Positions 1-64,000 of a stretch of 64,000 nucleotides of DNA are shown piece after piece. The notes beneath the pieces are model-generated. The model saw only the letters and a program-made list of their open reading frames with translations. It was not told the origin of the DNA and searched no databases. Each line of letters begins with the position of its first letter. The stretch's first letter is position 1. The stretch spans positions 8,370,001 to 8,434,000 of the forward strand of contig NC_079884.1 of the NCBI RefSeq assembly GCF_029227915.1, written 5' to 3'. The DNA comes from Hydractinia symbiolongicarpus. Its lineage: Eukaryota; Cnidaria; Hydrozoa; Anthoathecata; Hydractiniidae. The position numbers and the translations under genes are program-made.

Positions 1-440
1 TGCTTATCTAAAAAACAGCTCTGTGTACTAACTGGCAACTCCATTGGCTGTATAACTTTATGGTTTTGATTATAGGCCATCCCTTAAAACAACTTCGCAA
101 AGATGCTGGTGAACAGGGCAGCAATTTGCAGAGATTCAAAGCTTATTTTATAATTAAACTAGTTAAAATACTTGCAAGCAAACAAAACTATGCTTACAAA
201 GATAATAGTATAAAATGTTATACACCTGGGGAACACAAATTTTCTTATTGGTGAGCAACCCCAGTGATGACTGTTCTGTAAATTGCACAAGTTTGAGTGC
301 CAGTGAAAATAGTAATACGGTACATCTATAGACATAAGGCTAAGAATATCATGTTATAGTCATGCAGTGGTGCCAGTGAACAGGGGAAGTTGATGAGAAA
401 TGCAAAATCAAGTAATTTAGACATTTACATAATTTAGTCA

Positions 441-845
441 GGACCGACATCACAAATATTTGGTGTTAGAGTCACCCGACCGACCCTAATTTTTGATCGA
501 AATTTTTGATAAACTGAGTTGGAAAAACTAAAATGACAAAAAAATATTATAGCTAGCTACGCTTGTTGTCTCCCCATAGCGATTACCCACCATTATTGTG
601 CTTCACTTTAAAATGCGAAAAGGGTTCTGAGAACTAGTTGAAAAAGGCATGCGGAAACTTTATTTAAATGAGGTGCCAAAGTTATAATTAAATATCGGCA
701 ATTTAATGGCGCGTGTGTTAATGGCTGGATGGTTGGATTCAATTTTTCCGAAATTTTGAGTTATCATTCGCAGATCGACCGATAAACCAACCGACTTTAA
801 TTTTGGTGCTCAAATGACTCTAACGCCAGATAATTGTGACGTCCG
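441..845. mobile_element. MITE-like element with imperfect terminal inverted repeats
   Basis: The left end (441-473) and the reverse complement of the right end (813-845) share a motif ending in GTTAGAGTCA, with GGAC at the outer edge and a CACAAnTAT block between. GACCGAC-type subterminal repeats occur inside both ends. There is no coding potential. It lies in the intron downstream of SELENOF exon 1. No clean target-site duplication is visible, so the superfamily is unassigned. Confidence 0.55.
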
Positions 846-955
846 ACCAGTATACTGCATGTGCATGTCAGTTCTTCTCGATCAAAAAATCAAAACATTA
901 TACGTCACGTTGCAACTTATCTATAAAAAGTATTAGATACATAAAAATTTCTTAC

Positions 956-1241
956 CTTGGATTTGAGGATATCTTCCAATTTTTCATTGACACACTTTTA
1001 AAGTTACCTTTGCGTGCCTTTGTTCTGCATTTTCGTCCTTTCCAGTTTCACAACAATTTCTGCAAGTTTCTTCTAGTGAGGAAAGGTTAAATTGTTTTAA
1101 ATCATCACAAGATCCACAAAGAAGATTGGGAGAATAACCAACTTCACTACATTTCTCTGGTGACCATTTGGCTTTCCCAAAGTCAAATAATAATGTAAAC
1201 AAATATGAAAACAGACAGCCAAACAGCAGTTTGGTGTCCAT
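956..1241 (-). CDS. SELENOF: Selenoprotein F (15-kDa selenoprotein), first coding exon, partial
   Basis: This is an ER-resident thioredoxin-like selenoprotein which in animals binds UGGT and takes part in glycoprotein quality control. The start at 1241 gives a hydrophobic signal peptide (about residues 1-22), then the Cys-rich UGGT-binding domain with SPEKCSEVGY, NLLCGSCDDLKQFNL and TCRNCC (C31, C42, C45, C60, C63, C64). The frame meets TGA at 986-984, directly after KVCQ, then continues as KIGRYPQIQ to a GTAAGA donor after 956. Vertebrate SELENOF has VCGUKLGRFPQVQ here, so the TGA sits exactly at selenocysteine (residue 86). The redox motif reads C-Q-U instead of C-G-U. The exon ends in phase 1. 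The rest of the thioredoxin fold and the SECIS element would lie beyond position 1; I found no matching exon in 1-955. Identity is very likely; recoding is inferred from position. Confidence 0.9.
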
Positions 1242-2636
1242 TTTTGCTTCAGTTGAGTGCGATGTGTTCTATTTTACTCACTTACCCATATTTTATGGAA
1301 AATGCGTGAAGTGGATGTGGGGAACATATAATTGACGTACGTGCGCCCCTTCGTTGCCCGCCCGGGTAAAGAAAGAATTTTCTATTAAAAGTTAGAAAAG
1401 GACGAGCCCGCGAGTGTAACCTATTAAAAAATTTTACTAGTTGTAAAAATGTAAAAGATTTAAATAAGAAACTTTTCTTGTATAATTTCATAGACGTCTT
1501 TTTGTTATATCAAAATCATGATTTTATGGAAATCCGTCAAAATTAAGAAATTTTTTTCTGGTAAAATAACCTCGGAATTTAAGAAACTTATATTCACTCG
1601 TTGTGGTGGAAAATCTCGGTAATGTGGTTCGTTTAAAGTCCTAGACTTAAGAGAGGGTTGATTGGCAAAAGAGGAAATCTTTTCATCATTTCGTAAGATA
1701 TTTAACTTGCGTTAAAAACGTATCAACCGTTTGTCACTTGGCATTAGGGCAGTGGTAGGTCGTCTAGGTTATGTAGGTCGTCAGAGTTTTGTTTTACTCC
1801 GCCCTTCGGGTTTACTTTGGAGGGCGGACGAGGCCAAAAAATATGAGGTTACATGAATTCATGTCGTAGCAGCGAAGCTATCGCCTGAATAACAAAGACA
1901 GGAAAAGTTCTCACCCGTTGATATTAAACCTAACCCATCAAAGTTTTACTGCCGTATATTCAAAAGTACCCCCACCCAGAAGCGCATGTTTTTTACTCAG
2001 CTATCCTGTTAAAACGAAAGGTGGGACTCAACTGAAAGTGGAAAGGATTCCTTTAACAATATGGCTAGCTATGTGTTTTTATTGATGTTACATAGAACTT
2101 TTTATTTATAGTTTTTAGCTATAGTTTTTTATTCTTTCTCTCATGCTTACTCTACTTTGGCTATTTTTGGGTTCTGTAAGAGCTTCACGACGCATCAAAC
2201 TGGGCAAGTCCAATGCTCTTTTAAACTAAACATAATTTTCTTCATGCATTTTTTTGTTATAACCTGACATATAAACTCTGTATTTTATTTAAATTTATGT
2301 TTTGATATGGTTAGCTAGCTAGCAAGCTAGCCCTTATTCAGATCCAAAGTAACTTTTTGATTAGAAAACAACATTTTTCACTGGTTGGGAGAGGGGGATA
2401 TATTTAATTAGAAAAGTGGGACTTGGGACCCTATTCTCCGATCCGGGTTAACATTATCAAATTTTGACAAAGAAAACAAGGAAAAATGAGTGGCAAATTT
2501 GGATTTCCGAGAATTGGGATTATGGCACAGTGGAGAAATCTTTTCATTATTATGGTGCAGGTAAGTCACATAAGTTGTAAAAAGTACACACAGGGCATTT
2601 TAGCATTTTTTAAAAAAAATAAAAACTGGTTTGGTT
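1242..2636. other. Intergenic region upstream of SELENOF
   Basis: No supportable gene. It should hold the SELENOF promoter. A short GC-richer hairpin with CCGCCC and GGGCGG arms lies near 1799-1828. A 25-codon open stretch ending at a GTAAGT donor (2486-2560) has no partner exon. Confidence 0.5.
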
Positions 2637-2704
2637 GTACTGTTCTGACCCAACTATGACACTGACCCAACTTTGAACGCAGGACTGGCCCATCCAGCCT
2701 TCAA

Positions 2705-3412
2705 ATTTCGCTTCGGCACTCAGCAATTGCCAAAGTAATTGCCGCAGTATTAACAGTTATAAGGCTTTCGCTTCGGCAATAACATTGCCGAAGTAAAACT
2801 CGACCGTCGACTGTTGTAGTTTCCCTTTTTTATGAATATTCATATTATCCATACTCCTAGATTTCATCAAACAGATATCGCCACAATGACACAAATAACT
2901 TTCCACTGCCCACTTCGAAAACGACGAAAGATGCAAAACATATAGTCTCGATGCCCCCAGTTATCGAATTCTCTTTTAAGGGAGAATGTTGTAAAACCCT
3001 TAAATGACGTGAAGGTAGACGACACGATCCCTTCAACCAATGCACTGCACTGTGATGACAAACTTAATATCGGCCCCATAGTTTTATTCAGTTCGGCCTG
3101 CGGTTCAAAATGGTGGAGTGACCAAGTAAGGTTGTATTATCATTCCCAAGAAAAACAAAAACATCAGGATTAACTCAGTTGAATTTGTTGATGTTTGATA
3201 CTCGTCAAGGCTTGGCATCATATTTATATTTTTTTCATTTTAAAAAGTCCCGAAGAAAGTGCCGAAGTCTGCCGAGGCAATTGCTGAAGATTTTCAGTGC
3301 TTTTGACCATTGTCTTTGGCATTTTTTCTGCCGAAGGACCGCCGAATTGATTTTGAAAAATTACGAAGTTACTTCGGCAATTATTTGCCGAAGCAAATAT
3401 AACTGAAATTCG
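2705..3412. repeat. Nested inverted-repeat element with CTTCGGCAA motifs
   Basis: Both flanks carry clustered CTTCGGCAA or TTGCCGAAG words in opposite orientations (2710-2800 and 3245-3400), for example CTTCGGCAATAACATTGCCG on the left and CTTCGGCAATTATTTGCCGA on the right. The middle is AT-rich and non-coding. It looks like a foldback-type insertion within the larger TIR element. Confidence 0.5.
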
Positions 3413-3427
3413 AAGACTGCCCATCTT

Positions 3428-3790
3428 AAGACGGGACGGGACGGCCCGTCAAAAGACAGGTCCGTGCATTTACAGCTGGGATGGCCTATCTATTGACGGG
3501 CCAGGACTAAATTTGGACAAATGTGTGAAAAACCGTCTTAAGTTGGTACAGGCCCAACTATTGTCAAAGGAATCTCCCGCTTTTAAAAACCGTGACATCG
3601 GATGGGACAAACTCAACTGTACGCAAAAGACTCTTTCAATTTTAGAAAATGTGTCATAAAGATGGGACAGGCCTAACTATTGACAAACCATTCCCATGCT
3701 TTTTAAAAACTGTGTCACAAGATCGGACAGGCCCAACTATTGACAAAGGACTTATGCTTTCAAAAAAGAAACATGCCTAACTATTGACAC
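3428..3790. repeat. Diverged tandem repeat, unit about 60 bp
   Basis: Four or five degenerate units contain GATGGGACAGGCCCAACTAT followed by TGACAAA, a TTTTTAAAAAC stretch and TGTGTCA (starts near 3545, 3600, 3660 and 3722). Related words recur near 4911-5040 and 2640-2690, so the array belongs to the subterminal region of the surrounding TIR element. Confidence 0.55.
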
Positions 3791-4102
3791 TTTTTAGAAA
3801 CAGACACAACATGGACTAGTCTGAAGACTCCCAGAATAAAGTTACCTTGTACCAATACACTGTTACAAATTTGAAAAGAATTGAAGACGGGCCTAGCAAA
3901 ACTGTGGAAAAATGCAGTGTCTATAGGAGAAGACTAAAGAGAACAAAGACTGTATTAAGAAAAATAAATCATGAATTCTCTAAATATAATCTAATACAAA
4001 TATAGCTAAAGTATTGAGCAATAAAAATACCATGTCATAATTTTTTTTTTCTTAAAAATTGAACAAACACAGACATAGATTGACAAATAAATTTGATAAA
4101 TG

Positions 4103-4540
4103 AGGATTATTAGCACAGTCGGTAGAGCGTTCGACTCATGTCCAAGTGGTTGTCGGTTTGATCCCCACATAAGGTCCAGGTAGGCAAGAATTTCCAAAAA
4201 GGTTTCTGTAGCTCAAATGGGAGACACTGAATACATCTTTAACTTTCAAAATGCGCAGTTCTTTAAAGAGCGGATTAGTTGGAGGTAATGGCCCAGGTGT
4301 GATCGGATAGTTGTCATTAGATGTTAACATTTTTGCCGCTTTTTTTTTTTTAGGACGGTATTGAAGTTTGTACAATTTTTTTTTAGTTCAGAGATTTTAC
4401 AGGGTCCTACTCGCATCTTTTAACTGGCCTCCGGGCTGCTTTGAGAGGTCCCCTGCTGGTTTATTAATACTTGTATTTATTCAGTTTAATTTTTGTAAAC
4501 TTTCATTCCCAGAAAAGATTATCTGTATCTGTATCTATTA
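4103..4540 (+). mobile_element. tRNA-derived SINE with a hexanucleotide tail
   Basis: The head (4103-4178) has a Pol III A box (TTAGCACAGTCGGTAGAGCG), an anticodon-loop-like CTCAT and a B box (GGTTTGATCCC, 4155-4165). The anticodon arm pairs badly, so it is not a functional tRNA gene. An AT-rich body follows, and the 3' end carries repeated ATCTGT (about 4517-4540), a typical SINE/LINE tail. The exact 3' end is uncertain. Confidence 0.55.
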
Positions 4541-5245
4541 CACTGAACTGAGCTAAATGCTATATCTTGATATCTGAGTCATAATTATTTAGCTAGCCAT
4601 TATGAACACAACAATTCAAGTACAAACATCTCCAATTGTGCAATAAAAAGTCTCTAACTGCTTAAAAAATGCATTCGCTGATATGATCTTGTTGTTGGTT
4701 TTGCTGATATGGTCTTGTTGTTGTTGTGTGTTGTTTTTGCTACCCACAATCTTGAAATGCATAAAACTCGATTTAATTTCAGCTAGCCATATACAACAAT
4801 ACGATAGAAAAAGTTGTAGTAGTCCAGTTTTTTTTTACTTTATTGGAGTTAGTTTACGGTGAATACAAGGTCTTGGTGTATGCAAATATATTTTAACGCC
4901 ATGTCGCGAGTTGGTCCTGGCCCGTCAATTGACAGGGCATCATGTCAAAAGATGGGCCGCTGCGTCAAAAGATGGGCTGCCATGTATAAAGATGGTCCAT
5001 CCTGTCTTAAGACAGGCCGTGTTCTAAGTTGGGTCAGAATAGTACCATCAAATTTACGTATATTTGTAAAACTTTGTACATATTCGCCGAGTTATCACAG
5101 TTATAAAATGGACCCCCACAGAGTTACTTTAAACAAATGGCACTAAGTACTGATCATATATATTTCATCATTTGTTTTTAACACACCTGTTTTCATGACC
5201 CTTCTAAGACACCTTTTTTCAATATGGATAGTGCAATGTGAGTTG

Positions 5246-5607
5246 TAAGGGAGCGTTCACATATTACGTTTTCAAGCAGGGGGAAAGGGGGTATCAAATT
5301 GCTTACGCTTGATTATGGGGAAGGGGGGCAGATTAAGTGGTTTGATGACATAAGCAAATCAAAAATAATTAACAGCATATTGTATAATGAGTGTGAAAAA
5401 TATCAACTATCTAAAGCGTTTGTATTTGCCATATTCTATATATCTTGCATGTAAAATAGAAAAGTAAAAAATAAAACTGTAAATATTTAAAACTTTTGTA
5501 GGGTCTGGTAAGACAAACAGTGTTTGTTTTTATTTGTAAAGTAATGGGGGAGGGGGAAGTAAAAAATAGGCAAAAAATTGATTACTTAATATGTGAACGC
5601 TCCCTAA
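5246..5607. mobile_element. MITE with 18-bp perfect TIR core and TAA target duplication
   Basis: The left terminus GGGAGCGTTCACATATTA starts at 5249 and its exact inverse TAATATGTGAACGCTCCC ends at 5604. Each is flanked by TAA (5246-5248 and 5605-5607). The interior holds G-rich runs and no open reading frame. The near-perfect termini suggest a young insertion. Confidence 0.8.
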
Positions 5608-5898
5608 TTGTAGTGGCTACCATACAGTATAAACAGAGGAATAAACTAAAAACTAAAAACAAACAATCTGTATATGACTTTGATTACAGCCTAGATTGTG
5701 CCTTTTAACACATTTTCAAGTGAGTTTAAAACAAGAAAATGTAGCTCTCAAAACTCTTGAGCAGATTTATGCTCTTGTTGCTTCGCAATTTTTCGGTTGA
5801 ATAGATTTTAATTGTTTTGTTTGTGAATATAAAAGTAAAACAATTTGTCTTAATTTCTTTCTTTTACATGGAAACAAACAAAATATTCCAGTAGGTAT

Positions 5899-6043
5899 TT
5901 TCATCAGTTTAAACTGACAAAGATGAATCCATCTATCTTTTAAAAACTGATATGTTTAAACGGATGCATAAAAAACATCAGTTTTTGCTGTTTACATCAG
6001 TGATTAGTTTTCCATCATTCACTTTAACTGTCAGTTTAAACTA
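5899..6043. repeat. Short inverted-repeat element (AGTTTAAACTGACA termini)
   Basis: AGTTTAAACTGACA near 5907 recurs inverted as TGTCAGTTTAAACT near 6030. The spacer repeats CATCAGT words. It is non-coding and about 140 bp, either a tiny MITE or a foldback. The remainder of 5608-6589 is AT-rich DNA upstream of ARPC5 with nothing else recognised. Confidence 0.45.
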
Positions 6044-6589
6044 ATTGTGTATTTCAGCCTTTCAGGGGCAAAGCACTCAATATCCTAAAAACTACGCATT
6101 TCTAGAGGTTTGAGAGACTGTAGCAGATGTGTAATATTTAGACCTACTAGTCAAAATACTTTACACATGACAACACTTTTCTGAGGCTAAAAAAAGTTAA
6201 TCTTCATGTTAAAATGTAAAATGTAAACATGAATACTTTTCAGCATAATTCTTGCGCATAATTCTGAGTAGTCATCAATTTATTCTAACTTTTTACAGTA
6301 GAGAGCCTCAATTTTCATAAAATTGCAAAATTTGCAATTTTTTCATCTAAATTTAAGTTTCATTCTCAAACAAGTAGGAGAAATTTGGTTCTGCATGCAC
6401 TGTGCAGTAGTATATATTTATCATACAATTTCGTAATTTTGTCTTTCACAGTGATAGATACACACATTAATATGTTTGTGTTTTTATTAAAAAAACTTAA
6501 AATTCCTGCATTTATAACAACTATATATTTGTAGTTGTAATATATGCTCCATTTCTTTTTTTTGAAAGATATAAATTAGTATCATCAAA

Positions 6590-7639
6590 ATGTCGAAAGC
6601 ATCACAATCCACTAACTTTCGAAAAGTCAATGTAGATGATTTAGATGAAGATCGATTTCAAGATGATGCTGGTGAAACGCACGAATCATCTGGACCTAGT
6701 GAAACTGATGTTCAGAATCTACTTAACGCGTATCCTTTTCAAGATTTTCTGTATATATTTTTAAACTAAAAGGACTAGTATTGAAAAGTTTTTGACATTG
6801 TGGCATAAAAAAGTTCAAAAATGTTTTTAATTTACATCAATAATTCTTATTAATTCTTAACTGACGAATTCCTACAGTAAAAAGACAACTGAGGCATTGA
6901 AGTTGTTGTTGAAGAATCCACCATATAGTGGAGGCGCTAAAGAAAAGGTGAGCTGTACTGAAATATTCTTCATGGCAATTGTCTTCACTGTGAATTTTTT
7001 TATGTGAAAGTATGCGCAAGCTGAGTCCATTATTGGCTTCTTTTTAAATTTATAATATGGCGAAGGAATGATTCTAGTTGAAAGTATGTAGTAAATTGTG
7101 TTTTTTTTTCTTATTTTGGTAACAAATTTGAGAAAATTAATACTTTTAAATTGTAAAATTCCAACAAATTAATCTTATTTATTGGGTATGTTTTTAGTCG
7201 CAAGCATTTGCATTGGTCTTGCGCGTTTTAACACAATACAAGTCAGCAGAAATCGAAGGAACAATGAAACAACTGTCAACGGATGAGGTGGATGTTCTGT
7301 TGAGATATTTATATCGTGGTTTTAGTGAGCCAACTGACAGCACTTGTGGAACTCTGCTTAGTTGGCATGAGAAGGTAAGTGTGAACAAAGTGTAATGCAC
7401 ATCTAGGTATGATGGACTACTCAGAATGGGAAACAAAACGAAAGGTTTTGCGACAGATTGTTTTCAACTCTTTTTCTTGCAGGCAGTTGCTGCTTGTGGA
7501 TTGGGTAATATAATTGCGTGTGTGCACTTATAAAGACTGTTTAACCACGTGACTATTTCAACTTTTTTTCTTGTAGGTAGTCGCTGCTGGTGGATTGGGA
7601 AGTGTGATGCGTGTTCTTACTGATCGAAAATCTGTTTAA
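6590..7639 (+). CDS. ARPC5: Actin-related protein 2/3 complex subunit 5 (p16-Arc)
   Basis: This is the small helical subunit of the Arp2/3 complex, which nucleates branched actin filaments in the cytoplasm. Exons are 6590-6729, 6878-6947, 7198-7374 and 7577-7639, all with GT-AG borders, giving 149 residues (human ARPC5 is 151). The N terminus MSKASQSTNFRKVNVDDLDE matches the family start. LKLLLKNPPYSGGAKEK, VLRVLTQYKSAEIEGT, DVLLRYLYRGFSEPTD and LLSWHEK match successive family blocks. The last exon encodes VVAAGGLGSVMRVLTDRKSV, equal to the conserved C terminus. A degenerate copy of this last exon lies between exons 3 and 4. Start context is AAAATGT. No canonical AATAAA signal is obvious just downstream. 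Confidence 0.95.
7483..7533 (+). pseudogene. Decayed tandem duplicate of the ARPC5 terminal exon
   Basis: The block about 7461-7540 repeats about 95 bp later as 7556-7645, including the pyrimidine tract, the acceptor (TTTTTCTTGCAG against TTTTTTTCTTGTAG) and the coding start. The first copy opens AVAACGLGN in the correct phase, then drifts through small indels and stops at TAA 7531-7533 (NIIACVHL). It keeps a good CAG acceptor, so it could be used as an alternative last exon giving a truncated C terminus. It could equally be a relic. Confidence 0.75.
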
Positions 7640-8269
7640 ATACGTGACCTTTTTTATAAACGAAAAACATCACTTTGTAAATTAGACCAATCAAATTTTG
7701 TTAAATTATCAATTTTTTCACAGTGAGAATTAATGTTCGGGAAAGATAAGAACTAGTACAGTGCCCGGGATAGACGCGCAAAATTCTCTCATCTGTTTGT
7801 TAAAGTCAGCTCAAAACAAATATTTCAATGTGATAATTTTTGAAGAACTTATGTTTTGTAAATTCAATTTGTAAAAGAAATACAGCTTTCACTATATGTA
7901 TCCAATATTGTTTGTTTTCTTGCTTGCTTTTGTTTATTTGAAAGATAGAGAACTTAAGGAGTTACTGTTCCCCTGTTCCCCTGCTTATTCTAAGTTTATG
8001 TTCGAGGTGCTTGTTCAAATAACACATGTTGGTTTCATTTTGCAATAGTTCAGTTAGAATATCTGGGTGTTTGTTTGTGCGCATGCGCATCATGGTAGTC
8101 ATGACACATTGTACAAAAGGCTTACTATCTTACAACTTAAAAAATACATAAATACAATGAATATTTGTTATTTAGAAAAAAAAGTTTAACGCGTCGTGAG
8201 TTTTTATGTGTTCCTCTTTTATGTTCGCGATTTTTAAGCATCCAATGGAATGTTAGATTTGGACGACAC

Positions 8270-11200
8270 TCAACATTCTTCACCACAAATGTAACCAGTG
8301 AAAAAGTCCACCATCTTGTTTTCAAATTTTTTCTTCTGGCTTTGTGTTTTCAATTCTGCTTTTTGTAGACGTGTCAACTGTTTTTTCTTTTTCTTCAATT
8401 TAGATTTCTTATGAGCTTTATGTTTTTCGACAAGTTTCTCTTCCAGTTCAATACCTCCTGATTTATCTCCCAAAATCATGACTTCAGCCATTCCCTTCAT
8501 CGCTTTGCTAAATCCGTTCACATCCGTCTCAAGATCTTTCAACTCACCTAATATTTCAGATTTTTCCTTGTCATCACTTTGAGCCTGTTTGTGTTTCTCT
8601 GCAATTTTTGATCGTCGGTTGATTTGATAGTTCATACCCGTGTTTTCTATTCGGTTGTCATATGAGTTATACATGCCGTAACGGTATCCGTTTGGTTGTT
8701 GTGGATAGTCAATGCCGTAGTTTCGGTAATTAAAGTTGTATTGATCAGGCTGAGGATATATGACACCTCTACGCGAAAGATCTTGTTCAGAACGATACGA
8801 TGGATAGAGCTCTCGCCTTCCTACAAAAAAGATGGAGTTTGATTTTACTACTTTTGCTTTAATGTACCTGTGTAAATAAATCTAAATGTTAGTTGATGCA
8901 CAAGAATAATCAAAAGAACAACAGTTCTAGTTCAGATGTCACAATTTAGTAGAATTTTATGTTGTGTAGCTAAAAGAGACAACTTGCGGAATTATTTTTG
9001 CAGAAATCACTTTTGCGCCTTGATAGCCCTAAAATGCTTTATTTTGCGGAATATATTTTTGTAGAAAAGAACATTGTCCCGAAATATTTTAAGTCGTTGA
9101 AAGGATCAGGTAATTTTAGCAGAAAAAACATCAAAATTTTGCTTCTTATAATAGGAAATTGAAGTGCAAAGAGAATTTTGCCGTGAAATTTTTTGAAGAT
9201 AAAAAAATGAAATTTTTTCCAAGAGACTGATTTTTAAAATGCTTGCCGGCAATGTATCGCAAATATTTTTTTCCCCTAAAGGCATAAATATAGCTATACT
9301 TTAATGCCAGAATTTTCGCGATTTTTTTTAGATTTTACGAAAATTTATTTTCGGTGATATAAATTATAATATGATATGAATTCTCTTTGAAGGACAATGT
9401 AAAAAGTACTTTTTTTAACTTTAAAAATTTACTTTCCATGTGAATTGTTGCATCGGCACCAATTTTAACTACTTTCTCATTTAATCTAGTGTACCCTGAA
9501 TCGAAATATATTTTATGATTTGGGCATTCTCTATACCCTTTAACTAAGCTAGATTGACCATGGGTTACATAGTTCGTGTGCTAAGCCCTCTAGAAACCCT
9601 TTTCCTACCGAGTATCACTGCGAATTACGAAATACTTCACATTCAGCTTCAGGTGTTTTTTTTTCTCAGTAGAATTGGTTTCGCAAAGCACCCAATGAAT
9701 TTTTTGCGAGAAATTATTTTCGCGATAAGGAAACAAAATTTTTTTCGTGTAAATTTAATTTTGCGAATGAGATGTGAATTCCTGCAAAATTATTCCTGTT
9801 TACTTGTTAAAATTTTGCCATTCAAAGTTCGTTACTAAAGTAGCTAAAAGAGCCCTACAGAAGTGATTGAAAAATAAAACGAAATTATGGTGGGATAAAT
9901 TAAAGGGAACCCGAGGTATAAAATGATGACTTATATTATAGAGCTTAAACAGTTGGTTAACAAGTCTTTTTACATTTTTTAAAAAGCTCTTTTCGTTCTC
10001 AGATATACAAATTTAAAGACCTTATGATGTTCAAGTAATAGAAAATTGGACATTTTCTGTCATTAGTAAGTTTAGACCTGTTAAGGGATTTGCATCCAAA
10101 CTTTTTCAATGCATAGATAATATAAAGGTGAATTGATTAACATAATTTTTTTTTTGCCAAAATAACACTAGTTTTCTGGTCTCAGATCTCTTAGTTTTTT
10201 CCAAATAACGCAATACCTTGAGACGGGTTTGCGAAAATAATTTTTCAGGGTAAGCTTGTAAATATATATTTACTCACAAAATTTGATTGCAAACTAACAT
10301 GCAGATTCTAAGTTATTATGGGATCATCAGCAAAAAGTGAGAGGTCTGGGACGAGCAAACGAGTGTCAAGATGTTAAGCCAAATTTTCACATCAGACGTT
10401 TATACATTATAAAACCTAAAGTGCGAAAAGAAACACCTCGCACTTCGCATATTTATTTCCCCTCACACAAGCAACTTTAGGCTGAAAGTAGACTGAAGAA
10501 AAGAATCAAAAACTATGCTACATATCATTGCGGAGATTGTGCAGTTGTAGCGCTGAAACTCAAATCTGAATTAGAATCTCCGCTCCAGCGAATTCTATAT
10601 GTAGTGTTGTCTAGCTCATTTAGAACTTTATACTGAGCGCCAATTGGCTTGTGTTACAGATAAGAGATACGTATAGCATCTCTCTGACATTGCTAACGGG
10701 TAATGTAAAATAGTTAGTGTCAGAAATGTTAGGATGGTATTCCCAAGAAAGTTAAAAAATTAAGTTACTTACATAAAGATAATAAACTGAATAAATCAAA
10801 CATACAGGCTTTTCCTTGAAATTTCCTATTTTCACCCCCACCTTTTAATAAGTTGTAAAACCCCCCAACCTCCAACCCATTTATTAGTATTTCCCATTTG
10901 TTCCGAACGCTGGAGTATATTCATCGTTCACTCTATAGCATATCACGTGATTCATGGGGTAGTTAATTTGGGTGTCAATTCGTGTCTTTCTGCGGTTTGT
11001 TTACTATTTCTACACAAAGAAAACAAATACGGTTTAACAATTGTGATTTTTACAGAATTAAAATTATGACAATAATCGTGTCAATGATCTTTAAGGTGGG
11101 TTTCCATTAAAACTCATATTTGTTGCACAAATGTCGTGAGGAAATCTATCTCTATTTGTTGTGCGACGTCTTTTGTGTCGCTTTGTTGCACAATATATGT

Positions 11201-13207
11201 TTCCATTAGTTTCATGACGGCGACTACTGTACAAAAGTTGTTTATAATTTTTACGTTAATGAAAACCGACCTTTACCAACTACATGCTGGTTCCGTAATT
11301 TATTCACCTTTTATTTGATACAAATAAACCAATCGCGTTGAATCTTTGTTTATGTTGCGTACATGTTGCGTGCTAAGATAGCTAAGCATTTAGTAGTATA
11401 AACATTGAAGTTTACTGCGTGACAGCAGATAAATGTATGTGTTCATTATAAAATAACGTTAAAAAATGTCTTCTTTATCAAAATTCAGAAAGCGCGCTTT
11501 TAACAATCGTCTCCACACACATAGTTGGTGAAATAATTCACCAATTTATTTTCCAATCTCTCCTTACTGTCAAGAGTTCGTTTAAAAGCTTCGATTAATT
11601 CTGCGGACGATTTTTGTTTTCTTTTTATAAGATCTTTCTTGTCTCCAACCACATCAGTTTTGTCTTCGTGTATCTTCTCTTCAAGATCTGAACTGCCATC
11701 GTTGTTGTCTGTGATAAAAGCCTGCTTCATATACTGTATGGCTTGATTGAACCCATTCACATCATTCTCCAAATCAATCAGACCTTGTGATATACCGGTT
11801 GCAGTGCTAGTATCCGGGACAGGTGTGTGTTTAGTATGTATTTGCGCATGAGGGACCGGGTTATCCGTACTCTGTTTAGCAGCATTGATTGCTGCGAATT
11901 CAGCTGGATAGTGGTACTGGTATGCCGACTGGCGTGGATGCTGTTGTGGCCCATAGTAAATATTGTTGTTGTAAGCGTACGGCATAAAGGTGCGCTTTGC
12001 TACGTCATACTGTGGCGTGTACATGTTTCCATAGTAGGGATATGCATAGCTGTTGTAGTAGGGATAGCCTCCATAACCATACATGGATGCAGTTGTATAC
12101 CCAGGGTATTGGTAGTTGTAAGCATTGTAATAATAACTTGGTGTGGAAGGCAGAACAGCTGCAGATGATACTCCTGGAAAGGCATTGGGCGTAGTGGGTA
12201 ACCCAACACCGGTGATTTTTCCAAATTCTGTAGCTGTGGTTGTCGTTGGCAAGCCTACACCTGGTAGTTTGTTTACATTGTTGCGTTTTACCATTCTACG
12301 CGTGTCCTGGAAGCCTATTTGAGAAGCCGATGGGAGAAATGTTTTGATGAATTCTCTTGCTGCAGATATAGCTCCTCTTGAAGTCTTCTTAACCAAACTT
12401 TCAAGACTTCTTGGAACACGTAGTTGCTCGTGCTCATAATAACCTTCAAAAAAGAGCGTATCGTTTTTTAGAGTGTTCATTATCGGTGGTGTGTATTAAG
12501 CGTGTTTTGTCGTATTATTCGTAAGCGTGCAAATACATTCAGTCAAGACGACGGATCTATGTAATGACGTTTGTTTGTTGTTAAAAAGGTCAGTCAATGT
12601 AATTTGCAGTAATGTACAAAGTCGGTAATGCAATGAGTTCTCATAACAGTGTGTGTTTATTTCATTGTGTACGTATGTATGTATATGTGCGCAAACAAGA
12701 TCGGTAGCAACATCAACATCAACAACAGCATGTAAACAACAACAACAACAATACATCTTTCATTTCTAGTGGTTTTCTCTTTCGGCAGAGAGTTTGATGA
12801 AACACTATGCAAAACATCTTAATGTTCACCGCAGGCATAACAAATCTTTTTCACTTCAAGTCAATAAATATGAGAAATGGTTAGTTCAGTTAAGCCGATA
12901 TTAAGGAATTTAAAAAAATGCCCTCAGGTATGTCTTCTCAAATAGTTAGCCTACGTAAGGTAAGCAAGATAACTTGTCTTAACTTTTGTTTATTATACTA
13001 GCTAGGTATAAAATGTGCTTTTAAAGTGTGCATAAAAAGTTTAGGCAGGGTGAAACACTACGTTCTGTTTCGTTGTAGACATCTAAACGCATACTTAATC
13101 ATGCGTGCAAAAAAGTTTGCATAATTACCTTCATCGTCTTCGACAAACACAGGGTGTCCATATATTAAAACAACTCCGCAAAGGAGTAACAATACCCTCC
13201 AAAGCAT
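8270..13207 (-). CDS. Unrecognised secreted Tyr/Lys-rich protein, form B (distal 3' exon)
   Basis: I do not recognise this family. The terminal exon 8270-8820 follows a TTTTTTGTAG acceptor and begins in phase 1. The only compatible start exon I found is 13129-13207, which ends in phase 1 at a GTAATT donor. The joined protein has a signal peptide (MLWRVLLLLCGVVLIYG), an acidic HPVFVEDDE stretch, an Arg/Tyr-rich segment (RRELYPSYRSEQ, YNFNYRNYG), a block LKDLETDVNGFSKAM, a very basic Lys run (KKSKLKKKKK) and the C terminus FENKMVDFFTGYICGEEC. The last block repeats in the paralogous exon at 11500-12443. The intron would be 4.3 kb. A separate, unseen first exon for this copy is the main alternative. 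Dibasic sites are present but no peptide-amidation pattern. Secretion is inferred. Confidence 0.5.
8960..9860. repeat. Dispersed TTTCGC/GCGAAA-rich interspersed repeat
   Basis: This stretch is built from words such as TTTTGCGGAATATATTTTTG, CCTAAAATGCTTTATTTTGC and AATTTTCGCGATT. A recognisably similar copy lies at about 34220-34330, and looser ones near 13930-14210, 34720-35040 and 36030-36130. It is non-coding and lies between the two 3' exons of the secreted-protein locus. Element ends could not be defined. Confidence 0.45.
9861..11499. other. Non-coding DNA between the paralogous 3' exons
   Basis: AT-rich sequence without a supportable exon. I checked the minus strand for a start exon with a signal peptide and a phase-1 donor that could serve the downstream 8270-8820 exon. 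The only ATG-plus-GTAAGT candidate (about 10770-10802) would create a stop at the junction, so it was discarded. Confidence 0.5.
11500..13207 (-). CDS. Unrecognised secreted Tyr-rich protein, form A (proximal 3' exon)
   Basis: Exon 1 is 13129-13207 (signal peptide MLWRVLLLLCGVVLIYG then HPVFVEDDE). Exon 2 is 11500-12443 after a CTCTTTTTTGAAG acceptor, which restores phase and reads GYYEHEQLRVPRSLESL; the product is about 340 residues. It contains a basic segment (RRMVKRNN), two GVGLPTT repeats, a Tyr/Gly/Pro-rich centre (YYYNAYNYQYPGY, YGYGGYPYYNSYAYPYYG), then LIDLENDVNGFNQAIQYM and the C terminus LENKLVNYFTNYVCGDDC, shared with form B. Tyr-rich secreted proteins often form cross-linked coats or matrices, but no such role is shown here. 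The open frame also extends upstream to an ATG at 12480, so an unspliced form lacking the signal peptide is possible. Confidence 0.6.
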
Positions 13208-14293
13208 ATTCCTCCTACTTCATGTATATCTTTTCGCGCAAATTATTTCGATTTTTTCCAACTTTTAATCAAAGTCGTAACCTTGCTATCTTGTCGTATT
13301 CAAATTGAATACGCACCCTTCATGGCTGAATAAACTCAAGTAACGCTTCAATGATTTTAGAAAGATACGAGTGCCATTTAAAGAGGCAAACGACCTCGTA
13401 ATTAACAGCCGCAACTGCGAAGGTAAATTCTTCAAAACAGCTGGAAAATGCCGAAACACACATAAATATATACTCTTGAACATGTCTTAAGAGAGCGTTT
13501 TAATTGTTTTGATGATAAACAAGACAAGGCGAATATACGTTTTTACGCTTTCTGTTACTTTTCGCCGCGTTTTAAATTTAGCAAAAGTAAAGTCAACCCA
13601 CGCGTGTTTGTTTTTGCAACCAGTAGAACGCTAAAAACATCGTAAATATTTTTATCGTAAATATTTACGGCGATGAAAATTGCGTTTTGCCTGAAAGAAT
13701 GTTTCATGCAGAACGCAAACACACTTTCCGAACCGCAACTCTAAATAATTTACGAAAGCCCGGCAGAAAACAGACAATAGATAGCGATTTAAACGCCTCT
13801 TTTATCCAGACAAAACTTTATGCAACGAAAATTTAGTTCAAATTGAATTTTAAAAGCAAGCGAAGATGTTGTGGCTGTGTAACTGCGTAAAGAAGAAAAG
13901 TTTAAATTATTAACGCAAGTGGTTTTTACTGCTGTCAAGAAATAAATTTTTGCGGAACTAATTTGCGATCAAAAGAATACGGAACTTACTTTCGCGATTC
14001 GTTTACTCTCATTAGGAAAAATGCGGATCTAAATTTTTTATTTTTAATATTTCCCTAGGAGAGTGACAAGAAAAAAGTGTTTCACTCTTTAATTTATAAT
14101 GAAATTTTGGGATTGATTTTGCGAAAAGGGAACAAAACCACATAAATATTTTTTTCGTAATTTCTTCCTGCAAACCAATTTCTTCTGTAAGGTAAATTCT
14201 GCTCAATAAAAAAATAATCTGTCGACTCCGACTCCTTGAAATAGAAATTGGTTAGTTTGATTTGGACAAATGATATAAAGAGAAAACGTTAAG
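13208..14293. other. Upstream region of the secreted-protein locus
   Basis: No gene recognised. It should include the promoter of the exon starting at 13207. A degenerate copy of the TTTCGC-rich dispersed repeat lies at about 13930-14210. Confidence 0.45.
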
Positions 14294-15922
14294 AATACAC
14301 CTTTCCCGAATTTATATTTTGTAAAATATTGCGTGCATGAAAACGAGGCAAATCTTGGTAAACATTATTCGCGTTCATATAAACATGGAGGAAGACAATA
14401 CTATGAGAGATATTTTGCTTAAAATAATTGAGGAAAATATAGATTTAGTCTTCGATGAAACTGAAGAAAAAGCGTGAGGGAAAACATGGAGGGAATGCCA
14501 CCGTTCACGATAAAAGAAATTGAAATGCATCGACAAAATAGTGGTAAACAGCACGGTGTGGCAATTATTAAGACTTTGGAGCGTGACAGAAAGTTTAGGG
14601 ACTATACTAGAACTATACATATCTGCTGATAGCATTTTCACATCAACAACTACATTTGCTCCAAGTAAAAACAGAATTTTTTTAAAGACTTAGTTATGGT
14701 CAGCCCTGTAAAAAGTAATGCTGACAAAAAGGTATCCATCTAACGTTATATGATCCTAGAATTAATGATAGTTTGTGTAATATAAATCCAAGAATATTAA
14801 AACTGCAAGAAGATATGCTTATGGTTGACAAACGGGTTGGTTTTGCTCATTGTATTCACAGTACACGAAAAAGAAAAAACAACATTAAATATGCGAACTT
14901 TCTTGTTCGATGTACATAGTCACACCAACTACTACCGTTAGAACATACCATCAAGATTGTTACTAATATTGTTACTAATATTAATATATCAAATACTTCA
15001 AATAAATCAAAACATAACGAAACACAACCCTATGAGTTTATTGATGTAAATCCTGTATTAATCCCAAAAGATTGGGGTAAATTAAATCAGCATTACACAC
15101 CTAGCTGTTCAGTAAAGTCGTTTATAGTATCATCAATTAGTTTTTCTTTTAACATTGAATTCCTCAGTTTTGTTAGTTTCTAATTCATCAGGAGTGAAAA
15201 AACAGGTTGTTCTTTAGTGATCTCAGCAGAATCAGATGAAGAACTTTTATATGTGCTTTCAGAATCTGTTTTGACTACTACAGGAAGTGCTCTTTTTTCG
15301 GACTTCTCCTTTTTTGTGTTGTATTATTTTGTTTGAACGTAAATATATATGGCACAGAGCCATTGATTAATGTTTTTCGTTCACAACCAAAACCTAATTT
15401 TACACAGTGTACTTCAAGGTGGACTTCGCATACTTTTGTGTTCTTGTTTACTGTGAACACATCACACCTTCCCTTCTACGATATCTTGAAATGATGCTTA
15501 CCCATTGTTTTCTCAAACTTGGATCCGATGGAAATGAAAACATTCCAATGCCTGTTTAACTCTGGGTTTATTAAGAGTAGAACTTTTGCATAACAGTACG
15601 CAACAAGAGTTACCAGGTCGAGAGGTTGATATACTTGGATAGATTAATGATAAATTTCTTGCTGACCTTTCTGATTGCTACTCGCCATCACAAATACATA
15701 TTCTTCTTTTACAAGACAAGTATGTTTTCAAATACATTCTAAGTGGTTTCGTTAAGAAAAACCTGCAATCCTTTAGAAAAATACACAATAAAAGATCATT
15801 CACAACGCATAAAAGTATCACACTCAGCAGCTGTATTTTTAGTGTTTACAAAGTTTACTAAGAAGTGCCTCGTTTTCATGCCGATGATGTAATCGATAAT
15901 TTAAATTCGGGAAAGGTGTATT
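14294..15922. mobile_element. 1.6-kb TIR transposon remnant with THAP-domain transposase
   Basis: Termini are long imperfect inverted repeats. AATACACCTTTCCCGAATTTA starts at 14294 and its inverse ends at 15922; further inward both share ATGAAAACGAGGCA (ends near 14350 and 15866), giving TIRs of about 57 bp. The interior carries a broken THAP-type zinc finger on the minus strand. THAP fingers are found in P-element-like transposases, but assignment needs a full transposase. No clear target duplication. Confidence 0.65.
15318..15535 (-). pseudogene. THAP zinc-finger fragment of a transposase
   Basis: Reading the minus strand from about 15535, one frame gives FPSDPSLRKQWVSIISRYRR, matching the THAP pattern FPxDxxxRxxW. 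After a frameshift another frame gives KVCEVHLE (the CxxH half of the C2CH zinc site) and then GSVPYIF (the AVPxIF motif). Order and spacing fit a THAP domain. It is frameshifted, so not functional. Confidence 0.6.
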
Positions 15923-16321
15923 ATTTAAGTGACGTATAAAAATTTGATTGGTTAGTGTGCTCACAGGTAACGAAGAAAAAACTGTTCAAATATCTTAGAA
16001 TATCTTCAAAGCAAGCAGAATTACAAGGTTATATAACTATCGGTTGTTAGCAGCTTGACGTGATTTCAAGCCACTTTTTCATAGAAAAATGAAATTTCAC
16101 AAAATTCATTTCAGTTTTGCATAACAATAAGTAGCATGTACACGGCAAGCATAAAGTACCGATGACGAAGAGCTTTTGATATACATAAAAATATTTAAAA
16201 TTAAGAGCTACCACTTAATGATCTTTATAAAGGACATCTAAAAATTGTCGTTGAGAGGATCGTCTTTAAGGGAATTGATCAGTTCTATCTTTATACTAAA
16301 TAGAAAATTAATTTGATTAGT
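15923..16321. other. SNRNP70 3' flank
   Basis: AT-rich sequence between the THAP element and the SNRNP70 stop codon. It should hold the SNRNP70 3' UTR and poly(A) site on the minus strand. Nothing else seen. Confidence 0.4.
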
Positions 16322-19300
16322 TTAATCACTGTGGACTGCAGCTTCGTATCCGTTACTGTCATCATATCGATTTTGTTTGGAACTCTCATATTCCTGTTTT
16401 ACGTATTTCTTTTCATCTTCTTCTTCTTCTTCTCCGTTTTGAACATATTCATCGTTTCTTATCTCGCCATCTTCTTCCCGTCCTGAACGGTAATCATCCC
16501 GGTTTCTTTCACGATCGCGATCACGGTCGCGCTCACGTTCTTTTCTGTCACGATCGCGCTCACGGTCGCGCTCACGATCACGATCAGTATCTCTGTCGCC
16601 GCGGTCTTTTTTTTCACGCTCGCGTTCACTGTCACGCTCCTCACGGTCACGACCACGACGCTCTCTTCGATCACGGTCGCCATCTCGTTCGTCTCTTTCG
16701 CGACGTCTTCTTTCACGGTCTCTGAAATACATGAAGTAGATAATACTAGGAAGTGTTGTTCAAGCAATAGAACTCGATAAACTTGAAGAAAGAAACTTTT
16801 TGATATCGTAAACCAAATTGGTATAAGGAAACACAAGTTAATTTTTTGTATTACCGGTCTCGGTCACCTCTTGGCGAACGACTTCTTCTCCTTTCGCGTC
16901 TTTCTTCTCGATCACGATCTCCACGATCACTGCGTTCGCGTTCACGGTCTCCACGATCGCGATTGCGGCTGCTACAAAATAGTTAAGGTTATGCAATTAG
17001 ATAAGAGAAAAATGCGCTTTTCTTAGAATTAATTAAAATTAAATTAAAATTAAAAAAATGTTGTAACAGGTTGTTTGTTTAATGTATGAATATTAATAAT
17101 TCACGATTTATTTCATTCATTTTCCTTAAAAAAGTTGAGAAAGAGCTGCGACACGTCAAAGAAAATAAATTTGGGAAAGGCTTATTTAATATTTCTTTTT
17201 TCTAACTTATTCTTAACATATCCTTACAATCTGGCGTATAAAACCATTTGGAACTTTGTACAAAGTTGCAAGTCGTGTCGTAAAGTTACTTTAAGGCGTA
17301 ACGTTACATGCATCCAAAAGAAGAGCTAGGTATTCGAATGGTAAACTTATTTAAAAAATGTGTTAGACCAACAAAGCAATCATAATCTTCCTCCCAAACG
17401 TACTACACATGTTCAATTCAGCACTCTGGATGTTTATTTAAAGAATCGTGTTTCAAGGGGGTGCTTTTTCTAAAAGAACGTTTAATCGCTCTCTTTTAGG
17501 CAAGCCCGATACAAACAATGGGTACAAAGTAACAATGCATTGACTTTAGGCGAGACAAAAGACCCCGACCTATGGATATCAATATGTGCTCGATAAGTCA
17601 AGCACTTTGAGAGTGTGGGATTTCTAGTTGATCAAATCAAACAATGAAATATTTACCCTTCCCAGTTCTCCACACGACCAGAATGTTTGATGTTCTCGCT
17701 CTCCCCACCTCGGCGCGTTCCACCAAGACCACCCCCTAAGATTAAATATGCGTCAGTTAGTTTCTCCGTATTCTCACAAAAATGTGGGACAAATCAATGC
17801 TTATACAATCAGCGGCATGTTAGAAAGTGCGACTACTGTATTCTCAACGCTGTTTAACATACACATATGTAGAAGTTACACTTTTGCAGCCTCCCAACAG
17901 CAGAGCATTGGCGACTTGATGGTTTTTGCTAATTTTTAAAATGTTTAAAAAAACTGCCGTTGTGCCAATTTTTTTGTTATCAATTGTAGATCCACGTTAA
18001 CAGTTCGACACGTTATTTAAACATAAGGCCTCGTTTTCAGAAAAAGGCGTTGACAATACAACAGATTGGATGAAAGTAAACTACATACATCGAGTGAAAA
18101 AATCCTCCACTTTGAAAATTGTAGAGTACCCACCTAATCTTCTAGGTCTCCAACTTTTCACAGTACGTCCTCTCTCAACATCAACAACTATTCGTTTGTT
18201 ATCGATTCTTTTACCATCTATATGTTTATACGCAGCTAAAATACAAAACATGTAGGGGTTTCAAAAAAAAGAGTTTAACTTTCACATTGGCACCTAAAAA
18301 AGAATTGGGATTAGTAAAACGATGAATTTTGGGATTAGCTATGCCGTTGAAGTTTCGCATATACTTCACCCAAGAAGACAAGAAGTATCAAAATAACGGT
18401 CTACCTTTTTGTCGCGCTCAGTAGTGGATGGGGTTGATTCCGTTTGAGGAGGATGCCAAAAAACAGAACCAAGATGAACGGACAGTCATATTAATAATTT
18501 GTTCTTTTAGGTGTTTTATTTGCTATATATTCTATTTAATTAATTAACCACCATTGGCAATTTAAAAGACGTGTGATTCAGCATATTACTTACAATCATA
18601 ACTCTACCTTGGTACCGTTTCTAACCAACCAATGAAGCAAAATTAAAGCCATTATATGCTTCCTGGACCAGCAACAATACCATTTAGAGTTTTTAGCTCA
18701 ATTAGTTATATTAACTTACAAGCTTGTTGTTTTTTACGTACTTACAGCTAGCCTGGAAACTCTACTTACTAACATTTAGAATGGTGAATAAAAATAGTCA
18801 CATTAGCAAGGCTACTTACAAGTCAACTTATTGTCAGGTTTCGTATCAACAAACTTAGAACCGAAAGTTACCAACTAATATATCTGGCTGTTTCCTCAGA
18901 TGCTTTAAGGAATAGGAACTTAGCTGTTCGACCAGGAATGAAAGTTTGATTCCATTTTTTATTGGTTTATCAACAAAAAATTAAAATAATTATTAAACTG
19001 TTCCACAGAATACGAACAATGAAGCTGTATTATCAAATTCTTATTCTTTGACTAAAATCTCTTAAATATTCCATTTTGTCAGGTGTTTTGGAAATTGGAT
19101 TACTTTAAAAACTGTGAATATAATAACAAGCTTATCAGTAGAACAGTTTGTAAAAAGTTAATTCAAAATTGATTCTTACTAATATTTTGAATATTAAAAA
19201 TAGTTCTGACTGACCATTCCCACATGAAATTTCTAACGTTTACCTGACAAAGAAATCGCTAGTTTTCCTGACATTTTTACAATATTAAAAAATTCCTGTT

Positions 19301-22300
19301 TATGACAATTATGTGTCCATTCTTTATTTCATTTCATGCCTGACAAATGTACAAAACCTCTTTCAAAACCTCTTTTAAACACTTCTCACTATAGACAAAA
19401 TTGTTCAGACAAAACACAGCAGTACACTACCATGGAATACTTACAATTTTCAGATCTACTAAAACATTTCAATAGAAAGTGATTCTAAAGCATTGCCAAT
19501 AATCAAGCCTTAATCTTGAAGTCTTTTCCTGATTGTTTATGCACTTGGTGTGAACATACACAAAGTTGATCAAATCAAAAAAATTAACCATCCCATCCCT
19601 ACTTATCATTCTCTAATTGTCGAATTTCAAAAGTTACCATTTTCAAGCTTTGCATTAAGTTGTTCGAAAACATTCCTTTTTAGCTTTTTAAACCATATCA
19701 ACTTTGAGAACCTCTGTGGAAATGTGCTGAATTTTACAGAACTATTAATTTAATAACATATACTTACACAAATTAACTACTAAAGGTTTGAAAGATCTGA
19801 TTTATTTTAATGCAAAAAAACTTCATTGATTCTTAAGCATAAAACATATGTATCAAAATATTCCTGTCCTGTCTTTCCTCAAAAATTTCAAATTCAATAA
19901 TCCAAGATAACAATTTCCCAGGTAGATTTTTTTGGGAACTTTTTTTAACCATTTCGTGAAATGCCAATAAAATATTCTTGGAAATTAATTTTGGATATTT
20001 ACTTAGCGATTTATACTGGCTATATGCGATTTATATTAAAAAAGTTATTTTTGTTGGGGATAAGTTCTAAACTATTGCTTTTGTGGTTTATATTATCTCA
20101 CAAACATAAATATATGCAAATGAATCAACGAAAACAGCGTTAAAAATTGTGCAAGATAAAAATCAAAAGACTGAAATATTTTTACCTAAGAGTACCTTGG
20201 AAACGTACTTACTTTTTTAGACAAGATTGACTTGAAAACAGAAAATCGAAAAAATATCTTTGTACCTGGACTCAGTCATACTGACCTGCTTTCAAAATAT
20301 ACTTACAAATTTCACGCTTTAGTTATTTGCTGCATCAAATTTAGACTCAAGATTTTTACCTGATGTACTCGGGTCAACATTTTTACCTGACATACTTACA
20401 CTGAATTTAGATGACAAATACTACCTACCTAAGCTAAAAATACCTACCTAGTTACTTACATGACAAAAGTATTTTTTGGTGAGGAAAGAACCCAACAACT
20501 GAGATAACATACTTACATTAGTTTTTAAGCTAGGCTCAGTTAATGCTTTCATATCTCAAAATAATTTTTTTTAATTCAATTAGTATCTTGCATTTATTTG
20601 TATTTACTCATTTTTGGTTTTGACATAACAATTTATTAACAAATATTAAATTAGTGTCAGATTAAAACGAATCACTGTAAAATGTACATATATACTCTCA
20701 AAATATTTTTATTATTCTCCTTAGCGAATAGAAATAAGATTTTTTTGTTACAGACGCTCCACAATAAAAATGATTGAACACAAAAAACATTGCACTGCTG
20801 TATATTTACCACAAAACCTACCAAGCATCTTAAATTTAAAATATCCATTACCTTATTCCAGGAAAATAATGAGGCACAAATTTAACAATTACAAAGCTTA
20901 CACAAAGAAAATTAATGTGATGTCTATAACAACTTTTAAAAAAGAATAAACCTAATGCGATTTAGTTCAGTTGACTTACAAAAAACATTAAAATACGCGA
21001 AAGACGTTTACGACATCAGCTACCCTGCAAGTGAACAGTATCAGGACAATACTAATTTTTTTGTGTCAAGCAAACAAGGAGGACTAGCTATGCGTGTGAA
21101 TGAGCTTTTTATTGCGATTACTAGAAAATTAAATTCTCAAACTTTAATTACAGGTTTTAAATTATGTAGTTTTAACGTCCTGGATATTTACGTTACACTT
21201 TATTAAAATCTGCGTTCATTTTGGGCCCCTTTAATTTCCTGAAATAAGGCATTTTACATTTCATGATAAGTCACAATTATTTGCTATATGCCCATGATCT
21301 GCATCATCCACCAATATGCACCTATACAAACCAACCTTTGCTCAACTAAGTCCTAGTAACTTATGATATATCTATTTATAATCATTGCTATATGCCAGCC
21401 TAGGAATTTTGAAATTAAAAAGTTGAGAAGTTTTTGTTTTTTTGGGTGGGGGCATTAACACTGGGATTTTATGAAATAATGTTTTTAGGGTAAATAGATT
21501 CAAAGTTTCAGCCTCCTTCAAATAAGGTTATTATTCTTTCTTTAAGATCTCATCAAGAATTAACTATTATTGTTGACCCCCTCCTCCCATCACCATGAGA
21601 ACTAAGCTTATAATAAAAAAGATTTAATATTTTTAACTTATGATTCCCGCAACAGAGTAGAAAAGGTTCATACTGTTAATGAATGAAGCGTAGTATTATG
21701 TCCATGCAGGGGAGACCACCAGAAACCTTTAGGTTAAGTTTTTTTTGCTTTGTTTTGATGGAAACAGTGTTGGGTAGGTTGGGTAGGAGGTGATTTATAC
21801 CCACCAATACCCACCGTTAACACTTGCTAACAATACAATTGACATCATCGTCTGATAATACCATCATAGTGCTGGCAATATATAAATAAATAAATATAAT
21901 ATTTAGAATAAATCTTTAGTTTTTTGGAAAATAAAAAGTTCTCTTACCCATTAGTGCTTACTTTATTTTTATTTAGGAGTTAATGGGTGACCAAAAAAAT
22001 TAAACAAAACAAAGGGGACACTTACAGTGCATGTCCCGTTCATGTTCAAACTCAACAAAAGCATATCCACGTGGTTTTCTTGTATGTACATTATAAACCA
22101 GATGAATCTAAATGAAGTATGCAGCTTTAGTTACAGTTCATCTGAAAAACAAATTTGCTGCCTCAAATTTGCTGATTGTAAGAAAAACTATGTCAGTAAG
22201 AAACACACCCTTCTAACTGGTCCATAGTCTTCCATTTCACGACGTAATTTATTTTCTGAAGTGTCGTAATTCTAAAAGAGAATACATACAATCAATAAAT

Positions 22301-23382
22301 CAGTAAAACAATGAAAAAATATATAATAAAAAAAATATCACAACAAATTGCAATAACAACTTAAAAACGATATTAATAAACTCACAATTCGACCAACAAA
22401 CAATGTTTTAAATGGATCTCCTGTGGCATTTGGATCATTGTGAGGATCCCCTGGAAGAAATATACACAAAATAATAATAAATTTTCATGTCAACAAAAAA
22501 AAGTCAATTATTCAAAAGAAATTTACTTGATTAACAAACAAAACGTCTGAAATTTCCAATTTGGAATTGCTGTTTACACTAATACACAATTTTTAGGCGT
22601 AAAACAGAAAACAATTTCTGCTATTAAAAATAAAACAGTTAAAATTCCTCAGCACGTCAAAAATAAGAAATACCAAAACTCAAAGACACAAGGTATTGGG
22701 TTTACTTCTTGATTCTAAATAAATTATCAATTAGGTCTAACTAAAAAATAGAAAAAAAATCTTACATTTCAATATCTTCTCTTGTAATTCATTATCAGCA
22801 ATATCATTTTTCTCACGTTGCTAAAACAAACAATATGATTAAATTAAAATTTGAATAAAAACATACTATATAAATTCTTAAAAGATTTAAAGGAAAATTT
22901 TTACATTGTATACACTACTTTGATCCTTTCTAATGGCTGCAAGTTTGAAACAACTTCTATGCAATGTTTTCATGTAAAATTTAGAATAAGATTCATAAGA
23001 ATAAGTAAGTCTTATTTCTTTTTTTTTTCTAATTAAAATTTTGAATTCAGAGCTTGAAAATAAAAAGACTACAAAGTTACAGATAACCTTTCTTTGTTCC
23101 TTCTCTTCCCTTGTTTCACCTCTGGTTGCTGGTGGGGGTTCAGTTTTCTACCACAAAAAATATAATTTTTTTATTGATTGATTTTACAGCTACAATAATA
23201 ACAGACGGTTAACAATTGATTTCCAATACTTCACATACCTCAAATTCTGATAGAAATTCAGCTATGCCTGCTATTGGCTGAGCATTTTTTCTCCTTTTTA
23301 ATCGATCCACAGGTGGCTTGAATAGGATCGGTGGTCTGGCTGAGAATAGTGCCAAAAGATTTGGTGGTAAATACTGTGTCAT
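16322..23382 (-). CDS. SNRNP70: U1 small nuclear ribonucleoprotein 70 kDa (U1-70K)
   Basis: This is the U1 snRNP core protein that binds stem-loop I of U1 snRNA and supports 5' splice-site recognition. Exons in transcript order are 23239-23382, 23088-23147, 22766-22820, 22386-22450, 22209-22271, 22026-22107, 18134-18235, 17657-17735, 16855-16971 and 16322-16721. Phases agree throughout, giving 388 residues (human 437). The N terminus [19 protein letters not shown] and [19 protein letters not shown] match the family. The RRM (about residues 100-180) has RNP2 LFVGRI and RNP1 RGYAFVEF, then [20 protein letters not shown]. The C-terminal third is an RD/RE-rich low-complexity tail ending in an acidic EEEEEDEKK patch. 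The 22209 donor is AGG|GTGTGT, needed to keep VRRIHLVYN. Intron 6 (18236-22025) is exceptionally long and holds a 5' splice-site array. Confidence 0.96.
18588..20516 (-). promoter_or_regulatory. Array of consensus 5' splice sites in SNRNP70 intron 6
   Basis: On the transcribed (minus) strand, GTAAGT occurs at 18588, 18714, 18740, 18764, 18814, 19439, 19762, 20207, 20301, 20394, 20454 and 20511 (low coordinates), with a thirteenth at 20974. Several extend to GTAAGTAT, matching the U1 snRNA 5' end. CAG|GTAAA-type sites are interleaved at 19239, 20355 and 20382, CAGGTCAGT at 20280 and CAGGTAC at 20262. I saw no GTAAGT on the opposite strand of the intron. None borders a recognisable coding exon. 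Human SNRNP70 is known to be controlled by a cluster of regulatory 5' splice sites that bind U1 snRNP and promote a non-productive isoform; I infer the same kind of autoregulation here. Confidence 0.7.
20980..22025. other. Upstream part of SNRNP70 intron 6
   Basis: AT-rich intron sequence without a coding exon or clear repeat. If the downstream splice-site array works as in vertebrates, the matching alternative 3' splice site could lie here or at about 20520-20620; I could not pick one with confidence. Confidence 0.35.
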
Positions 23383-24380
23383 GTTTATGTATAAATATTA
23401 TTCTATAAAAACCATGAAGAAAGAAGGATGTTAAGTATATGTACATATTATGTATAAAAATACTTGTTCGATATTATGAATCTTTGACATTATCTGTTAA
23501 AATATATACTTTGGGGAGAGTATTTAAACCATGATGTTTTTTAAAAATATTGAATTTCCTTGTCAACAATAATAAAAAAATTTGAAACATAACAAATATA
23601 ATCATTCAATTCAAAAACGATGCAGTTAAAACAGGGGTCAAATTTCAGGGAAAGGCAATTTGTCTCACTTTGCACAGCACAGGGCCTGTAACTTAGAAAA
23701 AAGCACATGCACAATAAATTGCACACTCCAAGCTTTAATAATTTCATTTGTGTGAGCAATCCTAAAACACAGAAATTATGATATAATTGAAGAAACTGAA
23801 GCAATAAAATTCCTTTGCCCCTATACACATGGGTTGTACACAGGCTGCTGTTTTGGCATGGGAAACAAACGTACAAGAGCAAAAAATCACCGTAGATTTC
23901 AATTTAATCAAATCTACGAGTACGCAATTTTGCTAGTGCTACTTTTAAAGAAATTAACCTTGCGTAAATTTTTGTGACATCTGTCGAAATGAGAAAGAAA
24001 TGTCTAAAAATAGTTTTACATAATAAATTCATCACATTTCTAAATGCTTTGGCAAAACAAGTTGTTTCATAATTTGTATCAATTTTTTTTCTGTATTAGT
24101 TATAAAATAGTTTTGAAATCATTTCCCATTTGCTTCCACTTTGTATCACTTTTGAGCTTAAAAAACAGAATAAATTACAATTGTTTCTGAATCGTTTCAA
24201 ATCACTTCACATTTTGTTTCATGAAAAAATCTGTGATAGATTTTAAAAAACGATGATTTAAAATTGTATAAAATGTTAAACGATGGTGGAGACGGTCCCT
24301 ACAGAATGTTAGTAAAAAAAATGTTAAAAAAGTGAATTACAAGCAGTAGCAGAAGAATTGATGCATTTAAGCAGGAATAT
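23383..24380. other. SNRNP70 upstream region
   Basis: No gene recognised. It should contain the SNRNP70 promoter and 5' UTR. A short perfect hairpin with arms CGTAGATT and AATCTACG lies at about 23891-23920. Confidence 0.4.
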
Positions 24381-24914
24381 TAAACACCTAATTAGGCGGC
24401 ATGACCTAATTAGGCGAGTTGTTTAGTTAGGTGACGTGATGTAGTTAAATTAGGCTACTGGTAGTCTAACTAGGCCACTTTGCAGATAATTTTAACCAAT
24501 TATTGTCTTATTTGCATCGCGCATTGGTAACTTATGGTCCAAACATCGTGTGGCACTATTTGTTGTTTTAAATAATGTATTTCAGCCATTCACGCCGCAG
24601 GAAAAAAATAAATATGGCAGACGAAAACGTCACCTAAATAGGCGATACTTAACCTAATTAGTTTATATATTTCATTTTAACATAATTCTTAGTTGCGTAA
24701 ACATATCGAGGCACGAGTAACAATTTTGGAATCATGGTCGCGTAGACTATCCATTCTGAACAAAGATTTTTTGCGATTTTTTCTTAGGAATGTGTGAAAA
24801 GCCATTAAATATTGTTGTCTTTACTAGGTTATATATGGCCTAACTAGGCTACAATGAGTCGCCTAAATAGGTGGTATTCCTTAATTAGACTACCGTCGCC
24901 TAATTAAGTGTTTA
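24381..24914. mobile_element. MITE-like element rich in CCTAATTAGGCG-type motifs
   Basis: The left end TAAACACCTAATTAGGCG and the reverse complement of the right end TAAACACTTAATTAGGCG match at 17 of 18 positions. CCTAATTAGG-like words (CCTAAATAGG, GCCTAACTAGGC and similar) recur near 24405, 24435, 24455, 24470, 24630, 24645, 24835 and 24860, clustered toward both ends. A TA target duplication is possible. Non-coding. Confidence 0.6.
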
Positions 24915-25234
24915 CCCTGACTGTTTTTACAAACTTAGTCTATCTATCTAAATGTTACTATTTTACTCATAGCAAGATATAAATGCTCTAAAGAAATTAA
25001 TAATTCTCGAAAGAACAAGATGACCACCCTCATTATTCTATTTAAAACGCCATGGATGGACTGGTTCACGACTGCAGGTGATGGAAGAAAACATGTCCCT
25101 CGAATAAGTGAGGTTCTTCATGGTCTGTCCAGGCTGTCGATGCAAACGGATCGGGACGTAATAACGGAAATATTGCGATTTGATTGGTTCTTTTGCAAAT
25201 TATTCCCAGCCTGCCTCCGGCCGTAATCACGAAC

Positions 25235-25670
25235 CTCGCCCCTGTGTTAGTTATGACACCACAGTCCCCGACGATTATTGTGGTGTCAGAAATTCTTGTT
25301 CCACCGCCACCTACAGAAATGCCTCTTGAGAAGAATAGCTATTAGTACATTTATACAACTGGTTTACTTGGCGTTGTATGTGAATTAATCTACCCTACCT
25401 CTTTCGCGCTAGCCATATTGATATCAGAGAAAGCGAAAAGGAAGCCCTGGGAACGAGATCGGCCGTCCTCTCCAATATGAAAGGAGGCCCCTGACTGAGA
25501 CCAGATTGCTTGTTTCCCAAAAATTATGTCAAAGATGACAACCTCTCTCCAAGCGCTGTCGTCTCTTTTTTCTAATCGTAACGGCAAGACGGGTCGTCCA
25601 TCCAAGAACCATCTTAGCCGTTTTGGAGAAAGAGCCGTAGAACTTGCATAAAGGAGAAAAAAAAGTTGTT
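25235..25670 (-). other. Unidentified coding-like segment
   Basis: On the minus strand an open segment from about 25660 to 25395 reads in part LRWFLDGRPVLPLRLEKR, FGKQAIWSQSGASFHIGEDG and SDINMASAKE, then meets a GTAGGG donor. A TTTCTGTAG acceptor at about 25312 precedes a second open stretch (GGGTRISDTTIIVGDCG, ARFVITAGGRLGIICKR) ending near 25060. The phases across that junction do not fit, so no gene model is offered. Base composition is less AT-rich than its surroundings. It may be an unknown element or an exon pair I cannot resolve. Nothing recognised in 24915-25000. Confidence 0.3.
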
Positions 25671-25890
25671 TGCTTTAAAATTTTTGATTTCTTTCTCCCC
25701 CTGTAGTTAGTGTCGTGTTGCGGTCTAGGTCGTTTTTAAAACATATGGTGAAGGAAACAGCCTTGACCTAGGGCCTGCAATCCTCGTCTACACTCGTTTC
25801 TTGCTGATGATGTTGAGTATGTATTTATATAATTGCAGAGGATCGAAATTCATAAAAATTAACCAATCAGAAACGAGCTGATAATTACGG

Positions 25891-28261
25891 TTAATTACGG
25901 TAATTAACATTTTCAGACCTAGATGTAGGTAACTGCTTCTTCTGTACGGCTGGTAACCAAATCTCAGGAAGTTGATACGAGATGCTGTTTATGTGTTTGT
26001 TACCTTCTACACTGTTGATGGTTTCTTTAATCTTCCTGGCCGTTGTTCTGGATTCTCTGTCAATGATTTTCTTCTCATCCCAATTAAATTGATGACTTCT
26101 GCTCCAGCTGTGGTCCGCAATTTCGTTTTTCTTCAATCTCCGTTTCTCACTGCGCGCATATGTTCTTGTACTCGTTGCTTAAACTTTCTTTTTGTTTCGC
26201 CTATATACACTGCATCACAATCTTTACACGGGATTTCGTAAACAACATTGCTTTGTTCTTCCAGGTTTATTTTGTCCTTTGGTTTAGACAAAGTGCTTCT
26301 TAGGATGTCTTTAGAGTTAAGAATGCATTTGTTCTTGTGTTGCCTTAAAAATCGACGAAGGATCTCGCTGGTACCTGGTACGAAAGGTAGAAATGCTGAT
26401 GCGATAAATTCCTCTGATGTTTCATTGTTGTCTCCGTTGCATCTTCACTTCATTTTATTTTCTACTTGCGTGATGACTTTATGACTGTATCCATTTGCGA
26501 TTAATGCATTTCTTACACGTCGAATTTCTTCTTTCCTCTCCTGTTTGTCACTGACTACGCTGTTGGGACGATTCAGTAATGAAGATATGACACTTTCTTT
26601 GCAAGATTTCTGATGGTTTGATTCAAAGTTAAGGTACTGGTCAGTGTGTGTTGGTTTACGATACACTGAAACTGAAATGGAACCATTCTTGCGTTTGACC
26701 AAAGTGTCCAGGAAAGCGATACTTCCATCGTATTCAAGCTCAACAGTGAATTTGATTTGTCGATGTAGGCCGTTGATGTGTTCATGGAACTCTTCAAGAT
26801 GAGATCTTTTGATTATGGCGAATACTTCGTCAACAAATCTTTTCAAAACCTTTGGACGTCTGTCTGATGTGACTAATGCTGTTGTCTCGTGTGCTTGCAT
26901 GTATATTTCTGCGACTACTGATGATGCAGAGCCTCCCATGGCAACTCCGTCTTTTTGAGTGTAGAAGTTCTTATTAAACAGATACCATGTTTTGGTTATA
27001 ACAAGTTCGACCAAACGCAGAAAAAATCTGGTACTGGAACCTTCGTCTTTTCACCGAATGCAGCATCGTTTTCGATAAGGTCTTTATTGATGTTTAAGGT
27101 GTCTTTTATGGGAACATTTGTGTAAAGTGATGTGACATCAAATGATACCATGCATTCGTCGTCTGCTATCTTTATTTTTCTGATGTATTCCGAAAATTCT
27201 TTCGAGTTTTTGCTGTGGTCACCTGCTGTAAATTTGCTGAGGATAGAAGCAACAAATTTTGATAGGTTGTATAACGGTGTTCCAGTGCAAGAGAATATTG
27301 GTCGAATTGGATTTCTCTGTTTATGAATTTTTGGTAGTCCGTAAAATCGCGGTGGTGGTCCGTCACAAGGTTTCAGTCGGTAATACTGCTTATCGTCGAT
27401 GTATTTTTTTCTCTTAACCTCCATTAAGATGTTCCTCGCTTCTCGTTTGATGACTTCTGTAGGATCTTTCTTGAGAAGTTTGTAAGGCCCGTTGTTGATG
27501 TGTTCGTTGCACTTGTTGATGTAGTCAGGTGTATTCATTATAACCGTTGTTCTCCCCTTGTCTGCCGGTAGGATTATGATATCTTTGTCCTTCTTTAGAT
27601 TCTTCAATGACAGTCTTTCAGATTTTTGCAAATTGTCCTTTGGTGTTTTGCTTTTCTGTAGCGTGAGGCTTACTTTAGCTCTTAATGTGTCTGCCTCTTC
27701 TTTTGGTAGATCTTTAATTGCCTCTTCCACTTTCGCAACTATTTCTTTCTTTGGAATTGAAGCTTGTGTCATACAGAAATTCATGCCTTTTGATAGAAGG
27801 TTTGTTTCTTCTGTTGTGAGTTGTCTGTTGGAGAGATTGACAATCCATTTGCTCTTTTCTATACCCGTTTGTGTATCATCATTGAATCTGTCATTGATTT
27901 TGTTGAACTTTTTAAGGTGTCTGTCTTTAACCGGTCTCATTTCTTTTTCATACACGCTATCATGAATTTTCTCTGCAGGTAAGTCGAAGATCTACAGATG
28001 TTATTTTGTTGTGAACGTAGAGAAAACCGAAGATGAGTGTCGTGCATATTTTATTCTTGATTTCTCTAGTGATCGGACTTCTGCCAAGATGGTTTCTCCA
28101 TATTGCTGTTTGATATTATTGAAAATATTATTTTGGTTTGTCTGTTCAGTATTCATATTACTTACTTTAAGCTTCCTGGTTATATTATTTACCATCAAGT
28201 TACACCTGGTTTCCACACCTTTTCTTGTACTTGATTGCGTCTTTATTATTATAACCCCCAT
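25891..28261 (-). pseudogene. Penelope-like retroelement, decayed (RT plus GIY-YIG)
   Basis: Minus-strand frames together give a Penelope-type protein. A basic N-terminal region (28261-28001) is broken by stops near 28000. The reverse transcriptase follows with ADKGRTTVIM, YGLPKIHKQRNPIRPI, VSFDVTSLYTNVPI (27955-26996), a frameshift near 27005, then QKDGVAMGGSASSVVAEIYM, RFVDEVFAI and SIAFLDTLV. A C-terminal GIY-YIG endonuclease has VVYEIPCKDCDAVYIGET (about 26190-26250), with a further frameshift near 26135. The catalytic box reads FVDE where YVDD is usual, so the polymerase would be impaired. No terminal repeats were delimited. Confidence 0.85.
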
Positions 28262-29439
28262 ATTTAATAAAGATATTTAGATTGGTAGAATGCATAATAT
28301 TCTACATTGAGATAGTCTATGTTGCAGTAGTTTGCAAAGTAATGCTTGTTCTAAAGAAATGGTAATGTAATAGATTGGGTGAGCAGAGAAACCAGGTCAT
28401 AAAATAAGTTCGGCGAGCAATATGCTTTGTTACCCAAAAAATAAACCCAGCATTTTAATAGCTGCATAAAATTGAGCAAGTCAACGCAGACACGTTTCAA
28501 AAACAAACACGATCCGTTGTCACAAATACTGTCCACAGATCACTTTAACCTGGCTTTATATTAGCTTTATTTATTCTTCACATTTTCTTATGTTGTTACA
28601 TCTTCTTTTTACGGTTCTATTTTTATATTATTTTAAATGAGAGGTTTAGCTAGCCAGCAGTATGCTATCATTTTTTCTTGGGATTTGCAATTGCAATATT
28701 TTTCACATTTTTTCGCTTGTCTGTCTTGTTTTGTAGTGTTGTCTGTGTAAGTTGTGTGTTTTGTATTGTCCACGGTGGCTGTCATACTTCGAGCTCTGCT
28801 AACTTTGGCAGTTTCCGGGGTTTACTAGGGCAAAATTTTTAATTAATAATGTATATTTATCTCCTAGTTAACTGAAATATATGTTTATTTCATTCATTCA
28901 TTCATTCATTCATTTTATGAGAGTCCATGTCATATTTCTGCAAAAGATATAGGCAGCTAGAACTAGGAAATTTGCACTGACCTGCAACATTTTATTTTTT
29001 GAAGCATGGAGATTTTGTAATGTTGTTGTCATGCAAAACATTGAATTAACATTTAACACTTGGTAGGATGTAGGGTGTTAGCTAGCTAGCTAGCTAGATT
29101 CAACCTACATTTATTCTATGAGAATATGAATATATAAGTTAAAAAATCTTGAATGTACTATAAAATCCTGGTGTCTATAGTGTTAGTACATTCATATTTC
29201 TGGGCCTCAAACAAACTATACTTTTTATTCATATCGTGTCTGGGGTTTTTATCATCCAGAATAATATTATTTTCAATTTTGCAACAAACTTTGTCACCAG
29301 GGCTCTTAACTATTCTGGAGCCATCTTGGGGAATGTCATATACGTAAAAAAGGACCAAGTTGCAGAATGTTAGCTTTTGGATATGTTGAGGTTATTCAAA
29401 GTAAAAATGTCTGATAACAATAATTTGACTTTCTTCACC
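28262..29439. other. AT-rich intergenic DNA with simple repeats
   Basis: No gene recognised. Simple repeats are (ATTC)n at about 28887-28914 and (GCTA)n at about 29076-29096. The right part (29150-29440) may belong to the LINE whose 3' end follows, but no frame is clear. Confidence 0.4.
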
Positions 29440-29858
29440 TAAAGACTCATGTAACTAGAGGATGCTCCTACAAACTTCTTTCTATACCATCTATTAGGAC
29501 TTTACCATATGGTAAGGATTCTATTCACTATCAAGCAATAAAAAACTGGAACTCTCTCCAAAAGCATTTCAAATCTATTGATCTTACCTCACTTAGTCTT
29601 TCTAGACTTAAATTATTTACCTGTACATTTCTCCAAAAAAATCACAACTCTTAAAATATTTTTTTCCGTATTGCATACAAACAAAATAATTTTGAAACTA
29701 TACCTAAAGGTGGCCTCCTTAGATTAGCTTTTGCTAGTGGTTGGTCTCCTGACTGCTATAGCTTGTATTGTATTATTTTTATTTTTCAACATACAACTTT
29801 ATATACATTTACACATTTATATATTATACTGTACAATCTATATAGCAGCAAATAAATA

Positions 29859-29938
<80 letters not shown>
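29440..29938 (+). mobile_element. LINE 3' fragment (CR1/L2-like) ending in a CTA microsatellite
   Basis: From about 29448 the plus strand encodes a typical LINE reverse-transcriptase C-terminal tail (KLLSIPSIRTLPYGKDS, AIKNWNSLQKHFKSIDL) ending at a TAA near 29655. About 200 bp of 3' UTR follow, then an uninterrupted CTA trinucleotide array (about 29860-29938) in the position where this class carries its microsatellite tail. The 5' part is missing (truncation). Confidence 0.7.
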
Positions 29939-30605
29939 GCATTTTCAGAACACACATACCCACACACAAGCAAAATGTCTAAGAGGCGTGCAATTAAGTA
30001 CACATGCAAAATTGTATAAAAAATAAAACTGTAGCATAATTTGTTTATTTATATATACCTTGCATTATTTTTTAATTTTAATTTTAAGCTTACTGCGAAA
30101 AAAAAATTTACATATGAAAAATTTATTTAGAATGGTAGGTAGTCAATTATTACTTTGTATCTACTATTCCTGTGTTTCCTGTAAATTCCAGACTCACTTG
30201 TCGTAACACCTTTCTCTGTTATGATATTTAAAGAACCAAAAGTAATGGCAATTTAAGGCAAGTGATTGTTATCGGAGAACCTGTCAATAACTGCCATCTT
30301 TACTCATATTGTGTTCCCTCTTGCCATCAGGCAATTACATAAGTGCAAAAGGATGTTGTAAAAACACAGGTGGGGTCACTCCAGTTTAGTTAAATGTTTT
30401 TTTTTGTTTTTGTTTTTGTATTAAGATCACTGCCACCCTTAATAATGTGTTAGCTCTACCTATTATGTATTCTATAGCGCTATCAGGAAATCATTAATGG
30501 TTTATGTTTTATTAAAATTATCAATGTGCAACTAATCTAATGCTACAAAAAATTGGGATTGAATAATGTTTTATTTTTTTCCTGACGCATATCTCTACTG
30601 CACAT

Positions 30606-30995
30606 TTGATAAATTTAGTAATCAGGAAAAAAGAGACAAGAGCCGGAGTTATTTATCACGTTCTAGCCAAATATATGCCAATTAAAAAATGTTTAGAGCA
30701 GGTAAATTGTTACCCGCTGTCATACATTTATAAAAGGATGTTTCTCTGCTATATATTATGGAGAAATGTATATCAAACAAATTCAAAAAAACAAGCACTT
30801 GTTTTTCTAGTCGAAACTAGAATGCTAGTTTTTAAAAGAGAAATTAATCAAAATCAATTTTCATATTGGGGAATCAAGCTATGGAATGCAATGCTTAACA
30901 GACTGAAGTCAGTTATTAACTCTGCAGAATTTAAAGCACAACTTTCTATCTTTTCTAAAAAAATTAAGAATTATTCTTTTACAATTAATTACTAG
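30606..30995 (+). pseudogene. LINE reverse-transcriptase C-terminal remnant
   Basis: A 129-codon frame ends with FSYWGIKLWNAMLNRLKSVI followed by EFKAQLSIF, the pattern (F.Y.G..LWN.L...K....FK..L) found at the C terminus of CR1/L2/RTE-type proteins. No catalytic RT motifs are present. It is 5'-truncated and unlikely to be active. Nothing recognised in 29950-30600. Confidence 0.55.
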
Positions 30996-31119
30996 TAATA
31001 TACCAAGTGTTGATTTTGAAAGTTTGGAAGTTCTTTGTAGGTATTTTGTGCACAGCTTTTCTTATGTGACAAATTCTTGTTCTAAGAAGGCAAGGAGGTT
31101 TAGGTTATTTTAACATAAG

Positions 31120-32034
31120 CAGGGAATTCCACGAAGAAAAAAACACGCGTGCTACACATCGCATGCGTAAATCTATTTTAGAAAATTTGCGCGTGCGTTT
31201 TTTACGATTTTTTTCCTGGTTTATTTCACTCTTATCAGTCCCGTGAGTGTTCTTTAAGTGGTGTAAAAGTGCTAAATATATTAACAAAACACCTTGGTTC
31301 GTTGTAGGAAGTAATTTATAATAGGTAAATAACAAAGAATTAAATTTAAACAGTGGACGAAGAGACGCTGACACGTGCCACACGTTGCACTTACTGCAAT
31401 GGTCTGCCATTTTGTTTGTAGTGCTATTTATCCCCAACCTTGTTCCCAGGGTTATATTTTCTCGGTAGGTTATTTATTATCTATAAAAATGGTAAAATTG
31501 GAGTCATTTTTTATTTATTAAGGTTTCAAGTTTTGTTTGTTAGATTTTGGGAGACGGCTTGTTTGGAATACTTTAAAGTTGTTCTTTAGATTGTTATGTT
31601 ATGTTCTTTTATACAGTTAAGAATTTTAAAATAAAATGTTCAACATTTAATTTCACACAGGCAGAAAAAAACACATTTAATTTAAACACGGGGAAAAAAA
31701 CACGGCGTTTAATTAACGTTTTTAAAAAAAATTAATTTAACCACAAGTGGTTATAAACTGTTTTTAATGATACAGTTGAAGCTATCGATATAAAACGATT
31801 GAGTTTCGGAATACAGTTTTTAATAGTTAAATGCTTCAAGCATAGCCTTAGGCGGCGATATTAACTACGCTGTAGAAAATCAATTTTTATAATTCCTTCG
31901 TTAATTTCTTTTATTTTACGCGAGTAAAGAGTGTAATTAGCGCGTGCGATGAATCGCACGCCTGAATAGCTGTTGCACGTGTGTGGGCGCGTGCGCGTGC
32001 GCGTGCGATCGCACACGTCTCCTGGAATTCCCTG
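31120..32034. mobile_element. 0.9-kb CAGGG-type TIR element with CATAAG target duplication
   Basis: The left end CAGGGAATTCCA at 31120 and the exact inverse TGGAATTCCCTG at 32034 are flanked by CATAAG (31114-31119 and 32035-32040). A minus-strand open frame (31105-31437) has no recognisable domain. The right subterminal region (about 31940-32018) is GC-rich alternating purine-pyrimidine (GCGTGCGCGTGCGCGTGCG), a potential Z-DNA segment, and the left subterminal region has a related CGCATGCG word. Termini resemble hAT elements, but the duplication is 6-7 bp rather than 8. Confidence 0.7.
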
Positions 32035-32556
32035 CATAAGCTGTAAAAATTTTTTTAAACCAGAGCTAATTATAAGCTACATTATGTTGTAACAAGCGTG
32101 AGTTCTTTTGAGAGAATAACATGTTTTAAAAAATTCTTATTTTGCCAGATAGCCTATAACCATTTCACCAAGCTTTCTTCTAGGATAATAAAAGTTTAAG
32201 CAAATGCAAAGGTGTCAAAATCCAAATTCAAAACAATCAATAAACGCAATGTCAGTGAAGCCACATCTCACCATCAAGTAAGGAATAATGAACAAAGCAA
32301 AACTATATAAAAAAATTGCTTGCAATGGTTTTAAAAATAATTTTTTTTTTAAAGTAATTTAAAATATATTGTTCTGCAAGAAATAATGACAGTCTACAGT
32401 AACTGGTCTTGTCCAATTCTTATCGGTTTCAAGTGCTGTGTTGGTTTATGAGTTCTCTTAAACATTCATGCTAAGGCTTCTGTGTCCAGAATTCATAGAT
32501 CTGTTTGTTTATTTTATGTTGTTTAGTTAAACTTAACTCCTTGTGTTTAGAAAAAA
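32035..32556. other. SLC39A7 upstream region
   Basis: AT-rich DNA directly upstream of the SLC39A7 start. No upstream exon, TATA box or other element could be assigned with confidence. Confidence 0.4.
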
Positions 32557-35500
32557 ATGAAAGTGTTAATTGCCACATTGCTTTTTGTTGGTTTTTGCTT
32601 ATGTCATGAAAATCATGGCCATGCACATGGTAATCATGACCATGCACATGGTGATACATTAGAAGATGTTAAGTTCCGATATTCAAAGCAAGCAAATGCT
32701 GACAACTCAGAGGATGGTCCAGATTTTCCACCAGTACATGAACACCATGAACATAGCCACGAAGATCCACACCACGATCATGAGCATCTTGAGCATTCCC
32801 ACCATGGACATAGTCATGAGGATCCAAAGCATAAGTATTCCAAAGATGCAAATGTGCAACATGCAAAAACGCATGAAAATACTCATGAAGGTCACACTCA
32901 TAGCCATGAAGAACATGATCATAGCCATGGAGATCATGATCATAGCCATGGAGATCATGATCATAGCCACGGAGATCATGATCATAGCCATGAAGACCAT
33001 GGGCATAGCCTTGGAGACCATGATGATAGCCGCAAAGGACATGGTCATAGCCACAAAGACCATGCTCATAGCCACGGAAACCATGATCATAGCCACAAAG
33101 ACCACAAACAATACACTCCTCCTACGAAAGAACCTGTATTTTGGCTGGAACCACTGTTGGCTACTGCAATCATAAGTGCTGCTCCTTTTCTTATTTTGTT
33201 TATTGTCCCACTAAGTAGCAATTCACCTGAAAATCAACCTTTTTTGAAGATACTTCTAGCATTTGCATCAGGTGGTCTTTTAGGAGATGCATTTCTCCAT
33301 CTTATCCCGCATGCAATATCTCCACATGCACATGATGAGCAACATTCACACTCACATTCTCACAGTCACAGCCACAACCACCACAGTGATAATCTTGGTG
33401 ATTCCCATGACCATACTGGGGACATGATTGTAGGATTATGGGTGTTGGCTGGTATTATCGCTTTTTTAGTTGTGGAAAAACTGGTAAGACACATAAAGGG
33501 AGGCCATGGCCACTCACACTCTCACGGAGAGCCTAAAAAAGAGGAATCAAAAAAAGATGACACAAATGTCAAGAATGAAAAGAAAAGTGAGAAAAAAACT
33601 ACTAAACCTGGTAATTATTTTCATAAAAATATGCGTCTAGATAAATACTTTAATACAATCAAGTAAGGGTTTATAAGACTAGGAAACACCTAAAAAATCA
33701 TGGGATATTTACTAAGAAAAAATCTAGAAAACCTGAAAAATGCCCCAGCATAACTCTAACAATAGTCGGCCATTAATTAAAAGTGGGTAATGATAACTGC
33801 CTATGTTGTTTTAAAGACTGATGCGCTTTCTTAACTTCTCTGTCTGCAACAGAAGACACAAATTTTACTAATTTTGGCAATTGTTACTTCTCTTATCAAG
33901 ATGTACGTCTATTATGGTTTGTACATACGAAGAGAAAGGATTGTTTTTAAACATGAATTATTTTATAATTTAGCCAAAAAAGAGAAGACAGAAAATGAAG
34001 TAAAAGTATCAGCTTATTTGAATCTTGCTGCAGATTGCACTCATAATTTCACGGATGGACTTGCCATTGGTGCTTCTTTCCTTGTTAGTCGTAATGTTGG
34101 TATGATCACAACATTAACAATATTTTTACATGAAATTCCTCATGAGATTGGTGACTTCGCTATCCTAGTTCAATCTGGGTGCACCAAAAGAAAGGTAAGT
34201 AAATAGACCTTATAAAAGAAAACAAGTTGCGAGAGAAAATTTTGCGAAATTTTACTTTTGCAAATGAGCAGTCCTAAAATGTTTTATTTTGCAGGCTATA
34301 TTTTTGAAAAAAAATTTATGGATATTATAATGTCATGAAAAAGCAAGTTTATTCTAGGCTACGTTTCGACAGCTACAGTTGTCATCGACGCGCAATGATC
34401 GTAATTATCTTTAGCCATTTATTAGTTTAGGAGGTAATTAAAAGGTTCAAAATCAAGTTGCAATATTTTTAAAATTTATGAACTTAATTTTTGCTTATGA
34501 TGAAGATTCCGTAATTTTAATAGTAATTGAAAATCATTTATTTTGACTTTCAGAAAATTTTTGTGGATAGAATTTGAGTTTTATAAAAAAAAAAAAGAAC
34601 CTTTTGCAAAAAATTCACCTACATATAATGTGTTCCCATGTTGTGCTTCACATGTAGTGTAGGAAACATCTTGAAGACAATTGTTGCATAACAAGAATAC
34701 GATTTCAGTCTAGGACTAGAATTAATTTTCGCAAATATAACGAATATTTTGTTAATTTCACAAAAGTTATTGAGAAACTTGCTTTTCGCGCAAATCAATT
34801 TCCGCTAAATTTTGTTTTTTTTATTTCTTCTTTAAAAAAGATTTACGCTAACTTTAACTTTACTCATACTATTTGAACTTCAGCAGTCTTTATTGTATTG
34901 TATGTCTTTTACATAGAAGATTTCAAATCACAGTATAAAAACAAAAATGTCACCACTTTCTTCTTTCGCGAATTTCGCGAACTTTAATTCTCGGGAAATG
35001 TTAGTACTTGCTAACTTCGCGAGATTAATTCCCTGAAGGTATTTAATCAATAATTTCTTTTATTTGGAAGGAAATAAAAAAATAAATTATTAACAATTTA
35101 AACTCAAAATGAAAACTACGAAAAAATATTAATGTTTTTGAGACATTTTGGTTCTTCTGCACCTTGTAGTGGATCACTTTTTATTCCTATCTCACTTTGT
35201 ATTCCTGTCGCACTTTGTAATCCTATCGCACTTTGTAATCACACCGCAATTTGTAATCACACCGCAATTTGTAATCACACGGTAATTTGTAATCCATTTT
35301 ATCGCACTTTGTAATCCCAAACCTATCGCACCAAGGATGGAAAATATGCTATAGTTTAAAAATTCCCCTCTCTGAGCCTTAATATACTTATAAGTGTTAT
35401 GTTTAAAAAAAACACACGTAATTAATCAGCTATATATGGCCCTTGTTATCTTTAGGCGATGATGTTGCAACTAGTGACAGCTGTCGGTGCGTTTGCTGGT

Positions 35501-35707
35501 TGTATTTGCGGTTTACTTGCAGAGGGACTGGGTACGGCCGCATCGAGTTGGATATTACCCTTCACCGCAGGTGGTTTCATATACATAGCTACAGTGTCAG
35601 TAATCCCTGAACTGTTAGAAGAATCCAAATTAGTTCAGTCGATTAAAGAAATCTTGGCTTTATTAGTAGGTGTTTTTCTGATGGTTTTGATAGCTCTCAC
35701 TGAGTGA
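32557..35707 (+). CDS. SLC39A7: Zinc transporter ZIP7 (SLC39A7/Ke4/Catsup type)
   Basis: This is a LIV-1 subfamily zinc transporter that releases Zn from ER/Golgi stores to the cytosol. Exons are 32557-33610, 33974-34194 and 35456-35707 (phases 1 and 0), giving 508 residues (human 469). It has a signal peptide ([17 protein letters not shown]) and a long His-rich luminal region with seven-residue HDHSHGD repeats (about residues 118-185). Then come [11 protein letters not shown] and [20 protein letters not shown], a second His loop, [18 protein letters not shown], and a Lys-rich cytosolic loop. The metal-site helices carry [13 protein letters not shown] (375-387) and [17 protein letters not shown] (404-420). 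The C terminus is [19 protein letters not shown] then MMVLIAL-like [10 protein letters not shown]. The order and the Leu before HEIPHE match ZIP7. Intron 1 (33611-33973) shows no feature. Confidence 0.96.
32910..33106 (+). repeat. 21-bp coding minisatellite (His-rich repeats)
   Basis: Within SLC39A7 exon 1, units of the form GATCATGATCATAGCCATGGA (one base over three codon septets) repeat about nine times. The first four are nearly identical at the DNA level and the later ones diverge (Ser to Leu, His to Asp, Gly to Lys). Tandem slippage is expected to vary the repeat number between individuals. Confidence 0.75.
34213..35040. repeat. Dispersed TTTCGC-rich repeat copies in SLC39A7 intron 2
   Basis: 34220-34330 contains AGTCCTAAAATGTTTTATTTTGC and GCTATATTTTTGA-like words also found at 8990-9065. 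34720-35040 contains further TTCGCGAATTTCGCGAAC words. Non-coding, boundaries unclear. Confidence 0.4.
35173..35330. repeat. 18-bp tandem repeat in SLC39A7 intron 2
   Basis: Seven or so units close to CGCACTTTGTAATCCTAT, with internal variants ACACCGCAATTTGTAATC. It lies about 130 bp upstream of the exon 3 acceptor. Non-coding. Confidence 0.8.
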
Positions 35708-36808
35708 GTAGGTAGAACATCTTAGAGTTTATTATTGAAACGAATTCTATCTTACTTTTTAAAAAAAAGGTTTTTTTGGTATTTAGTTTTTGTTTTATTT
35801 AATATTCTATTTGACTAGACAGATTTTGTATAAAACTAGATTTTTACATTATCTATAGTAATGTTATGCTTAGGGTGGTATTATTTTCAATTAACGGTGT
35901 TATTTTTAATTTGTATATGCAATAAACAGATTAATTAAGAAATTCGACTCCTTATCGCAGTAAATAAGTTTTCTACGCGATTTCTTTATAAACTGTATGT
36001 CAAAGTACCTAGAACGAAAAAATTTAGCGGTGCATGCGAAGGTGCTTGTTCGCGGAAAATTACACATTTTTCTTTAGTGAAAATGTTGAGTTACATTTTT
36101 TGCGAATTTTTTTCGAAGCTTTCAAAAAAAACATCCTACTTTATATTTTTCATAAAAAGAAGCGAAAATTTAATTCAATTTGGGTGTAAATCCATTTTCA
36201 CCATATAAATTTCGATGTGCTATTTTGTATAGGGTGGTCGACAAGGCGGGAAAGCTGAAAAAATATTTTTCCATCGCCCATTCCCTGATGGTTTTTTTTC
36301 TTGTAAAAATTAACCACGAATATCTGTGTGTACACTTTTAAATATTATTTCTTTAAAGTGTATAATACTTTTTGCAAGCGTGAAAACAATGTACGATGAG
36401 AAATTCTGGGTTGTTTTTTTTATGCTTGTACTGTTGGCCACTTTAAATGTCTGGCATAGATTTTTTTATAAATTACAAAAAAAAATTAATATGTAAAAAT
36501 ATATAGCATTCGAATAGATGATGTGCTCTATGTAATCATTACTAATTTCAGCCGGCGAATATTTTGCTTGGTTGATGTCATGGAAGCTTTCTTATGATCA
36601 TAATATTTCTCACGCAACATTTTATTGTGCGGGAGAGTTCTTTACTCGCATTTTATTTGATCCTGTTTTTGCGCGTAATGACATGTCTTATTTTGTTTAT
36701 TTTAAAATTCGATGCGATGCAATGTTTGTTTAACACGTGTTTACAATTTTTGGTTGTCAGATTCTAAACAAAAGGTAGATCCGTAGACTATTGTGTCCTG
36801 AACAGACT
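35708..36808. other. SLC39A7 3' flank
   Basis: 3' UTR and flank. AATAAA occurs at about 35921 (TGCAATAAACAG), a plausible poly(A) signal 215 bp after the stop. TTTGCGAA-type words at about 36030-36130 resemble the dispersed repeat. No gene. Confidence 0.45.
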
Positions 36809-36907
36809 GCTTTTTTGCTAATATTTATACATTTTGCTAATATATATTTATATATATACCCCGTAATCACGTGTCTTCAAATCAAGGCTTTTTTTGCTTT
36901 TTTACAC
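36809..36907. repeat. Left copy of a 99-bp direct repeat
   Basis: Almost identical to 39089-39188: both run from GCTTTTTTGCTAATAT through ACCCCGTAATCACGTGTCTT to GCTTTTTTACAC, with about two differences. The copies flank 2.2 kb of reverse-transcriptase debris. Confidence 0.8.
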
Positions 36908-37077
36908 CAGTGCAAGTCAAATACCAGACACGGAAACTATTTCTATATTTCTATATTGAAAAACATTTTCTACATCAACATCTATATTTCGTGGAGCGGT
37001 TCTCGTGCAATCGTCAACACGTACTAAAAATCTTCAAACATTTAACTTTCATTTTTGGGGTTTAATCACAACAACTT

Positions 37078-37930
37078 TTAGATAAAGAAGCTCTTGACTC
37101 TGGCAAATTTGCTTGTTCAGTTTTTATCGATTTGCAGAAAGCGTTCGATACAGTAGATCACTCAATTTTATTATATAAACTTGAACATTATGGCATGCGT
37201 GGTGTTAGCCTATCGTGGTTTAAGTCGTTTTAAACCGAACGTAAGCAGTTTGTCACGATATCTAGTGTCACCTCTGAACTTCGCTTGATATTACATGGGG
37301 TACCACAAGGTTCGGTCCTCAGGCCACTTCTTTTTTTATTATATATTAATGACTTTAATAACTCTATAATATATTCAACAGTTAAACTTTTTTGCTGATG
37401 ATACTAAACTTTTATACTGCAACAAGTCCCTTAAATCATTGTCCAAATTAACATTGATTTGAAATGTTAATCTACTTGGCTAAACGAAAATAAAATTTCA
37501 TTCTACTAAAACAGAATATATTATTTTTAGGCATAAACGTAAGTATATTGATTTTGAAGTGAAGCTTAAAATGCATGGTAAAAAACTACACCCCAGTACT
37601 GTTGTGAAGTCCTTAGGTTTTAATTAACACAGATTTTGTTTGCGATAAATTAAAACAAGCTAATGGTGCACTGTGCAACCTCAGGCATTATGTTACTTTG
37701 GTGTCTTTATACTTTGCCATATTTCACTTATATATGTCTTACGCTTGTCAAGTCTAGGGTCAGAACTCATCTTATAAAACACAACGAGTTTTAAATCTAC
37801 AAAAAAGAGCTATGCGCATAATAAACTTTTCCGACTTTAATTCTGGATCTTAAAATTCTTTCTTTTTTTAATTATGTCAAGAAGTGCAATATTATTTTTC
37901 TTCATAAGTTAATCAATAACAAACTATCTC
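37078..37930 (+). pseudogene. LINE reverse-transcriptase fragment
   Basis: Plus-strand frames give [20 protein letters not shown] (RT motif A), [20 protein letters not shown] (motif B region) and INDF, then [10 protein letters not shown]-like sequence across a frameshift (motif C, ADD). There is an in-frame stop after SWFKSF (near 37230) and others later. Non-functional piece of a jockey/CR1-like LINE. Confidence 0.8.
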
Positions 37931-37959
37931 TTAATCTTCTAAATAATTTTATAATTACC

Positions 37960-38610
37960 TTAAATGTTTGCACGCCCTATCCTGTCCGAAAGGTGGTCTC
38001 ATAACATTACGACCACAACGAAATCCGAGACTTTCCTGCCGAACTACTTTAGGAATGTTGTAAGGACGTGAGGATAGAGCCCGTATTACAGGAAATCATT
38101 GGTGAACAGCTTCCTTCATCAATCATAACTATTGACGAGGCACGAGAAGAGGTAGCTAGCTGCTAGAGAATTTTGGATCAGAGGGCAAATGGCTTCTTTT
38201 GATGTGAAGGTGTTTAACCCAACGGTGAAAATGTACTTAAACCGTGATCTGAAAGCATGCTACAAAACCAATGAGTTTAAAAAAAGATCGTATAATGCGA
38301 GAGTCAATACTGTTGATCAAGGATCATTCACTCCCCTAATCTTCACATGTTTTGGAGGGATGTCTCGAGAATGTGCTACGTTATACAACAAACTGTCTTG
38401 TTCCATTGGTGAAAAGCGGAATGAATTAGTGAGCATCACGAAAAATTAGCTGAAAACTAGATTAAGTTTCAATGTGCTACGATCACAGCTACTTTGTATT
38501 CTTGGATTGAGAGAAGTAAAGTCTGAAGCATCGCTAGTTCGCGACACAAAGGTAAATATTATGTCGTCCGAAAGCAGATTGGTTTTTGAATGAGTTAAAC
38601 TGTTAAATCA
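37960..38610 (+). pseudogene. Second retroelement C-terminal fragment, different family
   Basis: Plus-strand frames read HNEIRDFPAELLxECCKDV, EPVLQEIIGEQLPSS, then (38189-38449) MASFDVKVFNPTVKMYL, GSFTPLIFTCFGGMSRECAT and, past a stop, LSFNVLRSQLLCILGLR. I know this pattern from the C-terminal part of reverse transcriptases common in cnidarian genomes (EPVLQEI.GEQL ... FDVRV.NP ... TPLVF...GGM). It differs from the LINE fragment just upstream and is disrupted by stops. Confidence 0.6.
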
Positions 38611-39088
38611 TTATCTAGTTGCGTGTAATGTCTACTTTATATGTTTCTTTGTTATCTTTCCAAGTATAATGTCTATGTAAAAAAAATAATAATATGGGAT
38701 ATTAAAGTATTACTAATGCAGAGCCCCGGGATATATTTCATCAAATTAAACCTTTTTCGCTTTGGCGAAGATACTATCGTTTGATCGATTAACATAAAGC
38801 ACGTGGGAACTTGGTTTTTATACGATTGAACCGAAAGGGGCACCTAAAAATTTTTCGCTTGCGCTGCAACCCTTCCTTGTTGATTAGCATGTTTAAATAT
38901 CCCAGACCAGAATTATGCTTCAAATACAGCCCAGACACCTCAGCATGAAACATTTTTGACGTGTTTAAAAATTTGTACTTTACGCGTGAACAGAAACGAC
39001 GCACTAAGTAAAGAGCGTGTTAGTACCGTTGGACCTCTTTAAGTCCGATAAAAAAACACTATGAAAGAGAGTGATGTTCGGTGAATAT
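38611..39088. other. Non-coding DNA inside the direct-repeat-bounded block
   Basis: Nothing recognised between the retroelement fragment and the right direct repeat. Confidence 0.4.
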
Positions 39089-39188
39089 GCTTTTTTTGCT
39101 AATATATATACATTTTGCTAATATATATTTATATATATACCCCGTAATCACGTGTCTTCAAATCAAGGCTTTTTTTGCTTTTTTACAC
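39089..39188. repeat. Right copy of the 99-bp direct repeat
   Basis: Partner of 36809-36907. It is followed after eight bases by the long AT array, which the left copy lacks. Confidence 0.8.
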
Positions 39189-39192
39189 ATTT

Positions 39193-39729
<537 letters not shown>

Positions 39730-40978
39730 ATTAGTATTCTTTCCTCCAAGATCTATCTATCTGACTTGACACCAAGAAAATAGTATTATGCTTCTTAAAG
39801 TCTCAATCACAATAACTTTAGAACAGCGCCTTCTAACTGTGAGGTGGGTCGTGTTGTGTTTGAGGTTATCAGGGGCGGATCTAGGATTTTTTTCTGGTTA
39901 GGCAAAATTTCATAGATTTTTTGGCAAAGTAATGTCAAGGGTTGTGGTGTTGTACGAGGTAAATCGGCCGTTTTGTGTTTTTGCTGTAAAAGGAACTAAA
40001 ATTTTCCCAAAAGTAAGGTTTTTAGTTATTAAGAATCCTTCTAGATTAGAAACGAAAGTTTCTTTATAGCCAAACAAATAACAGTAACCCCCGTAGTTTT
40101 ACCACTTTATCCTTGTTAAAACATGCGGATGGAAAATGCGTCTGGTTAGCAAATTCGATTTGAAACAGGGTTAGCGTTTCCATAATTTCTTTGAATCACA
40201 TATTGGTATTAAGTATCTTAGCATCTTTTTTCGTTTTGCGCACATAATACGAGTACAAGTAATAAGTTGGGGATTTGCTTCATTTCAAAACATGCAATAA
40301 GTCTAATAACTAACAATACAACAAAAAATTACATTACAAGACAATTTTAGGAATAGATAGTCAACAGTAGTGCAACGTAGAAATATTGTTTGGAAAATTA
40401 TAGTCTGTGGTAACAACCTGCAAATGCACAAAGAAAACCAGCATATAAAAGAATGAAAGATTTCCAGTTAGACTTACAGTGTAAGATCGCAACATATAAT
40501 AAACGTGTACAAAAAGTATATAGTAATCACCTCTTCATGAAGTTAATACAGTTTAGCATTAGGGTTACTGGTGTAGTTTTGCACCAATTTCTATTAAGCA
40601 TTAATTTTAATGCTATGAAATTCCCACAAGAGAAAGGCAGTTTATTAAGCCAGAAAAGAGTTAGAAATTAGAAAAATAACATCAAAACATTTAAGATGTC
40701 TCATATTATTTACCCTTACATGTCCCTGTCAACTATGTTTAAAAAATATTTTAATACTGTAAAATCTTTAAGAAAGTTTTAGTAACTATAAGCCAATTAT
40801 GAAGATTCTCATATAAAAAGCAACATATATACAAATCCTACTCATATCCATAAGTTGACATGACATTTTGTTAGTTTACAGTCTGTAACAGAACGTTTTT
40901 TAACATGCAATTCTTGTTTCGATCTGTATATGTTTTACGTGAAAATCATTTCTATGATTTACTTGAATATTCACAAGT

Positions 40979-41325
40979 TATTTTGATTGATTTTTTTCAC
41001 CAACTTTGTGGATTATACCAGATATATATCCATTGTTTACAGTTTTCCAATATTATAAGGATTCAGAACAAATCTTCTGTGTTATTTACTTGAATATTCA
41101 TCATAGGTACCAGGGTGACATCAAAATACAAATTATTTTGATTGATTTTTTTCACCTTCTTAGTTCCTCTTATGAAACACAACTTTGTGGATTATACCAG
41201 ATATATATCCATTGTTTACAGTTTTCCAATATTATAAGGATTAACAAATCTGTGTTCTTTTAATTGATGGTGATTTTCATTGTCAGAAGAATATTCATCT
41301 TAGGTACCAGGGTGACATCAAAATA
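40979..41325. repeat. Internal duplication in the 3.1-kb TIR element
   Basis: A block with TTATTTTGATTGATTTTTTTCACC, CTTTGTGGATTATACCAGAT and TTTTCCAATATTATAAGGAT (40979-41065) recurs at 41131-41241. GAATATTCATCATAGGTACC followed by AGGGTGACATCAAAAT at 41092 recurs at 41289. The period is about 150-200 bp. Confidence 0.75.
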
Positions 41326-42569
41326 TCTTATCCTAAAACAAAATTATATCAATGTATTGCTCAGCAAGATGAGAATAAGAAATATTATAAAACAAACTTG
41401 GACTATTCTTAGATTAGGTATTGCTTCATTCTTTTGTTTTTAGCAATATTATTACAATTAAAAGTAACATGGGAAAGTCAAAGAGATCTTCTCGTGTTCT
41501 TAAAAGTTTTAAAATGAGCAGTGGGATGTTGCATATAAAATGCACTGTTTAAAAGTTCCCACAAAGTCAAAGTTCTTAGGGACAATCACAATAAAAAAGT
41601 ATATGCTAAGCGTATAAATTTGGCGGTGGGACGAGGTAGAATCCTTTGACGTTTAATTATATCTCATACTGTATACATCGATTTCTTAGAGAACAGAAAG
41701 AATTAATAACTTTTAGTGTCTACCTGCTTAGCAGGGACACATGGATGAGTGCTTATGGTTTCAAGGACTGACAACATTCAAAGATTACCTTTTCTGATTT
41801 GATGTTTAGGGGAGGGAAAGGGGATCTGCAGATCTATTAACATTTAGCTTGGACTTTTGCGTTCATGAAAGAGCTGTCCCTTAGTTATCTTACAAGAATG
41901 TATTCTCTCCCAAACAGAAACAAAGATACACAGTTGCATAAACGGCTACACGATTCCTACACGAAGCCAGTGACCCTTAAGACGTTAAAGAAAAAAAACT
42001 AACAAAATTCCAACTAATACACATACAGGTAGCTAGTAATACTCTATACCGAATTTAACATACACATCAAAACATCTTTCGACCGCCAAGACAGTGTTTA
42101 CATAAATTGCCTCCGTTAGCTATCTCGTTTGGCATTGGGCTTTTATGTTTTTAAACAATGCATTTGATCAAGGCCAAGTTAAAACCTTTTGTTTTGATAA
42201 GAAAAAGATTTAAATTACACGTTTTGTAAGAACATCTGGTGGTTTACCACTTTTAAGAATAGTTCTTGACACAAAAGTGCCTAAAATTCAGGAGCAGCTA
42301 AAACTAAAATATTTCAAGTATTACTGAATTTATTGTCTCTTGCAGAGGAAGATAAAGGTTTGGTTTGAGACAACAACACGGCACACGTGGCCAAAATACT
42401 TCTCTCCAGCATTTCCAATCCTTTCAATATCTGAAAAGGTTTCCAAATTCAAAACTTCTTTATTTAACTTAGGTGGCATACAATTGCTTTAATATTCTAG
42501 ACATTTGAAGTGCTCCCTGCAATTGGACCTGATCCAGGTAAACCATGTTGAAAAAGAAACATCCACTCC

Positions 42570-42762
42570 ATGTAACCGTACCCGTGGTCGTTTTAGGCGT
42601 TTAAACTTTAAAACCCACGGACGTTTTAGGCGTTTTTTCTTCACATTCCAGAATTTCATTCATTGGAACTTGAAAACCCGCGGACGTTTTAGGCGTTTTT
42701 TCTTCCATCTGTGATTTTCATTCATTCGGAACTTTAAAACCCGCGGACGTTTTAGGCGAATA
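42570..42762. repeat. Tandem repeat with CGGACGTTTTAGGCG core
   Basis: Four units of about 60-70 bp share ACGTTTTAGGCGTTT and AACTTTAAAACCC words (cores near 42588, 42620, 42683 and 42744). It lies about 220 bp inside the right terminus of the TIR element, a position typical of transposase-binding repeats. Confidence 0.65.
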
Positions 42763-42983
42763 GACATTTTGCCTAAGATCGCCCCGGGTTTGCTTATTTG
42801 AGTAAAATAAAACACGCACACGCCGCGCATCGTCATAGTCGAAATCGGCGGATGCCAAAAATAAATTGATAAAAATAATTTAGTTTTTTTTTAGATTATT
42901 CTATCTATAGAGAATTTTTTTTCTAGTTCACAAAACTAGGCTTAGGCAATTGCCTAGGCTGCCTAACCCTAGATCCGCCCCTG

Positions 42984-45599
42984 GGTTATCGAGACATTAA
43001 GTTCAGTTGAAAATATATAGAGTAGCGTACAGACGTGTTTTTCCTTCTTTTAAATACAACAGGTCGTAGTTTATTAAAATCATAGAGATTTAACCTCCCC
43101 CTACAATTAGGTGGGGGAGGGGGTATACTCGTCTACATTAAATGAAGGCATTTTAGTGCAAGCTAATTCACAAGCTCGTCCCCAGGGTCTTTTTGGCATC
43201 GAGGCCAGCAGCGAAAAAACCTGTAGCCGTCAAGTGAGTGCTAGCGACTTGGACAAACCTCGGGGGACGGGAATCACTAAATCATAAAACGACGGAAGTT
43301 CTCGCATGCAAGAATGTCAGATATGTGGTTGATGAAATCGGCAAATAAAATAAAATGATATTTTACTTTTTATCATCTATTTTTTTTATTAGCACAAAGT
43401 CCGTATTATAAAACCAGCAAAATAATGTCTGATTGTTGTAAATACATAAAAAACCTTCCTTATTTTTTCTCTCGAACATTCTTTGTTACAGCTGCGTTGG
43501 AGAATTTTAAAAATCGTCAGTGTAATAAGTATCTGAAGTTAAAGGACCGACGCTAAATTTAAAGCGGTGGATTAGAGTCAATATAAATAAGCGTCAACAC
43601 TTTTAAAAGTTAGAGTCATTTGCAAATAGTATTCTGTTTCTGTGAAATGTGTAAAACAATACTTTGATTAATAAAATTGTGTCACTTTCAAGTTATGAAG
43701 GCAGAACACCGACACCGACAAACCGTTACATATGACGTGTATCATCATGCGAAGTGGCTTTTTAACCTTGTGTGGTTTAGAAAAAGACCCACCCAATATT
43801 ACGTCAATTGTTTCGGAAAACAATAATTACTTTTGTGGTCTAGTTTGTCAATTTAAATTTAAAGAAATCGCAGTGAGAGAAAATAATTCTTTGTTTCAGT
43901 CGCTGTTTTTTTTTCATCTTTTGTACACTTCAACAAGATTTTGCCTGCTCACAAATGTTAGATTATGAACTTTGAACAGATGACATCATTTCAATATCGC
44001 ATATCAGATTGTTGTCATATATTTCCGTGTAAACATGTTTTGTCTATATATTCTGACTATAAACAATTCTTGACAGGATGATAATATGCTGATAAATCAG
44101 AAATATAAATACAAAGTGCAACTTTAATATATTATATCGCCTTTAAAGACAAAACATAAATGGAGAACTCTGTTTTGGATTTGCCAACCTCGATCCCAGG
44201 GCTTGTAGCGTTTCTGATAGGAGGATGAAAGGATAAACGCTTTTCATCCTCATATCGAAAAACACTACAGACCCTGGGATCGAGTTTGGTGGATTTAATG
44301 TGCGTTTTAGAATAGATTTAGATGGACGGTTGTTGATGGTTGATTACTGTAATCAGTTTTAATAACTTTTACAGAGGGTATTGGGTTTATTCAAATATGG
44401 TTGGGGTCCACAAAATAACTACGGTTATGCATTATGTGCGCGTTAGTTTTTACTGGTCTTGACTGAAACAGCAGAAGATTTTTTTAAAAAACACACACAC
44501 ACATAAGAATAAAAAAACAGGTTCGTTCTTTTTTTAACTGATCCGAAAAGCGTTTCTCGATAACATTTGTAAAATTTTACTATGATGAAAGTGAAAATGG
44601 CTTGAGATTTGTTTTGTTAAAAAAAATGCAGAGATTACCTCTCATTCCGCAGTTAAAAATTTGAGTAAACATAAAACCACTGAGGTGGAGAAACCGGTAT
44701 TACCGAAAAGGTATTGAAGAGCAACTGTCCGATATCAAAAATATAATGCAGCTAGCTATCCGTGTGGATGAAATGAGGGACAAAATAACTGATAATCTAG
44801 CTACCTCACCAAAAAAACATCTGCTCCCTTTATATCTTTTAAGTGATGGTTTATAAGCAATTTTCAGCTGCATTTAGTTTTTTCTTACTTTAGAATAATT
44901 ATCAAATCCTCAACCAGTATATTTTTAGTATTGTCTTTTTTTGATTTGCTTGTGATATTTGTGACGTCTGTTGATTTTGTTATTTTTAACGACACTAAAA
45001 TAACATTATAGTTAGAATAGTGTTTTGTTTTTGGCAAGACTTTTTTAGCTATATCTTGTTCTCTCTAACGTTGCCAAATTCTTTACGATTATGACGTCTG
45101 TTACATTTTTACTACTCAATTTGTTTACCTTAGAGCTTTATTGTGAGGTGTCATATCATAAGAGTGTGTACATTATGTAGCTAGCTAAAGCTTTAGATAA
45201 AAAAAATGAAAACTTTGTTTTCATGATGTGATTGTATTGTATGGACTGCTTTGATAGTTAACACTAGCTATCTATCTAGGCTATAACGAATATAAATTGT
45301 AAAGCAAGTTAACTCTGTAATTTATTTTTTTTTTGACTTATTTTGGACTACATTTTTACTATTGATTGGCCTGTGTAAGAATAAACTCAGGCAGAAGAAA
45401 TTGGAAAAGATGGTTTATTTTGAAATATTTTTAAGATGTTGGCAGTAAACCGTTTACATATACATATGTAAAAAATTTTTCCTCAAAATTAGTTTAGCCA
45501 TTGCTTCCACTGTGTAAAACTTGAAGCGGTAATCGAAATAATGTATATATATATCCTGTCTTGTTTTTGACAAACTGTTGAAGGTGATATTCAGGTTGA
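42984..45599. other. Intergenic DNA with inverted-repeat elements
   Basis: No gene recognised. A short element with GTCCCCAGGGTCTTTTT and an inverse-like CCTCGGGGGACGGG lies at about 43177-43272. A foldback lies at 44189-44284. A weak open stretch near 44710-44850 (EEQLSDIKNIMQLAIRVDEM) could be a LINE ORF1 remnant. Confidence 0.4.
44189..44284. repeat. Foldback hairpin, about 96 bp
   Basis: Arms start CTCGATCCCAGGG and end CCCTGGGATCGAG. Pairing continues inward with GAGGATGAAA against TTTTCATCCTC around a short loop. Almost the whole segment is a stem. It is a palindromic MITE or a hairpin-forming insertion. Confidence 0.75.
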
Positions 45600-48500
45600 G
45601 ATGTTCTAGTTGCCCTCCAGCGAGAGATGATATTAGCTAGTTTCACCTGTCTCCATTTTAATTTGTCCTTAAACCTAAAAGTGTAATAAGGATATGATGA
45701 TGGCGCTGAGACGTGCAGACGTGCTCCAGTTATGTTTGATATTTTATATCTTGATTTGCTTGAGAAATTGTATATTGTTTAAAGAGCCAGAAATATCTGA
45801 GCTTTTTACTGGCAGATTGATAAGGATACTGTAAATAAATGTCCCTTTATTTTGCGGAAAAACAATCAACCTGTGAGAAAGATATTTTTATGTTTTTTGC
45901 TCATATGTTGCGGAGATATCGAACAATGTCCAGGACCTGTTGCTACATATAATGAACTATTGAGAAATATATGCAAAACCAAAGGTTTGAAATTAGCTCA
46001 TCTAAACGTACAAGGTTTGTCAACATCTTATAATGGTATTTGTCATGTTCTGGGGGAGAATCCTGATATTGATATATTGACTCTATCTGAAACGCACCTC
46101 ACGTACATTGATAATGACGAAGTATACAAAATTTCAGGTTACACTTTCGTAAGGCGTGATAGAACTAAAGGTCGTGGTGGGGGAGTGGCTATGTACATTA
46201 AAGAGAAAGTAAAATGGAAAAGGAGAAGCGAATTAGAACGGGAAAATGTTGAAAGTTTGTGGATCGAAATTATTTTCTCAAACGCAAAAAACGCTCTCTT
46301 GACATCATATTACAGTCCACCAAAAAGTTCAAATTATTTCATGAAAGATTTCAGTGATATATTGAATGAGCAGTTGTTACAAGCAACAAAGGAATCAAAA
46401 GAAGTCATACTCCTTGGGGATTTAAACACCAATTACCTCAAGAGACAAGGTAATGAGAATATAAAACAAACGTTGACATTAAATGGCTTTGTACAGTACA
46501 TCAAATCTACCCCTGTCACAATTAATTCTTCTACATTGGTCGACATCATTTCAAGTAATAAAGAGAACATTGTTAAAACCGAAGTTATTCCATTGTCTAT
46601 CAGTGATCACAACATGGTCATCTGCGTTCGTAAAATCAATCACACAAAATTTCGATTTACAAACGAATGAGAAACTTTGCACGTTATGACCATCAAGAAC
46701 TCGTCAAAGAACTTAAATCAACTGATTGGCATTCGGTCTTACATGAAACTGAAGTGAAAAATGCAGTTACTTTGTTTACAAATATTCTCAACAATGTTTT
46801 CGACCGTCATGCACCATTTGTAACGAGAAAAGTGAAAGGAAAACCAACTCCATGGTTAGACGAATCTGTTAAACCGCACATGGATCAGCGAGACAAACTT
46901 TCGAGAAAAGCAAGGAAATCAAACTCGTCAGAAAACTGGAGTGCTTACAAAAGGCTTCGAAACACGTGTACAAGTCTTCTCCGATCAGCCAGGCGCAAAT
47001 ATCATTAAAATTTCCTTAATGAAAACCGTTTAAATCCTAAAAACTTTTGGAAAGCTATCAAGAAAATATTTCCGTCGAAAAAGAAAACATCACCATCAAG
47101 TGAATTGGAATCAAACGAGAAAGTATCAAAATTTAGAGAATTCTTTGCTTCCATAGTAAATAAACTAAAGAAAAGGTTTTTCGCTCAAGAACTAATTCAA
47201 GATTTCATTTCACATATGTATCTGTAACCTTTGTTCAGAAAGAATTACGAACACTTAAACGGACAAAAGCAACAGGTCTGGACCAACTTCCACCTTCCCT
47301 TCTGAAAGATGTGGCTGGCGTAATATCGGTACCTCTTACACACATAATCAACCTATCATTAAAATCATCAACTGTCCTGTCACTATGGAAACAAGCAAAG
47401 ATCGTATCGGTCTTCAAGAGTGGAAATTCTGCGGATCCTTTGAACTGCAGACAAATTTCTGTTTTACCAACACTCTCGAAGATTCTGGAGAAGGCGGTAC
47501 ATACCCAACTAATAGATTACTTGGAAGAAAATTGCCTGTTAAACAACTGTCAGTTTGGATATAGAAAGAACCGTTCAACTGAATCTGCAGCTACTATTCT
47601 CGTGGACCATATCCGAAATGAAATCGATGATAAAAAATTTGTCGCAGCAGTATTCATGGATTTAAGTCGCGCCTTTGATACTGTTAGCCACAGCGTACTT
47701 ATCGAGAAGCTTAAATCATATGGTCTTAATCGTGGAGTGGTAGCATGGTTTGGTGATTGTTTTGTAGAACTTAGGTGGTTGAAGCAGACACTACACTCTC
47801 TACACCTTTCCAGCTAACGTCAGGAGCACCACAAGGGTCTATATTAGGCCCACTACTGTTTTTAATTTACTTCAACGACCTGGCAGAACATTTTCATCAT
47901 GCTCGTATTCTAATGTATGCAGATGACACCGTAATCTACTATTCCGACAACAATATTTATGCTATTGAGAATGTGCTCAACTCCAAGTTTGAAAGAGTTT
48001 TATGTTACATGAAGGATTCTGAGCTAATAATGAATTTGAAAATTGGAAAAGCTGAATCAATGTTGTTTGGCACTTCAAAAAAGTTATCAAAAGTACCAAA
48101 AGAGTTTGAAGTAAAGTACAACAACTATACTATCAATGTTACCGACGAGTCCAGCTATTTGGGCAACATCATTACTCCAACTTTAAACTTGGACAGAAAC
48201 TTTCAAGAGCGTTATAGAAAAATGTCCAACAGGATCAGATTGTTAACAAAAATTTGTGAATATCTAACACCTGAAGCTACATATAAAGTATATGATAGGA
48301 TGATTGAACCACTGATGTTGTATTGTTGTTCATTAAACTGAGATCTTACTTCAACCCAGCAAAAGAAGCTTACAAGTATTGAGAACCGGGCATCAGCACT
48401 CATTGGTGAGACTGTAGCTTCAATTCACAATAAAATGAAAATCAAATGTTGTTTAACAGTAAAAAGATGTATGTTGAATGATGTTTGTACTCCTTTGAAA

Positions 48501-48982
48501 AGTTATTTTATGGCTAATGAACACGCAATAAACACTCGAAATAAAGTGCTGTTATTGAAACTCCCTAAAGTTAGGTTATAGTTGGAAGAAAGTCTTTCCT
48601 CTTTCTTGGGGCTAAACTTTACAATTCCATACACAGGAATATTAGAGAAGTTGAAACTTTTAATTCTTTTAAAAACCATATCAAGATGCTAGAATTTTAA
48701 TTTGTTTTTATTAATAATACACTTTTGATTAAGAGTATGTGGAGTGTTTGGTATAGTCTGTATTTCTAGTGTTTCACGTCTTGTTTCTTCAGCTTCTTTC
48801 TTCTTCAGCTACACTTTTCTAGACACTCTGTATATTAACTTCTTTATTTATTTTTAACCTTTTAACCTTATAACATTTTATTTAAAATTTTTATACATTT
48901 ATTGTAACTTTAATATATATATTTTCGGTCCAACATTTATAGCAGAATATTATTTTCTGAAGTTGGTAACCAAGTAAAATAT

Positions 48983-49018
<36 letters not shown>
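45600..49018 (+). pseudogene. APE-type LINE retrotransposon (CR1/L2-like), near full length, mutated
   Basis: The frame from 45852 has a short leader with LLICCGDIEQCPGP, then an APE endonuclease with KLAHLNVQGLS, LTLSETHLT, VILLGDLNTNY and ISDHNMVI, so the catalytic Asn, Glu, Asp and His are present. After a frameshift at 46667 come the linker (PTPWLDESVKPH) and an in-frame TAA at 47006. The RT, in two further frames, has TGLDQLPPSLLKD, FMDLSRAFDTVSH, GAPQGSILGPLLFLIYFNDL and MYADDTVIYY. A TGA at 48339-48341 interrupts the C-terminal tail, which resumes and ends near 48700 (AKLYNSIHRNI). The element ends in (AAT)n at 48985-49015. The 5' limit is a guess. At least four disruptions make it inactive. 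Confidence 0.85.
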
Positions 49019-49019
<1 letters not shown>

Positions 49020-49177
49020 TGGCTTTGCTATTTTAAAAATGCTATTGACATCTAATGCCTTGCATACATTGTTCCATTAAGTCAGCTCTTGGCAAAACAC
49101 ATTTGAATGGTTTGTTTTATGCTGTAACTGTTAGAATTACTTTAAACTTTTTTTTATTTGAGGTGTGTATAAAAGAT

Positions 49178-52100
49178 ATGGATATAGAACTTGAGTCAAG
49201 AAATAAAAACTGTCAAGATAATAATGAAAGTCCAACATGCGGAAAAGACTTTATATATGTTGAAGACAATAGTAGTGATCCTGTAGACAAAAAGTCATTG
49301 TCGTCATTGACTTCAAGCAAGAAGTCTTTATGCAGCAATGGTAGTAGTTTTGCTGATGTCCAAAGTATTGATTATGAACCTAAAATGAGTAACGAACATG
49401 GTGAGGATGTTAGTAGACTGGTTGCTGAGGCACAAATGGAAGATTTCTTTCCAAATTATTATGCCGAAGAAGAAGCCATTGAAGATTCTAAAGAGTTTCG
49501 TTCACAGTCAGATCCTGATACAAGCAATACATCCGATGAAGATGATTTAGGTATAAAGCGGTCTTCGTCAGAGGGTCATGCAAAAGATGCTTGTGTCCTT
49601 TTTCATAATATAACTTATTTGGGCTCCTCAACGGTAAATGCACCGGTGAGTGAAATTGAACTACGTAAAGCAATGTCTATTTTAAGAGATCATACACAAG
49701 TCAGTATTGATGTGTTATTATCAGTTGGACTTAACCCACATGGTGACATTCGTTTGATAGACCCTGAGTCTAGGACAGACATTGCAACATATAGCATCAA
49801 TAAAATATGTTTTTGGGGAAAAGGTGATAGCAATAATCGTGAAAAGGATTGCTTTGCATTTAATATAAGTCACGGAAAAGAAGAAACAATATATCACTGC
49901 CATGTATTTAAAAGTGAAGAGGAAGATGATGTAAGTTCAAATTTTACATGTTTACCTAAATCTAAACTTGGTAAAACTGCATTATGTATATAATATTGTC
50001 GTTATTTTACAAGAAGTTTACTGAAAATTAGGACAACCGATTGCAGAAGTTGATCAGAAATTTAAAATTTGAATTGTGCTAGATAATTTAAAGTCCTTAT
50101 CCAAGGTTTTCTTCCTTCAAGGTTTCAAAGATTGTGCAATCGCTAGCTCAAACAGTAAAGAAAGACAAAAAGGTATTCTATTATTGTTATACATGCATTT
50201 TGTTTCATAAATTCTGTCATAATATTATATTTTAAACTACATTTGGGTACTCAAGTTTCTGTTTGTAAGCTTCCATTTTGGGCATGAAAACTGGTTTGTT
50301 TATGCAACGATAGTAGCTTATTGTGTTTTAAATCTTTGCTATTTAAAGATCATTTTTATGCTTTATGTGATAAAAATAGTTTGTTTTTTTATCCTTTTGC
50401 CAAAATATACATTGTTTTATTAAGTATCAGGCTACAAAACTAATATGTGTTTGGTTTTTGCAGAGAAAGCAGCTTGCATATCCACTGAAAAGAGGATTAT
50501 CTTTGGATCCAAACAACCTTACTTTTAAATTCAATATTACCTTGGATATTTGGGAAGAAGATGGCAAAGGCTCATTTCAAACTGTGTCTAGGGATAAAAA
50601 TCACTTCAAGTTAAGAAAAGAGCTTCATCGTAAAGTTGTCCTCATTATTGAGCAAGTGAGCAATCGTAAATTAAAGATAGAAAGGTAGGGGACTAGAATT
50701 TGAGATCATTTTGACTTTTACATTTCCAAAGATTCATACAAAATTTAACTCTTTAAATTTTTGCGTATGACTTGTTATAATTATTCTATCAGGATAAAAC
50801 TTAATTTGAGTAAGACATTTAATTTTTATTGTTATAGAACCCAAAGCTAAAACTAACCAATTATTTACTCATGAGATATAGTAATTTGCTTATTTTGCTT
50901 GTTTGAACCAAGCAAAAGAAATTTCAATAATTATTGGCTAACTGCAATTTAATAAGCTTTTACACACTAAAATAGTCTCACTTTTGGGTTACTCGGTCAC
51001 ACAATTTTTTTTAAAAAAATATGGCAAGCAAAGTTATCTGAAAATACAAGACATCTCATGGTAATTTTTTTTAGCTCTCTATTGTAAAAAAATGTAAGCA
51101 TCATAGCTCTAAATATCATCATTTGATTTAAAACAGTTATATAAACTTTCTTATGGAGATGTAAAGTGCCTGCAGCATCATTGACTAGGCATATTCTTGG
51201 TCAGGCACGTGAATGGTTTCTAAATGTTTTTGTTTTTTATTGGTACTTGTGATGAAAATAATATTTTGGGAAAATTTTGTGCTTTGTGCATTTTTCAAAC
51301 ATGGGTAAACTTTTTTTAATTCTAAAAACTGCTGAGATTTATCTAAAAGTATTACAAGTTGATATATTACTGATCCTGACACACCACATTGAGGTAGTTC
51401 GTTATAAAACTAAAGTAAAAAAAATTAATCCTGCTGGGTAAAAATGTTGTCTTTGATGATGATATGAGGTTCAATCAAGGTTAAAAATTCTCTGTTGAGA
51501 ATGGATACACAGATAAGTCATGAAAAAGATTTACATATATACATCCTATGAGGATAAAATGTAGTGTAGTGGGTTCGTTTTCAGCAACCATTTGTAGGGA
51601 CCACAGATCGAATCCCACTTGTTGACAGGCACTATGTTAAATGCACGATAAAGTAGTGGATTCATAAAAAAATGTGTTTTAGTATTACGACTTTCTGTAA
51701 ATTACTTTATATTTTTGAATATTTTTTGTCTCACAAGTAGTTTCAAAGTTTTAAGCCCCATGCCCCATGTATGACTTTTCATTATGGGTTGAAATCTGTG
51801 GTTGTGTTTGATGTCAAACTTACTCTGTATAAAGCTCTAATTTAATTTATACACCTTTGTATGCTAGTAATAAAATTAAATTTTGTTTTAGGTGTTTTGG
51901 TTTGCTTCTTGCTCAAGGCAAGGATGTTGCTGATCAAGATCTGCACCTGTTGCAATATGTATGTACCAATTTAATGATTATTCATGTAGATAAAAAGGGG
52001 TTTATGCAATGCTTCATTTAATCCTTTTTTAATTGTAGGTTCAAACAGATCAGCGTCCTAATGGTCGTGTCATTATCTCTGGTCACTGGGACCCAAGTAT

Positions 52101-55100
52101 AGAACACTGGAAACTACTAAATACAGATACAGGAAAAGGTATCATTTAAAGCACTCTTTAATCTGTTATTATGTTGTACACAAACATAATTTTTATTTGC
52201 TAACACTAACATTCTTGCTTTGTAGATAACCGAATTTCATTGACAGTGGCAGCTGACATTATATTTCAAGATCTCAAAGAACCTGTACGTATCTTTAAAG
52301 AAGCAAAAGTGAGAATTTTTGGTTCAACAGAGAAATTTTGGAATCCTAGTAAACCAAAAATACAAGAAGAATATATATTACAACTGAAAGAGGTAGGGTG
52401 CTCCTTTATTCTGTGAAAACAATGTAAAAGTTTCTGACCTTTTTTTAAGGTTGAAAACTTGCACAACTTTTTGGATTATTATTGATTGCAAATCAGCATT
52501 TAGAAAAATTTAGTGTGAGACAGTCTGAAAGTTTTTATGGTATTAATTTTCGCAATTTTTATCTAGTGTAATAAAATACAGTTCATGTTATCTTAAGAAA
52601 TCAGAGAACAATTTTAGAAAAAGTAGTTAAAACAACTCCAACCAGATAATTTTTCAACAATTATCATTTTTAAACATTTCTCAAGACTAATTTTCTTTGA
52701 TTAAGGTATTGTTGATCTTTGGTAATTAAATACAATATGTCCTTATGTTTTTCGCAAAGTAATTTCCTTACATTATGCACACCACAAAGATCACACTCTC
52801 AATTTACTTAATAAAATTACAAAATTATAACTGGTAATTAACTAAATTATTGTATTTTATTGCTTCTGGAGGGAAAAGCAGTATGAACACTCGTGAATGA
52901 ACATTCAGGATTGTTTATTTTAGACAGCATTGGTTGGTGCTTAAACTTGTGCCTCAGCAAGGATCAACCATGGTTTGCTCAATTATTACAATAAATGCAA
53001 TAATAAGATTAAACTCGCTGTGCTTCCTACAGAGGTTCTTGCTAAATTTTTGATGATACCTAACAGTTTTAGTCAAGTTTAGTATTTATTTTATCATGAA
53101 CATTTGAATTTTTATGGTACGGACATATGTATGGATAAATATCATTAGCTTTTACTTAAAAATAGAAGGTATACCTTCTAATCATTTTCCTAACAACTTT
53201 TATATAAAAAACCACTTTTTCTTTGGTGTTTTTTTAAAAAACTAATTTGAGTTAGTTTCATCATTTTTATGGTTTGATTTTAAACTTCAGGGTAGATACA
53301 GCCTGCAGGTATATATTTAGATAGTGACGAATATTCTTTCCATTTATGTTTTAAGCCTTTTATGTGATTTATATGATATAAATGATAGTAAGAAATTCTT
53401 ATATTTGCTTTCAGTTGTTTTAATAATACCACTTTCATTTTAATTAAATGTCTTTGAAAGATTTTATTCAATTTGTTCAAATACCTCTTGGGTTAAAGCT
53501 GACAGTAGTATATTATAATTTTGCATAAATAAGATTAGCTACTAACATTCTAAGAAAAGTGAGTCACACTACAGTTCAGTGAAGTTGACAACAGCTGAGT
53601 GCTACATTACATTAAAAAGTATGGTTAAAGAATTTAAACGAAAGCCAAAGTTCTTATATTTAAACAAGACAAAGGTGCCAAGGATTTTCATTTTCTAGAT
53701 TTGTAGTATTGCATTTGAAGCAGTGTTTACACAGTTAGGTTAGCTAAAGCATTGTTGAAGCTGTTGAAACATGTATGTTTTAACAGCCTTTCAACTTTGT
53801 TGTTTGTTGAAGTGCTCTCAGTCACCAAAGAAAAATGAACTCAGAATTACTAATGTACCTATCCTGTTTTAGCAATTTCAAAAAATTGATAAATACGTTT
53901 TAAAAATACAAAAGCTGTTGTAACGCAAAAATTTTCAAACTTTTATAAACTTTTATATTTTACTTTTCCCTTTAGCCATTGTCATAAATCTTTCATTTTC
54001 TTAATTTTTTGAAAAACGTGCCATTTTTAATGCATATTTGCTGAGATAGTTCTTCAAGATTTTAAAAACCATAAGGAGTGCTCACCTTTTTCAACTGATT
54101 AAAAGCAACTTGAGAAAAATTTTATGTTTCTGTTTCAATTTGTTAAAGCAACTTGAATTGCTTGTTCAATTATGTAAACTCCACTTTTTTTACAACAAAC
54201 AAACATTTTAACAGTGATTCTTCCTGTAAATAAATAATATGAATTGTTTGGCATGCACCATTTATCACAACTCAAAAAACTAAAGAAAAATTTTAAATAT
54301 CTAACCTATAGTTTCACCAACAATGCTAAAAGATGAATGTTTAATTCTGTACAGTGTTTTTTAGTTGCCAGATAAGCTAAAATAGTAATTTTTTTGTGAT
54401 TAGAATTTTACAGAACTTGGGGAGAAATATTTTGAAAAAGAAAGTCTACAAAGTGCAACTGACATTGCAAAGTTGAAAGCTTTCCAGAATGTTTCAAGGA
54501 ACTCTTCGTCATCGTTTTGGAGATCTAATCAGAACAAAGTACCAAATGAAAGAACAATCTCAGTTGATACAGAAGCAGAAGAAATCATAGGTAATGTATG
54601 TTTACGTTTATGTTTCAAAAGAGGGTATTGATTGAAATTTAATTAAAAAACACTTTTCAAAAAATTTGTACATTTTAAAAAACCGAGCTTCAATGGTATA
54701 CACATTGTTGTTTTAATACTAATATAGTTAGTAAGAATATCATACTTTTTTCTGTAATTTTTAGGGAACAAAACAGGTGCCCCTATAACCAAGTGATTTT
54801 TTTCGTTCCTAAATAACAAAAAAAAAATATTGCATAGAGGCCTATAATTCTGAAATGAATACATTATTTTACTTAAATTTGTCATAAATTAATTAAGCTT
54901 GCTGTGTGTTATTTCAATTGTTTTTAAAGACCAACAAATAGCTTTGTTAAAAACATTGCCAAATTCAGAAAGACAACTTGATTGTAAATTTAATTTTTAT
55001 ATTGTTTTAGGTTATATGCTTCCCTTTTCCTTTAATTTTCGGCATTGTTTCAGAAATGTTACAAAATAATTTCTGTTTAAGATTTAAAGAGATGAAGAAT

Positions 55101-58100
55101 TTCTTTTTTATAGGTCCAGATGAGGAGGAAGAAGAAGATGAGGAACCATTACTGTCTGGAAGTGGTAGTGTTGGTCAAGAGCATAGTGATGAAGAGCTAG
55201 CAAGTTGGAGTGATGTTTTAGCCAAATGGAAAGACCTTGACTCAAAACCAGCTAAAGTGCTACAGCTTGTTAGAAAAGTACTGCTCATCTTTAGTTATTT
55301 GAAAGATTCAACTAGCAGTTTTTTTGTGTTCAAGAAAATCAGGAAATGGATTGATATTTTTTAGGGTATTCCAGATGTACTACGTTGTCAAATATGGCAG
55401 ATGATGGCAGGCTTAACAGAGGAATCAGAGTTGTTAAACAGTTATGCATATTTAACTAAAAAGGTACATAAGTTGTTTTTTTTACGTAATAATGCAGTTA
55501 TATGTGTGCCATATTTTAAACAGAGGGATTATAGTGTATATATTCTTTTGAGGACTCAAAATGCTGTATAGTTTTAAATGTATTACATTTAGTAAAAAAG
55601 ATTGTACCAAGTAATCCATAAATTTGAAACGACATACATACCGATGTTAATAAATTTCTCAGCATAAGAAAACATTGTTTTTATGCTATCACAAGGGACA
55701 GGAAATTAGTAGGAAACTGGATTTAATAGGAAATCATATATTTTATGAGTGAACTATAAAGTGTGTGGTGATATTAGATGAAAAACCTTTTTTGCATAGG
55801 AATCTCCGCAAGAACAAGTGATACTATGGGATGTAACTCGTACATTTCCTGCACATGAGTTTTTTCAAGAAGGTGGTGGGCAAGGACAGAATGCATTGTA
55901 TAATATCAGTAAAGTATGATTTTATCTGTTTCTTCTCCTTTTGAATATGCATGTTAAAGTTTCATACATCAAAAGTTCACCGTAAAATTATGTTATCATG
56001 TTTATAAAGTTTTATTGTTACCTTTTGTAGGCCTATTCTGTGTATGATGAAGAAGTTGGTTATTGTCAAGGGTTATCATTCTTAATTGCTGTATTTTTAT
56101 TACATGTAGGTGCTTATTTTATTTAAAAATGGTGTTGATACTAGTTATTAGCATGTAGAAAAGCCTAATTTGTTCAAACAGAACCACATTGTAATAAGTT
56201 TTATCCATCCAGACTGTTTCGTTATCAAAGTTGTTTTACTAAACCAGCTTTTTTTACTTCAGTGTGAGCATTTGCCTTAAGGATTTCAGCGAAATCCACA
56301 ACTGATGTATTGTACTTCTCTTTAGGTACCTGAAGAACAAGCCTACTGTTTGTTGGTGAAAATTATGTATGATTATGGACATCGTGATATGTTTAAAGAC
56401 AGCTTTGACAGTTTGCATCAATCGTTTTACGTTCTTGATCATTTAATGGAGGTTGGTCAAAATATTTTTTAAAAATAAGTTTAAAGATTTTCTTGAGTAA
56501 CTTAAACCAATTAAATTCCTCCCTACATTAAAATTAGTGTCTTTGTACACTGGAAATAATGAATGGTTGGGAACAGCTCAAGGAAAAAAAGTAAGGTTAT
56601 CGTGGTAATATAAGTAAGTTTGTCAATTTTGCGCAAGTTGATCACGTTGGTTAGGAGGAAACCATTTCTTAAGTAATCTTTTAAAGAGATCTGGGTCAAA
56701 TTTTCAAATTTAGGTGGTAATCGACAATAATAAATGAGAGTGGTTTATTTTAAATGGGACTGTTAGAACAGTGAGATTCCAGGATAAGAATTAAATGTTC
56801 ACTTTGCAACAATGACATTGTTGCATAATTTTTCATTTGTCATTATTTCATAAAAAGAAAAAATTGGGCTTTTTATTGGTCTTATAAAATATCGGTTTGA
56901 TAGTTTATGAATCTAGCTATCTAGCTAAAATTTGTTGTCAGGAAAAAACAAGCTAAAAATTATTTTTGTTGTTTATTATTTTGCTAGTGTTTAAATAAAA
57001 TTTTAATTCTTATATTTTTAAGCTTAGGATCATTTTTAAGATCAATTTGAATTACCTTGACAAAAAGAATAATTTTAGCTAGTTTTAATTTTAGCTTCTA
57101 TTGTGTAAATACTACCAAAATTGTTTTAATATATGCTCTTCACCGTTGGTGAAACTTGCTTCTTTCCTTATTTAAAAAGCATAACATAGATTTTTAAAAA
57201 AAGCCTGTTTGGAGAATTTGCAGCAAGTTTTTATAAAATGGATTTTACAGCTTTACAGGCCGAGAAATTTGTACATACTTTGATGCTACAATGTTGCATT
57301 AGAGCTCAGCTTCTGAAATTTATTCTGACATTATTTTATTCTTATACAGTTTTTCAGAAATCGTAGTCTCTGCTGACGTTCCTATCAAGTCAGTATCATG
57401 ACTTTAAGAAATTAAGTTGCTACATCAACAGCCGTTCTGAATAGCAATTACTCCTCCATAAGACGATAGCACTATGGTCAAAGCATGAAATATTATGCTT
57501 TGTTTAGCAAACTGATCTTACAATTTAATTTTGTCTCCAATTCAAAATTTGCCTTCATTTTGCCTATAATTCAGTATTTGTATGTGTCAAATAAACCCAG
57601 GGTATGCAATTAAATGAATACAGTAGCCAATTTTAAAACGAATAAATCAACGTTCAATTATGAGGCGATATTAAGTTTGTATACCTTATGCTAGTATGAC
57701 TCGCATTATCTTTGTTGGGTTGGATACTTTAGAATCACAATTTTTTAGTTGAAAGTTCACTGGTTGTTAAGTTATTAGTCATTGTACAATTATGTTAAAA
57801 AATCCAGTCTTATGATGATGGAAATCTATTAGATATTTTTCATCATTACTTCCGTTGTATACAGTCTGTTGAGATTTTATTTTCTTTTAAGAATTCTATG
57901 CAAGATTTGTACCTGCACCTTCGTGCTGTCAATGTGGAAGTTCATATGTTTGCTTCACAATGGTTTTTAACGTTATTCACTGCCAAGTTTCCTCTGTGTT
58001 TGGTGTACCATATCATGGATCTAATCCTTTGTGAGGTGAGCATTAAGTACATCCCAGATATTTTTATTTTCTGACAAAAGACTTACTATTTATTTGCTTA

Positions 58101-61100
58101 AAAGGATTTGACAATCGTAAAGTCCAGATTTTTGCTAACCTAGATTCTTAATTTTCTAGAACACTTATACGTTAGCTTATTTGTTTTTAGCAAGAATCTT
58201 TATGTTTCACAATAATTTCTTAACTATGGAATTAAAGACTAATTTCTAATTTTGTGATTTTATCTGTTGATTGGTTTTGGACAATCACTTTTCTTATCTA
58301 AACAAATGAATTCCTATTTATCTCTGAAAATACTGAAACCATTTTAATCTTGTTGATAGATGAATTTTTAAATTTTCTTTTGATTAAATTGTAAATAAAA
58401 AACATAAAAAATGACAGAGCCTTTGATACAAACCTCGAGTACTTCACAAAATATAAAAAAATATTTACAACTTGATAGTGCAATTAATTCGTATGAATTT
58501 CATTTCTCTGCAATTATTTTACTTTGGGATAAAGATCATACTAAACGTCGCCTGCTCAACTATGATGTTCAAAAAATGTTAAATCTTTTACAATAATATA
58601 AATTCTGAACGTACAAAGCGAAACAACAAAGGTGTAGGTTAGGAATGAAACAATTATTATCACAACTTTTAACAGAAGATGCAGTGTGTAAAATATAAAA
58701 AATCAAAAATAATCAATTAAGTATGATTCAAACATTTGTTCTCTTCTTTGCGTAAACAAATTTGAAAACTAGATTTTTTATTTATTTGCATTTGTCGTCT
58801 TCCCAGTTACAATAATGTCAACAACTTCAATTGCTCAATATACTGATGCTCGAAGCTGCCATGTTTGATTTTTAACTCCACCAGAGCAAGTTTGATAAAT
58901 GCCAGCTTATATCAAACCGCTATTGATGTTTAATAACACAAGGATACCTTTAAAGAATATAAAACACAGGATAACATATTGGGGCTCGCCCTTTCCACTT
59001 ACTCAATCCCATATTTAAATGCATTCTAAAAATGCAGTTTAAAGTCGAAAATGCAGGTTACAATTGTTTCTGAATAAAGTCGGAAATTTCACATCAAAAA
59101 TATATTTGACTGTTGATGCAGTGAATATGTTTATGCATTATTAAATTTTAACTGAACATCTTGTCAATGTTGGTTATCACCAGGTGTTATGACTTGGTAA
59201 GGATTGTAATGAGTGTGTGTTATATTTATTGTTTTGTAGATGAAAATAAATTAATTTTATTTGTTCGATTCTTTGTTTTATATTTATCTACATTTACTTT
59301 CATCTTATCTAGGGTTGTGATGTTGTGTTTCAAGTGGCACTTGCTCTATTAAAAGTGAGTTTGACAATTTTGTTGCCATCTAGGGCTTGTATTTGTTAAC
59401 GTTTTTGTGTTACTGTTTTATGTCATATTGGCACCAAATGTCTTCAGTGTATAAATGTTATCAAGTTTTTTGGGACAACAATTATGTAGCAACCAACTGT
59501 TTTGACGAAATACTTTATCTATTACTATAAGTTTGTGTTTTGATTTATCTTATGAAAAATAGATAGCTATCATCGCTTCTTTGTTGTTGCATGGTTTTCC
59601 AATCGTCTTTTTTTAGGATTCCAAGAAAGAGTTGCTGGCACTGGATTTTGAAGGCATTCTAAAATACTTTCGTATTAACTTGCCAAAGAAATATATGGTT
59701 GAAAGTAATCGTAAAAACTTGATGAGCATAGCGTATAGTTTTAAGGTTAGAATGACTGGTGAATTTATGTGCAGCATAAATATTTAAAAATTCGCATATA
59801 GAAAGTCTGAAACAAATCGAAGGGGAAAATTACAGTTAGGGATTACCAAAATGGTTCTCGTTATAATAGAGTATGTCTTTTTAGATCCCAAAGAAACGTT
59901 TGCAAAAATACAAACAGGAATATTACGCCATGAAAGAGGAGATGGAAATGAAAGAAGATCCCATTGTTCGAATGCAGGTAAATGATCAACTGTCTGTTTT
60001 TCAGTGACTTTTCTTTCAAAATTAGATTTAAGTAAACTTTTTTGTTTCAAAATTTTTTTCCTGGAAAGTACTTCTAAGCATGTAGGTATTTATATGTGTA
60101 ATCAATTAACTCGTTCCTTGTATTTGGTCAAACCGTAGTCCAGGGATTGTTTGATTCTTGGGTTAGAGCCTTTCACGTATATTGTTTGTATGTCCTAAGA
60201 GAACACCAAAAAGACACTTTATTTACTATAAATGTAATATATGTTTAAATCTATAGATATGAATAGTATATACCTTTATGTATCTGTTAAGCTAAACTCC
60301 AATTTAATTCTTAATGTTTTACAGCGTGAAAACCAACGTTTGGTGGAGGAAAATCTACGTTTAGAACGTGAAAACGATAGTTTAGCATATGAGATTGTCA
60401 CAACGCAAGTATCTATGCAAGAAGTTATTACTGATGTAAGTTTAAAACACGTGTTAAATACACCAAAAGTTTTACGTTGCTATCCTCAGAAGGATTACAA
60501 GTGTTCTAATCAAGTCACAAATAACAGGATGCGAGAAGCCCACGAAAGGGATATGTTCAAACAACGACATTATCTACCCTCATACAGTCTAATAAGCTGG
60601 CAAAAAAGACCATCTGCTTAAATAAACTTTTGCGTAACAATAATTTAAAGTGGTTAAAATTTAAATATATATTTTGGAGTTTTCCGCTGACATTTAACCG
60701 TCGAAATTAAAACCATAAAGTTGACAACCTTTGAATGGAGTTGTGATTAATTTAAGTCGTTCGGTTTTTATATTAAAAAACGAACTTAGTAAAATCATGG
60801 TAAAATTATCTTTAATTTTCACCATAAACGTGTGACTACTGGTAAAAAATGTTGGTTAAATAATGGAGGTATAAAAGAAGTGTTTTTATTCCTCCGTGGT
60901 TAAATAGTTTGTGTTTTGTGTTTCAGAGAGAAGGAAAGTTAAACATACTAACCAAAGAAGCGGAAAAGCACCGAAAACATCTCATGGAAGGAGAGGAAGA
61001 AATTGGAAGACTAAAGATTGAGGAAGCACGAGTAAGTCCTTACATGAAAATGAAACAACACGAAAATGTAAATTTTTTTGGCTGTAACAGATATCAAAAA

Positions 61101-62536
61101 TGTGTTTCTACCCGAACGAGTTTTTTTTAGCTTATTTTGCTATTATATATTCTCGCAAATGATCAGACTTGGAATTAAAAAAAATCCACAACGAAAGTTT
61201 GGATACGATCTTTCATATCTAAATTCTTGTTGTTGAAATTTTGGTTGGTCAACTTTTTTTATAGTTTTTTTCACAATATGTAACTTATATAACACCAATA
61301 AAACCTATGGTTCCAAATGTACCATTTGTGATTTGAAAGTAGATGAAAATTTATCGATTGCTTCTAACCGTTTTGTTGTACTCTGCTTTAAACATCATGG
61401 GTTATTCACGTGCTTTGGTTTTCTCGTATCTAGGTAAAAGACATGTGGAGAGGCAGTATGAACACAGCAGACGAAGAAAAAGCCAAACAAGCCCGCATCA
61501 TTGATGATTACAAAAAAGTAAGCTTCCTCATAGACACGCGTGTGATGTTTTATATCTTAACAGGATTTATTGGTTGCGACATCAACTTTCGCGAATTTCA
61601 CGACATGGTTGTTTTCTCGAAGTTAAATTTCTGCGAAAACTTTGCTAAGATCCCACTATTTACAAAGTTTGTGAAAATTAACCCCTAACTCGTGTATATT
61701 TTGAATTTATCAGACAAATATCTGCCAAAAAGATTTGTTTCGTTATCCAATTCTCTATGATTTTCAAAAATTAGGCTCTGTGGAATAACGAAAAAGTTCA
61801 TGCCCGTTAAGGTAGCTAATAGGATGCGGTAGCGATTTAGTGAATGTGATTGAAACGTTGACGTTCGTTTGGGGTGTGGCAAGTGAAATTGTGGTTTAGG
61901 TAAAACAATGTGCAAGATAGATCTTTTGTGGATACAGCAATTTAAATTTCATTATTTCACTTACAAATTCTTCTTCTAGATTTTAACCAGGTTGGAAGCA
62001 AGAAATGAGAAATTTAAGAAGGATATGGAGGCAGATTTGGATATACTAAAAGTAAGTCTTGTTGTTATTTTTGCTGATGGTGAACACATCTTATTAGAAT
62101 GTCCATATTTTTGACCACTGGGCAACTTAGTTCAAAATTTGAGAGGGTTAAACGTTTTCTTGGAACTAGAAATGCTCAACTCACCAAAAATATGTAATTT
62201 TTTCTTTGAATATTGATGTATACACGTTTTCATTTGTCTTTGTAGCGACAGATTTATAGCTGCGAAAGTTGCACAGCTGCCCTAGTGAAGGGTCTGTATA
62301 AAAACGATCAGACCAACGATGAAGCTTCACCGCAAAAGAACTCACTCTCCTCCTTATTGATTAAAGATGATACCGAAGAACAATTAAGAAACTTAGAAGC
62401 TGAACTTATACAAACCAAAGTTGCTCTTGCGGAGGAGAAAAACAGAGGTGATGAAATCGAAATGAGGTTACATCAATACGCGGCTGCTGCTGAGAAACCA
62501 TGGTACAAAAAAGTAGCGATCAACAGTAAGCGCTGA
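49178..62536 (+). CDS. RABGAP1: Rab GTPase-activating protein 1 (GAPCenA/TBC1D11 type)
   Basis: This is a TBC-domain GAP for Rab GTPases; the mammalian protein acts at the Golgi/centrosome and in endosomal traffic. Twenty-one coding exons: 49178-49930, 50122-50172, 50464-50684, 51892-51958, 52039-52138, 52226-52392, 54404-54590, 55114-55277, 55365-55463, 55800-55913, 56031-56105, 56326-56451, 57892-58035, 59313-59354, 59617-59745, 59885-59977, 60325-60435, 60927-61031, 61434-61517, 61980-62051, 62246-62536. They join in frame to 1064 residues (human 1069). An acidic N terminus precedes a PTB domain (about 138-290, LFHNITYLGSS) and a middle region with RCFGLLLAQGKDV. The acidic EEEEDEEPLLSGSGS leads to the TBC domain (571-790), with Arg finger R617 in WDVTRTFPAH and Gln finger Q654 in VGYCQG. 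A coiled coil runs from about 814 to 1050. The ATG at 49178 follows a likely 5' UTR acceptor (ATTTGAG). The vertebrate RABGAP1/RABGAP1L split probably postdates this gene. Confidence 0.96.
51560..51625 (+). mobile_element. tRNA-like SINE head in RABGAP1 intron
   Basis: An A-box-like TAGTGTAGTGG at 51562 and a B-box-like GATCGAATCC at 51606, at tRNA-like spacing, lie in RABGAP1 intron 3. No cloverleaf with a proper anticodon arm forms, so this is a tRNA-derived SINE fragment or chance. Body and tail were not delimited. Confidence 0.4.
52393..54403. other. RABGAP1 intron 6 (2 kb)
   Basis: AT-rich intron with no exon seen. Vertebrate RABGAP1 has about 30 extra residues at this junction (after the LKLKQIKQRE-like segment), so a small phase-0 exon could be hidden here, but I found no matching sequence. 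Confidence 0.4.
56452..57891. other. RABGAP1 intron 12
   Basis: AT-rich intron, no repeat or exon recognised. Introns 13 (58036-59312), 17 (60436-60926) and others are likewise featureless. Confidence 0.4.
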
Positions 62537-64000
62537 TTTTAACAGTGGCTAATTGGTAATATAATTTCGTGTATTGCTTACACGTTTACAAGTGTACTTC
62601 CAAAGCATCATGGGTTACTCCAATGATGTCAAATCGGTCAGGATATTAGTTAATTTTTTTCCTTTACAAATATCGATAAATTCTTCAATTACTGATCCCA
62701 AATAATTGTTGAATTAATATTGTATTAAGGAGAGAGACTAGTAGAAATATTTTTTGACCACATAGAAAGCCGATAAATATCAATTCGCTTCAAGTAAGAT
62801 CTACGAAATTCAGAAGAAATTATTATTTTTCGTGTTCGTCATGTTTTTTTTCGCAGATTACATTTTATTGTTTATTTTTCCGAATTGTTTATTTATGTTA
62901 AAGGAGAAATTTCTCTAGTGTAAAGAAAACAGAAAAGACATATCGTCTAATATAACCTACTTTGGACATGATAATAAATTCTCGTGGGACGGTATGCTAC
63001 GTAATTTATTTTGGTTTGATCTGAAGTAAGCTGGTGCGTTGATGCAAGATATTTCGAATGTCTCTCCATCGAAGCACTGTTTTTATTCAATCACACCCCA
63101 TACATGTGTTGAATTACATTCCAACTAAATTTAAAGAAACATATCAGCATTTCCTTTCCTACAACGGATGTCATGTTCCAAATAGGACATTTTTTCTATT
63201 GTATATAATACTTCAAAATACTACAATTATATGTTTTATTTTGTTTTAACAAATGTTTAGATGTTAACATATTTAAAAATCGAATTTTCGATAAAATCTA
63301 TTAACGTCACTCCGCAGAAAAGCATAAGCATGAACATTTCTAAGTTATTACGGCAAAACATCAAGGTTGAAATTATGTAAGTACTTTCTGAGACTAAACG
63401 CCGGCTGTTGAGTCCCAGATGAAAAATCTCTTCTTCGCACTTCTCTTCCAACTCCTAAAGAAAGAGAGTTTAAAACCTATATACAGGATTCTTTGATTGC
63501 GGTTATGTGCAAAATAGATAAACGGTGAAATATTCGATTTTTTTAGTTTTCTATTTGCTATTGTATTTTTTATTTTGATAAAGTTGTATAAGTAAATTAT
63601 ATAAAGATAATATTCAAAACTTTATTATTATTTTTTCCTTTACTCAGTCCTTTGCAACAAGTTGAAACGTGAATTAAAGAACGTTGTAATATTGACCCCT
63701 CCCGAGTTTGCGCAGCCATTTTTGGAAAGCACACAACACTAGTAGGGGTCTAGTTAATGAAGGGGTAGGGTAGGAAGAGGGGCTTTTATTGATGCAATTT
63801 CATACTGTGGTCAATCTTGAGGGTTAAATAACAAAACGTGCGAGCCTCCTTGGTCACTAACTACAAAAAAGATCCAAATCTGCAATCTCGGCCCTTCGAC
63901 ACCAAACCTTCACTCCAACTAACATTTATTATCAGATACATTTAGTAAGATTAAAACGCAAGAAATAGCGCCATTAAGAGGTATTCAACTACAAATCTAA
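62537..64000. other. RABGAP1 3' flank
   Basis: Contains the RABGAP1 3' UTR; AATAAA occurs at about 62974 (GATAATAAATTC). One possible minus-strand exon is listed separately. The final 300 bp show no recognised feature. Confidence 0.4.
63378..63454 (-). CDS. Possible exon of an unidentified minus-strand gene
   Basis: After a strong pyrimidine tract and acceptor (CTCTCTTTCTTTAG at about 63455-63468) the minus strand reads ELEEKCEEEIFHLGLNSRRL in one frame, then VSE, and reaches a weak GTACTT donor. The frame stays open to a TAA at 63257, but that tail looks like low-complexity 3' UTR. Charged, coiled-coil-like content suggests a real exon of a gene converging on RABGAP1. The gene is not recognised. 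Confidence 0.3.

Follow-up and report, generated by a model that had tools for sequence, protein, structure and literature searches.

The closest described relative of the locus analyzed here is the vertebrate U1-70K/U1C cross-regulatory switch at SNRNP70 intron 7 / exon 7a. According to the accessible part of PMC3798272, intron 7 of the human U1-70K gene (3,162 nt) contains an alternative 3' site at ~+643, the close sites A-C and a farther site D. We derive a distance of some 40 or 85 nt between this 3' site and site C; for this RNA, figures of 139 and 184 nt appear in the same part of the paper. The initial annotation of our locus described the human mechanism as a non-productive SNRNP70 isoform that is driven by the alternative 3' site and the adjacent 5' splice sites bound by intact U1 snRNP, and this description agrees with that part of the paper. 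A survey concluded that the splice sites generating the alternative last exon at the C-terminal end of U1-70K are conserved among vertebrates and lack conservation in the remaining animals that it covered (PMC8211703, accessible part). Unproductive splicing of SR protein genes is very old in some cases and has arisen independently in others (PMC4379411, accessible part). As far as the accessible parts of two further papers go, export is inhibited and decay is promoted by unused 5' splice site motifs (PMC4380460), and such retention depends on U1-70K itself (PMC11629677).

The window, which is the whole stretch of 64,000 nucleotides of Hydractinia symbiolongicarpus DNA analyzed, contains a U1-70K gene, one intron of which carries a dense array of U1 sites on one strand. 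This observation is confirmed. The array is probably a variant of the vertebrate-type U1-70K regulatory circuit, a kind already known, and the one-strand cluster of U1 sites probably lets the gene sense and limit its own output. The gene model, an open spliced frame with GT/AG introns, covers the coding exons.

16322..23382, minus strand: U1-70K (SNRNP70) gene, model of ten coding exons, 388 aa
23382-23239, 23147-23088, 22820-22766, 22450-22386 and 22271-22209, minus strand: coding exons 1-5
22107-22026, 18235-18134, 17735-17657, 16971-16855 and 16721-16322, minus strand: coding exons 6-10
18236..22025, minus strand: array intron, 3,790 nt, within the RRM codons, at DMH-S/AYKH, phase 1
22020-22025, minus strand: true 5' splice site of the array intron, GTAAGT

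The identification of the host gene as U1-70K in the initial annotation is borne out by two lines of evidence. In the PDB, the 88 aa encoded around the array intron have as their three top matches chains that bear the name U1-70K (E of 4e-40 or weaker) and that we take to be human, and the product contains the Pfam domains U1snRNP70_N (PF12220) and RRM_1 (PF00076). In the alignment with the U1-70K chain of 3cw1, DMHSAYKH spans the insertion point of the array intron. This intron probably corresponds to intron 7 of human SNRNP70, as inferred from the human exon numbering 1-10, a splice site that a legend gives as conserved in the RRM region, and the exon count of our own; the accessible part of PMC2747018 does not show where the junction of human intron 7 lies in the coding sequence. 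Translation predicts that ribosomes running past exon 22107-22026 into the array intron would add eight residues and then stop, so that the protein would be cut within the RRM, but this premature stop carries little weight, because stops are frequent in AT-rich sequence. Rfam gives no match at gathering scores over the whole window. A search for relatives with the first 201 residues gives 2 pattern matches in viral contigs and 30 in bacterial/archaeal genomes, none of which is confirmed.

The GTAAGT sites of the array intron other than its true donor are the following, all being exact matches.

18588-18593, 18714-18719, 18740-18745, 18764-18769, 18814-18819 and 19439-19444, minus strand: GTAAGT sites 1-6
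19762-19767, 20207-20212, 20301-20306, 20394-20399, 20454-20459 and 20511-20516, minus strand: GTAAGT sites 7-12
20974-20979, minus strand: thirteenth GTAAGT, with CA after it, on the upstream side of the core relative to gene direction

Thus all twelve sites reported in the initial annotation between 18588 and 20516 are located, as is the thirteenth that it placed at 20974. When GTAAGT is counted on both strands of the array intron, as suggested there, 13 unused sites are found on the sense strand and none on the antisense strand. Its statement that the opposite strand lacks GTAAGT holds for the plus strand from 10072 to 23004 (0 sites), and its estimate of less than one site by chance agrees with the 0.76 expected for the whole array intron at the rate of the rest of the window. 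The Poisson probability of 14 sites, the true donor counted, is 1e-13. In 300 dinucleotide shuffles of the intron, GTAAGT occurs 1.78 times on average and at most 7 times, as compared with 14 times actually; this null is the least favourable one, the shuffles inheriting the dinucleotides of the motif itself. When k-mers are ranked on the sense strand of the array intron plus 4 nt, GTAAGT, GTAAGTA and TGTAAGTA are the first 6-mer, 7-mer and 8-mer respectively. Across the 64 kb, GTRAGT shows no enrichment (58 versus 58.4 expected), indicating that the array represents local clustering. The remaining eight introns of U1-70K contain neither GTAAGT nor AGGTA, but they form a small control (2,104 nt, with ~0.4 and 1.7 expected). 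The absence of GTAAGT from 49941-56610 on the plus strand is uninformative, because the ends of this interval were set between two known GTAAGT sites. The interleaved CAG|GT sites of the initial annotation are also present: CAGGTAAAA twice (20362, 20389), CAGGTCAGT once (20288) and CAGGTAC once (20268) within the region. None of the array sites appears to be used by an exon in the ten-coding-exon model, as had been proposed.

The array extends over 1.9 kb, or 2.4 kb when the thirteenth site is included, and contains a second class of sites, AGGTA. Its layout is as follows.

20176..20525, minus strand: core cluster of 350 nt, five GTAAGTA and nine AGGTA (seven separate places), antisense none
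20352..20389, minus strand: two CAGGTAAAAAT sites, exon-half class
18588..18819, minus strand: second cluster, five GTAAGT in 232 nt, one AGGTA (18609)
19437-19444 and 19760-19767, minus strand: solitary sites between the clusters, GTAAGTAT

AGGTA occurs 13 times in the whole array intron. In the core (20525-20176), nine are found versus 0.29 expected (P 3e-11) with none on the antisense strand, and when GTAAGT is masked AGGTA is the top 5-mer of the core (9 versus 0.23 expected, P 5e-12); these P values are optimistic, because the core limits were delimited by eye after the sites were seen. The AGGTA and GTAAGT sites of the core do not overlap, and the combined motif AGGTAAG is absent. As judged from base complementarity, the two motifs match different halves of the 5' end of U1. 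When both strands of the whole window are scanned for GTAAGT plus AGGTA, the densest 350 nt (20187-20536, 14 sites) overlap the core, followed by 18593-18942 (6 sites); the next best segment has 4. AGGTA is outside the six top 5-mers listed for the second cluster. In the whole intron with GTAAGT masked, U1-like runs of at least 5 number 37, versus 27.0 in shuffles (sd 4.9, max 41), those of at least 6 number 10 versus 6.9 (sd 2.7), and those of at least 7 number 3 versus 1.5 (sd 1.3). The residual signal is thus weak, suggesting that the second class is essentially core-specific. On the plus strand, 49941-56610 contains 11 AGGTA versus 5.5 expected. The AGGTA class, the two-cluster layout, the absence of G at −1 (see below) and the missing AGGTAAG are observations beyond the initial annotation.

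Position +7 of the array GTAAGT sites is A in 11 of 13 cases (P 2.8e-4) and in 5 of the 25 other GTAAGT sites of the window, suggesting that U1 pairing reaches beyond the hexamer. Position −1 is T in 11 (P 4e-4), A in two and G in none of the 13, and T is also found there in three of the nine true donors of the gene. The absence of G at −1 from all 13 sites is unlike a good splice donor. GTGAGT, which is normally a good 5' splice site too but a poorer match to U1, does not occur in the array intron, while the ratio of GTAAGT to GTGAGT is 24:20 in the remaining window; simple arithmetic gives P ~4e-4 for the 13:0 split, a contrast picked post hoc. U1 duplexes predicted at −7 kcal/mol or below number 23 on the sense strand of the array intron and 5 on the antisense strand, and 28 control windows give a mean of 5.07 and a maximum of 10. 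The accessibility of the array sites in the predicted structure is not above average (P 0.45). The strand bias, the absence of the array from the other eight introns and the complementarity to U1 in two ways point to U1 as the ligand. ATATCCTT, presumably the core of a U12-type 5' site, has no exact match on either strand from 17226 to 45687, and no tandem U12-type sites are seen there. A repeat origin of the array was considered and rejected. Sequences flanking the 13 sites resemble one another only as much as random ones do (0.285 and 0.288), indicating that the sites are not copies of a repeat; within the window, blastn at E 0.01 gives the self match alone, and the three rows given by Tandem Repeats Finder for 14000-27000 all lie within 14956-17054, none inside the array intron.

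It is likely that the array intron acts as a U1 snRNP sensor that gives negative feedback on U1-70K output. The reading of the initial annotation, in which U1 snRNP measures itself on its own pre-mRNA, is thus partly supported. Binding, isoforms and feedback are what we infer from these motifs. The array sites would base-pair with the U1 snRNA 5' end, to which they are complementary, and many of them would be filled simultaneously when intact U1 snRNP is abundant. Through exon definition, bound U1 may then activate a 3' splice site close by on the upstream side, yielding an early-stop mRNA that would be destroyed; such poison splicing is proposed tentatively. Alternatively, bound U1 may hold up the long intron in a dead-end complex, and the RNA would then stay in the nucleus and be degraded there; such intron retention is somewhat less likely than poison splicing. 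Either branch would reduce the output of U1-70K. At low levels of intact U1, the sites would be empty and exon 22107-22026 would be productively joined to 18235-18134.

A clear alternative 3' splice site for the array was not found when the array intron was scanned with an acceptor weight matrix built from the nine sites of the gene and generic metazoan priors, the sense candidates being no better than the antisense ones (11 versus 13 with a score of at least 6, and 2 versus 5 with a score of at least 8). The top sense acceptor, 18293 (score 10.8), is located downstream of the entire array, a place where array-bound U1 would be unable to define it in the manner seen in human. One weak candidate poison exon, with an in-frame stop after one codon, is given below.

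20980..21024, minus strand: weak candidate poison exon of 45 nt, acceptor TTCACTTGCAG before 21024 (score 6.7), donor at 20979

A different form of sensing, a digital U1 meter composed of half-site elements, none of them a good donor, which arose independently of the small vertebrate cluster, is unlikely. Each element would pair mainly with one half of U1 (GUAAGUA or AGGUA, never AGGUAAG), and only intact U1 snRNP stabilised by U1C and above a threshold would fill enough sites to turn the transcript off.

Bound U1 is established to suppress premature polyadenylation sites, and U1 might be held on this long intron to suppress premature cleavage/polyadenylation without any feedback. This telescripting reading is improbable, although none of the points against it is strong. 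The sense strand of the array intron contains 11 AATAAA, but the antisense strand contains 9, so that there is no sign of a particular need for protection in this intron. Only 6 GTAAGT, true donors included, occur on the plus strand of 49049-64000 (~15 kb), which by eye consists mostly of introns of a RABGAP1-like gene. Telescripting also leaves unexplained why the U1-70K gene carries the array.

It is still less probable that the sites are bound by something other than U1, be it a protein that recognizes UGUAAGUA in RNA or a factor that binds DNA. The count of TGTAAGTA (9 versus 0.08 expected) and T at −1, which is unexplained by U1 pairing, favour such a binder. However, the total strand bias argues against a DNA-binding factor, and a single protein motif fails to explain AGGTA in the core, which shares the U1 complement with GTAAGT.

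Recursive or multi-step splicing, in which some CAG|GTAA would be ratchet points and GTAAGT would be intermediate donors aiding intron removal, is very improbable. Three of the six TCAGGTA of the window (both strands) are on the sense strand of the array intron, with none on its antisense strand, and two of the three best acceptors in this intron are TCAGGTA sites, 19243 (8.4) and 20386 (7.8). This reading accounts for a few AG|GT sites, but not for thirteen GTAAGT, and an intron of 3.8 kb seldom needs recursive splicing, which counts against it. Functionless accumulation by chance or neutral processes is equally improbable, given P ~1e-13 for GTAAGT in the intron and 3e-11 for AGGTA in the core, the limits of which were drawn afterwards, and unrelated flanks without a repeat match. 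A pro-splicing role in exon definition was also considered; intronic U1 binding can aid exon definition just downstream of a donor (PMC5933811, accessible part), but the first GTAAGT is at +1047 from the true donor.

Among the open-access papers listed, no such array was found in a non-vertebrate U1-70K gene, and no precedent was found for its size and half-site design. If U1 snRNP senses itself at this intron, its self-measurement extends beyond vertebrates, whether the loop is ancient or repeatedly invented becomes testable, and the size of the array provides a natural system for how many U1 sites divert a transcript.

The genes for U11-48K and U11/U12-65K share with this locus the principle that an snRNP senses itself via tandem unused 5' splice sites (USSE), but in the accessible part of PMC5473595 these are U12-type sites read by U11, whereas the array sites match U1. 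Retention of the sixth intron of Arabidopsis U1-70K would likewise truncate the protein, but no array of U1 sites is described in the accessible part of PMC545797. SR protein genes of animals and fungi have in common with the proposed circuit that a splicing factor keeps itself in check through non-productive isoforms, but the trigger proposed here is snRNA base pairing (PMC4379411, in the accessible part of which the term U1-70K has 0 occurrences). The vertebrate U1-70K/U1C switch shares with this locus the same gene, a sense-strand cluster of cryptic 5' splice sites in one intron, U1 sites of mixed strength and an early stop upon intron entry. As compared with the accessible description of the human gene, the array here has 13 GTAAGT and nine core AGGTA in two clusters instead of sites A-C and D, spans 1.9 kb, or 2.4 kb if the thirteenth site is counted, where the human gene has ~40 or 85 nt between its 3' site and site C, has no marked 3' site, and splits U1 pairing into two half-site classes.

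The twelve GTAAGT hexamers at 18588-20516 and the thirteenth near 20974 that the initial annotation reported on the sense strand of the U1-70K (SNRNP70) gene, with none opposite, are confirmed by a motif count on both strands. They all lie in one intron, the array intron, and are distinct from its true donor.

23382-16322, minus strand: U1-70K gene, ten coding exons modelled, open frame of 388 codons, GT/AG introns
22025-18236, minus strand: array intron, 3,790 nt, by far the longest intron of the gene (the eight others sum to 2,104 nt)

The U1-70K protein matches both Pfam U1snRNP70_N and RRM_1. The 88-aa stretch around the array intron is aligned with the human U1-70K chain of 3cw1 at E 4e-40, and more weakly with the yeast homolog, at E 1e-12. 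The intron splits the RRM after DMH, in phase 1, at a point at which the 3cw1 chain reads DMHSAYKH.

The thirteenth hexamer is located at 20974-20979 and the true donor at 22020-22025; the antisense strand of the array intron contains no GTAAGT. The rate in the rest of the window predicts 0.76 GTAAGT for this intron. Dinucleotide shuffles of the intron itself (n=300), a stricter null, give a mean of 1.78 and a maximum of 7, as compared with 14 observed when the true donor is included. GTAAGT, GTAAGTA and TGTAAGTA rank first among the sense-strand 6-mers, 7-mers and 8-mers of the intron respectively. Over the whole window GTRAGT is found 58 times against 58.4 expected, and therefore the enrichment is local. 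The other eight U1-70K introns contain neither GTAAGT nor AGGTA (about 0.4 and 1.7 expected at rest-of-window rates).

AGGTA forms a second class of sites. The core at 20525-20176 contains five GTAAGTA and nine AGGTA on the sense strand, and neither motif on the antisense strand. Two AGGTA pairs overlap as AGGTAGGTA, leaving seven separate places. Nine AGGTA compare with 0.29 expected (P 3e-11, which is optimistic, because the core limits were drawn once the sites had been seen). Within these same post hoc limits, AGGTA ranks first among 201 distinct 5-mers when GTAAGT is masked. The array intron as a whole contains 13 sense and 1 antisense AGGTA (3.15 expected). For GTAAGT and AGGTA together, the densest 350-nt stretch of the window on either strand is 20187-20536 with 14 motifs, followed by 18593-18942 with 6; the next has 4. 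The second cluster, five GTAAGT at 18588-18819, contains one AGGTA, which is outside the six top 5-mers listed there.

GTAAGTA is complementary to U1 nucleotides 2-8 and AGGTA to nucleotides 6-10. The joined form AGGTAAG occurs 7 times elsewhere in the window (both strands) and never in the array intron, an absence that carries weight only alongside the abundance of both halves, as just 0.22 is expected. G is never present at position -1 of the array sites, where 11 of the 13 have T; at position +7, 11 of the 13 have A. GTGAGT is absent from the intron. These sequences suggest that the first class is united less by splice-donor quality than by the ability to pair with U1 over its first eight bases. 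U1 5'-end duplexes of -7 kcal/mol or lower number 23 on the sense strand and 5 on the antisense strand, against a mean of 5.07 and a maximum of 10 across 28 length-matched control windows outside the intron (both strands). The duplex energies of the 13 array sites range from -5.4 to -8.3 kcal/mol (median -7.1), and those of the nine true donors of the gene from -4.1 to -11.2 kcal/mol (median -5.6). The predicted accessibility of the array sites is average. The array sites seem to have arisen singly, one after another, because their flanks are no more similar than random stretches.

No acceptor in the array intron stands out relative to the antisense strand. The best-scoring one (18293, minus strand, score 10.8) is downstream of the array and precedes the genuine acceptor for exon 18235-18134 by 58 nt; it is possibly a separate alternative 3' site.

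21024-20980, minus strand: neatest candidate exon, 45 nt, ending at the thirteenth GTAAGT
19240-19247, 20356-20363 and 20383-20390, minus strand: three TCAGGTAA sites

At the TCAGGTAA sites an acceptor-like CAG adjoins a donor-like GTAA, resembling ratchet points of recursive splicing.

The window also contains the following features.

8273-8881 and 11503-12495, minus strand: two adjacent open frames with a common C-terminal domain
26136-27991, minus strand: putative Penelope-type reverse transcriptase with GIY-YIG end (open frames, by eye)
32551-34203, plus strand: exons of a ZIP zinc transporter (Pfam PF02535), including a long His-rich stretch
About 39195-39724: TA dinucleotide repeat of ~530 bases, reading YIYI in several frames
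45801-48338, plus strand: putative LINE-type non-LTR retrotransposon (by eye), endonuclease then reverse transcriptase open frames
49049-62533, plus strand: putative RABGAP1-like gene exons (by eye), with a Pfam PID domain in 49049-49990

In the C-terminal domain, which ends in CGEEC or CGDDC, the two adjacent frames are 36% identical across 116 aa (E 8e-21); their N-terminal parts are Y/P/G-rich. Pfam matches neither at E 0.001, and the two may be lineage-specific genes arranged in tandem.

The array probably mediates negative feedback on U1-70K. A U1-70K transcript with at least thirteen U1 sites would be acted upon directly by the protein that it encodes, because RNA with unused 5' splice site motifs is inhibited in export and promoted to decay (PMC4380460), and U1-70K is involved in its nuclear retention (PMC11629677). 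This feedback could operate by poison splicing or by retention, neither being firmly favoured, because no acceptor exceeds the antisense strand and 18293, which scores highest, is downstream of the array.

The human U1-70K intron 7 is equated with the array intron by inference only. According to PMC3798272, this human intron is 3,162 nt long and has cryptic 5' splice sites, of which two are weak, downstream of an alternative 3' splice site at about +643. The alternative 3' site is activated when U1 snRNP binds the cryptic 5' sites, and the product, which carries an early stop, undergoes degradation; U1-70K splicing reverts upon loss of U1C. Work quoted in the same paper indicates that adjacent 5' sites inhibit splicing when they are bound simultaneously.
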